Assembly: GCA_948144175.1 (NCBI GenBank) | Contig: CANXME010001298.1 | Span: forward strand, 1,234,614 to 1,298,613 | Direction of reading: 5' to 3' | DNA: 64,000 nt | From: Closterium sp. NIES-65 | Lineage: Eukaryota > Streptophyta > Zygnematophyceae > Desmidiales > Closteriaceae | Shown: piece by piece, positions 1 through 64,000 of the stretch | Layout of the letters: every line of letters begins with the position of its first letter | Position numbering within the stretch: position 1 is the stretch's first letter | Position numbers and translations under genes: made by a program | Notes under the pieces: model-generated | Databases searched by the model: none | The model's input: the letters and a program-made list of their open reading frames with translations, nothing else | Told to the model about the DNA's origin: nothing

Positions 1-868
1 GAAGCTTTGTGGTTCAGCTTACTTGATTGCGCAGATTCAGTTCTATACAACTCGAAATTGTACTGTTTTGTTTGGTTGACTATAGTGTAGTAGGGCAGGC
101 ACTATAGGGGTACAATTTAGGTGAAGGTTGGATGTTGTTTGTCTGTATCTGCATGCTACAGGACCAGGAGAAACTAGCGGAACCAGCATTTGGCTGGTTG
201 GGCAAAGACAAAGCAGTATCGTTTTTAGGACCTGAACCTGGTTGTTGTTTTCCCAGGTTGGAAAAACAGAACCAGAGTTTGTTCACCAACCTACCACCTG
301 CTATTTTGTCCAGCCAGGTTGGCTCTGTTGCTTGGAATTATTTGGGATCATCCCTGGTTGTTCCCAGGTTGATTCCCAAGGTCCTTGCTAGCTAGAGCTA
401 TTTATTCCTTCTCTGTTTGTACCTGAATATAGTGAAATTGATTCAAGCGAATTCCTCCCTTCCTGGAATTTCGTTTCTACGCGGTGCGACGGCGGAACGC
501 TACCCGAGTCAACGCTAGTACGCTAGCACTCCAACGCTAGGCTAATGCTGTCCGAGCCATAACTTCGTAATGGCAAAACTTTTCGTGAGGCAACTTGGCT
601 TATTTTAAAGCTCTTAGAGTGAGCTTCGATATAGTAAATTCTCAGCTTAATCCGATCTACGGTCTGCACGATACGCTGCGCGACGTTCAAGGTACTCTTG
701 CTGTTTTGACTAAGTCCCTCTTGATCCCTCTCTCTACAAACTCTGACCCGAGGATAGGGGCTGGTCTTGTACCAGGCACCCAAGGACCCTTGGAGGTGAC
801 CCCGAGGAGAGGTTTTTAAGTGTGATAAAGTCTTAATAGCTTGAGTTTATTAGCCCCTTACACCAACA
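1..868 (+). repeat. 5' LTR (partial) of the left-edge copia element
   Basis: It matches 5763-6631 nearly base for base and ends ...CACCAACA directly before the primer-binding site. Confidence 0.93.
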
Positions 869-914
869 AGCTGGTATCAGAGCTGCGTTATAGTGATCCT
901 CGATATAGGTAGCT

Positions 915-3900
915 ATGGCGGGGAACACCTCGGCGGTAGCTGGTGAATCTTCAGCCCAAGATCGTAGCGGCAGCCATGATTCTGGTGTTTCTGCGCCAAG
1001 GGGAGCGCGAACAAGCCAGGGCTCGCTGATCAAGGAGGTGCTGAAAAACTTCACCGTCGAGAAGTTCAATGGTGAGGGCTATGATGATTGGGCCTGGAAA
1101 ATGCAACTTTATTTCCGTCAGATCGGTTTGCTGAAACTAATGATTGGGGAGGAGCCTAGACCGAGTGACCCCGCCCTTCAGGAAGATTGGGACGAGCGCG
1201 CCTCGGCTGGCTACTACTTGATGTCGCAGAGTTTGGAGCTGAACCAGCGTCACCACGTAATGCACCTGCTGTCGGAGGTTGAGTGCGGTCCGAAGGCGTG
1301 GACGGTGTTGAAGGAGCTGCACGCCCCTACCTCCGTCGCTTCGACGCTCATGATGGAGAGGGAGCTGTCCGCGTTGCGCCTAAGCGAGGGAGAGCCGGTG
1401 CAACCCATCCTGGACAAGATGCGTGATCTCTACGCGAAGCTGGCGATCGCGGGAATCACCTACCCGGAGCAGACCAAGTGCCTAAAGATGCTCTCGCTGC
1501 TGCCGGAATCGTGGCTTCAATTCACGAGCGGATTGAGCCTGCCGCAGAACCAGAGCTTGTGGACGCTCGAGTGGGTGCGGACGAAGATTCTGGAGGAGGA
1601 CTTCCGTCGCCGCCAACTGAGGGGTGGAGACGACGGCAGCAGCGGCTACGGGATGCAAGGGAGCCGACGTGCCAAAGGACGTGGCTTCGGTGGTGCTGGA
1701 CGCGGTGCAAAGAAAGACGACGACTCCAACGACCAACAAGGAGGTACCGGTTGGGGTCGCGGTGCGAAATCTGGACATGGGGGCAAGTCGGGTGCTGGTG
1801 GCAAAATGAAAGGGAGTTGCTGGTATTGTGAGAAGGAAGGGCACCCCTGGTTTTTGTGCTATAAGAAACCCGATGGATGGACCCCCCAGAATCGTCACCA
1901 GGATGGCGGCGCGCGGAGGAACCAGAAAAACGGCGCCAACATGGTCGCTGATTCGTCCGACAACAACCCGAAGGGCAACGGCGGTGCGGAAAAGAAGAAG
2001 GAGCGCACCGAGGGCCAATTCTTCCATATGGGAGACAAGGGGGAGCAAGGAGACGCATCTGCTAAGGTTGGAGCAGAGCTGCACCCCCTGGACTATTGGG
2101 TGTTGGACACGGGTGCTGCTTGGACAATGACGCCGCGCAAGGACCTGCTGGACGACGTACGCACTGCACCGATTAACGAGGTGTGCTCTGCCTCTGGACA
2201 CATGTTGAAGGTGGCTGGTGCGGGACGAGCTGCGTTTAAGGGAGCGGATGGCAAGCCGGTGGTGCTGCACGACGTTCTTCTTGTTCCTGAACTCAAGGCC
2301 AACCTCATCTCCCTCCGTAAGCTTGGCAAGTCTGGGGTGAGCACTAGCACGGATGGGGCACGCACTTATAAGGGGAAGCTGGGCAATCGGGTGCTTTGGG
2401 ATCTGCACGAGAGCAAGGACGTGTACAGATCTATGTGGCAGCTGCCGGCGCTGGCGTGGCACGGTGGGGGGCTGGCTGGAGAGGGGTCTGCATCCCAGGG
2501 GGAGTGCAACGCCGTTGGAGGGGTTGGTGTGAAAGTGTCGGCGAGATATGGGGAGACAGATTGGGCAACGGCACACCGACGTTTGGGGCATGTGGCAATG
2601 CCTTTGCTGAAGCAACTGGAGAAGGATGGAGCTGTTAAAGGCTTGAAGCTGAACGGACAACCACCCGATGATAACTGTGAAATTTGCCTCCTTTCAAAGT
2701 TCACCCGTTTCCCCTTCCATAGTGTGGCTGGCAGGAGCAAAAAGCCGTTGGAGCTGGTCCACATGGACTTGGTGGGGCCGCTGCCGGTGCAAGGGCACAA
2801 GGGGGAGCGGTACTTCCTAACCATAGTGGATGACTGGAGCAGGCTAATGTGGGCGTATCCGCTGAAGCAGAAAGATCACGCCGCCTCCACGATTCGGGAC
2901 GATTGGCTGCCGTTCGTGGAGAAGCAAGCGGAGTGTGTAGTGAAGCGGATTAGGACAGATCGGGGTGGTGAGTTCCTTGGAGCTGAGATGACGGCCTGGC
3001 TCAAGAAGCAGGGCATCCAGAGGGAGCTGACCACGGCTTACACCCCACAGTCCAACGGTGTAGCAGAACGGGCGAACCGGACAATTCTGGAGACAGCTAG
3101 GGCGCTGCTCATAGAATCTGGGCTGGGCAACTCCATGTGGCCCCATGCTGTTCGGCACGCTACCGTCGCTAGAAACAGGGTACTCACAAAGGTTGGGGAT
3201 GACTCGTGGGTGCCGTTGGAGAGGTGGCTTGGGAGGAAGCCGCCGGTGGACATGCTGAGGGTGTTCGGTTGCATGGCAGTCGCCCACGTCCCCAAGACCT
3301 ACCGTAGTAAGTTGGGGGCGAGTGCAATCTGGTGTGTGCATTTGGGGCTGGCTGCTGAGAGCAAGGGATGGCTGCTGTGGGAGCATTCCAAGGGTGTGTT
3401 GTTTGACAGCAGGGATATGAAGTTGGTTGAGGGCATGATGTATGGGAGCTGGGAGAAACAGCCGGAGGCCTGGGTGTCCCAGCAGATGGAGCAGATCACC
3501 ATGCAGCTGGACCTGACTCCTAGTGTGTGGGAGGAGGGAGAGGAGGCAGCTGCAGAGGGTGGTGATAAAGAGAAGGTGCATGAGGCACCTGCTGGTGGAG
3601 GTGATGGTGTGGAGACTAGCGGTAGCACTAGTGGAGCTGCTGGATCCGAAGGAGGAGAGAAGCAGCAGGGAAAAACTTAGAAGTCGAAGGGTGTCGTTAT
3701 GAAGGGATGGGAGACACCCGTCTCCAGGCCAGGACGTACCCGTATGGCTACTAAGAAGCTGACTGCAGGAGCTGATGTAGCGGAGCAGCAGCTTGGGACC
3801 GAGGAGGCATTGCTGATTCTACCGCATGGCTATGACCCGGATGAGGAGGATGAACCTGCCTACTGTTTTCTTGCCCCTGCACCAAAGGAACCAGCTAGCA

Positions 3901-5495
3901 TGGAGGAGGCATTAGCTGGACCAGATAGGGACAAATGGCTAGCTTCTAGGGATGCTGAGTACCAGAGCCTGCTGGAGAATGGGACTTGGGAACTAGTGGT
4001 GCTGCCTGAGGGAAAGAAAGCGGTACAATGCAAATGGGTGCTAAGGATCAAGACTGACGACAAGGGGCAGGTCACCATCTACAAGAGTAGGTTGGTGGCA
4101 AAGGGGTTTATGCAGAAGGAGAAGCGGGACTTCAATGAGATCTTTGCTCCCACTGCCAAACCCCCTACCCTTCGTGTCTTGTTGGCAGATGCAGCCGTTA
4201 GTGGGAAGTTCATTATCCAGATGGACATATCAACGGCATTTCTCAACGGGATTTTAGAGGAGGAGGTGTTCATGATGCAGCCACCTGGGTATGAGGATGG
4301 TACGGGCAGGGTGTGCAAGCTGAAAAAGTCCATCTACGGCTTGAAGCAGGCGCCACGCTGCTGGTACCAGAAGTTGGCAGCTGTTTTAGAGGAGATGGGA
4401 TTCAGGACCAGCAGCTGTGATGAGAGCCTCTTTCTCAAGGGGGAGGGGGAGAAGCTGGTGCTGTTTCTGGTCTATGTGGACGACATTCTTCTCTTTAGCA
4501 GCAGCATGAAGGAGATCCAGAAGGTGCAGCAACAGCTGATGGAGAAATTAAAGTGCAAGAACCTTGGGGAGGTAAAGTACTACCTCGGGATGCACGTGGA
4601 GAGGGATCTGGATCACAGGTGGTTGAAGCTGCACCAGGAGAAGTTCATCAAGGAGCTTGGGGAGAAGTACGGAATTGAGAATGAGCGCAAGGTTGCGACT
4701 CCCCTGCCAGCAGAATTCAAGCTTGTGAAAGCTGCAGAGGATGAAGGGGTTGAAGCCGAGGAGCAGCAGCAATTTCAGTCCTTGGTGGGCAGCCTCTTGT
4801 ATGCAGCAGTTCACACGAGGCCCGACATCTCTTTCTTAGTTGGGCAGCTGGCTAGGGTGGTGCAGAATCCATCAGAGGAGCAGGTGGATGCAGCTGAGCG
4901 TGTGGTGAAGTATCTGAACTCTCACCCAAGCATTGGAGTTCAATACTCCGCATCTGCACAGGTGAAGCAGAAAGGGGTTGAGTTGCTGAAAGAGAAAGGG
5001 GAGAGGCTTGGAGAAGGCAAGCTCTTTCTCACTTGCTTTACCGATGCTACATGGGCCTCTGAGAAGGAGGATTCCTCATCTGTGGGAGGATACATCTGCG
5101 TAGTTGGGGGAGGACCGGTTAGTTGGAGGTCAAAGAAGCAGACGGAGACAGCACTCTCTTCTGTGGAATCAGAGTACATGGCGATGTTCCATGGGGTGAA
5201 GGAGGTGATTTGGCTGAGGAGGTTGTTAGAGGAGATTGGCCAGGAGCAAAAGGTTGCTACGCCGCTGTTTTGTGATAGTAAGGGAGCTCTTGGGATGGCC
5301 AGGAACGCTGTGCTTCATGGGCTAAATAAGCACATGCGTATCAAGTGGCACTGGCTGCGTAAGGAGGTGAAGAGGGGGACGGTGAATCCGATCTACATCA
5401 AGACTCACCAGCAGCCAGCAGACTTCCTCACCAAGAGGCTTGCGGATGAGCCTCATTGGCGTTGTGTGCGCATGAGTGGAATGAGCATGAACTAG
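915..5495 (+). pseudogene. copia gag-pol coding region of the left-edge element
   Basis: Gag starts at 915. A CCHC knuckle (CWYCEKEGHPWFLC) lies near 1819-1860. The aspartic protease core (VLDTGAAWTM) is near 2100-2130, and the pre-integrase HRRLGHV motif near 2575. The integrase core follows (HMDLVGPLP near 2760, RTDRGGEF near 2953, QSNGVAERANR near 3050). Reverse transcriptase spans about 4036-4700, with FLVYVDDILLF near 4468. RNase H (FTDATWAS, then SSVESEYMAM) lies at about 5037-5180. This is a Ty1/copia polyprotein. Read as a fossil, it is close to whole with about one break. Confidence 0.9.
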
Positions 5496-5537
5496 TATGG
5501 AATGATGGGGATGCAGCCGGCAGGCTGAGGGGGAGTG

Positions 5538-6631
5538 TGTTGGGTGCAAATTCACATTGCACGACATCCTGCCGTCTGTTTGTACGAGTATGCGTGTGCG
5601 AATGCATTTGCGTGTTGAATGGTATGTTCGTGTGTTTGTTTGCTTTCGCAATTCTCGCTTGAAGCATTTGCAGGTACTCGCACAATGTGCGCTTCGGCAT
5701 AACATTGTACGCGCTATGAACAGTACAAGCAGAAAGGACGAGCTCGCAAAGGAACCCAAGATGGAAGCTTTGTGGTTCGGCTTACTTGATTGCGCAGATT
5801 CGGTTCTATACAACTCGAAATTGTACTGTTTTGTTTGGTTGACTATAGTGTAGCAGGGCAGGCACTATAGGGGTACAATTTAGGTGAAGGTTGGATGTTG
5901 TTTGTCTGTATCTGCATGCTACAGGGCCAGGAGAAACTAGCGGAACCAGCATTTGGCTGGTTGGGCAAAGACAAAACAGGTTCTGTTTTTAGGACCTGAA
6001 CCTGGTTGTTGTTTTCCCAGGTTGGAAAAACAGAACCAGAGGTTGTTCACCAACCTACCACCTGCTATTTTGTCCAGCCAGGTTGGTTCTATTGCTTGGA
6101 ATTATTTGGGATCATCCCTGGTTGTTCCCAGGTTGATTCCCAAGGTCCTTGCTAGCTAGAGCTATTTATTCCTTCTCTGTTTGTACCTGAATATAGTGAA
6201 ATTGATTCAAGCGAATTCCTCCCTTCCTGGAATTTCGTTTCTACGCGGTGCGATGGCGGAATGCTACCCGAGTCAACACTAGTACGCTAGCACTCCAACG
6301 CTAGGCTAACGCTGTCCGAGCCATAACTTCGTAATGGCAAAACTTTTCGCAACGCAACTTGGCTTATTTTAAAGCTCTTAGAGTGAGCTTCGATATAGTA
6401 AATTCTCAGCTTAATCCAATCTACGGTCTGCACGATACGCTGCGCGACGTTCAAGGTACTCTTGCTGTTTTGACTAAGTCCCTCTTGATCCCTCTCTCTA
6501 CAAACTCGGACCCGAGGATAGGGGCTGGTCTTGTACCAGGCACCCAAGGACCCTTGGAGGTGACCCCGAGGAGAGGTTTTAAGTTTGATAAAGTCTTAAT
6601 AGCTTGAGTTTATTAGCCCCTTACACCAACA
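5538..6631 (+). repeat. 3' LTR of the left-edge copia element
   Basis: It starts TGTTGGGTGC just after a purine-rich tract and ends CACCAACA. Beyond 6631 the sequence switches abruptly to a minus-strand copia integrase remnant, which fixes the right edge of the insertion. Confidence 0.92.
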
Positions 6632-7160
6632 GGGAGGGGGTCTTCCTGAGGAGGACCTGGAGCGAGGAAGAGTGGCGGGGGGGGGGGGGGAGAGGGGCAG
6701 TGCGGTAGGGAAACAGACGGTAAAAGGGGACCGACTCGTCAAAGGTGACGTCCTGAGACGTAAAGACACGACACGAGGCGGGGTCGTAAAACTGCCAGCC
6801 ATGCGCGTCAGGGGAAAAACCAAGGAAGACGCAGGGAATGGCGCGAGGGAGAGCTTGTCCGCAGTGGTATCGCGGACAAAGGGACGAGCACCCCAGACCC
6901 GGAACCGCGACGCATCGCCAACCTCCCTTGTCCAACGTAGTGTGGGCGAAGTCTCCGGAACGGAGACACGGGGCCAGAGGTTGAGCTGATGCGCGGCGTA
7001 CTGGACTGCAAACGGCCACAGAAAATGGGGGGCAGCCGCATGGATCATGGAGGTACGAGCGACCTCCATGACTAAGCCAATGCGGCGCTCAGCAACCCCA
7101 TTCTGCTGCAGAGAGGCCGGAAGCGTGAACGTCTGGCGGATGCCGTGCTCCTCATAGTAG
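6632..7160 (-). mobile_element. Ty1/copia fragment (integrase C-terminal part)
   Basis: On the minus strand the stretch encodes an integrase C-terminal region (QNGVAERRIGLVMEVA, then FLWPFAVQYAAHQLNL, then FRVWGARPFV). It closely resembles the same part of the copia element at 15393-23142. Its left side is cut by the element ending at 6631. Its right side gives way near 7160 to a GC-rich array. It is a short remnant with several breaks. Confidence 0.75.
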
Positions 7161-8381
7161 GTGCGCGACCCTTTCTTCCTGCCGCGCACTCAGAGCGCGC
7201 GGCATTTTTCATCCCGCCGTGTGCTCGGGTCGTGCGGCGATTTTCTGCCCGCCATAAGCTCGGGACGCGTGGCGGTTTCCTGCCCGTCGCGCACCCTGGG
7301 CGCGCGCGGCGGTTTCGCGTTCCGTCGACTTGCGCGCCCGTCCCCGTCGACCTGCGCGCAGCTCTCCGTCGCCCTTCGCGGCGGCCCCGTCGACCCACGT
7401 GCGGCTCCTCGTCGCCCTTCGCGGCGGCCCCGTCGACCCGCGTGCGGCTCCCCGTCGCCCTTCGTGGCGGCCCCGTCAACCCACGCGTGGCTCCCCATCG
7501 CCCTTCGCGGCGGCCCTTGTCGACCCGTGCGCCGCCCACGGGGACCCGTGCGCCCGTCCCCGTCGACCCGCGCGTCGCCCTGCGGCCCCCCCTCCCCGCA
7601 CACCTGAGTTCGCTTTCCGCACACCCAAGTTCGCTTCCCGCACGCTTGTGCACGCTTCGCGCACACCTGGGCTCGCTTACCGCACACTCAGGGTATGGGG
7701 GTGACGGGTATGGGGGTGGCGGGTGTGTGAGTCGTCCCCTGCTCCTCCTCCTCCTCCTCCGTCTCCCACTGCTGCAGCTGCCGCTGAGGGGGGTGGATGT
7801 GTTGGGGCCGTCGGAGTGGTACAAGGGGGGTGGCGTGTGAGTAGTGCTAGAGGTACAGCAGGGGGTGTGTGAAAGGGGGGTGGGACAGTTGGGGGAGGTT
7901 GAGCAGAGGCTGCCGTCTTGTCGCCTGCAGCGCCAGTAGTCCGGAGCCTGTCTTGCTCTCGGTAGCCCAGCTAGCCTGCTGTGCCTGTCGCTCGAGGGTC
8001 CGTTGCTCCTGCCGCTCGTCGTAGCCGCGGAGCCAGTTACTCCTGTAGTCCGGAGCCTGTCTTGCTCTCGGTAGCCACTGTGCCAGCCGCTCCTGTCGCC
8101 CGTGTGTCTGCAGCTTCAGCCGTCGCCTCCCATCTTCTCGCCCCCACAGTCTCTCCTCCTCCTCACTTTCCCTCTGTGATAGCCTCTAGCTTTGCTTGCG
8201 TATTGTGCTGATTACACCCCACTTTGGCTATGGGGGTGTGACAGAATGTTATTATTGTGTAGCCTGCAGTGGGGTACTCTATAGCGAGTACAACCCAATT
8301 AGGGTTTCCTATATGTATTCCAACTGCTGCTAGTGCAAACCCTCCTTTCTTCATTCTTGTTTCTGACTGCTAGTTCTGACA
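7160..8381 (+). mobile_element. Non-autonomous short-LTR copia relative, 3' part
   Basis: No retroviral coding domain is visible. The 3' end has a hairpin polypurine tract (8214-8239) followed by a short LTR (8239-8381) beginning TGACAGAATG and ending CTGACA. That LTR is similar, on the opposite strand, to the LTRs at 25303-25479 and 26549-26725. The interior starts with a GC-rich tandem array (about 7180-7600, about 40-bp units around GTCGACCCGCG). After it comes a region with repeated GTCCGGAGCCTGTCTTGCTC motifs. No 5' LTR was found, so the left limit is approximate. The insert separates two different minus-strand copia integrase remnants. Confidence 0.6.
8239..8381 (+). repeat. 3' LTR of the non-autonomous copia relative
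   Basis: About 143 bp, TG...CA. It shares with 25303-25479 (reverse strand) the blocks GTAGCCTG, AGTGGGGT, CTATAGCGAGTACAACCC and the terminal CTGACA. Confidence 0.65.
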
Positions 8382-9025
8382 ACTGCGGGGGGGGACGAGT
8401 GCAGAGTGACGTGCGACACACCTGATGGGGCAGGACGCGAAGGGTGGGGGGGGCTACTGGGGCGACTGGTGGGGGGGGGCTCAAGGGTGAGGAACAGTGG
8501 GGGGGGGAGTACCTCAGTACCTTGGTGGGGGCGACTCCTGTCGGAACAGACAAACTCGTCGAACGTGACGTCCTGGGAAATGAAGAACTCGTAGGTGAGT
8601 GGTTCGTAGAACACCTAGCCGGCGGTGTCCAAAGGGAAGCCAAGAAACACGCAGGCACGAGTGCGTCGATGTGAGCCAGAGAACCCCAGACGTGGAAGTC
8701 AGCTGCTACGCCCGGAGAACCTGTCCAAAGGGAGACCAGCATACCTATGGCCGTGCGTCACTAGGTCACAGGTTCAGCTAGTGTGCGGCGTAGCGAACTG
8801 CGTGAGGCCACAAAAACCGGGGGGCATCGGCATGGCACATGGAGGTCCGGACAACCTCCATGACCAGGCCGATGCATCGCTCGGCTACCCCGTTCTGCTG
8901 CGGCGAAGCTGGTAGCATGTTAGACTGGATGATCCCCCGACCCTAACAAAATTCTCAAGGCGAGTGGAAGAAAACTCACCACCATGGTCCGAGTGCAGGC
9001 GGAGCCCACAAAGGGCCTGGGTGCC

Positions 9026-9056
9026 ACCCTAAACCTAAACCCTAAACCCTAAACCT
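9026..9056. repeat. Interstitial telomere-like (CCCTAAA)n tract
   Basis: About four tandem units of the plant telomere motif CCCTAAA, one shortened to CCTAAA, lie inside copia integrase sequence. In the related element at 15393-23142 the corresponding stretch holds ordinary integrase sequence, so the tract replaces part of it. Confidence 0.85.
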
Positions 9057-10659
9057 ACTAGTAGCCACGGCTCGAGGACGGTAGGCACATCGGCCTTCCG
9101 TCGCAAGGGGAAAACCGTGGTGTGGCGGGAGTAGTCGTCCACCACAATCAGGAAGTAGCCCTCCTGACGTAGGCCAAGGACTGGGGAGGGGCCCCAGACG
9201 TCCAAATGCAGGGTCTAGAAGGGAGCCGTGGCGGGGGGGGAATGAGGAGGAGTGAGGGGCAGCGCGCTGCGGACCCTCGACACAAGGAGTGCATAGCAGC
9301 GCAGGCGAGCGAGGAAGCGGGGCAAGCAACTCTGGGAGACCTGAGACCAGACGATGAAGTATCATCCTACTGAGACGTGGGAATGACGGGTGACCTAGAC
9401 GGTGGTGCTAGAGGACTGACGGGTAGGTGATTGACCGACAATCACACGACACAGCAGCTACCTGACCTAACCTGACCTGACCTGACCCAATGTGGTGGGA
9501 CCCTGTGTGTAGTGAGTACAGACCAGAGCCCGGCTCCCTGTGGAAAATGGCTAGTGGCGCCCCAGTGGCACCGACTGTGCAGGAGGCAACAGGCTTGTCC
9601 AGTGGGAAAGTAGTGAATACGCCTAGGTCGTGGAGGTGACTGACACCCACCAGGTTCCTAGAGAACCTGGGGGTGTAGTAACGTGTGAGAGATTCAGAGG
9701 GAGCCGCCGGACACGGGAGAGTGGTGGTGCTGTGGGCAACTACAGGTCCTATTGAGGGGTCAGCCAAGGCAACAGTGACTAGAGTGCGCAGTGGTGTGAG
9801 GTCAGTACAGTCGCGAAAGAAGCAGCTGGACGCTCCAGTGTCTAGGGTGAAGGGTAGCTGTGCAGTCTGTGAGGTCGCACCCCAGTCAGCGACAAAGGCT
9901 GGTGCTAGACTAGTGGCAGCTGCAGCTCCTACACAAAGACACTCAGAGGCGGCTGGGCTAGAGATAACACACGCACCAAGACTGGAAACACATGGCCCTA
10001 CTCGTGCAGCTGGGAAAGGTCTGAGACCAGGTAGGTGAGACTCAACTGGTGCAGCAGTGCGCTGGCGAAGATGTGAGGGCCAATGCGGTGTAATAGCGTG
10101 GGGACCAAAACGCTCACGATGGAGGTCGTCGAGGCGACGGTAGCAGCGGGACGCAGAGTGGACAGGACTCCAGCAGGTGTTGCGAGCACCCGGGCCAGTC
10201 AGGATGCAGTACCCGCAGGGACCGACGTCGTGCCCACTACTGGCTGAGCCGCTGCTGCGGTCGGTATTCCTAGGACCCTCAGGTCCCCACTGCCGGGAGT
10301 GCTGTAGCTGCTGTCTCTGCGGCTGACCCTGCTGCTGCTGCAGAACTCTACCACACGCCATGCTAGGTGCTAGAGACGGTCGAGCGCGGTGGGGAGCGAC
10401 TAGGAGCGGTTGCTGGCTATAGCCTGTGTTGCTGCTAATTCTGCTGGGGGCAGCCTGTGCTGCTGCTAGTGCTGCTGGGTTAGCCAATGCTACTACTGGT
10501 TCTGCTGGGGACAGACTATGCTGCTGCTGGTTATGCTGGAGGGGGGGGGAAGTCTATGCTACTGTTGGTTCTGCTGAGGTCAGCCTATGGTGATGCTGGT
10601 TTTGGCGGCAGCATAAGCCGCTGCTGGTGCTGGGGGCAGCCAATGCTGCTGCTGGGCGG

Positions 10660-11300
10660 TCATGTGTGGTTTTGGACGGTGCTGGACGGTCTTGGGTGGT
10701 TATGGACGGTTCTGGACGGTTCAGGGGGGTTCTGGATGGCTGGTGGCAGGCGAAGCTGGCGGACTGTAGGGCGTACGGGGAGGGGACGCGACGGGGCTAG
10801 CGGACGGGGCTGGCGGACGGGGCTGGCGACTAGGCTGACAGACAGGGCTGGCAATGGGGCTGGCGAATGGGGATGTGACGGGTAGGGGAAGGGGAGGCGA
10901 TAGGGAGGGGCCGTGACGAGGAGGCGATGAAGAGGGGACGCGACGGGGAGGCGACAAAGAGGCAACGGAGAGGGTACGCGACGGGGAGGCGACGGGGAAG
11001 GGACGCGACGGTGAGGCGACGGGAAAGGGACGCGACAGAGAGGGCTGCGGGGCGACGGGCTACGGGGGGGGGGAAGGGGAGGAGGGGGCGGGGGGGGGGG
11101 GGGGGGAGTGTTGAAGTGCCCTTTTTACGTGCGACTCTGGGGCCCGCGGGGGACTTCCTAGGTCGCATCGTGGGGGGACCCGTGGGGGTCCTTCTAGCTC
11201 GCGATTCGAGGGGCCCGCGGGGGCCTTCCTAGGTCGCGACGTGGGGGACCAGCGGGGGGGGGGGGGGGGGGGGGGGGTGGGGGGGGGAGGCTGACGCTAA
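10660..11300 (-). repeat. GC-rich leader array with long poly-G tracts
   Basis: Degenerate repeats of GGCGACGGGG/GGGACGCGAC type (about 10760-11040) are followed by two imperfect copies of an approximately 53-bp unit (about 11120-11235) containing GGGGCCCGCGGGGG. Uninterrupted G runs of about 18-25 lie near 11090-11106 and 11253-11277. It occupies the leader between the LTR and gag of the decayed copia. Confidence 0.75.
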
Positions 11301-11385
11301 GGGGTGACGGGGCACTACGGGTAACGCGTTACCAACGGGCGAGCGCGGGGCGGTGGGCCCATGGGAATCGAACTGTTTTGTACCA

Positions 11386-11517
11386 TGTCAACGAGGTAAC
11401 GGAATAATAAATTACTAGAAATGACAAAGACAAGGAAGATATAGCAAACCCTGTTCAATAATAGCCACCCTAAACATAAGTGTACACCACCTAGACTAGC
11501 AAATACAAACCATAACA
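11386..11517 (-). repeat. Probable 5' LTR of the decayed short-LTR copia
   Basis: 132 bp with TG...CA ends, the same length class as the 130-131 bp LTRs at 15393 and 35142. It lies exactly between the copia leader and gypsy integrase sequence. Confidence 0.55.
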
Positions 11518-12027
11518 ATTAAACTTTGACATGTTTGATCGTCGGTCTCAGGGTGGTACGACGAGCTGAATTGTAGCCTGGTCCCGAACAGCTCCCAAAG
11601 GTTCTTCCAGAAGTTGCTGGTAAACTTCGTGTCACGGTCTCTGATTATCGCGGCTGGTATCCCGTGCAGTCGAACGACGGTTGCGATGAACAGGCGAGCG
11701 GTTTCTTCGGCTGAGATCGATTTCCTGCACGCAGCGAAGTGAGCCATTTTCGTCTATCTGTTAACAACGACCATAACCGCGTTGTTACCCCTAGGGTTCG
11801 AAGGTAACACCGTGACGAAATCCATGGTAACCTGTTGCCAGGCGCGCTCGGGCGGTGGAATCGGCTACAACTGACACACCTATTTTTATTATTATTGTTA
11901 TTTTTCCGCGAGCTCTTCATCACCTGACACGTAGGACAAGAGCTCACATGGTGTTGTACGTCAGTCAACACCTCCGGCCAGTAGTAATACCGCTGTAGTT
12001 GCTGTAGCAGTTTTTCTACCCCAAAAG

Positions 12028-13294
12028 TGTTAATCTTCAAACATACTAGCCTAGTCTCTAATCGCCTTTCTAACACTGCCAGCCCTCTCCTCGGGGTCAC
12101 CTCCAAGGGTCCCTGGGTGCCTGACTTAACGTCAGCCCCTAACCAAGGGTCCGAGTGTGTAGAGAGAGAAGCTTGCAGTAGTAGCTTGGTTGTCAAAGCA
12201 GGCGTTCCTTTCTAGGCGTTATCAAAACTTTGATTACTGAAGGCGTTATTGCAGCAAGTACAAGAGAAAGAAATCCACTCAAGTTATGTCTAAAACAACC
12301 AAGGACAAACAACTTTATACTAGGGCTTGATGATTCTAGTTTCCTACCCTGTTTTACGTTTCTTTGTTTCCATACTCGTAGCGCGAACACACATTGAGCT
12401 TTCCCTCCAGATTATTTCCTGACCTGGAACGCTCTCGAAGCGTTGCCGAAATAATTCGAAAATCGCGCGCGCTGAGTTTCGACGACGACGATTCGAACAT
12501 TTCACTTCGCGCCATTTACGAACGGTTACGATGAAGCCCGTTTGAATTTTGCACGAGTCAATATGTCGGTGGCGATCAGCTTCGACTCGATCAGCAACTC
12601 AATCAGCACCGAACTGGTGCTCGCCACCTGTGCTTTGCTTTCGAGGCATGAACGCCAACTCGATCCGAGTTGAATAACATCTCGCGAGCACGTTAACACT
12701 TGCGTTGCTCCCACGTGTCGCGAACACCTGCTCGCAAACTGACGAAATGAACATGCTGCATGAGCAGCGACCAATCAGATCCCTTCGGAAGTCGCAGCGC
12801 GAGCAGCTGATTGCTCGCTAATGAACCTAACTCGCCGCACAAACATCAGCCAATCCCATTCCCCCAAAACTAGTGGTACGAACAGCTGCAAACTCACTCT
12901 CAATTTGAACTTGCATCTTGGGCAAGAAACGCTCGCTCTCATTGGTCCAGAAAGCACTCAACTTGAACTTGCACCCACCCAAATCCGAACTGACCTTTTG
13001 AGCAGCGAACTGCAACCTCATTGGTCAATGTTCAGTTCACCCCTCCCACTCTAAACACCACGTTTACATCCATGCCTTGCTCCCATTGGTTGAAATGAAG
13101 GGGCTGAACTGATTTCGCCCCTCCCACTCAAAACCCCACCATTTCCCCCATGGCTCGCTCTCTTTGGTCGAGACCTCAGTTGACTTTGTCTCGAAAGTAG
13201 GAAACCCATTTCCGCTTCAGCCCCAAGCTAAATATTATTGCGCACCCCATATAAAGTGAAATCGGCTGATTGAATCACAGAAAATGATTTCTGT
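12028..13294 (-). mobile_element. Solo-LTR-like insert related to the left-edge copia LTR
   Basis: The 12060-12180 part, read on the minus strand, resembles the 3' end of the LTR at 5538-6631 (shared CTCTCTACA, GACCC, AGGGGCTG and CTTGGAGGTGACCCCGAGGAG blocks). No coding domain is visible. Upstream in minus orientation there is a TATAAAG (12313-12319) and, further up, several CCAAT/ATTGG boxes. The insert is flanked by an imperfect duplication of about 62 bp of gypsy sequence (about 11963-12026 and 13299-13361) instead of a 5-bp target duplication. Edges are therefore approximate. Confidence 0.55.
12771..13089. promoter_or_regulatory. Cluster of CCAAT boxes in the solo-LTR-like insert
   Basis: CCAAT lies at 12771-12775 and 12850-12854, and ATTGG at 12941-12945, 13020-13024 and 13085-13089, with spacings of about 65-90 bp. 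A TATATAAAG-like box (13249-13256) lies just beyond in plus orientation and TATAAAG (12313-12319) in minus orientation. Such clusters are typical NF-Y sites of strong promoters. Which orientation was used is not decided. Confidence 0.5.
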
Positions 13295-15392
13295 AATCAA
13301 CACCTCCGGCCAGTAGTATTACTGCTATAGTTGCTAAAGCATTTTTTCTACCCCAAAATGGCCCGAGGTAACCCCGTCGTGTGCCTCCTGCAGTAACAGT
13401 TCCCTAAGTTGTGAGTACGCGGGTACCCAAATACGGTTGGTGCCTGCTTTTACGTAATAGCCTCCTTTTGTTTCTGCAACTTCCTGTGAATTTCCGGTCA
13501 TAAAAAACGGGTCGGTGCGATATTCGTGGATGAATAGGCATGTTAACAGTGGGTTGGTTGGGGGCGAGTAGGATGGCATGAAGTTTGGCGGTGGGGCAAG
13601 TGAGTGCGTCGTTCGACGCCCCTTTTTTGTACGGATGGTGTAGTGGAAGTTGGACTCCAAGAAGTCCAACTAGCGGATCTGTCGCAGATTGAGATTCGGT
13701 TGGGCGCGTAGGTACTGTAGTGATCTGTGGTCTATTCGTACTGTCACGTCTGCTCCGGTGAGGTAGCATTGCCATAGTTTGAACGCGTGCACAATCGCCA
13801 GCATCCTGCGGTCATGTATCGGGTAGTTGCATTCGCGCGGGTGAAGCTTGCAGGATTCGTACGTGATTGGCTGGAGGTCGTACCCGAAGTCCTGCAACAG
13901 TACTGCTCCCACGGCGATGTCGCTTGCGTCGGTGACTAGTTCGAATGGGCGGTGTGGATCAGCGATGTGCAGTACGGGCTGCGAGCACAAAATTTTCTTT
14001 AGGGTCGAGAAGGCAGCTTGCTCTTTCTCTCCCCGCGTGTACTCAACCCCCTTCCTCACTAGGTGAGTCAATGGGCAGTCAACTTCGCCATGTCGGGGAC
14101 AAACTGTCGCACATAGTTGACGAACCCCAAAAAAACTCTGCAACTCGGTCAAGTTGGTCGGCGCGTGCCATGCTTGAATCGTCGCGATTTTTTTATTTAT
14201 TTTTTAATGTTTCCACTCAGTCGGATGAAATAATGTGTCCCCAAAACTCCAGCCTGTCCTGTAGAAATTCACACTTAGAGGCCTTGGTCAGTAGTCTGTT
14301 TTCACTCAGTAGTTCATAAACTGCTTCGATGTCCTGTAGGTGATGTGCTCTGTCTGGGCTGTAAATCAGTATGTCATCTAAGTACATGATGATGCGCTTA
14401 TCCAAAAGCGGGTGGAAGGCTCCGTTCATCGTTGTTTAGAAGGTTGTGGGGGTGTTGGTCAGTCCGAAGGGCATTACCGGATATTCGAACGATCCGTAGC
14501 GTGTTCGGAACGTTGTTTTCGAGTAGTATGGCGCGTTGATGTGGATCTAGTGGTAACCTTATCGAAGGTCAATTTTCAAGAAGATCCGGGCTGTGCGCAG
14601 TTGGTCGATCAGTTTGTCGGCTCGTGGGATAGGGTAACGGGACTTGATGGTAACTCGGTTCAGTGCGCGGTAGTCTATGCACATGCAAAATCCCATGTCT
14701 TTTTTTGGAGCGAACAGTATCGGTGCTGCAAAGGGCGGCGAACATGGGCGAATGAACTCAGCTCCTTCCTCGGTTCGTCCAGTTCAAGTTGGCTCAGTCG
14801 AAACTATCGCTATATTATCGGCTGTGCCCCCGGTTCTAATTTTATCTTGCGGTCGTGCGACTGCTAAGGTGGTAGTCCTGTTGGTAAGTCATCCGGGAAA
14901 ATCCCACTGTAGTGCTTCAGTTACCTTGCTAGGTCATCCGGTACATCGGCGAGCAGTTTCTGTGAATCACTTCCCTTATCTGTTGCCTCGGCTTCCCGAA
15001 TGTCAACTGCGTACACGTCAGCTCTTGCCACTACGGCGCATTTCATCGTGATTGAGGTGACACGCACCGAGGAAGACACATGCGAGCCCCAGCGAAAAAA
15101 GGTGATGTTGTTACCGTTCACTCGCACGGTGCAGTCCCCCGTCGTCCAGTCGATTCGCGAATTGTGTCGTTGCAGCCAATCACGGCCGAGTAGGATGTCG
15201 GTTCTGTCGAGGGTTGTCGCGAGCATTTCCAGTCTTGTATCAATCTCTAGTAAACACCTGTCCAATGGCAGTTTCAGTTTTCGTGTTGTGGCACTGTTGA
15301 TGAGGCTGTGGTTGGCTCCCCTATCTACGAAGATTTTAACCAAGTCTGTCCCAATCTTCCCACTAAGCAGTATGGGGCTATCTACCGCAGTA

Positions 15393-15523
15393 TGAGAAAA
15401 TGAGAACGAGAATGAATGAACTATGAGTAAAGTGGGTACAAGTACTAACCCTAATTGGGTTGTACCCCCTATGGGATACCCCACTACAGCCTACACAAAA
15501 GCATAAGCTATAATGTTCTGACA
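15393..15523 (-). repeat. 3' LTR of copia 15393-23142
   Basis: 131 bp beginning TGAGAAAATG and ending TTCTGACA in plus orientation. It is adjacent to target copy CAGTA. Confidence 0.93.
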
Positions 15524-15734
15524 CACCCCCATAGGCAAAGTGGGGGAGAACAGGGGGTCACAAGACCAGTCAAGCAAAGCAAAACAAAGCAAAGCTCAGG
15601 GTGGATCACAAAGTCACCACACATTCCGAGCACAAGTTCAAGGCCACAAGGCCAGTTCACATGCAGGAGTACATATATATATAAGACTAGACAAGCAAGA
15701 GCAGGTATATATATAGGTAACAGTACAAGCTAGG

Positions 15735-18700
15735 TCAAGAGGTGAGCAAGTAAGGCAAGACAGGTACAAGACCAAGCTGGGTGCAGAAGCGCTGATGATC
15801 ACAAGGCGCAAGTGCCTTGGTTAAGACATCAGCAGTGTTGGCCTCAGAGGCCACGTACGCAAGCCGCAACTGACCACGCTGCTGTAGCTCACGAGCAAGG
15901 AAGTAGCGGAGAGCAATGTGCTTTGTTCTGTGCTCCAGTCTCTGCTCTCGACACAAGGCCAGCATGGCCTTGTTGTCTACGTACAGCACTGGAGGAGAAC
16001 GAGGCGGCTCTCCGAGGTCAGTCAGCAGGTAGGTGAGTCAGCGAAGCTCCTGTGCAGCCATGGCCCCTGCGTAGATCTCAGCCTCACAACTGGAGCCGAG
16101 AACAGAAGATGAGCGAGTAGCCCGCCACGAGACAGAGCCGGAACCAAGGCTGAAGGTGTAACCCAGTGACGACCGCTGCGTAGCCTGGTCGTCAGCCCAA
16201 GAAGCGTCTGCATGCCCAGTGAGGACCACTGGACTGCGCCCTCCAAGCACTAGCCCCATGCCCGACGTACTGCAGAAGTAGCGCAACACCCTCTTCGCTG
16301 CAGCCATGTGCTCTGGTCGGTGTCTCCCAGGAGCAACATAGCGTGCGAGAATGCTAAGAGGGTATGCAAGGTCAGGTCGTGTGCAGGTCATCAGGTACAT
16401 GAGGCAGCCAACAAGCTCTGCATACGGGCCACTCGAATCTACGGACTCATCCGAAGGTAGAGCTGAGAGCGAGTGGCGAGTAGGCAGAGGAGTGGCCTGA
16501 GGCGAGGAGTACGAGAAGCCGAAGCGTTGAAGGACCTGCTGCACCATGTGTGACTGAGTCAGGGTAATGTTGCGGCGTGCTCTGTCCCGGGTGATCTGCA
16601 AGCCAAGGTAGCTGCGCAGTTCACCCAGGTCTGTGCACGTGTGTCTCTTCTGCAGCTCGGACTTTACGTAGGCGAGTCCAGCAGTGTCAGCTGTGGCAAA
16701 GACCAAGTCGTCGACGTACACGAGGATGTAGAACGGCGGCAGAGAAGTGTCGGTTCGTAGAAACAGCGACGGGTCGGCAGTAGAAGGAGCAAACCCAAGA
16801 GCCGCAAGCGTAGTCCTCAATGTGTCGTGCCACTCACGTGGCGCTTGGCGGAGACCGTAAACTGGACGTCAGAGGCTCCACTAGGTACCAGGAGGGAACG
16901 ACCCAGTGAAGCCAGGTGGGCGGCGCAGCCAGATCTCCTCGTGCAGGCTGCCCTGCAAGAAAGCAGTGCTGAAGTCAAGAGAGTGCAGCTCGTAGTCACG
17001 GTGAGCAGCTATGTGCAGCAGTACCCGAAGAGTGGTCATCTTCGGGGTGGGAGAGAAGGTCTGAAAGTAGTCAACTCCCTGCCGCTGACTGAAACCACGA
17101 GCCACGTAACGCGCCTTGAAGACAGGCGGAGAACCCAGCGGCCGCTTCACTCTGAAGATCCACATGCCACTGACGATGTTCGCCCCAGGCGGGGGAACCT
17201 CGTCAACGTAGGTGCCTGTGGACTTCCAAGAATCCATCTCTGTGTCCATAGCTGCCTGCCACTGAGAGGAGTAGGGACCCTCTATCGCCTCCGCGTAGGA
17301 GCGCGGAGTCGGGATGTCAAGTGCATCCGGGTCTCCCTCAGGGGTAAGCACTACGGACACGAGATGAGGTGAAGCAGCTGCCAGACACTGGAACTCCTCC
17401 TGCCTGTCCTTAAGGACGTCCGTGCCAAGGGCACACTCACCCCCGACGGACGGAGGACAGACAGACTCAGACTCAGCTACAAGACTAGCAGCGTAGTCTA
17501 GGCGACAGGGAGCAGCAAAGTCGATGAGCTCAGCAACTAGGGCAGACGCAACAGTGGACTCGAAAGAAGGGTCAGTGACGACAGTAGCTAGGAGACGCGT
17601 GACAGTAGGACTGGCAGCACGAAGAGAGTCCGACTCCGGGTCGGCAAGAGCAGGAAGAGAGGACTCAGGAGGAGAAGGCAAAGGGGCACGCAGAGGAGCA
17701 GTGGACGGACGCAGAGACATCCGGTGCGTGCAAGGGACAGGAGGAGGACGCTCACGCGAACCACGACCACTAGCGCGAGCAGCACGGACAGGCGACGTAG
17801 GGCGAGACGCAGGCTCACGACGCTCAGCAAGACCTCCAGTAGGACGAGTGTAGGGAGAAGGAGCAGCCAAAGGGGAGGTAGGCTGCAACTGTAACTGTGA
17901 CGGGACAGGCTGTGGACACTCTAAGGGAGGAGGAGGACCAGTAGAAGGTAGAAGACCAAGAACCTGCTGCAGGAGTGGAACGAAGTACGGTCGAGGCCGC
18001 GTGGCGACGCCAGACACAGCAGGGACAGCACCAGTACCCCCAGCAGGAGCACCCGCTCCAGCAGCACCTCCAGTAGCTCCAGAACCTCCAGCAGCACCAA
18101 GAGCACCCCCAGCAGGACCGCCAGCGGTAGTCTCAGCGCCAACACCCTCAGCAGCACCAGCTCCAATCGAACCCGCAGGCCCAGCAGCTCCAGTACTCCC
18201 AGTACGAGCACCTCCGGGACCAGCGACAGCAGCACCCTCAGTAGCCGAAGAACCTCCAGCACCAGCAACACGGCTCCAGCGCTGGGCAAACCACTCGCGC
18301 AGCTCCTCTGGAGAGAGTGGCTCCCGCAGAGACAAAGCAACCGGAGAACCTCCAGGCGTAGCACCTCCAAGCTCAGCACCCCCAGGCTCAGCACCCCCAG
18401 GTGGAGCACTCCCAGGCACAGCACCCCCAGGCACAGCACCCCCAGGCTCAGCACCCCCAGGCTCATCACCCCTAGGCTCAGCACCCCCAGTCGCAGTACC
18501 CCCAGGCCTAGCACCCCCAATCTCAGCACCCCCAGGCGCAGCACCCCCAGTCTCAGCACCCCCAGGCTTAGCACCCCCAGCAGCACCAGAGTCACCAGTA
18601 ACCTCGACAGGCTCAACAGCGTCTCCTGGGACACACCTGAAGGGGCAGGACCCTGAGGGGGGAGGGGGTCTACCGGGGGGGGACCTGGTACAAGGAAGAG

Positions 18701-21679
18701 CGGGGGGGGGGGGGGGGGACGGAGTGCGGTAGGGGAAGAGGCGGTAGTAGGGGACCGAATCGTCAAACGTGACGTCCTGGGAGGACAGAACACGGCGAGA
18801 GGTGGGGTGGTAGAACTGCCACCCATGCGCGTCAGGGGGGAACCCCAGGAAGACGCAAGGAGCAGCACGAGGGGACAGCTTGTCCGCAAACAAGTCGCGG
18901 ACAAACGCCCGAGATCCCCAGACCCGGAACGCCGACGCATCGCCAACCTTCCTCGTCCACAGCAAGGCTGGGGAGGTCTCCGGCCTGGAGACCCTGGGGT
19001 GTAGGTTGATCTGATGCGCCGCGTACCTCACCGCAAACGGCCACAGAAAATGGGGAGCAGCCGCATGCATCATAGATCTACGAGCGACGTCCATGACCAT
19101 GCCAATGCGGCGCTCAGCAATCCCATTTTGCTGCGGGGAGTCCGGAAGCGTGAAGGTCTGACGGATGCCTCGTGCGTGACAGTAGGCTCTCAGAAGGCCA
19201 GAGGAAAACTCTCCGCCTTTATCCGAGTGTAGACGCAGAACAGGAAAGTCCGAGCCAAAGCTCTGCCTGAGCTGGGGACGAGCTGCGCAGATCCAGTCAA
19301 TCAGCACCTCAGTGACATCACCCTTGCTGCGCAAGGGGAAGACCGCGGTGTAACGCGAGAAGTCGTCAACAACGAGCAGGAAGTAGCGCTCGTGACCCTG
19401 TCCACGGACGCGGGCTGGGCCCCACACGTCCATGTGAAGCGTCTGCAGCGGGGCCTCTGTCGGAGGAAACTGGGAGGAGTGAGGGGCAGCCCGAAGGCGC
19501 CCCTCGACACAGGGGACACAGGTAGGGCCAGGGTCATGAGGAAGGGGAGGGAGGGACCGGGGGAGACTAGAAACAAGAAGACGGGAGGCCATGCCTCTGA
19601 GCCGAAGCAGAGAGGGGTGACCAAGACGGTGGTGCCAGAGGAGAGTCTCGTGAGACAGGAGACGACACGAACAGGGGGCAGACTCAGGACCAGACCTGGA
19701 CGCTGCAGCAAACACCTGACCCGACGCAGCTACCCTACCAGACGCAGCTACTGGAGGAGACGAAGTGGTCAGTGTGTACAGGCTCGACCCTGTCTGACGG
19801 GTAAACGTAGCCAGGTGTCGGCCTGTGCTAGCCTCTGTGCAGTGCGTCACCCGCTGACGCGCAGGAGTGAACTGGTGTACTCTCCCATCCTGTAGGTCAG
19901 CACCAGTCACCAGGTTTGTAGAGAACGAGGGGAGGTAGAGACCAGACAGGGTGCCAGAGGGAGCCGCCGGACACGGGAGGACTGTGGAGAAGTGAGAAAG
20001 GAGAGGACCCCCAGAGGGGTCAGCCAGAGACACCGCAACCGGGCGACGAAGCGGCGTGAGTGTGGTGCGGTCCCGAAAGAAGGAGCGAGAAGCTACAGAG
20101 TCAAGGGTGAAGGTGAGGGAGGCCGAAGCCGACGCAGTACCTGAGAGCGCAGACTCACCAGTACCTGAGGACTTAGACGCACTAGCACCTAGAGCAGTAG
20201 CGTCACAGGCACCTAGGGCAGCAGCCTTACGAGTACCTAGAGCAGCAGTCCCAATGCCCGGATCGGGCGGGAAACATCGGTAACAGTCACCCTCATCACT
20301 AATAGACACAGCATACATGGCTGAAAGAATAGCATCAAAATCAAGATCATAGATAGCAACTCCCGCCCTAGACAGCTCGCCCCAACGAGGGATCTCTGTG
20401 GCCTCCGGGAACTGGCGACGCCACGCGTCCGTCAGGCGGCCAAAGCAGCGCTGGGTGGGGTGCGCAGCCACACACTGCTCACCCGCACGGTCGCCGGTGC
20501 GCAGGACGTAGGTGCACGGACCAAAACCCCCACCCCGCTGGCGTGCAGTGTACCACTCACGGAGCTGCTGAGGGGACAGGGTCTCACGACCGCGCTGCTG
20601 CTGCTGGCGCTGGCCACCACCGGAACCACTCCTCTGCGTAGACCCGCGACCAGCTCCACCGCCACCCCCGCCGCCTCCGCCGCCTCCGCTACCACTGCCG
20701 CCTCCGCCGCCGCCTCCACCGCCACCACCTCCGCCACCTCCGCTCCCACCACCACTGCCGCTGCCACCTCCGCCTCCACTGCCGCCACCGACAGCTCCTC
20801 CCCTACCTCCACTCCCACCGCCACCCCCACTCCCCCGGCCGCCTCCACCTCCACCGCTCTCGCTCGCTCCTCCAACGCCCTTGCCCCCTTTGCCCTTGCC
20901 AGAGCGGCGTCTCCCACTAGGGGCGGACGCCGCACCGACCGACTCAAGACCAAGGAGGTCGGCCGTAGCAGCAGAGGCAACAGAGGGCAGAAGGGGGGAG
21001 GGGGGGCACCCCTCAAAGATGGGGGTGCGCGGGTCACCACGAGAGGCCCCTACAGCGACTATGCTCTTCTCGACCGCTAGAAGGGACTTCTCGAGGAGGT
21101 CAACAGTGAGAGTGGTGGGACAGACTGAGAGGAAGTGGTCCCTGACTACGCGAAGGGAGTCAGGAAGGCGAGTGACTATGTAGTAGAGAGTGATGTACAT
21201 GGGGGGGGGGTTCTTGGCGCAGAATTCAGCAGGAAGCGCAGCACAGTAGCGACTGTCACTAGTGCGGAGGTGCGTAATGAGGTCAGCGACTGTGGGAAAG
21301 GCAGCAAGGTCAGGGAAGAGGTACGGTAGCATGAGACGGCTCAGTGCAGCAGTGGCAGGGGAGGATTAGCGCGCAACTACAGCGTCGTACAAGGTCTGAG
21401 CACTCTTGTATTGACTAGAGTGCGCACGCTCGGAGGTAGGGCGGTGGCGACGCACAGCAAGACGTGCAGCAGCGTCGCGCGTGGCCCACTGGGAGCGAAC
21501 AGTGGCGTCAGCATCAGCAGCAGAGGCAGGAGAGGCGCCAGAGGTGAGGTCAAAGAGAGAGAGAGACCGTCTGCCCTATCGCACTGTAAGAACAGCTGCA
21601 GGTCAGCTACCCAGACGTCAAAGTCAATGGCTCGACCCTCAGCGTCAAAAGCGAGGACACTAGGGGTAGCCATGACCAC
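15735..21679 (-). pseudogene. copia gag-pol coding region (15393-23142 element)
   Basis: Minus strand. Gag begins at about 21679. A glycine-serine-rich tract (about 20640-20880) precedes a C-x13-C-x3-H-x4-C knuckle (20445-20516). Protease lies near 20100, and the pre-integrase HHRLGHPS motif near 19630. The integrase core (LHMDVWGPARVRGQGHERYF) lies near 19440-19380, with QNGIAERRIGMVMDVARR near 19130-19070. A linker (about 18000-18620) holds PGGAEPGGA-type repeats. RT runs about 17200-16050 (LVYVDDLVFATAD near 16710), and RNase H ends at 15735. The domain order is copia. Mostly open, with about three breaks. Confidence 0.88.
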
Positions 21680-22059
21680 AGTAGACTAGTAGTGCAACAG
21701 TAGGGTGAGGTCAGTGTAGCAAAAAGGAGGCACTTTGCTCACCGGTCAGGGCAGCTCGGGCGGCTCGGCAGTAGGGCGGCTCGGCAGATCGGCGGCTCGG
21801 CTACTCGGCAGCTGGGCGGCTCGGCTGCAGTGCGGCTCGGCGGCTGGGCGGCTCAGCTGCAGGGCGGCTTGGCTGCTGGGCGGCTCGGGTGCAGGGCGGC
21901 TCGGCTGCTCGGCTGCTGGGCGGCTCGGCGGCCGGCTGTCTGGCTGCTCGGTTGCCCGGGCGGCTCGACGGTGCTGCTGCAGGGCGGCGCGGCGGTCGGC
22001 TGCTCGGCTGGGTGGGACGAGTCGGGAAACCCGGGCGGCGGGCGGCGCTGCAGCAGGTG

Positions 22060-22790
22060 ACGGGGCCGCAGGTGAGGGCGGCGGGGCCGCCAACGAGAGG
22101 GGCGGGGCCGCAGGTGAAAGCGGCGGGGCTGCAGGTGAGGGCGGCGGGGCCGCAGCAGAGGGCGGCGGGGCCGCAGTTGAGGGCGGCGGGGCCGCAGCAG
22201 TTGAGGGCGGCGGGGCCGCAGCAGTTGAGGGCGGCGGGGCCGCAATTGAGGGCGGCGGGGCCGCAGGTGAGGGCGGCGGGGCCGCAGCAGTTGAGGGTGG
22301 CGGGGCCGCAGGTGAGGGCGGCGGGGCCGCAGTAGTTGAGGGCGGCGGGGCCGCAGTTGAGGGCGGCGGGGCCGCAGCAGATGAGGGCGGCGGGGCCGCA
22401 GTAGTTGAGGGCGGCGGGGCCGCAGGTGAAAGCGGCGGGGCCGCAGGTGAGAGCGGCGGGGCCGCAGCAGAGGGCGGCGGGGCCGCAGAGAAGGGCGGCG
22501 GGGCCGCAGTTGAGGGCGGCGGGGCCGCAGCAGTTGAGGGCGGCGGGGCCGCAGTAGATGAGGGCAGCGGGGCCGCAGTAGTTGAGGGCGGCGGGGCCGC
22601 AGGTGAAAGCGGCGGGGCCGCAGGTGAGAGCGGCGGGGCCGCAGCAGAGGGTGGCGGGGCCGCAGAGAAGGGCGGCGGGGCCGCAGTTGAGGGCGGCGGG
22701 GCCGCAGCAGTTGAGGGCGGCGGGGCCGCAGTTGAGGGCGGCGGGCCGCAGGAGAAGGGCGGCGACGGGCCGCTTGTGAAAGGGCGGCGC
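22060..22790 (-). repeat. GC-rich 18-24 bp tandem array in copia leader
   Basis: About 30 copies of a core GAGGGCGGCGGGGCCGCA separated by GT or GCAGT variants. Units are 18, 21 or 24 bp, all multiples of three, so the plus strand stays open without meaning. The array lies between the primer site and gag of the copia element, in its transcribed leader. Confidence 0.88.
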
Positions 22791-23011
22791 GACGCGGCCG
22801 TTAGGGCTACGCGACGCGGCCGTAAGGGCGGCGCGACGGGCCGCTAAGGGCGACGCGACGGGCCGCTAAGGGCGACGCGACGGGCCGCTAAGAAGGGCGC
22901 GACCCTAGGCGCGCTTCGGGCAGGGGCAGGACGCGCCCCGGGCAGGAAAAAAAAAAGGAGGATCGGTGGGCCCTAGGAACAGTTCCCACGAGGGAACCTG
23001 CTCTGATACCA

Positions 23012-23142
23012 TGAGAAAGTGAGAACGAGAATGAATGAACTATGAGTGAAGTGGGTACAAGTACTAACCCTAATTGGGTTGTACCCCCTATGGGATACCC
23101 CACTACAGCCTACACAAAAGCATAAGCTATAATGTTCTGACA
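23012..23142 (-). repeat. 5' LTR of copia 15393-23142
   Basis: 131 bp, the same ends as its partner, next to the primer-binding site (CTCTGATACCA on the plus strand) and followed by CAGTA. Confidence 0.93.
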
Positions 23143-25302
23143 CAGTACCCTCCTTATTCGGCCGAGTGTGGTCGATTGCGTGAACTGGCACAATAACTCG
23201 GTGAGGGCCGGTTGTGTCGGGCGAGCGGCGTGACCTGTCAGTAGAGGGCCCGTCTTGTACTTACTTCCTGCGTTTCCCTTCTGCTTGGTCTGTTTCTGCT
23301 GCTCAGCTTCCCCCTTTCCCTTAGCGTTTTCCGGGCATTCGCTCTTGCGGTGTCCCGACCTGTTGCACGCAAAGCAGCACCCTTTGAACGGTGCAGCAGC
23401 GGCGTTTGCGGCGACAGCGTGTATCGTGGCATGCTCGTTTGTCCCACGAGGCCGATGTCCCCAGCTACTATTGTTTCCGTTGGACCCCGATCTCGATCGG
23501 CGGAGGAAATCGAGTTTTTCCGCCATAGCGAGGATTTCATTGAACTCGGTAGCATTGCGCAGCTCGATCTCTTGAGCAATTTTGTGCTTCAAGCCGCCGA
23601 TGTAGTGGTCGATACGCGCAATGCCAGAAACTCGCTGGTGTAGTCCAGGACAGAACCGAGGTGATGCTAAGTGCGGAGCCTCTGACGCGCTGCGATAGAA
23701 GCCGCAGTTGGCTTGAATCTCGCGCGCAGACCTGCTCACCATGCATCTGTCACATTTGTGTGAATGTGAATGGTAAGGAGGTTGCGTATAGGAGGATTAA
23801 AATAGTGTATATATTGTATATAGTGAGTCAGTGAAGCGCGAGGATGGGAGCCAAAAGGTCAGTAGGGGTTTTGCGAAGGGAAGGCGGAGAGGAAGGCTGA
23901 CGCTTGCCGAGCCAGAGGGTTGGAGGGTTGCATGGGGGAGAGGGTGGGGCGGTACTTACGTAAGCAAGAGGGTGCTGGCAAGGGGAGGTAGTGGAGAATA
24001 AGGCAACGGCAGCAGGAAGGCAGTCACACCACCAGCAACGGATGGGTGTAAGAATACATGCGTGTTTGTTTACATGTGTGTGCAAGATTGCTCCTAGGAG
24101 CCAGCTGGATCTGGATGATGGCAGCTGGAGGCAAAGTAGCAAGGGCTTGGACAGGATGGCAAGAGGCAGCACTGATGCAAGTCTACTCATGGAGGCTTAT
24201 AGCCACTAGCGTGTACACTTGGATATGGCGGGACAGAGATTAGGTGGAGGAAGAGCTGGTAGAATAGGCGGGACCTTGGAAGCTCTTCTCATTGCTTGTA
24301 TGTTTCCCTTTTTACACGAGTGTTTTACTGCAAACTGAGCAAGCGGCGAAGCTAGGGAGATATGACGAGCAAGATTTCTGTAGGCTAAGGAACTGGAGAA
24401 CCATGTGTTTATGAAGGAGCAGAGAGCTCATCACATACAAGCAATTTGTGGACGGACTAGGGTATGCCCACGAGGTCAGGATTGGACTTTGCTGCAAAGG
24501 ATCTGCTAGTAGAGACGAGGACGATGGAGGGTGACGGGAAGAATGAGCTCGAGACCGGTGGGGAGACGGTCGCACAAGGCGCGGAAGGAGGTGTCACGGA
24601 GAAGTCGGGCGGAGCCACGGGCTCCGGTGTCGAACGCAAACCTCCGCGCGGAACGGAGAGGGAGGGAGTGAGCGCCGGGGCGGAGAAGCCTGCCTCCGAG
24701 GAAGGCGCCGCGTCGACGGGAGGAAGAAGAGGGAGCGATCGGCCATACCAGCGCAGTGCTTCGTGGGAAGGCTTCGAAGAGGAGGTGGCTTTGACGCGAT
24801 GGGGTTACACGATGCTCTCGAAAGTGGAGGTACCAAAGCGATTCATAGGAGAAACGCGGTGCGGGCCGTCCTTGAAGAACTGCCTAATGTAGATGGAGAA
24901 CATGCGGGCGCGATGGGAGCGTGATCGACTGGCTGAAGATGATTTCTTCAAAGGCCTGGCTAACACGCTGACGGGAGAAGCTGAGACATATTACCGAATC
25001 TGCTGGCGCGAACTACTGGATTGGGCAGAGGAAGGAAGGGCGGGGGAGCGGGATCCCAGGAAGCGATTCTTAGAGATGCTGCGAGATCAGTTTCTGCCGC
25101 AGACGCCAGAGCGGGTCGTTGAATTCCGAGACTTTAGACCAAAAAAAGGAGAGTCTCTTCTGACGCATTACGGGCGGCTGGTGGAGCTAATAGAGGATAT
25201 GAATTGTGTGGATCAAGGACGCCTCATCAGCAAGTTCCTAAACTGTCTGAACTATGAGCTGCAACGGGACGTGCAGGTGAAGATCTTCAAGATGGGAGCA
25301 GC

Positions 25303-25479
25303 TGTTAGAATAGTAAGCACAGTGAGGAGCCATAGCTAGGGTTTAGCTAGCTAGGCAAGAGAGAAATGAACAAAGGAGCGGTTTTCACTAGCAGTAGTTG
25401 GGATACATATAGCAAACTCTAACAGGGTTGTACTCGCTATAGAGCACCCCACTACAGGCTAGATAATAATATTCTGACA
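25303..25479 (-). repeat. 3' LTR of non-autonomous element
   Basis: 177 bp, preceded by GCAGC and followed by the polypurine hairpin. Confidence 0.9.
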
Positions 25480-26548
25480 CACCCCCATAGCCAAAGTGGG
25501 GTGTAATCAGCAGAGCACGCAGTCATAGAGCAGGTTCACAATTGCAAGCAAAGCTAGAGGCTATCACAGAGGGCAAGTGAGGAGGAGGAGAGACTGTGGG
25601 GGCGAGAAGATGGGAGGCGGCTGCTGAAGCTGCAGACACACAGGAGCTGCTCGCTCAGTGGCTACCGAAGCAAGGGCCCGGACTACAGGAGTAACTGGCT
25701 CCGCGAAGATTGTAGCCTCCTGACTGGAGCAACTGACCCACAGGCGACTGGCGACTACCGGAGATTGTAGCCTCCGGACTACTGGCGCTACTGACGACAC
25801 GACGGCTGCCTCCACTCAACCTCCCCCAGCTGCCCCACGCCCCTATCACACACCCCCTGCTACACCCCTAGTTCCATTCCCACGACACCTCCCTAGCACC
25901 TCTCCTTCGGCTCCCACACACCCACCCCCTTGAGCGGCAGCTGCAGCAGCGGGAGACGGAGGAGGAGGAGGAGTAGTGGAACGGCGCATAGAAACTGCAC
26001 CCCCATACCCCCCACCCCCAAACCCTAATTCAGGAGAACGGGCAGCAGCAGGGGTGGGGCGCCGTCAGAAGCACGGGGGACAGCGGGCAGCTCAGGGGCA
26101 GAGAGGAACGGGCCGCCCACGGGCTTGGCACAGCCAGACGAACCGTGCGCAGGCGGCCCGAGCCGCGCGCGGGCCTGGCGCAGCCCGTACGGGCCGCGCG
26201 CGGGCCGGGCGCAGCCCGTACGGGCCGCGCTCGGGGCTAGCGCAGCCCGCGCTGGCCGGGACAGGCGACCGGGGACGACGGGCTGGTCCCCGTCGCCCGT
26301 CGAAGCGCCCCCCGGGGGCGACGCGCGGACCGACGGGGCAGAAAGCCACCGCGCGCCTCGGGGCGCACGGCGGGCAGAGAACCGCCGCACGCCCCGGGGC
26401 GCACGGCGGGCAGAAAACCGCCGCGCGCCTCGTGGCGCACGGCAGGCAGAAAACCGCCGTCGCACGCCACGGGGCGTGCAACACACAGAGTAGCAGCGGA
26501 AGCAGTGAGGTGGGCCCACAGGCCAGGAGCGTGAATGCTCTGATACCA

Positions 26549-26725
26549 TGTTAGAATAGTAAGCACAGTGAGGAGCCATAGCTAGGGTTTAGCTAGTTAG
26601 GCAAGAGAGAAATGAACAAAGGAGCGGTTTTCATTAGCACTAGTTGGGATACATATAGCAAACCCTAAGAGGGTTGTACTCGCTATAGAGCACCCCACTA
26701 CAGGCTAGATAATAACATTCTGACA
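26549..26725 (-). repeat. 5' LTR of non-autonomous element
   Basis: 177 bp, preceded by the primer site and followed by GCAGC. Confidence 0.9.
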
Positions 26726-28754
26726 GCAGCTGCTACGCTGAGAATCACATACGAAACGGCAAAAAGGGTGGAAACAGGCAGATGGTTGTTTGAGGTGGAA
26801 TAAACGGGAGAGAGATCGGTGGACAGACGGAGGCCGGCATGGAGCGCTAGCCCAGCGAACGACCGCGGAGAGGCCCAACAGACGCAAGGAAGTGTCACAA
26901 CGGCAAGGGCGGTCACCTGAGGCGCCGCCGAGAGGCCTGACGACGGCAAGGGCGGTCACTTGAGGCGCGACTGCGGCAACCCCCCAGCATGCTCCGTCTG
27001 CGGCAAGGAGGATCATCTAAGGAGGGAATGCCCCGAGGCTCCCACGTGGTTGAAGTGTGGACGGAAGGGTCACGGAGAGCGGGACTGTAACTCGCGACGA
27101 GGGGACACTAAGGAAAAAGGGGAGATGGCGGAGATGCGTACGGAGATTGAGAGGCTATGAGCTCAGCTGGAGGAGCGAGAGAGGGGAACAGAGAAGAGGC
27201 CGGCCATGGTGGCAAGGGAAGAAGAGGAGGAGGACAGAAGGGAAGAAGAATTCCGCCTGAAGGCCAGGCGTGCCAAGGAAAGAGACGAATTGGGCCTAAG
27301 GCCTAGGGAGAGGTACCTGAGACAGCGAGTGGAGGAGCAACAGGAGTATGGGTCAAGACGGCGGGTAGGAGAAGCCAAGGAAGGTTTACCACTGCGACGA
27401 CACCCTTTGGAGAGGCTCAGCTGCGCGGCGTCAGTACTGGTGGCGGAGAAGGGCTACATAACGGTGGGAGGTCTACTGGTGAAGCATGCCATAATTGACA
27501 CGGGCACACACCCAGTGCTAATAGGGAAGCGGCTAGCAGAGCGGCTACAGCTGGATAGGCCAAGGAGGCAGAAAGCCGAAGGGCTAGTGTTGATGACAGC
27601 GGAGGGCGGAGGAACCAAGTGGATGCCAAAGACGCGGGCTACAGTCGAGATAATGATTAGGTGGGGAGGTCCAGAGGAATGCTCGGCGAAACAGGAGTGC
27701 GGCATTTCACCGTCAGAAGATTATGACCTGCTCTTGGGAGTCGAGTTCCTTTACAGCATCGGCGCGACTTTCTACATGTGGGAAGAGAAGCAGCTGTATC
27801 GAGTGACATATTGGGAATATGATGGACCCCTGGCGGAGTCGCCAGTGTGCTTCATTCGCCGCGAGCCGCGGGAGGCCTACCAGGCGGAAGTAAAGACGGC
27901 AGAGCATGAGCTGGGGCAGGTGAACTGGGAGGAGTTGGAGGAGGAGAGGTGATATCATGACTGGCACAGGCAGCAGTGGGGGGAAAGTGGGAGCTTGAAG
28001 CAACTTCACCTGGACAACAGTATGTTTCAGAAGCCGATTGTGCTCCAGGAGTTGTTTGGAGGCATCAGCACGGGATTGGCGGCGGTGTTGAAGGCGCGGC
28101 TGCGAGTAGAGAAGTACATCTACGTAAGCACCATATCAAGAAATTGGAAGAGAGGTATTCCCCACAGCTGTACGAAGGAGCGGTAGACCGAGGGGCAGAG
28201 TGATCTGTCATTACGTGGAGGATGTGGAGGAGGAAGCCCTGGCCCACTGGGGGCACATTGACTTAGTGGTAGCAGGTTGGGAATGTCAAGGGCTGTCACG
28301 GGCTGGGGATCGCACCGTCGTCGTCGTCTTCGTCGTTGCGGGCGACGCCATCACTAGCCGCACTCAAGGGTTGCCCCACACTTCGATGCTGTGATGCCTG
28401 ACGTGCGGGTTCTCAGTGCGTCCCTTGTGTTTGTGACTGTGCTTGTTGTGCTCGTGCGACGTCGTTTTGCATGGACGTTTGTTCTGCCGTTAGCACCGCA
28501 ATTTCTTCGGAGCTTTCGTTCAGTTGCTGCAGCAGTTCGTTCAAGCGTTCCTGTGTGAGCGTCGTGACGTAGATGTGCTCGGCCATTTTGAAGGGCGTCG
28601 GCTCAACTTACTTCTAGGCGCAGTCGTGGCAGCACGCGTTTCGAGAGAAGGCGGGGACAACGGCTCCTAGGTGCTAAGGGGCGTAAGTCCCTTCGAGTAC
28701 GAGATCAGAAGTTGATTTCCTAGGTGCGGAGAATGCGCGGTCCGAAAAGATGGT

Positions 28755-28785
28755 GGCTCTGATACCAAGTGTTACGGGTGCGTAC
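28755..28785 (-). other. Primer site and first LTR block of the base gypsy
   Basis: GGCTCTGATACCA (28755-28767) is the reverse complement of an initiator-Met primer site. TGTTACGGGTG at 28770 starts the LTR, which is broken off at 28785 by the copia insertion. It resumes at 34891. Confidence 0.8.
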
Positions 28786-29222
28786 TGTTGGGAACAAACA
28801 ATCTTAAGCGCCTCTGTCGTGTCGAAACACCAACGTACAAGCGAAGCAGAGCATATCGAGGCACCAGCGAGTCAACCCTCAGAGGTTGAAGTAACCGCTG
28901 GAGGTTACACAAAAGTCAAAGGTCAACGACCTTTGACTTGACAAATGCAGCGCGACAGCAAGGACACACAACTGACTCGACATTGAGCAGTTGCCCGAGT
29001 CGCACTGTATCGAACCGCAACAGTAAAACAGTTTAATTATATCTCTTCGTATTCTTTGTACTCTTATATAAACCTTTGTACATGCTTGTTTTAAACAACT
29101 TACTTTGCCCTCACATACCAGCGCAAGGTGGTTCAAGGACTTCATTTAAACGCTTCCGCTACTACATCACTCTACTCAGAGTTTAACCCTACCAAAGATC
29201 CTCAGGGGCGCTCAGCCCAACA
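28786..29222 (+). repeat. 5' LTR of copia 28786-34885
   Basis: 437 bp. It contains a perfect 12-bp inverted repeat (28913-28939) and a TATATAAA box (29065-29072), giving a likely U3 promoter. Confidence 0.93.
28913..28939. promoter_or_regulatory. 12-bp perfect inverted repeat with W-box cores in LTR
   Basis: Arms AAGTCAAAGGTC and GACCTTTGACTT are separated by AAC. Each arm carries TTGAC/GTCAA cores like plant WRKY-binding W-boxes. The same structure is kept in the other LTR at 34576-34602 with loop AGC. Confidence 0.6.
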
Positions 29223-29285
29223 TGGTATGAGAGTTGGTTAGGGTTACAATTATTTCTCCTTAACACCTATTACTCACCAAGAGAC

Positions 29286-32200
29286 ATGTCTACCAGAAAG
29301 GAGAGGAGCTCCTCCAACGGCTCTCCTGGTACTACTCCTACTCCACCTCGTGCCTCTGGCCTACAGACAGAGGAAGGCACAACAACGAGACCGGCAGCTG
29401 GGTCTACTGAAACACCCGCAAACCAAGGCGCGGGCTTCGATCCAAGCATGATGGAGAAGTTCTTCTCCTTCATGTCCTTCTACGAGCAGCATCAGCAAGG
29501 AGCACCTGCGCAATCAAACAACAGCAACAACAACAACAACGTGACGCCCATGAGTCTCGATGGCTCATCCTACGCACGCGGGAATCAACAACTGCAACCT
29601 ACCTTCGCTCCGTACGAGCCCCAGCGCGGCTCCGTCAGCTTCATGCCACAACCACAACCTGCACCGGGACAAGAGAGAACGCTGGACGCACTACAAGTTC
29701 AGTCGCAGTTCGCGCACGTTCTAAAACTGCAAACGACAAAACCCTTCGACGGGAAGGATTTCTTTACCTGGTCGTTTGAATTCAACCTGATGATGGAAGG
29801 AGCGCAAATCCTTGGCTTCTTCGACGGGTCCCTGCCATACCCAACAAACGGCACACAGTATGAGAAGCAGCAGTACACCTATCAATCGATGATGGCGTAC
29901 ACGATACTACTGAGGAACACCACTCCAACTCAACAACAAAACATACGGTCTTACCGAGGCTACGGCAACTCCGCGGAGCTCGCGTACAATCACTTGAAGA
30001 GCCTGTATCAAGCAACAGACAGCGTAAACCAAAGTCGGTTAATGGCGCAGCTGACAACAATCGAAATGAAACCAGGCGAGAAGGGAATGGCGTATATCAG
30101 TCGCTGCCGCGAGCTGCGCGACAAGCTTCTTCGATGTGGAGGATCGATTTCAGAGGACGCCTTCGTCACGGTTGTCATCGGCGGTCTTGGTCCTCACTGG
30201 CGCTCCACTCGCGCCATACTACGAGCCCACGGGAAAATTTTTGAAGCAGCACTTTGCGCCGAAATCCACGCCGAGCAGCAAGACATGGACCTGCAAGAAG
30301 AACGACACAAGAGAAAGGTATCAGTGCCCGAATTCGCGTTTCACACTTAACGGCACCACAACAACAACAACAATCGATCGAAAATCGTACCTCCGTTCTG
30401 CCACCTCTGCAAGACTTCAGGGCATCCTCGTACGCACTGCCTGAATCGACAACAGTCAACGTCGCCGCAACGCCAACTTTGCCCTTCAAGCAGTCAAGTC
30501 GCCTCAACGCAAGCAAATCCGACAACTTCAGTACAAGTCTCAACAACATCGACGAGACAACCTGCGAAAGGAACAAACATCATCAGCTGCATGGCAAGGC
30601 TGAGTGACTCCTGCGTAACTGAGTCACCACCACATTACTCACCAGAAGAACAACCCGACATACACCGCCATCGCTCAAAGCGAGCCGTCCAGGAAGGATA
30701 CATGGTTCTTGGACAGTTGTTGCGGACAACATATGTGCTCTTCAGGACGTTTCGTTCAACGCGAGCACCAACTTCAACGAGAAGTCGTCATCACTGTCGC
30801 CAATAATCAGAACCTGCGCACACGACGACAAGGAGTAGTGCAACTTCAGTCACGAGAGACGAATGTCATACTGCAAATGTCCAAAGTCCTAATAGCAGAA
30901 GGACTTGGCTACAACTTACTGAGCGTCAGTCAGTTGATGGCGAAAGGCATACATCTGGAAGCCGACAGTACCACCCAGGAGTTCAAGCTGTACCACGGGA
31001 AGGGCGGCCTCTACATCGGAAAGGCGGTCCTGAAGAACAATGTCTTCGTTCTCGATTTCGTCCCAGACCTGGGCACCGCAGACAGTGACGGGATCGTCAC
31101 CTTCACATCTTGGATGCACCCGCCGGATCTCGACCCTGACTTCAGTCCGGAAGGCTTTTGGTATTCACATACCATTCCTGAAGCAGAACGAACACGTGCG
31201 TTAGTAACAATACAAAATTCGGCAGCAGCAGAGACAACATCGGCAGCAGCAGAGACAACATCGGCAGCAGCAGAGACAACATCGGCAGCAGCAGAGACAA
31301 CATCGGCAGCAGCAGAGACAACATCGGCAGCAGCAGAGACAACATCGGCAGCAGCAGAGACATCATCGGCACTAGTAGGAACAACAACAGTAGTAGCAAC
31401 AACGACGCCAGTCCTCGTTGACGAAGCACCACCAACACCCGCACAGCAGCTGAATCCGGCTCAACGGGAAGTCCATAGAAGCGCAAACTTCACCGCCAGC
31501 TTCTACTCCAACTCTGACGCGTGTCGACGCTCACTCGGACACCGCGCCTCCGAAGACATCTGGCACGCACGCATGGGACACCCAAGCAACACTGTGTTAA
31601 ACAACACAATAAGAGTAGGAGTCCTTGACAAGGACTCGTTACTACTACTCGACGGCAGAGAACTTCAACGGGCACGAGGAACATGTCTTACCTGCCCCGA
31701 AGCCGACTTACCACATCGGCCGTTCACTCCTCATCACAACCCGAGCGCACCCGCGTACGCACCACTCGAAAAGGTGTATAGCGACATCCTGTACAATCTG
31801 GAACCAGGACAAGTAATATACAACTACACAATCACCTTTATGGACGCCGCCACCCGTTACGTCTGGCATCTAAACCTACCCAGCCGCGACATGGTCCTCG
31901 AAGCATTCGCTGCTTGGCTACCAGTAGCAGAAAGAGAGTCGGGCGTAAAGCTGAAAAGCTTCCAGTCTGACGGAGGAGGAGAATACACCTCTCAGCGATT
32001 CAAGCAGTACCTGGCGGAAAGGGGAATCAAGCCGCTCCTCTCTCTTCCCTACGCCCATCAGCAGCAAGGTGTAGCAGAAAGAATGAACAGGACTCTGCAG
32101 AACAGCATGCGCAAACTGTTACGTGGCATGCGGCTACTTAACCACCAGTGGCCTGCAGCAATGGACCACGCCGTCATGCTGCACAACTTGCTGTCGTCAT

Positions 32201-34373
32201 CATCGCTTCCGAACAACGCATCACCGCATCTGCTATGGACACGAAAACAGGGCAGCACAAAAATGTTACGAGTGTTCGGATGCATGGTACAGTACCGACC
32301 CCCAGCAGCACGAGCGGGCCGATTTTCTCAACGCGCACAGTGGGGACTACACCTCGGCATCAAAAAGAACTACAACGCGTGGAAAATCTTAGACGTCCAC
32401 TCCAAGGAAACAGAAGCAGCACGCGGCGTCATTTTCTACGAACGACTCACGCTCCAGACATACCTTGCCAACCTGCAAGAGGACCAAGATCCCACAGGTG
32501 GTTTTCGTGGTGACCGAGCCTTCGCCTCACCAGCGGACGAAGCTGACTGGGACGAGCAAAATGTGGCCAACGCATCAGAAGAAGCTGGACCCCTTCCGTT
32601 CTGCTCCGTCGACGTCCCCATGGACGAAGATAACCCTCGCGAAAGTGTCAACGCCGAAACCTTCTACTACTTCGCCGACAACGGTTACGTAACACCTGCG
32701 ACAGTCAACACCAACGAAGCAGAACGAGTAGGACCGAATTTCATACCTGATCCAGAAGCGGGAGATGAAGCCGCTTATCCCGAGGATGCAACTCTTCCCT
32801 GCTACTCACAGACTGGACTGCAGATTCTCGGACTCGTCACCGCAGTCCACGGCAACACTCTTCCTAAGGAGCCTGCGACGGTTCAGCAGGCTCTGGGGGG
32901 GGAACACAGGGAAAAATGGCGTGAAGCCATGGACAGAGAGTTAAAGGCGCTGGAGGAACGGAACACATGGAAAGTTGTCCCCATCAGCGTGGCAAGGAAC
33001 AAGACCATTCTCACCGGGAAATGGGTCTTCCGCGTTAAAACAAAAGCAGACGGCACAATTGAGAAGTTCAAAGCACGCTGGGTTGTGCGTGTGTTTGATC
33101 AGGAGCACGGACGAGACTTCACCGAGACATTCGCCCCGGTTAGCCGACATACCTCACTTCGAATCCTCCTCGCGATCGCCGCCATGAAGAAAAGGAAGCT
33201 ACGGCAAATCGATGTCGCCAACGCGTTCCTCTACGCACCTGTCGACGCGGAAATCTTCGTCGAGCTCCCACACGGTACCAACGGGGAACCTAACCAAGTC
33301 TGTCAACTGCTGAAATCGCTTTCGGGATCAAGCAAGCTCCGCGGCTATGGCAACAGTTCCTACACGCTCGCCTCATTCGCATCGGATTCCGCCAACTACC
33401 TCACGACCAAGGAATGTACCGACTCACTAAAGACACCGACTACATTCTGCTGATCGTCTACGTAGACGACCTACTCTACATCGGCTCCACTGACGACATC
33501 ACCACCTGGTTCGAAGGGGAGCTACAGAGGGACCTCACACTCACGGTCTCCTCTACCGTCACACAGTACCTCGGCTTAAACATTCGGGAAGAAGAAGGCG
33601 CGATCTACCTCAACGCCGCTAAGTACGCCGACACCATCGCCAAACGCTTTGTGCTCACACCTACCACCTTCTCTACGCCCTACCGCTACGAGACAGGAAA
33701 CCACAAGGAAGGATCCTCTCCACTCAAATCCGCCGGGATACGCGACTACCAGAGAAAGCTGGGCTGCCTTCTTTTCGCAGCCGTCACCTGCCGCCCAGAT
33801 CTATCCTACTCCGCAAGCCAGCTCGCCACTTACCTCAAGAAGTCTGAAGCAGAACACCTGGCGGAGCTCGACCGCGCTCTCCACTACTTTGTCAGTACCT
33901 CAACGATCGGCCTAAGCTACTACAAGAACACAACCACACCGACTAAATTAATTGGCTACGTCGACGCTGATCACGCTGGCGACTCAGACAATAGGCGCTC
34001 CTGCACTGGCTACATCTACCGCCTCGAACCTATCGAACCGATCTCCTGGCAATCGAGCAAGCAGGAATTAATTGCTCTCTCGTCAGCTGAAGCATAATAT
34101 ATTGCACTCTGCTCAGCCACTAAGGAAGGACTCTATCTTCGCGAGTTGCTGGAAGAAGCGAAGTTAGCCGAGTTACCCAACTTCACTCTGTTCTGCGACA
34201 ACCAATCTGCAATTCGCATCGCCAACAAAAATGGATTCGCGAACAGAACGAAGCATATCGCTCTGCGATATTTCTTCGTGAAAGACGAGATTGAGAAGGG
34301 GAGACTTGAACTATCCTACTGTCCCACGTCCGAGATGGCAGCTGACTACTTGACCAAGAAGCTCGGAAAATAG
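29286..34373 (+). pseudogene. copia gag-pol coding region (28786-34885 element)
   Basis: Gag starts at 29286. It carries a copia gag core (KPFDGKDFFTWSFEFNLMM; YNHLKSLYQATDSVNQSRLM) to about 30350. A protease-type region follows about 30690-30960, then a spacer with seven TSAAAET repeats (31219-31370) and a pre-integrase motif (HARMGHPS near 31570). Integrase runs about 31770-32200 (FQSDGGGEYTSQRFKQYL; HQQQGVAERMNRTLQNSM), RT about 33000-33560 (LLIVYVDDLLYIGS near 33448), and RNase H about 33955-34340. A few breaks, otherwise complete in order. Confidence 0.88.
31219..31370 (+). repeat. 21-bp tandem repeat coding TSAAAET
   Basis: Seven near-identical 21-bp units (core ACATCGGCAGCAGCAGAGAC), in frame in the copia polyprotein between protease and integrase. 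Confidence 0.9.
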
Positions 34374-34448
34374 AAGTTCGAGTACTACATGCTGCTGACT
34401 GGACAAAGCCACGTCACCAGCAGCGACACTCCAGAAAGCGAAGGGGAG

Positions 34449-34885
34449 TGTTGGGAACAAACAATCTTAAGCGCCTCTGTCGTGTCGAAACACCAAGGCA
34501 CAAGCGAAGCAGAGCATATCGAGGCACCAGCGAGTCAACCCTCGGAGGTTGAAGTAACCGCTAGAGGTTACGCGAAAGTCAAAGGTCAGCGACCTTTGAC
34601 TTGACAAATGCAGCGCGACAGCAAGGACACACAACTGACTCGACATTGAGCAGTTGCCCGAGTCGCACTGTATCGAGCCGCAACAGTAAAACAGTTTAAT
34701 TATATCTCTTTGTATTCTTTGTACTCATATATAAACCTTTGTACTTGCTTGTTTTAAACAACTTACTTTGCCCTCACATACCAGCGCAAGGTGGTTCAAG
34801 GACTTCATTTAAACGCTTCCGCTACTACATCACTCTACTCAGAGTTTAACCCTACCAAAGATCCTAAGGGGCGCTCAGCCCAACA
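34449..34885 (+). repeat. 3' LTR of copia 28786-34885
   Basis: 437 bp. It keeps the same inverted repeat (34576-34602) and TATATAAA box (34728-34735). Confidence 0.93.
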
Positions 34886-34890
34886 CGTAC

Positions 34891-35141
34891 AATGGAACGA
34901 GATAACGAGGATTGCACTATGTGGGCAAAAGATACAAAGTATGATTGAAGGCATGAGCGAATACTTATATGCGAAAAAATGCAACGGTTACGTGGTGCGT
35001 GCGAGCTAGCTAGTGCTAGGCTGGCATGGAGGTTCGGGCTAGTCCCGAAGCGGAGGCCCACTCGGCCGGGCCAGCGGTGCATGGTTTGGTGAAACAGTGC
35101 GCGCGAAGTTGGCGAAGCTCCGTTAGCAGTAACAGGCGAGC
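34891..35141 (-). repeat. Middle block of the base gypsy 5' LTR
   Basis: The stretch GAACGAGATAACGAGGATTG, then GGCATGAGCGAATACTTATA, aligns with the LTRs at 42909-43224 and 48090-48420. The last block is 42784-42846, ending CCCTACA. Confidence 0.75.
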
Positions 35142-35271
35142 TGTCAGAACATTATAGCTTATGCTTTTGTGTAGGCTGTAGTGGGGTAGCCCATATGGGG
35201 TACAACCCAATTAGGGTTAGTACTTGTACCCAACTCTTTCATAATGCATTCATTCTCGTTCATTTCCCACA
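35142..35271 (+). repeat. 5' LTR of copia 35142-42778
   Basis: 130 bp, bounded by CGAGC on the left and the primer site on the right. Confidence 0.94.
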
Positions 35272-35399
35272 TGGTTTCAGAGCACATATGCTCCTGGCCT
35301 GTGGGCCCTACTACTGCTTCCGCTGCTACTCGATCTGTCGCACGCGCCAACGGCGCGCGGCGATTTTCTCTCTGGCGTGCGCCCCGAAGCGCGCGGCCC

Positions 35400-36260
35400 C
35401 GTTCCATCTCGTCGCGCTGCCCTAGCGGCCGCGTCGCGCCGCCCTCGCGGCCCCGATCCGCCGCCCTAGCGGCCCCGTCACCTACCCCTGCGGCCCCGGC
35501 GCCGCACATCCTGGCCCCGGCTCCGCCCTTCCTGGCCCCGGCGCCACCTCGGCTGGCCCCGTCGCCTACCTCGGCGACCCCGACGCCGCCCTTCTCGACC
35601 CGGCCCCGCCTCTGCTTGCCCCGTCGCCTGCCCCTGCGGCCCCGGCTCTGCCCTTCCTGGCCCCGGCGCCACCTCGGCTGGCCCCGTCGCCTACCCCGGT
35701 GACCCCGACGCCACCCTTCCCGACCCGGCCCCGCCTCTGCTGGCCCCGTCGCCTACCCCTGCGGCCCCGGCGCTGCCCTTCCCGGCCCCGGCGCCACCTC
35801 TGCTGGCCCCAACGCCGCCCTTACCGGCCCCGGCGCCGCCTCTACTGGCCTCGTCGCCTACCTCTTCGGCCCCGGCGCCGCCCTTTCCGGCCCCACCGCC
35901 GCCTCTGCTGGCCCCGTCACCTACCTTGCGGCCCCGGCGCCACCTCTGCTGGCCCCGTCACCACTAAACCCGGCCCTGCCGCCGTCACCAAGCGGCCCCG
36001 CCGTCACCACCGAGCCGCCGGCGCTGCCGAGCTGCTACCGAGACGCCCGAGCTGCAGCGCCACCTGAGCCGCCCGAGCCGCCGAGCTGCAGTTGCTGCCG
36101 AGCCGCCGTACCGCCGAGCCGCCCGAGCCGCCGAGTCGCCGAGCCGCAGTTGCCGCCGAGCCGCCCGAGTCGCCCGAGCCGCCGAGCCGCAGTTGCTGAC
36201 GAGCCGCCGTGTCGCCGAGCCGCCCGAGCCGCCCGCACCGCCGAGTTGCCGAGTCGCCGA
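35400..36260 (+). repeat. GC-rich leader arrays of the short-LTR copia
   Basis: The first block (about 35430-35990) repeats GGCCCCGGCGCC/GGCCCCGTCGCC motifs in units near 30 and 60 bp. The second (about 36010-36260) repeats GAGCCGCCGAGCCGCAGTTG-type units. Both lie between the primer site and gag. Confidence 0.85.
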
Positions 36261-36401
36261 GCCTGCTCTTCCCACCACTGGTGAGCCCCTGCCCTGCTAG
36301 CGCGCTGCCCGCCACTTGCTTACCTGCCTGCCTGCCTTTCGGCCTGCCTGGCTGCCTGCCTTACTGCTGCTACTCCTGCTCCTGCTTCTACTGGCGGAGC
36401 C

Positions 36402-39400
36402 AGATGCAGCCCCAGCGACGTCCGCGTGAGTCCCTCACGCCCCAGCAGCTGCGTGAGTGGTATGCTGGTTGGGATTGTAGGGGTGGCGGCGCTGCTACTG
36501 CTACCACTACTGCTGCTACTACTACTGGCGGCGGCCAGATGCAGCTCCAGCGACGCCCACGCGCGTCTCTCACGCCTCAGCAGCTTCGTGAGTGGTACGC
36601 TCAGAGTAGAGGGTCTCACAGTTCTGTTCACTGCTCTTACGTGATTCGCAGTGGTGCTCGGACTGGTCAGCCTTGTGGGACACCTAGTCACACACAGTCC
36701 CGCTGCTTCGCCCGTCTGAGCGACGCCTGGCGTACCGAGTTTGGCGACGAGGCTGAGCTCCCCGACTGGGTGGAGTTGCTGAGGAAGAGGGTAGATATAT
36801 TTGCTCTTGACTATGATGCTATTCTCACTGCCATGTATGCATTGCCTACTAGTGCTGACCGTGCCGGTCACCTGTGCGTACCGCGTGACCCGGGTGTGAA
36901 GATAGGTAGGTAACGATAGTAGCCATAGCTAGGACTAACCTAGCTAGGCAAGAAGAAGTTAGGCAAAAGAGAGGGGTTGTACTAGCAAGCAATGAGATAC
37001 AAATATGAAACCCTAAGGGGTTATACTCGCTATATGAGTAGCCCACTGCAGGCTAGATAACAAATATGACATTCTGACACACCCCCATAGCCAAAGTGGG
37101 GTGTAATCAGCAGAGCAAGCAAAACAGAACAAGCTCAGGGTGGATCACAATGTCACCACACAGTCTGAGCACAAGTTCAAGCAGCAGTAGTATAAAGTTC
37201 ACAGTTATAAGCAAAGCTAGAGGTAGTCACAACGGGCAAGTGAGGAGGAGGAGAGAGACTGAGAGGAGAGGAGATAGGAGGCGACGGATGAAGCTGCAGA
37301 CACACGGGCAACAGGAGGCAGACTGGCACAGCGGCTACCGGACGAAGCCCCCGGACTACAGGAGTAACTAGCCCCGCGGCTAAAGTAGCGGCAGACGAGC
37401 AACGGACCCACGGGCGGCTGGCACAGCTGGCTACGACTGGGCTACCGGACGAAGTCCCCGGACTACAGGTGCTGCTAGCAACACATCGGCATCCTCCATT
37501 CAGCTTCCCCAGACTGTCCTACTCCCCTTGGCACACACCCACTGCTACACCGCTAGCTCTCCTCCCCTTCCCCCCCCCTTAGTATCACTCCACCGGCTCC
37601 ACCACAATCACCCCCCCCTCAGCGGCAGCTGTAGCACAAGGAGACGGAGGAGGAGGAGGAGCAGGGAGTGGTACTGAGGAGGGTCACCCCCATACTCCTC
37701 ACCCCCAAACCCTAAAGTAGGAGAATGGGGAGTAGGAGGGGTAGGGCGGTAGTAGAGGGACTGGGAACAGCGGGGAGGGCAGGGAAGGTAGGAAACGATA
37801 TGACATTCTGACACCGGGTATAGAGCCTGCTGCTCTAGCTGCAAGTGAGGCTGCTGCTCTGGGCGCTAGTGAGTCTCCTGCTCCAGATACAGGTGCAGCT
37901 GCTGCTCTAGGTGCTAGTGAGTCTGCTTCCTCAGGTGCGGGTGAGTCTGCTCTCTCAGGTACCGCGTCGGCTCCGGCCTCTCACACCTTCACTCTTGACT
38001 CGGGGGCTTCCCGCTCCTTCTTTCGAGACCGCACCACACTCACGCCGCTTGGTCGGCCAGTTGCAGTCTCTCTGGCAGACCCCTCTGGGGGTCCTGTCCT
38101 TGCTCACTTCTCCACTGTCCTCCCGTGTCCGGCGGCCCCCTCTAGCACCCTGTCTGGTCTTTACCTCCCCTCGTTCTCTACGAACTTGGTGAGTGGTGCT
38201 GACCTACAGGATGCGGGGGTTCACCAGTTCACTCCTGCGAGTCAGCGGGTGACCCACTGCACGGACGCTCGGACAGGCCGACACCTGGCCACGTTTACAC
38301 GTCGGCCGGGGTCGAGCCTGTACACGCTGACCACTGCGTCTAATCCAGTCACTGCGTCTGGTCAGGTAGCTGCGTCGGGTCAGGTGTTTGCTGCAGTGTC
38401 CAGGTCTGGTCCTGAGTCTTCCCCCTGCTCGTGTCGTCTCCTGTCTCACGAGACTCTCCTCTGGCACCACCGCCTTGGTCACCCCTCCCTGCTTCGTCTC
38501 TGAAGCATGGCCTCCCGTGTCCTTGTCTCTGGTCTTCCCCGGTCCCTCCCTCCCCTTCCTCCGGGGCCTGGCCCTACCTGCGTCCCCTGTGTCGAGGGGC
38601 GGCAGCGGGCTACCCCTCACTCCTCTCAGTTTCCTCCGACAGAGGCCCTGCTGCAGACGCTTCACATGGACGTGTGGGGCCCGGCCCGCGTCCGTGGACA
38701 GGGTCACGAGCGCTACTTCCTGCTGGTGGTTGACGACTACTCGCGTTACACCACAGTCTTCCCCTTGCGCAGCAAGGGTGATGTCACTGAGGTGTTGATC
38801 GACTGGATCCGCGCAGCTCGTCTCCAGCTCAGGCGGAGCTTCGGCTCGGACTTTCCTGTTCTGCGTCTGCACTCTGACAGAGGCGGAGAGTTCTCCTCTG
38901 GCCTTCTGCGAGCATACTGTCGTCCACAAGGCATCCGCCAGACCTTCACGCTTCCGGACTCTCCAGAGCAAAATGGGATTGCTGAGCGCCGCATTGGCAT
39001 GGTCATGGACGTCGCCCGTACGTCCATGATGCATGCGGCTGCCCCCCATTTTCTGTGGCCGTTTGCGGTCCGGTACGCGGCGCATGAGATCAACCTTCAG
39101 CCCAGGGTCTCCATGCCGAAGACCTACCCAGCTTTGCTCTGGACGGGGAAGGTTGGCGATGCGTCTGCGTTCCGTGTCTGGGGATCTCGGGCGTTTGTCC
39201 GCGACTTGTGTGCGGACAAGCTGTCCCCTCGTGCTGCTCCCTGCGTCTTCCTGGGTTTCCCCCCAGACGCGCAAGGGTGGCAGTTCTACCACCCCACCTC
39301 TCGTCGTGTTCTGTCCTCCCAGGACGTCACGTTCGACGAGTCGGTCCCCTACTACCGCCTCTTCCCCTACCGCACTCCGTCCCTCCCCCCGCCACCGCTC

Positions 39401-42400
39401 TTCCTTGTGCCAGGTCCCCCCCCGGTAGACCCCCTCCCCCCTCACGGTCCTGCCCCTTCAGGTGTGTCCCACGTAGACGCTGTTGAGCCTGTCGAGGTCG
39501 CTGGTGACTCTGGTGCTACTGAGAGTGCTGAGCCTCGGGGTGCTGACTCTTGGGGTGCTGAGCGTGTGGGTGCTACGCCTGGGGGTGCTGAGCCTAGGGG
39601 TGCTGAGCCTGGGGGTGCTGAGCCTGGGAGTGCTGAGCCTGGGGGTGCTGAGCCTGGGGGTGCTGAGCCTGGGAGTGCTGAGCCGGGGGGTGCTGAGCCT
39701 GGGGGTGCTACGCCTGGGGGTGCTACGCCTGGAGGTGCTGAGCCTAAGGGAGCTGGGCCTGCTCGTGTGGCGTCTGGCGGTGCTGTGCCTGGCGGTTCTC
39801 CGGGTGCTTCGTCTCGCCGGGAGCCACTCTCTCCACAGGAGTTGCGTGAGTGGTTTGCCCGGCGCTGGAGGCGAGCTGCTGGAGCTGGAGGTGCTGCGGG
39901 TACTGGAGGTTCTGCTGCTGCTGAGGGTGCTGGTGCCGCGGGTCCCGGAGGTGCTCGTACTGGGAGTACTGGAGCTGTTGGGCCTGCGGGTACTTCTGGA
40001 GTTGGAGCTGCTGCGGGTGTTGACGCGGTGGCTACTGCTGTCGGTCCTGGAGGTGGTCCTGCTAGGGGTGCTACTGGTGCTGCTGGAGGTACTGGAGCTG
40101 GAGGTGCTGCTGGTGCTGGTGCTGCCACTGGGGGTACTGGTGCTGTCCCTGCTGTGTCTGGAGTCGCCGCGCGGCCTCGGCCGTACTTCGTTCCGCTCCT
40201 TCAGCAGGTTCTTGGTCTCCCGCCTTCTACTGGTCCTCCTCCTCCCTTCGAGTGTCCACAGCCTGTCCTGTCACAGTTCCAGTTACAGCCGGCCTCCCCA
40301 CTGCCTGCTCCGTCTCCCTACACTGGTCCTACTGGAGGTCTTGCTGAGCGTCGTGAGCCTGCGTCTCGCCCTGCGTCGCCTGTCCGTGCTGCTCGCACTA
40401 GTGGTCGCGGTTCGCGTCAGCGTCCTCCTCCTGTCCCTGGCACACACCGGATGTCTCTGCGTCCGTCCACTGCTCCTCTGCGTGCCCCTTTGCCTTCTCA
40501 TCCTGAGTCTTCTCTTCCTGCTCTTCCCGACCCGGAGTCGGACTCTCTTCGTGCTGCCAGTCCTACTGTCACGCGTCTCCTTGCTACTGTCGTCACTGAC
40601 CCTTCTTTTGAGTCCACTGCTGCGTCTGCCCTAGTTGCTGAGCTCGTCGACTTTGCTGCTCGCTATCGTCTAGACTACGCTACTAGTCTTGTCGCTGAGT
40701 CTGAGTCTGTCTGTCCTCCGTCCGTCGGGGGTGAGTGTGCCCTTGGCACGGACGTCCTTGAGGACAGGCAGGAGGAGTTCCAGTGTCTCGCTACTGCTTC
40801 ACCTCATCTCGTGTCCGTACTGCTTACCCCTGAGGGAGACCCGGATGCACTTCACATCCCGACTCCGCTCTCTTACGCGGAGGCGATAGAGGGTCCCTAC
40901 TCCTCTCAGTGGCAGGCAGCTATGGACGCAGAGATGGCTTCCTGGAAGTCCACAGGCACCTACGTTGACGAGGTTCCCCCACCTGGGGCGAACATCGTCA
41001 ATGGCATGTGGATTTTCAGGGTGAAGCGGCCGCCAGGTTCTCCGCCTGTCTTCAAGGCGCGGTACGTGGCTCGTGGCTTCAGTCAGCGGCAGGGAGTTGA
41101 CTAGTTTCAGACCTTCTCTCCCACCCCGAAGATGACCACTCTTCGGGTGCTGCTGCACATAGCCGCTCAGCGCGACTACGAGCTTCACTCTCTTGACTTG
41201 AGCACTACTTTCCTGCAGGGTAGCCTGCACGAGGAGATCTGGCTGCGCCGCGCACCTGGCTTCACTAGGACTTTTCCTCCTGGCACCCAGTGGAGCCTCC
41301 GGCGGCCAGTCTACGGTCTCCGCGAGGCACCGCGTGAGTGGCACGACACACTGAGGACTACGCTTGCGGCTCTTGGGTTTGCTCCCTCTACTGCTGACCC
41401 GTCGCTGTTTCTGCTCACCGACACTTCTTTGCCGCCGTTCTACATCCTCGTGTACGTCGACGACTTGGTCTTTGCCACAGCTGACACTGCTGGACTCGCC
41501 CATGTGAAGTCCGAGCTGCAGAAGAGACACACGTGCACAGACCTAGGTGAACTGCGCAGCTACCTTGGCTTGCAGATCACCCGGGACAGAACACAGCGCA
41601 CCATTACCCTGACTCAGTCACACATGGTGCAGTAGGTCCTTCAGCGCTTCGGCTTCACGTACTCCTCGCCTCAGGCCACTCCTCTGCCTACCCGTCACTC
41701 GCTCTCAGCTCTGCCTTCGGATGAGTCCCTAGAGTCGAGTGGCCCGTACCCTGAGCTTGTTGGCTGCCTCATGTACCTGATGACCTGCACTCGACCTGAC
41801 CTTGCATACCCTCTTAGCATACTCGCACGCTATGTTACTCCTGGGAGACACAGACCGGAGCACATGGCTGCAGCGAAGAGGGTGTTGCGCTACTTGTGCA
41901 GTACGTCAGGCATGGGGCTTGTGCTTGGAGGGCGCAGTCCAGTGGTCCTTACTGGGCACGCAGACGCTTCTTGGGCGGACGACCAGGCTACACAGCGGTC
42001 ATCACAGGGTTACACCTTCAGCCTTGGTTCCGGCTCTGTTTCGTGGCGGGCTACCCGCTCGTCTTCAGTTCTCGGCTCCAGTTGTGAGGCTGAGATCTAC
42101 GCCGGGGCCATGGCTGCACAGGAGCTTCGCTGGCTCACCTACCTGCTGACTGACCTTGGAGAGGTGCCTCATTCTCTTCCAGTGCTGTACGTAGACAACA
42201 AGGCCATGCTGGCCTTGTGTCGAGAGCAGAGACTGGAGCACAGAACGAAGCACATTGCTCTTTGCTACTTCCTTGCTCGTGAGCTGCAGCAGCGTGGTCA
42301 GCTGCGTCTTGCTTACGTGGCCTCTGAGGCCAACACTGCTGATATCTTAACCAAGGCACTTGCGCCTTGTGATCATCAGCGCTTCTGTACTCAGCTTGGT

Positions 42401-42436
42401 CTTGTGCCTGCCTTGCCTCACTTGCTCACCTCTTGA
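36402..42436 (+). pseudogene. copia gag-pol coding region (35142-42778 element)
   Basis: Gag runs about 36402-36900 with the widely spaced C-x13-C-x4-H-x4-C knuckle at 36632-36706, and is followed by the nested element. Protease (FTLDSGASRSFFRD) lies near 37990. The pre-integrase HHRLGHPS lies near 38470. The integrase core is about 38660-39200 (HMDVWGPARVRGQGHERYF; QNGIAERRIGMVMDVART). A linker of [10 protein letters not shown]-type repeats lies about 39530-39760. RT spans about 41000-41560 (LVYVDDLVFATAD near 41450), and RNase H about 41950-42380. About four breaks besides the nested insertion. Confidence 0.87.
36895..37813 (-). mobile_element. Non-autonomous short-LTR copia relative nested in copia gag
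   Basis: A 185-bp LTR (36895-37079, ending ATTCTGACA) is followed by the family polypurine hairpin (37079-37104). The interior matches the other non-autonomous copies (CCCGGACTACAGGAGTAACT, then about 37600-37740 with no coding domain). The right end repeats TATGACATTCTGACA. A 5-bp duplication CCGGG flanks it (36890-36894 and 37814-37818). It looks degraded at its right side. Confidence 0.8.
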
Positions 42437-42648
42437 CCTTGCTTGTACGGTTACATATATATACACCTGCTCTTGCTTGTCTAGCTTTCTATATATATAT
42501 GTACTCCTGCATGTGAACTGGCCTTGTGGCCTTGAACTTGTGCTCGGAATGTGTGGTGACTTTGTGATCCACCCTGAGCTTGCTTTGATTTGCTTTGCTT
42601 GACTGGTCTTGTGACCCCTTGTACTCCCCCACTTTGCCTATGGGGGTG

Positions 42649-42778
42649 TGTCAGAACATTATAGCTTATGCTTTTGTGTAGGCTGTAGTGGGGTAGCCCA
42701 TATGGGGTACAACCCAATTAGGGTTAGTACTTGTACCCAACTCTTTCATACTGCATTCATTCTCGTTCATTTCTCACA
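42649..42778 (+). repeat. 3' LTR of copia 35142-42778
   Basis: 130 bp, bounded by the polypurine hairpin on the left and CGAGC on the right. Confidence 0.94.
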
Positions 42779-42846
42779 CGAGCAACGGGTGCTGCTGTAC
42801 GCGATGTTGATGGTCACGGTAAGCAATGTCGAGAAAATTCCCTACA

Positions 42847-42908
42847 CTAGCATGGATGTGATGTGCACGAAAAGTCCCAATATCAATGCCGCTTTCCCCT
42901 TATGGTAT
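42847..42908. other. Short unassigned spacer between two gypsy LTRs
   Basis: Sixty-two bases match neither gypsy LTR nor any element seen here. They may be original host DNA. Confidence 0.4.
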
Positions 42909-43224
42909 TGAGTGAACGAACGAGAATTGCACTATCGAAGCAAGAGTACAATGAGCGAAGGTATGAGCGAAGAATATATAGCGAAACTACAGTGGTAACG
43001 GTAATGGTCGCGCGACGAGCCTGGGACTGAGGTTGGGAACGTGTCGAAGCGTAGGCCCGGAGCGCGGGTTACCAGCCGAGCCGTGAGGTCGGGATGCGAT
43101 GTGCGAAAATGGCGGGATGATGAATGATGCGATGGTCGCGAGTGGTAACGGTGCTGAGTGAGGTGCTACAGTGAGGTACGCGTTGAGCAGAGATGCGAAG
43201 TAAGGAAAAGGGAATTTCCTTACA
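42909..43224 (-). repeat. 3' LTR of gypsy 42909-48420
   Basis: It matches 48105-48420 with about five differences and ends TTTCCTTACA next to the purine tract. Confidence 0.9.
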
Positions 43225-43252
43225 CTACCCCCCCCCTCTTAAAAGGTCCTCC

Positions 43253-46200
43253 TTACGAAAGCGCGTGGACGTCTTTGAAGTTTCGGCTGCGTAGATAGTC
43301 GGTGACGACAGGGTGGTTTTCAATTCTGTCCACGGGAACCCAGTTGTCCTCGGTGGGTGTACGATCTTTCCAGCGAATCACAAACTCAACTTTTCGGGCC
43401 CCTCGAGGGTCGCGAACTCTGTGGCTCAAGATTTTGTCGGGGGTGATGACTGGTTCGGTTGGTGGTCGTGACATGCTGGATGGTCGATGTCGTGGGAGTT
43501 GGCTGGTGGATGGTACGTAAGGGCGAAGCAGGCTGACGTGGAACGAGGGGCTGACGTACCAGTCAGCAGGAAGGAGGAGGTGCGCGGTGACAGGTGTGAT
43601 CATGTGACTGATTCGAAATGGCCCACAGTATCGAGGGCGGAGTTTGGGAGTGATGGGCAGGCGGAGGTTCTGAGTGTCGAGTAAAACGAGGTCGTCAGGC
43701 TGATAAGTGACGGGTCTGCGGTGGCGATCGGCGTTGCGTTTAGCGATGATATTTGATTTTTTAATTGCTTCTGTTGCCCTGGTCCGTGCTGCTTGCAAAA
43801 TCTCGGCGAACTGTTGTGCGCGTGGAACGGGATTGTCGGGGTTTGGTGTCATGGGTACTGTTGGGTTCTGTCCGTAATTCAAGTAGAATGGCGACTGTTG
43901 GGTCCTGGCAGATGGCGCGTTGTTTTATGCGAACTCGATGAGAGGCAGCTGCTGCTCCCACGTGTTTGGATCGTCACACGTGGCTCGAATGAGTTGCTCC
44001 ATAGTCTGGTTTGTCCGTTCTGTCTGTCCGTCGGTTTCGGGGTGATACGATGAACTGAATTGAAGTCGCGTGCCGAACTGCTGCCACAGGTTCCGCCAGA
44101 AATTACTGGTAAACTTCGTGTCCCTGTCGCTGATGATTGACGCTGGTATCCCGTGCAGTCGAACGACGGTGGCGATGAAGAGTCGGGCTTTTTCCTCGGC
44201 TGTGATTGATTTCCTGCATGCTGCGAAATGTGCCATTTTCGTTAGTCGATCGACGACGACCAGGATCGCGTCATTCCCACTCGCCCCGGCCGGTAACCCC
44301 GTGACGAAGTCCATCGTCACCTGCTGCCAAGCACGCTCTGGAGGTGGGATTGGTTGTAATTGTCCTGCCGGCCGCGTCCTGGTTGACTTCATGAGTTGGC
44401 AAGTGGGACACGATGCCACGTGTCGTTGCACGTCGGTCAACATTTCCGGCCAGTAATAGTACCGCTGCAGCTGCTGCCGTGTTTTTTCTACTCCGAAATG
44501 TCCCGAGGTAACTCCGTCGTGTGCCTCCTGTAACAGTAGTTCCCGTAGTAGCGTGTACCCTGGTACCCAGATGCGGTCGGATCCAGCTTTTACGTAATAG
44601 ACCCCCTTGGCTGCTGCGAATTGCTGTGAATTTCCTCCTGTGAAGAATGGGTCTGTTTGATATCCGTGGGTAAATAGTCTTGTCAGTCACGGGCTGGTCT
44701 GGGCGAGTAGTATCGCATGGATTTGGGCAGTGGGGCGGGTCAGTGCGTCGGCGATATTCGAGGCTCCTTTTTTATATGTGACCGTATAGTGGAAATTCGA
44801 CTCGAGGAAGTCGAGCCACCGAATCTGTCGTGGGTTGAGGTGGGGCTGTGCGCGAAGGTACTGTAGGGATCGATGGTCTGTCCGTACTGTCACGTCTGCG
44901 CCGGTCAAGTAGCAGCGCCACACTTTGAAGGCATGCACGATCGCGAGCATTTCGCGGTCGTGTATCGGGTAATTTCGCTCAGGTGGATGTAGCTTGCGTG
45001 ATTCGTAGGCGATGGGTTGGAGGCCGTTGCCGAAGTCCTGTAACAGTACTGCTCCGATGGCGATGTCACTTGCGTTTGTAACCACTTCGAAGGGGCGGTG
45101 TGGGTCAGCGATGCGTAGGACGGGTGGTGAACAGAGAACATCTTTCAGGGCAAAGAAGGCAGCATGCTCTTTCTCCCCCCACGTAAAAAGGACCCCCTTA
45201 CGCAGTAAATCAGTGAGCGCGCCATGTCGGGGACGAACCGACGAACGTAATTAACAAACCCTGAAAAACTCTGTAGTTCCGTGATGTTCGTCGGGGGATG
45301 CCACGCTTTTACGGTATCCAGCTTCTTAGGGTCTATCTCAACCCCAGCCTCCGAAATGACGTGACCTAAAAACTCTAGCCTGTCCCGAAAAAACTCGCAC
45401 TTGGAGCCCTTGGTGAGTAACCGATGTGCCTCTAAAATTTTAAAAACTGCTTCGAGATCTACTAAGTGCTGCTGCTGGTCCCGACTGTAAACGAGGATGT
45501 CGTCGAGGTAAACTATGACGCATTTATCTAAAATTGGCCTAAACGCCTCGTTCATGGTCATCTGAAATGTTGCAGGCGCGTTGGTCAGCCCGAAAGGCAT
45601 CACTGTGTACTCGAATGACCCGTACCTAGTCCTAAATGCTGTCTTGGCGCAGTCGGATGGTTCGACCCGAATTTGATGGTAACCTCCCCGTAAGTCGATT
45701 TTCGAAAATACTCGTGCGGTTCGTAGCTGGTCGATCAGTTCGTCGGCGCGGGGGATGGGGTATCGTGATTTTACTGTTACCCTGTTAAGCGCTCGATAGT
45801 CGATGCACATGCGAAACCCTCCGTCTTTTTTCGGTGTGAACAGTATCGGTGCGGTGAACGGTGACGAGCTCGGTCGGATAAACTGCTTCTCTAACAGGTA
45901 ATCTAACTGCTTCCTTAGCTCGTCGAGCTCGGGCTGTGTCAGTCGAAATTGGCGCTGTACAGTTGGCTGTGCCCCCGGTTCTAACTCGATCCTATGGTCA
46001 TGCGCCCGCTGAGGTGGCAGCCCTTGCGGTAAGTCATCCGGAAAGATACCCGGGAACCGTTTCAGTAGTGCCTGTAGTTCGGGTGGTACGGCTGCCAACA
46101 GTTTCTGCAAATCACTCGGCCGGTCCTCTTTTTCCACTAATGCGATATCCACTGCGTACACGTCAGCTCCAGCAGCGACAGCCCGTTTCATCGTGATGGC

Positions 46201-47972
46201 GTTGACCTGGACCGTCGAAGACTCGGGTGGCTGCCAGCGAGGTAGGACGACCCAGTTACCACTACTTCGCACTGTGCAGCTACCCGTCGTCCAGTCAATT
46301 CGTGGGTTATACCGTCGCAGCCAATCACGTCCCAATAAAATGTCGTGCCCATCCAGTGTCGTTGCGAGCATTTCCTGTGTAAACCCGAAGTTCCCTCCGC
46401 AGCGGACCTTTACCCTCTCCACCTTTTCCCGTATAGCCAGTGGCGTGCCGTCGACTAAGCGTGCATCTATCTCAGGTAAGCATCGGTTAAGTGTTAACTG
46501 TAATTTCCGTGCGGTTGCGGTATTAACTAAGCTGTGACTTGCTCCTCCGTCAATAAAAATCTTCACTGCTGCTCCCTGTATTTCCCCGTAGATAAGTACC
46601 GGGCAATCCGTCGCTGTACCCTCCTTATTCATCCGAGCCCAATCGATGGCATGAATCGGTACTGTGACTCGGTGAGGGTCGGTGTGGTTGGGCGAGCAGG
46701 CAGTCTCGTCAGTAGTTGGCCCAACTTCTACTGACTGCTGGCGTTTCCCTGCCTCTGAGACTCTCTCCCCTGCTCTGCTCCTCGGCGCCTCAGCTCCTCT
46801 AGGCATTCGCTCTTGCGATGGCCCGGCCTGTTGCAAGCAAAGCAGCGCCCCTTAAACGGTGCGGCAGTTGCATTCTTTGCGACGGCGTGTACAGTGGCGT
46901 GCTCGGTCGGTCCCCGAGGACGATGTCCGTAATAGGACCCCGGTCTCGGTCGGCGTAGAATGTCGATCTTCTCGGCGAGCGCGAGAATCTCGTTGAAGTT
47001 AGAGAGTCCGCGCAGCATTATCTCGTGCGAGATGTCCGGCTTCAGCCCTCCGACGTAACGGTCCACCCGCTCCGCTTCGTGCATGTAGCCGACCTGCTCG
47101 CAAAGTGCGAGAAAACTGCTGGTATAGTCTTGAACTGACCCGAGCTGGCGCCAAGTGCGCAGTTTCTGACGCGCCGAAATTGAAGCCGCGATCGGCTCAA
47201 AACGCGCCCGAAGTCCTGCGCACCACGCATCCCACGTGCTGTATTGGGCGGTCTCGCAGAACGAACTCCAGGTGACAGCTGGACCCGAGGGCCCTTCCTC
47301 GTGCGACGGTGGCTCGTAGGCGCGTGGCGACGTCACGATGACTCGCCACCAGTCCATGGCGGGGCCTCTTAGCAGTGAAACCGCATACCGGATCTTTGCG
47401 GCGTCGGACTCGACGTAATTGGCGTCGAAGAAAACGTTCATCGTGAAGACCCACGATTGAACTGTCGGACCGCCGCGTTGACTTGGGTCGAAGCAGGGCG
47501 GGCGTTGCGGCTTGAGCGGCATTGGTGCCATGTTGGGTTGTTCGCCACTTGTCGCTGCAAATTCCACGTGCCGACGTACTTCTCGAGGCTCCCGTGGGCT
47601 TGGTGCGATCCTGTTTCCTCCCATGCCAGGCATCGGCTGGGCGGCGCCCTCACTGGCTGCGCCTGAGCGTTGTCCCGTGCTGTCGTGTTGTGTTGGTGTG
47701 CCGGACGAGATGATGATCGGCTCATCCGAACGTGCAGATGCGTTTGTTGGTGCGTGGGATGTCGTCGGTACGTTCATCGTGGATTGTTGACGGGCGGAGT
47801 CACGTTCCGCCGTGAGGGTCGCGATTTCAAGCGCCGAATCCTCCAGTTGACGCACGAGACGATCAAGTTGCTCCTGCGTCAATGTGGCGAGCGTGAAATC
47901 GGCCATGGCGGGGGTGTCGGGCAAGCTCAGCGAGAGCCTCGGTCGTGGCCGTGCCTGCTTGCGAGAGAGCAC
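43253..47972 (-). pseudogene. gypsy gag-pol coding region with integrase chromodomain
   Basis: Minus strand. Gag begins at 47907 or upstream (MADFTLATLTQEQLDRL). It has a gag core and a CCHC knuckle (CFACNRPGHRKSEC near 46800). The protease region (IFIDGGASHSLV near 46550) is followed by RT ([20 protein letters not shown] near 45810; VIVYLDDILVYSRD near 45490). RNase H (LVTNASDIAIGAVLLQDFG near 45080) and the H2C2 integrase zinc finger with catalytic core (MDFVTGLPAG near 44310; FSSSYHPETDGQTER near 44030) come next. A C-terminal chromodomain (VEFVIRWKDRTPTEDNWVP near 43390-43330) places it among chromoviruses. About three breaks. Confidence 0.9.
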
Positions 47973-48089
47973 TACGAGCGGCGGTGCTGTATCGCTGAGA
48001 GACGTCTAACCCCCCCCAAAAATTGAGATAGTGGGGAAGTGAAGCTGTGGATGCGGTCCGAGATGGGATCGTAGGCTCTAAATACCAAG

Positions 48090-48420
48090 TGTTACGAGTG
48101 CAATTGAGTGAACGAACGAGAATTGCACTATCGAAGCAAGAGTACAATGAGCGAATGTATGAGCGAAGAATGTATAGCGAAACTACAGTGGTAACGGTAA
48201 TGGTCGCGCGACGAGCCTGGGACTGAGGTTGGGAACGTGTCGAAGCGTAGGCCCGGAGCGCGGGTTACAAGCCGAGCCGTGAGGTCGGGATGCGATGTGC
48301 GAAAATGGCGGGATGATGAATGATGCGATGGTCGCGAGTGGTAACGGTGCTGACTGAGGTGCTACAGTGATGTACGCGTTGAGCAGAGATGCGAAGTAAG
48401 GAAAAGGGAATTTCCTTACA
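48090..48420 (-). repeat. 5' LTR of gypsy 42909-48420
   Basis: 331 bp, TGTTACGAGTG...TTCCTTACA, adjacent to the primer site. The host sequence resumes at 48421. Confidence 0.9.
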
Positions 48421-48673
48421 ATACCTGATGTGTTGTACTTGGGGAAATCCCGGATTCAACGAACATAGCTCTAGCCTGATTGGGCACAATTGTTTTCCCG
48501 AAACTCAACGCGAGCGCATTACCATTTCGCTGCTGTCGCTTACCCTCGGTAACCCGCGGGGTTCTTTGAGGGAACTGGGAAGTGGGGTTACCCCACGCTT
48601 CATGGTATCCCTCGCTTTCGACGCCACTTCGGTGTTAGGATTTTTGGGATGGAGGGAACCTTCGTTACAAGCC
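48421..48673 (+). promoter_or_regulatory. 5' flank of the symporter gene
   Basis: Only about 250 bp separate the gypsy LTR from the chosen start codon. The stretch has no clear TATA box. An in-frame upstream ATG at 48602 could extend the protein by 24 residues. Promoter elements, if any, would have to lie here or in the LTR. Confidence 0.3.
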
Positions 48674-51600
48674 ATGGAGGAATTTTCTTATATCGCGTAC
48701 ACGCTCGCCGTGGCGGTGGTATTAGCGTTCGGCCTGGGCGCGTGCGCGTATGCGGCGCACCGGGAGAAGCTGCAGGGAGGGCCCGACTCGCCTGATTTCT
48801 TCCTCACTGCGCGCCGATCCGTCAAGACGTCCATGGTCGCATGGTGCGTCGCAGGGAAGGCTACCCCTTCTCACGCTCTCCCGCGCGACCGTCGTGCGCT
48901 GCCTCACACCACCCACCTCTCACCTCCCACCGCTGCCCTCCGCGCCCCTCTCCGGGCTGCATGATCTCCCCGTACCGTCCATCCGCTGCCCTTCCTCTCC
49001 GCCCCGTCCGTCAGCTCCTGCGCGCAGTTGCTCTGCCCCTCCATTCACACCTTTCTCCACCGCTCTCCACCGCGCGCAGGTCGTTCTTCGCGTCGGCGAT
49101 GGGGTCGTGGGCGCTGTTTGGGCCGCCCAGCTACTGCCTGACGGCGGGCGCCATGGGCACGCTCGTGTACGCGGTGTGCGCGGGGCTGCCCGTGCTGCTC
49201 GTGGCGTGCGTGGGCGCCGCCGTGCACCGCCTCGTGCCGAACGTGGTGTCCATGGCCGACTATGTGCGCCGCCGCTTCGGCCTGTGAGTGCTGCACGGCG
49301 CTGCTTCAACTCCCACGGAGGGGGAGGGGTAGGAAGGAGGGTTTTGGGTTTGAACACATGCGAGCGAGATGCGGCGTGTGGTGCGTGGGTGGGAGGGCGA
49401 GTGTGTGGGGGGGATCCCGCCCGTGAGGTGGAGTGGAGTGGAGCACGTCCATGGCAAGGCAACACTGGTGACCGCCTCGCCCATGCCATGGCGCGCCCAT
49501 GGCTCCGGGCTGTGAGGGAGGGAGAGGGGCACAAGGGGCAGAGGTCGAACGCTTTTGGCTCCGAGCCCCAGGTGGTGATGCCCCGTTCTCAGTGCGTCCG
49601 GCCTGTGTGTGGCGTTGCTCTGCTGTGGCCGCCATCACTCCACCCGCTGCATGCTGCTCTCGCTCTCCCTCCTCCAACACTCCCGCCCACCACTTGGTGC
49701 CGCTGCACACTTCCGTCTGTCCTGTGGCGCGCCTCGTGTCGTCAGCACGGTGGCATGTGCACAGCAGTCACAGACGGGGCGTGCTGTGCTGCCACCTCAA
49801 CGCACACCATGCGTTTCCTGCCTTCACATTCCCTCCCCCCCCTATCTCTCTGCACCCAACAACATCACGGCAGCCCGTTCGCGGTGTACATATCACTGTT
49901 GGCGGTGGGCAACATGGGGGTGGCGATGGCGGCGGAGTACACGGCGCTGGGCGACCTCTTCCACCGCCTGCTGCACGCACCCCGCCTGCCCATCGTCATG
50001 CTCACAGCCGCCACCGCCATGCTCTACACCGCTGCCGGCGGGCTCTACGTCTCCATCGTCACCGACCAATGCCAGGCACGCCGCCCGCCCACTGCTCTGC
50101 TTCTTACTTGGCTCACTTGCTCTGTCCATTGTGCCCTCCCCTCCACCGCACCCCCTCCCCGCCCCTCCACTCATTCACTCTTCATTTACACTGCCTCCTC
50201 TGTCGGCCTCCTCCTCGTCACCTTCCCGTTATCCTCCATCCATCCATTCCTCTTGCCCAAACCTCTCTCCCTCCTGCCCTCCCCCCCACTCCCCCCCAGC
50301 AGGCCCTGGCGAGTCTAATCTTCACAGCACTGCTCACGGCACACGTGCTCCTCAACTTCCCCTCGCCACTCCCACCGCTGCCCCCTGCCCTGGGGTGGTC
50401 GAACCCGCGGGGGGTGGAGGCGGTGCTCTTCATGCCGCTCTCGCTGCTCGCCACCACGCTCTTCAACGAGGCCATGTGGCAGCGGTGAGATGTGGTGAGA
50501 TGCGGTCAGAGCCATGTGGCAGTGGTGAGGGCCGTGTTTGCGGCACGTGCGGTCGAATTGCAGCACTGAACAGTAGTAGGCTGACGTGATTCAATGAACG
50601 TGAATGAGGAATGTGGGTTCTCACCCACCTGCCACTGCTTCGATTCCTCACCATCTTATCTCTCTTTTCCCCTCCTGTCTCTTGTCTTGTGTCTCTCTCC
50701 TGTCTCTCCTCTCATGCATCTCTCCGGGCTACCCCCCTCCTCTCGCACGTTGCTCTCCCCGCCCCCCCCAGCTGCTGGGCGTCAGCGAGCGCGGCGGCGC
50801 TGCTGGGGGGAGCAGCGCTGGGAGCAGGTGCCATCACGGCCGTCGTGGGGCTGCTGGGCTTCGCCGGTGAGAGCACTGCTGCCGCCACCCTGCTGGCACC
50901 TGCTGCCATGTGCTGCCATGCACCTGCTGCCATGTGCTGCCATGCACCTGCTGCCATGTGCTGCCATGCACCTGCTGCCATGTGCTGCCATGCACCTGCT
51001 GCTATTGCCACATCCCTATTTCTTTGCATTGCTGCCTTGTACTGCCGGGTCTGGTCTCCCGCACCGCGCAGGCTGTTTTGCCATGCAGTGGTCACGCGCA
51101 CTCCTCTCCTCATGCTTGCCTCTCCCAACCATCTCTGCCCCATCCGTCGCAGGTCTGCTAGCAGCGTGGAGCGGTGTGTACGAGCCGGAAGGCCCGGACG
51201 ACAGCGGCAACACCATCCTCTTCTCGCTGTTCCGCGGGCACCCATGGGCGCTGGTGGCGGTGGCGCTGCTGGCCGTCACCATGAGCGAGTCCGCTGTGGA
51301 CTCGCTGCAGAACGCCACCGTTGACGCCGTCGCCGCCCTCCTGCTCGCCCACCCCTCCTGCTCTGCCAGCAGCAAGCGCCGCGTGCATGATAAAGAGGGC
51401 GGGCAGGGCAGCGTGCAGCGGCAGGAGGAGGCGAGGCTGACACAGGTGCAGTGCACGGAGCATGTGGAGGCAGGAGGTGGTGCGAGAGAGGCATCTCAAC
51501 CTCAACACACGGACCCATTTCCCCTCGTTCACCGCACCTTGCTAACTCCTTCCTCCTTTCCCACTGCCTGCCCTCTTCTTGCTGGTGCTACCACGGTGCA

Positions 51601-52156
51601 CGCGCCACCTGCCTCTGCCACTCATCCTGATCCCGTCCCATCCGCCTTAGCCCCTCCCCACCATGGGCCTGGCCTCACCATCTCCTCTATCCGAGCCCTC
51701 GTTCTCATCCTCAATATACCGCCACTGCTCGTCTCGCTACAAGGCTTCAACGTGCTACAGCTCTTCCTCCTCGTGAACCTCATCAACACCACGTCCTTCC
51801 TGCCTCTGCTGCTCGGCGTGCTGCAAGGCCCCCTCTCCCGTGTCTGCATCACCCCTGCATCTTCTGCAACTGGCTGCGCCTCTGGCCTTCTCGCCCTTGT
51901 GGTCTGGGCCAAGTCACAACAGCGCCCCGGGGAGACCTATGTTGAGTCTTTGGCTCGGACGTTTCTAGACGCGTACGATTATCCTCCCTATCTGATTGCT
52001 GTAGGGTTTTCCGCTGTGGGGATGGCTGTAGGTGCGGGTGTAGAGTGGGTGGTCCGGTGGTACTGTAGATTAGAGTACCCTGCCTATGACCTGGATGATG
52101 GTAAAGAAACAGACTTTGAAGAGTCCCGGACGTTGTTAGGTAACTTGAGTACGTAG
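48674..52156 (+). CDS. Sodium:solute symporter (SSF) family transporter, six exons
   Basis: Exons 48674-48843, 49080-49283, 49874-50075, 50303-50484, 50772-50866 and 51153-52156 join in phase to 618 residues. Introns are GT-AG except the third, which is GC-AG (CAG|GCACGC). The protein opens with a membrane helix (residues about 4-24). The SSF signature follows: DFFLTARRSVKTSMVAW, FASAMGSWALFGPPSYCL, AVGNMGVAMAAEYTALGDLF, TAAGGLYVSIVTDQ, FNEAMWQRCWAS and MSESAVDSLQNATVDAV. SSF proteins are multi-span symporters driving uptake of a solute with sodium or protons. DUR3-like urea carriers are one branch, but the substrate is not readable here. Exon 6 includes a low-complexity stretch (about 51380-51660) that may hide a further intron. 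The start is taken at the ATG before the first helix. Confidence 0.82.
50898..51003 (+). repeat. 24-bp tandem repeat in symporter intron 5
   Basis: About four copies of a unit built from CACCTGCTGCCATG and TGCTGCCATG, starting about 30 bp after the 5' splice site at 50867. Confidence 0.85.
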
Positions 52157-52955
52157 GCTTTTTGAAGTCGTTATCTTCATGTACCACCATACCATAGGAT
52201 CTTCACTTGAGGAACCCAGGTAAAGTGCAAGGTTCGGTTAGGGCCACCCCTGCAGCTAGAGCGGAGAATTTACTGTGCCGACTTTGCCAAGAAAGGAGAA
52301 TGTGTATTTTGGTAAGTTCTCATATTTATGATGAAATGTTGTAATAATCATTTTCGTTATTGACAACTCTGTGCACTCGCTTCCTTCACAGTTTTATAAC
52401 ATGGTGAATATCGCGGCGTGCACCGCACGCAACACCCCTTCATCCTCCTGCCGTGCGCCTTCAGCCGAATTGCGCGCTCCCCTCAAGCCGCTCTCCCCGC
52501 TCACCCCATCTCCGCTCCCCCGTCGACTTCGAGTAACTGTCGCGGCAGCAGTTGCTACGCGCAAACTCGCTCACCTGTCACCATTCCGCCAATCGCGGCG
52601 TATGCTTCTGCTTTGATGCATGCAACGCTTACGCCAGCATGACGGCAGTCTGACGCCAGCACAGCACCCATCATACCTCCTTCATCCCAACCTGGGGATT
52701 TCCCAGATTACTAGCGAGTGGCGTTCCTAGTACTGACAGCTTGTGTATATGTTGTACATGTAGAAGCGGACTAATACAATTCCCCTGACAGACGCGTAGC
52801 AAATACCAACAACGACCTCGCCGTGCATACAGCCCCTATCACAGACGTTCCTGCTGTTCTCACACGCCGACCGCCCAACGGTCCTCCACCTGCTTGCGCG
52901 TCGCCCAACGGTCCTCCACGTGCTTGCGCGTCGCTTGTCCGCAGATCGAGTCAAC
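52157..52955 (+). other. Intergenic region between symporter and the next gene
   Basis: No gene is supported. It should hold the 3' UTR of the symporter and the promoter of the following gene. A short open stretch with a leader-like peptide (52401-52616) is not convincing. Two 31-bp direct repeats built on CCCAACGGTCCTCCAC lie at about 52871-52932, just before the next start codon. Confidence 0.5.
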
Positions 52956-55432
52956 ATGGGTTTCGTTCCCGAAGGTACGCGGACAGCCGTCGATAGCTAT
53001 CCGCGTGAAGCATCGCCACTCATCATTTCGCTCCAATCGCGCGCTTCCGTCTCTTGTTAAACGGGACAACAATTCTGTCAACGTGTCGTCACGTTAACTG
53101 TTTCCGTTTACGTCCGTCTCTCTCGTGTGCGTTGTCTAGCAGGTCCGTCGGATTCCACGCCGCTTAAGCCACAGAGCGAGTCGTCCGAAGCTCCCCCGCA
53201 CGGCGGCGCAGATGCCGCCGCGAGCCACGCGCCGGCCTCCGGCCTACCCGCCTTTCAGTACGCCCACCACCCGCACCACCCCCCCGCGCGCGGGGCGTAT
53301 CCGCCGCAGTTCCCGCCTCCCCCGGGCTGCCCGTCCGCCGTGGTGGTGGTGGCGCACGGGGCGAGCGGCGGCGAGTTCCCCGTGTTCTCGCCGGCTCCCA
53401 TCCCCGGGCTCTACATGCTGCCGCCGCGGGTGCCGCCCTCGCCGGATATGGTCATCCTCGGCTACGAGACCTGCGCGCCGCCTGTGAGTCGCGCGTCACC
53501 CACCCGCCGGCTGCTCATTTCCTAGGATCAAGTCATTGGTGCGTTTGAGTCGTTTGAATCGATTAGACGCGTTCGCATGAACTCGCCCACCTAGTGCATG
53601 CAAGAGTGGACGGCCCACCTAGTGCATGCAAGAGTGGACGGCCCACCTCGCCGTCATCACAGCACCACCTCCCACCCTCCCCATGCTCGCCCGCACAATA
53701 CGTTCCCGTTTCTCCCTCGCCTCACGTATGCCTGGCGCGCCATCCCTTTTCTCCCCTTCGCCCCACCAGACGGGGTGCTGTGCGACGGCGACGCTGAGCG
53801 GCGTGGGGTGGCTGGCGGCGATCGTGGCGTTCATCTTCTGCTGGCCGCTCACCTGCCTGCCCTGCTGCATCCCGCAGCTGCACGAGGTACGCCTCATTCC
53901 GCAGCTGCAGGAGGTACGCCTCATCCCGCAGCTGCACGAGGTACGCCTCATCCCGCAGCTGCACGAGGTACGCCTCATCCCGCCGCTGCACGAGGTACGC
54001 CTCATCCCGCCGCTGCACGAGGTACGCCTCATCCCGCCGCTGCACTGTCACTCTCGTGTTGCTGTCGCCCTCTTTTGCCACATCCCCTCGCGCGCCACTC
54101 CCATGCATTCCACAGTTGAATGAGAGGAGGCTTACACTCTCCTCACACCCCTTACACTCTCCTCACACCCCTTGCACTCTCCTCACACCCCTTGCACTCT
54201 CCTCACACCCCTTGCACTCTCCTCACACCCCTTGCACTCTCCTCACACCCCTTGCACTCTCCTCACACCCCTTGCACTCTCCTCACACCCCTTGCACTCT
54301 CCTCACACCCCTTGCACTCTCCTCACACCCCTTGCACTCTCCTCACACCCCTTGCACTCTCCTCACACCCCTTACACTCTCCTCACACCCCTTGCACTCT
54401 CCTCACACCCCTTGCACTCTCCTCACACCCCTTACACTCTCCTCACACCCCTTGCACTCTCCTCACACCCCTTGCACTCTCCTCACACCCCTTGCACTCT
54501 CCTCACACCCCTTGCACTCTCCTCACACCCCTTGCACTCTCCTCACACCCCTTGCACTCTCCTCACACCCCTTGCACTCTCCTCACACCCCTTGCACTCT
54601 CCTCACACCCCTTGCACTCTCCTCACACCCTTGCACTCTCCTCACACCCCTTGCACTCTCCTCACACCCCTTGCACTCTCCTCACACCCCTTGCACTCTC
54701 CTCACACCCCTTGCACTCTCCTCACACCCCTTGCACTCTCCTCACACCCCTTGCACTCTCCTCACACCCCTTGCACTCTCCTCACACCCCTTGCACTCTC
54801 CTCACACCCCTTGCACTCTCCTCACACCCCTTGCACTCTCCTCACACCCCTTGCACTCTCCTCACACCCCTTGCACTCTCCTCACACCCCTTGCACTCTC
54901 CTCACACCCCTTGCACTCTCCTCACACCCCTTGCACTCTCCTCACACCCCTTGCACTCTCCTCACACCCCTTGCACTCTCCTCACACCCCTTGCACTCTC
55001 CTCACACCCCTTGCACTCTCCTCACACCCCTTGCACTCTCCTCACACCCCTTGCACTCTCCTCACACCCCTTGCACTCTCCTCACACCCCTTGCACTCTC
55101 CTCACACCCCTTGCACTCTCCTCACACCCCTTGCACTCTCCTCACACCCCTTGCACTCTCCTCACACCCCTTGCACTCTCCTCACACCCCTTGCACTCTC
55201 CTCACACCCCTTGCACTCTCCTCACACCCCTTGCACTCTCCTCACACCCCTTGCAACCTCCACCGCTTATGCACTCCCACACACATGCACGTGCGCCCAC
55301 ACTCTCATACCTGCTCGTCACCCACCCCCCCTCCCCCCCACCCTCTTTTGCCCCCCACAGAGGTGCCAGCGCCCTGTGTTCGGCTACCCTCCTGCTGATC
55401 CCGCCCCTGGCTTCCCCGCAGCCCCTCTCTGA
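52956..55432 (+). CDS. Small proline-rich, cysteine-rich membrane protein (BRI3/LITAF-like?)
   Basis: Exons 52956-52974, 53143-53483, 53770-53886 and 55361-55432 join in phase (MGFVPE|G...) to 182 residues. Residues 7-120 are rich in Pro, His and Ala (HHPHHPPARGAYPPQFPPPP). Exon 3 encodes a glycine and cysteine entry (TGCCATATL), one hydrophobic helix (VGWLAAIVAFIFCWPL) and a cysteine cluster (TCLPCCIP). The tail is RCQRPVFGYP. A proline-rich cytosolic head with a Cys-rich membrane-proximal helix resembles BRI3/LITAF-type proteins of endosomal membranes. That is a weak inference. The first exon of 19 bp is inferred from splice phase alone. Oddly, the exon 3 donor is tandemly duplicated and the stop codon lies in the first unit of a 20-bp array. 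Confidence 0.6.
53870..54045 (+). repeat. 27-bp tandem repeat duplicating a 5' splice site
   Basis: The unit spans CCGCAGCTGCACGAG and GTACGCCTCATC. Six potential donors GAG|GTACGC occur at 53887, 53914, 53941, 53968, 53995 and 54022, all in the same reading frame. Confidence 0.9.
54131..55255 (+). repeat. 20-bp minisatellite, about 56 copies, in an intron
   Basis: The unit is CTTGCACTCTCCTCACACCC. The first units and a few others read CTTACACT. One unit near 54625 is 19 bp, which shifts the phase. It fills most of the third intron (53887-55360) of the small membrane-protein gene. The lack of stops in all plus frames makes meaningless long open stretches. Confidence 0.95.
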
Positions 55433-55840
55433 CAGTCGCAGCCCCTCTCTGACAGTCGCAGCCCCTCTCTGACAGTCGCAGCCCCTCTCTGACAGTCGCA
55501 GCCCCTCTCTGACAGTCGCAGCCCCTCTCTGACAGTCGCAGCCCCTCTCTGACAGTCACAGCCCCTCTCTGACAGTCGCAGCCCCTCTCTGACAGTCGCA
55601 GCCCCTCTCTGACAGTCGCAGCCCCTCTCTGACAGTCGCAGCCCCTCTCTGACAGTCGCAGCCCCTCTCTGACAGTCACAGCCCCTCTCTGACAGTCGCA
55701 GCCCCTCTCTGACAGTCGCAGCCCCTCTCTGACAGTCGCAGCCCCTCTCTGACAGTCGCAGCCCCTCTCTGACAGTCGCAGCCCCTCTCTGACAGTCGCA
55801 GCCCCTCTCTGACAGTCGCAGCCCCTCTCTGACAGTCGCC
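55418..55840 (+). repeat. 20-bp minisatellite, about 21 copies, beginning at the stop codon
   Basis: The unit is GCAGCCCCTCTCTGACAGTC, with rare CACAG variants. The TGA of the first unit is the stop of the last exon, so the array is the start of the 3' UTR. Each unit contains CTGAC and CAG, resembling a branch point and a 3' splice site. Confidence 0.93.
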
Positions 55841-55893
55841 TCGCCTTCTCCCTTGACTGTCTCCGCTCGCCGCCACCCGCTGTGGCTCACCAA

Positions 55894-56090
55894 CCTCCTA
55901 CTGCACCTCCCCCACGCCTACCTGCTGCTGCACCTCCCCCACGCCTACCTGCTGCTGCACCTCCCCCACGCCTACCTGCTGCTGCACCTCCCCCACGCCT
56001 CCCTGCTGCTGCACCTCCCCCACGCCTCCCTGCTGCTGCACCTCCCCCACGCCTCCCTGCTGCTGCACCTCCCCCACGCCTCCATCTGCC
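55894..56090 (+). repeat. 27-bp tandem repeat, about seven copies
   Basis: The unit is built from CTGCTGCTGCACCTCCCCCA plus CGCCTAC or CGCCTCC. Two further copies of a shorter relative (CATCTGCCTCGCCCCACC) follow to about 56135. Confidence 0.9.
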
Positions 56091-56135
56091 TCGCCCCACC
56101 CCCACGCCTCCATCTGCCTCGCCCCACCCCTCATG

Positions 56136-56823
56136 CCCCGCCCATGACAAAGCTGCCCGTGCTGTTGATGCACGGGTGGTGGACTGCCATGATTCCTGCT
56201 CACTTGATTAGCTGCCTTGTGTTGTGCATGAGTGCATTCTCCCATGCTCACCTGGCTGACAGAGTCCATGGAATTCTCTGCACTCATGCATGAAGCAGCC
56301 GATGCACGGCGTTGCCTCTCTTGTGAATTGCCGTGCCTGAAGGTGCCTCTTGCTTGGCATGGTGCTGCCACACTTGCACAAGCGTGGCCCACATTGTAAA
56401 TATCTCACCAGCCCAAGAAGCACAACTCTAGGCTGTAATTCTTTGAGCTGTTGGATGGATGTTGACTAACGGAGTAACATTCCTCCCAAGAGTCCAGTCT
56501 AACCATCACACAACCAGTGGCTCGGGGTTTGGGGTTGGGTCATCATGACACCTGCTGCATTGCATTTTAGCCCTGTAAATGCTAGTGCCATTATAACCGC
56601 GGTCCAAGGATGTTCCTCAAACACACTACCGCATTTTCACTCACTATCCACACACACACCCACAGCATAAACCGTGCAGACCCAAAGTGTGCAGAGAGGC
56701 TCCGCCAAAATATTGTTTGCCTCGTTGCACTGTACCGGAGCGCAGTGCAAGGACCTTCAGACAGTCACCGCATTCTCACTCAACGTTCCACACGCTGCAC
56801 CAGCGCCATCACGGCAGCACGGG
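56136..56823. other. Intergenic region between convergent genes
   Basis: This lies between the 3' sides of the small membrane-protein gene (+) and the large charged-protein gene (-). No coding or RNA gene is seen. Confidence 0.5.
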
Positions 56824-57235
56824 TCACAGAGTGCTCATGTCGCGGAAGAGCTGGTGCATGAAGGCATTGATGCGCGCGTCACACTCTGCCTGCACCGCCG
56901 CCACCCGCGCCACCTGCGCCGCTTCCACGGCGCGCATGGCCCGCACTGCGCGCTCCTCCTCCCGTCTGCTCTCCTGCACGGCGCGCATGGCACTGGCTGC
57001 CACGCCCCTCTGCTGGCGCCGCAGCTCCGCCTTGATGCCGCGCTTGCCCTCGTACAGCCCCATGGCCCGCAGCCCCCCCCGCACCGTGCCCCGCAGGGAC
57101 GAGCCCGCCTCCGCTGCACCGCCACCACCACTTCCCACTGCCACCCCTGCTGCTGCCTCACCCTCTGCCACTGCTGCCGCTGGTGGTGGTGTTGCTGCCA
57201 CTGCTGCAGCTGCTGCTGCTGATGGTGTTGGTGCA

Positions 57236-57297
<62 letters not shown>

Positions 57298-60200
57298 AGA
57301 CTCTGTTCTCGCTGCTACTACTGGTGGTGCTTGTGCAGGTTGTGCTGGTGGTCTTACCGCTGCTGCCACAACCACTCTGCGTCGCTTCCCCTCCACCTGT
57401 TGGGGAGTCACAGGGACTCCCGTGCCTCTCCTCTCTACCCGCTCTGCGCCCTGCACGTGCACGCCCCCCTCACCACCACCACTCCCCTGCACCTCTCCTC
57501 GCTGCACTCCCACTCCGCCTTCCACTCTGCCTTGCACGTCCGCACCTCGTTCCTCGTCTTGGCCTCTCCTTCTCTTCTTCCTCCCTCCCTTCTCCGCCAC
57601 CGCACTGCATGCAGCGAACTTGCCTGCCACATCCCTCACGGGCTGCCGGGGAGGACGCGGCCGCGAGTCAACGGGCCTGCCCCTCACATCTCCATCTCTC
57701 ACCCGCTCCTCCTCACTTCTCCCCGCTCTTCCCCTCTCCTCACTTCTCCCCGCTCTTCCCCTCTCCTCACTTCTCCCCGCTCTTCCCCTCTCCTCACTTC
57801 TCCCCGCTCTTCCCCTCTCCTCACTTCTCCCCGCTCTTCCCCTCTCCTCACTTCTCCCCGCTCTTCCCCTCTCCTCACTTCTCCCCGCTCTTCCCCTCTC
57901 CTCACTTCTCCCCGCTCTTCCCCTCTCCTCACTTACCCGTCCCTTCTCACTACCCGTATCTCCTAGTGTTCCCTTCCTGCTGACCCTCTCCTCTCCACCA
58001 CTCCCTGCCTCACTCACGCTCTCCACGTCCCTGCAGCCCTCCACACCTGCTCGCTCATCAGCCCTTCTTCCCCCCACACCACCTCGCCCTTTCCGCTCCT
58101 GTCTCGTCCTCCCCCCACCGCCCTCACTCCCCCTCTGCCTCAGTCTCTTTCTTCCCTCCTCCACCTCTTCCTTCATCTCCCCCTCCAGCCCATCGGACTC
58201 GCTCTCACTCACCCCAGCCTCTTCCCTCACCACTTGCTCAATCACCCGCACAATCCCATTCTCTCTCCCTCTTGTCCGCCTCACACCCTGACCACCCTCC
58301 GCCCCTCCCTGTCCGCGTTGTCGCTCACGCCAGTGCATGCGCCCACCATGCAGTGCGCCCGCACGCGTCACACCGTGCCTGCCGCCTTCGCCTGCCAACC
58401 CCATGCCGCCCTCCTCCGCACCTGCTTCCTCCGCCCTGCCACCTGCATCCATCGCCCTGCCGCGTGCATCAAGCGCCGCCTTCTTCTCCCCTCCCTGCCC
58501 CCTTGCTCGCCTCCTCACTCTCTCCTCCCGCTCCCGCAGCCGTCTCTCTCTCAATCCATCACGTGAGTGCGCCGCACCGCCCGCCGCCCTCCGTGCCGCC
58601 TCTGCAGCCTCAGCTGCCTCGGCCAACCTGCTCCTCCGCCGCAACTCGCTGGCCTGCCGGTCGCGGCGGCGCAGCACGAGTGCATCCGCACGCTCTACCT
58701 GTACCCTCGCCGCAGCAGCAGGCGCAGAGGCATGGGGAGCGATGTAGGTGGCAGCAAGGAGGGCGCATGCCTGAAGGGGAGTGGTGAGAGAAACACCCGG
58801 AAGGAAGGGGGAAGGGGGGGGCGTGGGAGGGGGTTGGAGCATGCAAAGAGGGATTTTGGGCATGATGATGGGGTGTTGGGGATAGTTGAGAGTGGGGATG
58901 CATGAAAGAGGCCAGTGTGTGACGTGAAACACATGCTTTTCTGTCACACCACTCACCGAGTCGGGTGCCCACTCAGCTCGATGCTGCACGCGGGCCAGCC
59001 GGGGCAGCACCACCACCCTGCTCGCTGCAACACCGCGCACCTCTCCAACCTGCTCCCCCGCCACCTCGGCCTCCTCGCAGCGGTCGAACCCCGCCACGGC
59101 CAGCAGCTCCTCCAGCCCGTCGCTGCACTCGCCGCCGTCGCTGCTGCCCCCCTCGTTATCATCGCCACCATGGCCCGTCTCCTCATTCGTGCGCACACCC
59201 CCTTCTCGCCGCCCCTCTGCGCCTTCAACCACTCCATTCCCCGCTTCCACGTCCCCTTCCCTGCCTGCTCCGCCATCTCGCCTTGCGCCCCTTTCCCCCG
59301 GCCAGCGCCCCCTCCCCACGCGCCCACCCCTTCCTGCGCGCCTCCGCCTCCTCCGCGCCCTCTCCTCGCTTCGCCCCGCCCTCCCCCGCGCCACCACTGC
59401 GCCCGCCTCGCGCGCGCGCAGGAACGCCGCCACCACCCGCCGCCCCTGCTCGCTCTCCCCTCCTCCGCCCTGCCCCGTGCTGTCGCTGTCACCCGCCTCG
59501 CCAGCGCACCTCACGGGCAGCCAGCAGCGCCCGCCAGCAGCAGCGGCCGCCTTGAGCAGCGCCAGCAGGTGGCGCGCGCGGAGTCCCGCCTCGCCCTCAC
59601 TGCCTGCGCGCTGCTCGCCCCGCCCCCCGTCATTTCCACCCGCCTTCTCCCCTTCCCCTCCCTCTCCTTCACCTTTCTCTCCTCCCTCTCCCTCCCCTTC
59701 CTCTCCTTCCCCTTCCACTTTTTTTTCTTCCCCTTTCTTCTCTTCCCCTTTCCCTTCCCTCCTTTCCCCTTCTCCTTCCCCTGCCCCCCGTTCCTCTTCC
59801 TCTTCCCGTTCCCGCGCTGCAGCGAGCGCGTTCACGCCAGGCAGCGACAGCCCCGCCCCTCCGCCAGTCGCCTCCACTTGCGCGGGCGCTGTGCGCGCCT
59901 CGCCCGCGGTGGCACCAGCGGGAGCACGTGCAGGGTGCGGCGTCGCCAGTGCCGAGGGCGTCGCCAGTGCCGAGGGCGCGCCATGGGCGTCAGCAGCTCC
60001 ACTCGCTCCTTGCGCCTGCTCCGCCCTTTCCCTCTCCACCTCCCCCCCTCTCGTTTCCGCCCCCCTCGTTTCCGGCCCCCTCGTTTCCGCTCCCCTCGTT
60101 TCCGCCCCCATAGTTTCCGCTCCCCTCGTTTCCACCTGCCCCGTTTCCGCCTCCCTGCTTTCCGCCTGACCCGTTACCGCCCGCCTAGTATTCGCCTCAC

Positions 60201-60720
60201 CAGTTTCCGCCTGCGCGACTTCCGCGTGCGGCGCGTCCGCGAGCCACTCGGCGCCGGCCACGGGGAGCAGCTCGCCCAGCTGCGCCTCGTCGCGCGCCTC
60301 CTCGCCGCTGCTCGCCTCCTCGTCGCTGCTGCGGCCGCCGAGCCATTCCGCGTCACCACCCGCACCCGCACTACCACCCCACTCACACGGGTACCCGCCT
60401 CTCCCACCTCCATTCTGCCCGTGCCGCGTGCTTACTATCCGGTTCATCCGCGATTCGCCCGTAGCACGCGTGCGCCTCGTAACGCTCGCCCGCGCCTCTC
60501 GCGCGCCAAGAAACGTTTCAACCATTCTTCGCCTCGCCTTCTCCGCGCTTTCGCCAACAATTTCACCAGAGCTCGCCAACGGCGTGGAACAACTACGAAG
60601 GAACGCAAGAAGCTGGCGCGACGAGATCACATTTTCGCAGCGTCTAGAGCCCTCTTCGTCACCACCGCCTTCCGCATCGCAGCTCGCGCGGACCTCGTCG
60701 CGACAGCGCGCCTGACTCAT
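56824..60720 (-). CDS. Large charged, low-complexity protein with a duplicated module
   Basis: Family not recognised. Minus strand, start ATG at 60720, stop TGA at 56824. A likely 186-bp in-phase intron (58956-58771, GTGAGT...TTCAG) leaves exons 60720-58957 and 58770-56824, about 1236 residues. Residues 36-80 and 384-445 look like two copies of one module. Each has a helix (RQLLAFL / RHLLALLK) and then ARRRMVETFLGAREARASV / GRRVVAAFLRAREAGAVV. Each is followed after an acidic stretch by LGELLPVAG (148-156) or LEELLAVAG (536-544). The rest is Glu/Arg/Gly-rich: RGAET repeats, a Glu-Gly tract, eight SEERGRAGR repeats and a poly-Ala tract. A helical charged C-terminus ends AECDARINAFMHQLFRDMSTL minus its first residue. 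Further introns are possible. The conserved duplication argues that it is coding. Confidence 0.5.
57225..57300 (-). repeat. CTG/CAG trinucleotide-type tract
   Basis: Runs of GCTGCTGCT code poly-alanine in the minus-strand protein. Confidence 0.85.
57712..57932 (-). repeat. 27-bp coding tandem repeat (SEERGRAGR x8)
   Basis: About eight near-perfect units, read on the plus strand as TCCTCACTTCTCCCCGCTCT plus TCCCCTC. They are in frame in the charged-protein gene. Confidence 0.92.
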
Positions 60721-61561
60721 TGAAACCGCCGCCCTCTGAAATGAAGCTCTTCTGTTTCAGCTGGGTGCCTGCCTGGCCTGTCCCTTCGCCTCCCTGTGGG
60801 CGGTAGAGGCGAGAGAATCGAGGAGCGCCGGGAGTGGTGCATGTCGCCACGTAGCGCAACCAGATTGCTTTGACTAACCAATCGTAGGCTGCAGCTGGGA
60901 TTGAACTGAACGACAGGTTCGCTTTAGAGCGTGCTCATGAAGGTCATAATACGTGGAGGTTTTCTTCTTCGGTTGGGTAGCAAACCTGTATATTCCATTT
61001 CACAATTTGCTGATGCCATTTCAACTTTCCTTACTACACTCGTTGAACACAGTTTTGATAGGCACACTGCTGTACACAGCCAACATTCCAGGAATCCTAG
61101 CCATACACAGAAATTAGCTGGTGATTGTATGAGCCATCCATGTGCATCACAGCGGCCAGTGGAGTTGAGAGCATGATAGTGGTGGAGGCAAGCACGGCGA
61201 TGCGGGTGATGGTGCTGGCTTCGAGGTGACATGGTGGGTGGGAAGAGTGCGAGGGGGAGAAGTCAGGGGCGGATGGGTAGCAGGCGGGGTGGAGAGGATG
61301 AATGGTTAGGGAAGCGGGGAAGGCAGTGGGGCTGGGGCATGAGGTGGCAGTGGCATTGAGGCACATGACGAGAGGTAGTGAGTGGAGGACGGCCCTGTGC
61401 GTCGTAATGCATGCCACCACAAGTCTTGTTGCAATCTCAGTGCATATGGCATGGCATGGTCTGGCATGGCACGGCACGGCCACACAGCCCATGCAGGGGG
61501 CATCACCACCGTGCCGCACCTGCCGTGTGGCACGGCCTCAGGTGGCGCAGCGCAGGCAGGC
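60721..61561 (-). other. Intergenic region between two tandem minus-strand genes
   Basis: It should hold the 3' UTR of the small mitochondrial-type gene and the promoter of the large charged-protein gene. No gene is supported. Confidence 0.5.
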
Positions 61562-62581
61562 TCACTGGTCCGTGCGCGCGTTCATGACGCGGTACGACAG
61601 GTCCACGGCCGCCGCTGCCATGCATGCACGCAGGGAGGGAGGGAGGGAGGGAGGGAGGGAGGGAGGGAGGGAGGGAGGGAGGGAGGGGCACACGAGTGTG
61701 AGGGAGTGGGAGAGGGCACGTGGCAGCACAGCATGGAAGGCGGCACGCACAGCACTGGCGATTCACGCCAGCAACAAACGCTGTGCGGTGGGATGCGTTT
61801 CTCAATGCCGGTGCTCTTGCTGCAATGCCAGCTTGCAATGACCTGCACAGACAAGCTCATAGGCCGGCGAATGATGCTCGCACCCGGCACGACAAGCATG
61901 AATATCAAATCGGCCTGCCACGTGATCAGGCAGCCACGTGCTGAGGGCTGCTGCCACGTCATCACGGTGCAGTACCTGCGAGCACGAGCGCCGTGACGGC
62001 GTTACCAACGGTGTTGCAGGCGGCCATGGCGGCCTTCTGCGGGTTGTACTTGCGCAGCGCCGCGTCGTCCTCCACCAGCTGGGGACGGGGGGAAGGTGGG
62101 GGGGGAAGGGACGGACGAGCGTCGGAGAGAGAGTAAGAGGGCAGGCGGCGGGAGGGGGGACAATGGCACGAAAGCGATGGGGCTTTGTGACGGGCGGCCA
62201 GCGAGCGAGATGCCAAGACGGAGGGCGGTTTCCGAGCGCAGAACGCTAAATAATGCGGCTGAGGTGGACAAGTGTGGAGCGGCAAGCGCGCCTCGCGTCG
62301 TGCACCTCGCGCACCCAAGGTGGACCGCGCGGCCAGGGGGGGCTACAGCAGTGGGAGGGAGATGGCAGCATGGAAAAGATCGACGACCGCCCACAAGGCG
62401 AGACGCGGTAAGATCGACGGCTACGCTCAGCTCGGTGTGGGGCTCACCCGCTGCCCGCCCCACCCGCCCCTCGTCTCACCAGCGTCTCGCGCGAGGCTTT
62501 CGCCGCCTCCGTGGAGAATCGCACGCGCGCGCTCGTCGCGGCCTGCACGGCCTGCCGCGCGATGCGAGCTGCGTGTGCCAT
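61562..62581 (-). CDS. Small mitochondrial-type protein, succinate dehydrogenase subunit 7-like
   Basis: Exons 62581-62480, 62078-61976 and 61614-61562 (minus) join in phase at GT-AG borders to 85 residues. The N-terminus (MAHAARIARQAVQAATSARV) is rich in Arg and Ala without acids, as in a mitochondrial presequence. The middle reads ASRETL|LVEDDAALRKYNPQK, then VGNAVTALVLA as a short hydrophobic helix. From memory, this pattern resembles plant SDH7, a small plant-specific subunit of respiratory complex II (RE..LL.ED.ALR...K...VG...T). The assignment is tentative. The gene is divergent from the plastid-protein gene at 63494. Intron 2 carries a long (CCCT)n tract close to its acceptor. Confidence 0.6.
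61633..61688 (-). repeat. (GGGA)n microsatellite, pyrimidine tract of intron 2
   Basis: About 13-14 GGGA units on the plus strand, CCCT/TCCC in the sense of the minus-strand gene. The array ends about 18 bp before the acceptor AG (61615-61616). Confidence 0.9.
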
Positions 62582-63493
62582 GGCGGACCAGCGAGAGTGC
62601 GATCGGCGCGCAGCAAGTGACGGCACGCGAGTTCAGCCCCCTCTGCTGAGAGGACAGGTCACAGACGAACGGCGGTCTACGTACGAGACGGTTGACGCGG
62701 GCACGGCTGAAATGGGGGACTGGCGCGGGTAGATGTGGAGACAGGTATGAGAAATAGGTTCTGCCGGTTTGGTTTGATATTCTGTTAGGTTGGAAGTTTA
62801 GGGCGTGTAACTTCGGGTTCGGCTTGGCGTGAGAGAAGTCGAGCAGTGTCTGGTTACTGGTCGATGATCCGAATGGTTTACGAGCACGAAAGCGAAAACA
62901 AATAGTCGTGAATTGACGGTATTACAAGCCGCATGCGTATGTGATTGGTGCTTACGAAATCGTTCATCTTTTATTGTTGCATTGCGACTGTACAGACTTG
63001 TTTTGGTGGTGTCTTCCCATGAAGTGTTGCAACACACTCCAATTTGGGGGGATGTGGTACAACGTTTCGGTAACATACAGTTTGTTTTGAGTATGGTGCA
63101 CATTCGAGCCCTGAACTTCTTTAGGGCGTGGCATATCGCCAACGACCGGCGAGGGCTCGAACAAATACGTCGTGAATTGATGGGTCGAATCGAAACTCGT
63201 TACGTTCGCGACTTTGAACGGTTCTGCCAATTCGCCTACAGCCTCCACGTGCCACCTGTCAGTCTCTCCAATTTCACCACGTCAAGCGCCACGTCACGAG
63301 CTCCAGGTTCCTGCCCCTGCCTCGATTGCGTTGCACCAACGTCGATTCACCGCTGCTTGGCCCAACAGAGGCAGCTCCATCGCATTTGCTTTCTCCCCCG
63401 CGATCCATCATCATCGCCACCAATCTTTCGCGGCTGCCAGCGAGTCAGTCGGCGTTGTTTCTCCGCGTCGTGCGAGCCGCATCGCCTGCCGTG
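62582..63493. promoter_or_regulatory. Bidirectional promoter region between divergent genes
   Basis: The 0.9-kb gap separates the start codons of the minus-strand mitochondrial-type gene and the plus-strand plastid-type gene. A perfect G-box CACGTG is at 63246-63251. Two CCACGTCA elements are at 63277-63284 and 63289-63296, 200-250 bp before the plastid-gene start. ACGT-core elements of this kind bind bZIP factors in plants. No coding region is seen. Confidence 0.45.
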
Positions 63494-63767
63494 ATGGCGC
63501 ACGCCGTTACCGTCGCACACTCCAACGCCGGGCTGCAAGCGCGCCAAGCGCAACTGGGGGGGAGCAGCAGCGACAAGGCGTTGCCGGCGCGCGCCCTTCC
63601 AACGCGGAGAGCGCGCTTGATAAAGAATGCCTCGCTGGTTCGTCGCAACGAGTCGCGCAGTAGCGCGAATGCAGCACGAGTCGTGCGCGCGGCGGCGGCG
63701 GCAGAAGCGGATCCGGCGGCGGGCGTGGCGGAGTACAAGCCGCGGTCGTACGACGAGCTCGTCGCAG
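63494..63767 (+). CDS. First exon of a plastid-targeted protein (DUF1995/LPA3-like?)
   Basis: The exon encodes 91 residues and one base, ending at a GT donor (GCAG|GTCCGT at 63767/63768). The next exon is beyond the window. Residues 1-70 are Ala, Arg, Ser and Asn rich with almost no acids, typical of a chloroplast transit peptide, with a likely cleavage near VVRAAAAA. The mature start reads EYKPRSYDELVA. That sequence recalls, from memory, the start of the DUF1995 region of plant proteins such as LPA3, which helps photosystem II assembly. It is weak evidence on 12 residues. The start is the first ATG with good context and opens the transit-like stretch. Confidence 0.55.
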
Positions 63768-64000
63768 GTCCGTACGACCCCCGCCGAGCAAAATCCTGCG
63801 CCGACGCTTTGAGCCGACGCTGACCTTACCTGCGTTTCGAGTCTGCTCTTAGTGCGCTAGTGCTACGTACATTTCAGTCTGTATCGAGTACTTGAAATAC
63901 GCGGGATATTTTTGGGCGAACGAATTGCGCGATGGTCACGCTATCGATTTCAGTACGGCCGCCGCCCATCGCCCCTGCGTGGCGCATCACCGTGGCGCGT
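63768..64000 (+). other. Beginning of intron 1 of the plastid-protein gene
   Basis: It starts GTCCGTACGACC at the exon end. No acceptor followed by a convincing exon is seen before the window ends. Confidence 0.45.

Follow-up and report, generated by a model that had tools for sequence, protein, structure and literature searches.

The 64-kb stretch of DNA analysed here (the window) contains, on its plus strand, the N-terminal part of a C5-cytosine methyltransferase (DNMT), motifs I to IV, located directly after the protease of a gypsy retrotransposon (27953–28310). On balance, and taking the explanation as a whole, we consider it probable that this 5′ remnant is one dead copy of a large, recently active Ty3/gypsy-type family of DNMT-bearing elements in a Closterium-like alga. 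Cytosine methylation is a main weapon of hosts against transposons, which makes a transposon with a methyltransferase of its own a standing puzzle. The longer, partly recently inserted relatives described below carry the DNMT at the same place, so that a rare and puzzling gene capture proves common in this alga, which belongs to the group sister to land plants: the genome holds at least 127 matches, many in long open frames and some with near-identical terminal repeats.

The copy in the window is a decayed 5′ part comprising repeat A1, gag, zinc knuckles, protease and the N-terminal part of the DNMT. Its decay is apparent in stops, a distribution over three frames, nested insertions and a cut-off at about 28310. 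The features are, in order of position:

23747–24435, plus strand: A1, the 5′ terminal repeat of the gypsy element with the DNMT, roughly 690 bp long (blastn against repeat A1 of copy L042, whole length, 69%).
24461–25300, plus strand: N-terminal part of gag, with a stop at 24890 (tblastn of P0001 residues 2–252 to 24560–25312, 69%; open reading frames).
25303–26725, no strand assigned: insertion in gag, a GC-rich body between direct repeats at 25303–25479 and 26549–26725, 96.6% (self-comparison, sequence).
26954–27158, plus strand: gag tail and zinc knuckles, one CCHC intact by pattern (pattern; tblastn of P0001 246–709 to 26720–28132).
27161–27949, plus strand: aspartic protease (IIDTGTHPV), its frame closed by a TGA at 27950 (DTG motif; sub-cut-off matches to PF13975, E 1e-4, and PF13650, E 0.0015).
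27953–28126, plus strand: DNMT piece 1 in the protease frame, motif I (ELFGGISTGLAAVLK) and VEKYIYV (tblastn of P0001; motif alignment).
28129–28200, plus strand: DNMT piece 2 in a second frame, HHIKKLEERYSPQLYEGAVDRGAE (tblastn of P0001 719–742, 75%).
28203–28310, plus strand: DNMT piece 3 in a third frame, motif IV (AGWECQGLSRAG), and end of the element (tblastn of P0001 744–779, 83%).
28311–28785, minus strand: 5′ part of another LTR element, cutting off the DNMT, with gag start at about 28585, primer site at about 28757–28769 and LTR from 28770 (by eye).
28786–34885, plus strand: copia element inside the LTR of the minus-strand element (LTRs 97.25% identical; CGTAC duplication at 28781–28785 and 34886–34890; Pfam RVT_2, rve).

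The 1.4-kb insertion that splits gag has 177-bp terminal direct repeats and looks like a small non-autonomous LTR element; related repeats also occur at 7690–8355 and 36918–37784. At the DNMT end the nesting is twofold, the minus-strand LTR element starting from about 28310 and its LTR having later been struck by the copia element. No reverse transcriptase (RT) or integrase of the DNMT family is found in the 64-kb window, where other gypsy-type RT and integrase matches show about 25–35% identity over their length and one match of 50% corresponds to the copia-like N-terminus of P0002; the remnant is therefore a dead 5′ fragment. Another gypsy element of the window (45148–46851, minus strand) serves as an internal control, its protease being followed by RT with no DNMT match between them. 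The window further holds two copia-type copies in opposite orientation (15390–20248 and 37851–42779, 90% identical), the first overlapped by a minus-strand open frame of 1494 aa (16884–21365). Two very regular 20-bp tandem arrays of 56 and 21 copies (54131–55839, 99% matches) leave several frames open, and imperfect, mutually inverted 21-bp GC-rich arrays at 22041–22866 and 35437–36263 are about 66–70% alike. A search of the window for RNA families gave none at the gathering score.

An earlier sequence-only reading had described one peptide with motif I and VEKYIYV and another with motif IV. Both are present, but in different frames: LQELFGGISTGLAAVLK...VEKYIYV occupies the protease frame (27953–28126), HIDLVVAGWECQGLSRAG lies in a different one (28203–28306), and HHIKKLEERYSPQLYEGAVDRGAE stands between them in the third. 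That reading was also right that the start of the domain alone is present, and that gag and protease precede it; of the two zinc knuckles it counted, however, one is intact by pattern (P0001 has three CCHC stretches). Taken alone, the window pieces are not significant. In Pfam, piece 3 matches PF00145 with an E-value of 0.23, below the cut-off, and piece 1 has no match; among PDB sequences, the best match of piece 1 is a DNMT3 enzyme (E 0.92), and for piece 3 a DNMT3 enzyme (E 1.5) ranks second to an antibody chain. With the sequences of relatives, by contrast, the match to C5 methyltransferases becomes significant. The 44 residues around motif IV retrieve two proteins of Closterium sp. NIES-54, P0001 (E 5e-13) and P0002 (E 2.5e-12), at 83% identity. 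P0001, a gag–CCHC–protease–DNMT protein according to Pfam, is colinear with the window from 24560 to 28310, the E-value being 1e-98 over the initial part of gag and 9e-180 over the gag tail, protease and three DNMT pieces. With these significant relatives the window pieces are settled as DNMT, and the claim of a C5-methyltransferase directly after a gypsy protease is confirmed. A chance resemblance, or a gene lying beside the element and forming no part of it, would agree with the insignificance of the isolated pieces, but is refuted by the colinear match, by the presence of the DNMT at the same place in all fetched copies and by the single open frame running through protease, DNMT and RT in copies L033, L037, L041 and L044; we give it practically no weight.

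Searches of the 874-Mb assembly (2400 contigs) reveal how widespread the family is. Since the P0002 query itself contains a DNMT, separate RT-only and DNMT-only searches were run. The DNMT-only query gives at least 127 matches, each covering at least 247 of 312 residues and some with stops, and the RT-only query at least 110; both are minimum counts, in which some places duplicate each other. By the PF00145 profile, 123 genome matches exceed the cut-off; by table count, 44 lie within open frames of at least 1000 aa. With P0002 as the query, 35 RT places were tabled, 34 with an upstream DNMT in the same table and the 35th with a DNMT in its fetched copy. Pairing was then assessed between 46 RT places of at least 78% identity and those DNMT places, 57 of the 127, of at least 68% identity. 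The expectation that the domain always sits between protease and RT is borne out in 15 of 15 fetched copies and, at 35 of the 46 closest RT places, by a DNMT on the strand of the RT match, 604–720 bp upstream of it. Five of the 11 RT places without a listed DNMT were inspected: two have a complete but frameshifted DNMT, one a mostly deleted one, and two have none within 2 kb upstream. Related copies lacking the domain, which would count against the earlier reading, thus exist as a minority that arose, in the cases inspected, by deletion or truncation, whereas most copies carry it. In the deleted case, L047 (G000:C2400:558800-560800), residues 695–969 of the L041 polyprotein are unmatched and the flanking parts are kept; judged from its sequence, this copy is a natural DNMT-minus derivative. 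Stand-alone DNMT genes were considered for the 22 of 57 DNMT places without a listed RT within 2.5 kb, and rejected for the two inspected, both of which have a frameshifted family RT just downstream.

Fifteen copies of 10 kb each were fetched, representing 11 distinct sites, as flanks are common to L033/L034/L035, L037/L039 and L042/L043. Every one shows the order gag/protease–DNMT–RT/RNaseH–integrase on one strand; Pfam gives the full order in P0016 and matching halves in P0001 and P0002, so that the polyprotein has the gypsy-type gag–PR–RT–RH–IN (DDE) composition. Open frames of 1978, 2138, 2150 and 2281 aa occur in L033 (starting inside gag), L037, L041 and L044, respectively, the other copies having stops or frameshifts. 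All four open-frame copies examined have the protease DTG, RT Y-I/L-DD, CCHC and H2C2 motifs, as well as integrase motifs and motif IV; in L033 the patterns caught one integrase motif. The elements of L033–L035 (C1892, C1616) lie inside a tandem satellite, at offsets of some 31 and 62 bp, and C1616 carries two like DNMT copies 22.4 kb apart. An assembly error or contamination, the elements stemming from another organism, is very improbable given the 127 matches on many contigs, the 4-bp target duplications described below and the closest named proteins, which come from six Closterium strains (NIES-53, -54, -65, -67, -68 and Naga37s-1).

Profile and fold comparisons support a DNMT3-type C5 methyltransferase inside a gypsy element as the identity of the window domain. 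A profile built from 14 uninterrupted DNMT domains has DNMT3A/3B as its best PDB match (E 2e-13), followed at lower rank by 4onj, a ‘DNA methyltransferase’ (6.5e-7), M.HhaI (1e-6) and DRM2 (3e-4). The AlphaFold model of the domain (pLDDT 70, pTM 0.73) retrieves DNMT3-family chains or complexes in all 50 Foldseek matches listed, the best with E 1.2e-11 and a TM score of about 0.6. Open frames, profile and predicted fold thus concur in a Dnmt3-type DNMT within the Pol frame. The catalytic domain of animal DNMT3A/3B is the best match by both profile and fold, yet identity in the fold alignments is about 20%, and Pfam lists no PWWP or ADD domain for P0001, P0002 or P0016. Most of the printed rows retain motif I, the HRxR stretch, motif X and the glutamate of ENV, and 59 of 60 domain rows, close relatives and fragments among them, retain the catalytic cysteine of motif IV. 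There is, however, a widespread change beside this cysteine, WECQG instead of PCQ: the 60 rows read xEC in 47 cases, xSC in 4, xPC in 8 and WPY in 1, glutamate or serine replacing proline in 51. In the profile alignments, Closterium WECQG or WSCQG stands against SPCN of animal DNMT3. In known enzymes the residue that precedes the catalytic cysteine is, to our knowledge, almost always proline, and exchanging this proline for glutamate or serine could weaken or change catalysis.

The DNMT of intact copies is under purifying selection. Among 18 uninterrupted domains retained from 33 stretches, stop-bearing or short ones having been dropped, the median dN/dS is 0.148 (14 of 153 pairs with 0.05<dS<1, range 0.03–0.56; 128 pairs saturated), compared with 0.107 for RT (28 of 465 pairs) and 0.141 for integrase (24 of 435 pairs); because domains with stops were dropped beforehand, low values are favoured. 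Close pairs (0.02<dS<0.3) give medians of 0.25 for DNMT (19 pairs), 0.13 for RT (35) and 0.23 for integrase (37), so that constraint on the DNMT in recent copies is weaker than 0.148 implies. These data bear on a different reading, in which the DNMT is catalytically weak or dead and is kept for nucleic-acid binding, for the arrangement of RT and integrase or for chromatin-steered integration. The altered residue beside the cysteine is in its favour, as is a published yeast test of the Klebsormidium enzyme that was negative (PMC5890265); the near-universal cysteine, the other conserved motifs and a dN/dS similar to those of RT and integrase argue against it, and we regard this reading as unlikely.

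The elements have an unusual terminal organization. In 13 of 15 copies (9 distinct sites) the arrangement is A1–ORF–B1–A2–B2, with A of about 565–685 bp and B of about 140–230 bp; the 10 kb fetched for L041 and for L044 revealed no repeats. Most elements start with TGTCG (TGTCAC or TATCAC in L042, L043 and L045) and end with CGACA. The B1–A2 joint reads CGACAGCTGTC in all 13 copies with repeats, extending to the full palindrome CGACAGCTGTCG in nine and continuing with another base in the remainder. This CGACAGCTGTCG joint resembles the junction of a two-LTR circle. A purine run, GGGAGGGGGCA, lies just before B1 in 11 of 12 copies printed and is absent from L045, and inspection by eye of the same number of printed copies gave no TGG at a common place after A1 that could represent a tRNA primer site. 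Target duplications of 4 bp, read by eye, flank 8 of 9 distinct sites (CACG, AAGC, AGAA, AAAC, CCAG, CCAG, TCCC and CTTC), the ninth (L045) being ambiguous in its flanks. K2P distances between A1 and A2 range from 0.003 to 0.038 (12 copies), with values of 0.003–0.005 in L031, L032 and L038; some insertions are therefore young. We infer that the B–A joint would serve either as a template regenerating the element ends or as a cut site in a circular form. Split repeats, a DDE integrase and a 4-bp duplication together pose a question about replication.

As to what the enzyme may do, we tentatively propose, with slightly less than even confidence, that it methylates the element's own cDNA de novo. 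The protease would free the DNMT inside the particle, where it would meet new double-stranded cDNA from the neighbouring RT and would methylate it de novo before or at integration; a new copy would thus enter the genome already with the host's mark. Catalytic activity, packaging and substrate of the DNMT are here inferred. De Mendoza et al. 2018 propose either cDNA methylation or a moderation of the element (PMC5890265), and the Closterium family, with a selected enzyme next to RT, fits the first of these. CpG observed/expected ratios of the DNMT elements (0.67–0.81, 12 copies) are not distinct from that of the window (0.82) or of three copia elements (0.64, 0.65 and 1.02); another gypsy stretch has 1.17. 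Nor is there an excess of CpG transitions among substitutions between paired A repeats: they make up 22 of 111 (three insertion sites being counted twice), compared with 4 of 13 for the LTRs of a copia element. Neither measure lends support to self-methylation. The moderation suggested in PMC5890265, by which the enzyme tempers the element, marking new copies for host silencing, limiting damage and favouring both element and host, would accord with a high copy number and many open frames, which suggest long coexistence with the host; the youth of some insertions (L031, L032 and L038) speaks against it, and we rate it as improbable, slightly more so than a weak or dead enzyme. A related published idea is that retrotransposon accessory domains serve the host against viruses (PMC6338049). 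Methylation of the element's own cDNA remains our preferred proposal.

Relatives from environmental samples add a second architecture. Among 47 proteins or translations with both domains (seven of them local copies), 36 have the DNMT before RT and 11 the reverse order. All 11 are environmental proteins, and 10 have a PHD finger in precomputed Pfam lists (P0020, P0027, P0030, P0034, P0035, P0038, P0039, P0046, P0047 and P0053); a G-patch domain is listed as well for P0035 and P0039. The three that were scanned, P0027, P0034 and P0035, show RT, RNase H, DNMT, integrase and PHD in that order. These PHD polyproteins share with the Closterium family a related DNMT, a gypsy RT, RNase H, mostly an integrase, and motif IV of the xEC type in 8 of 10; they differ in that the DNMT follows RT and, in the three scanned, that the integrase is followed by a PHD finger. 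In the RT tree (35 rows, unrooted with the rows used; the DNMT tree has 41 rows and no outgroup), 10 of the 11 RT-before-DNMT proteins, without P0053, group together (99/97), separate from the clade of Closterium type (97/95), and a third group contains DNMT-less gypsy elements together with P0053, on a long branch. The environmental protein P0032, with the DNMT before RT, joins the PHD-type clade (97/94); with WPYQG as its motif IV, it lacks the catalytic cysteine. The environmental order may be another arrangement arising from one and the same capture, or the result of a separate one. Searches for relatives with the DNMT profile matched 17 stretches by pattern in viral contigs, none confirmed, and 54 stretches in a prokaryote genome collection, none confirmed, so that at this sensitivity neither viruses nor bacteria yielded a donor. 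More speculatively, Klebsormidium and Closterium may share one old capture in a streptophyte-wide gypsy lineage that unites three oddities (a DNMT3 inside Pol, terminal repeats that are split, and a DDE integrase making 4-bp duplications); its integrated form would arise from a permuted or circular intermediate that is cut or copied at the internal CGACAGCTGTCG joint and that the ECQ-site DNMT would mark before integration. We hold this scenario to be doubtful.

Precedent for retrotransposons with captured cytosine methyltransferases in charophytes and dinoflagellates, which the sequence-only reading had invoked, does exist in print: PMC5890265 reports DNMT-bearing transposons in one charophyte and in dinoflagellates, and PMC12344493 repeats this, naming Copia and DIRS types. 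Closterium goes unmentioned in the available portions of both, those of PMC10407611 contain none of the terms ‘methyltransferase’, ‘gypsy’ and ‘LTR’, and those of PMC11096116 offer no link; literature on Closterium, retrotransposon and DNA methyltransferase yielded no Closterium DNMT retrotransposons. Not found in print, and thus apparently new, are the Closterium host, the copy number, the combination of 4-bp duplications and split repeats, the ECQ motif, and the PHD relatives from the environment with the DNMT after RT, the duplications and the ECQ motif being judged against literature on split direct repeats with gypsy and integrase.

The closest known system is KnitGypsy-Dnmt3 of Klebsormidium nitens, described in PMC5890265 as gypsy elements with Dnmt3 in Pol and DIRS-like repeats. 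It shares with the Closterium family the gypsy domain set, a Dnmt3-type DNMT in the Pol frame, DIRS-like repeats and purifying selection on the DNMT, so the kind of element was already known; the host is different, and no Klebsormidium-named proteins occur among the protein matches of motif IV and of the family relatives. Set against KnitGypsy-Dnmt3, known here by its published description, the Closterium side offers the 127 DNMT matches, the consistent position between protease and RT, the 4-bp duplications and a motif IV mostly with glutamate. The KnitGypsy-Dnmt3 enzyme showed no activity in yeast, a result that its authors call inconclusive (PMC5890265), whereas the same source states that SymbioDIRS-Dnmt3 DNMTs methylate CG in yeast. 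As described there, SymbioDIRS-Dnmt3 of Symbiodinium resembles the Closterium family in its Dnmt3-type DNMT in Pol, its A–coding–B–A–B repeats and its many copies, and differs in a tyrosine recombinase instead of a DDE integrase, in its dinoflagellate host and in that yeast activity (PMC5890265). Split direct repeats are likewise common to DIRS retrotransposons and the Closterium family. In contrast, the DIRS hallmarks of a tyrosine recombinase and no target duplication are absent from the latter: P0002 and P0016 contain an rve integrase, and the Pfam lists hold no tyrosine recombinase.
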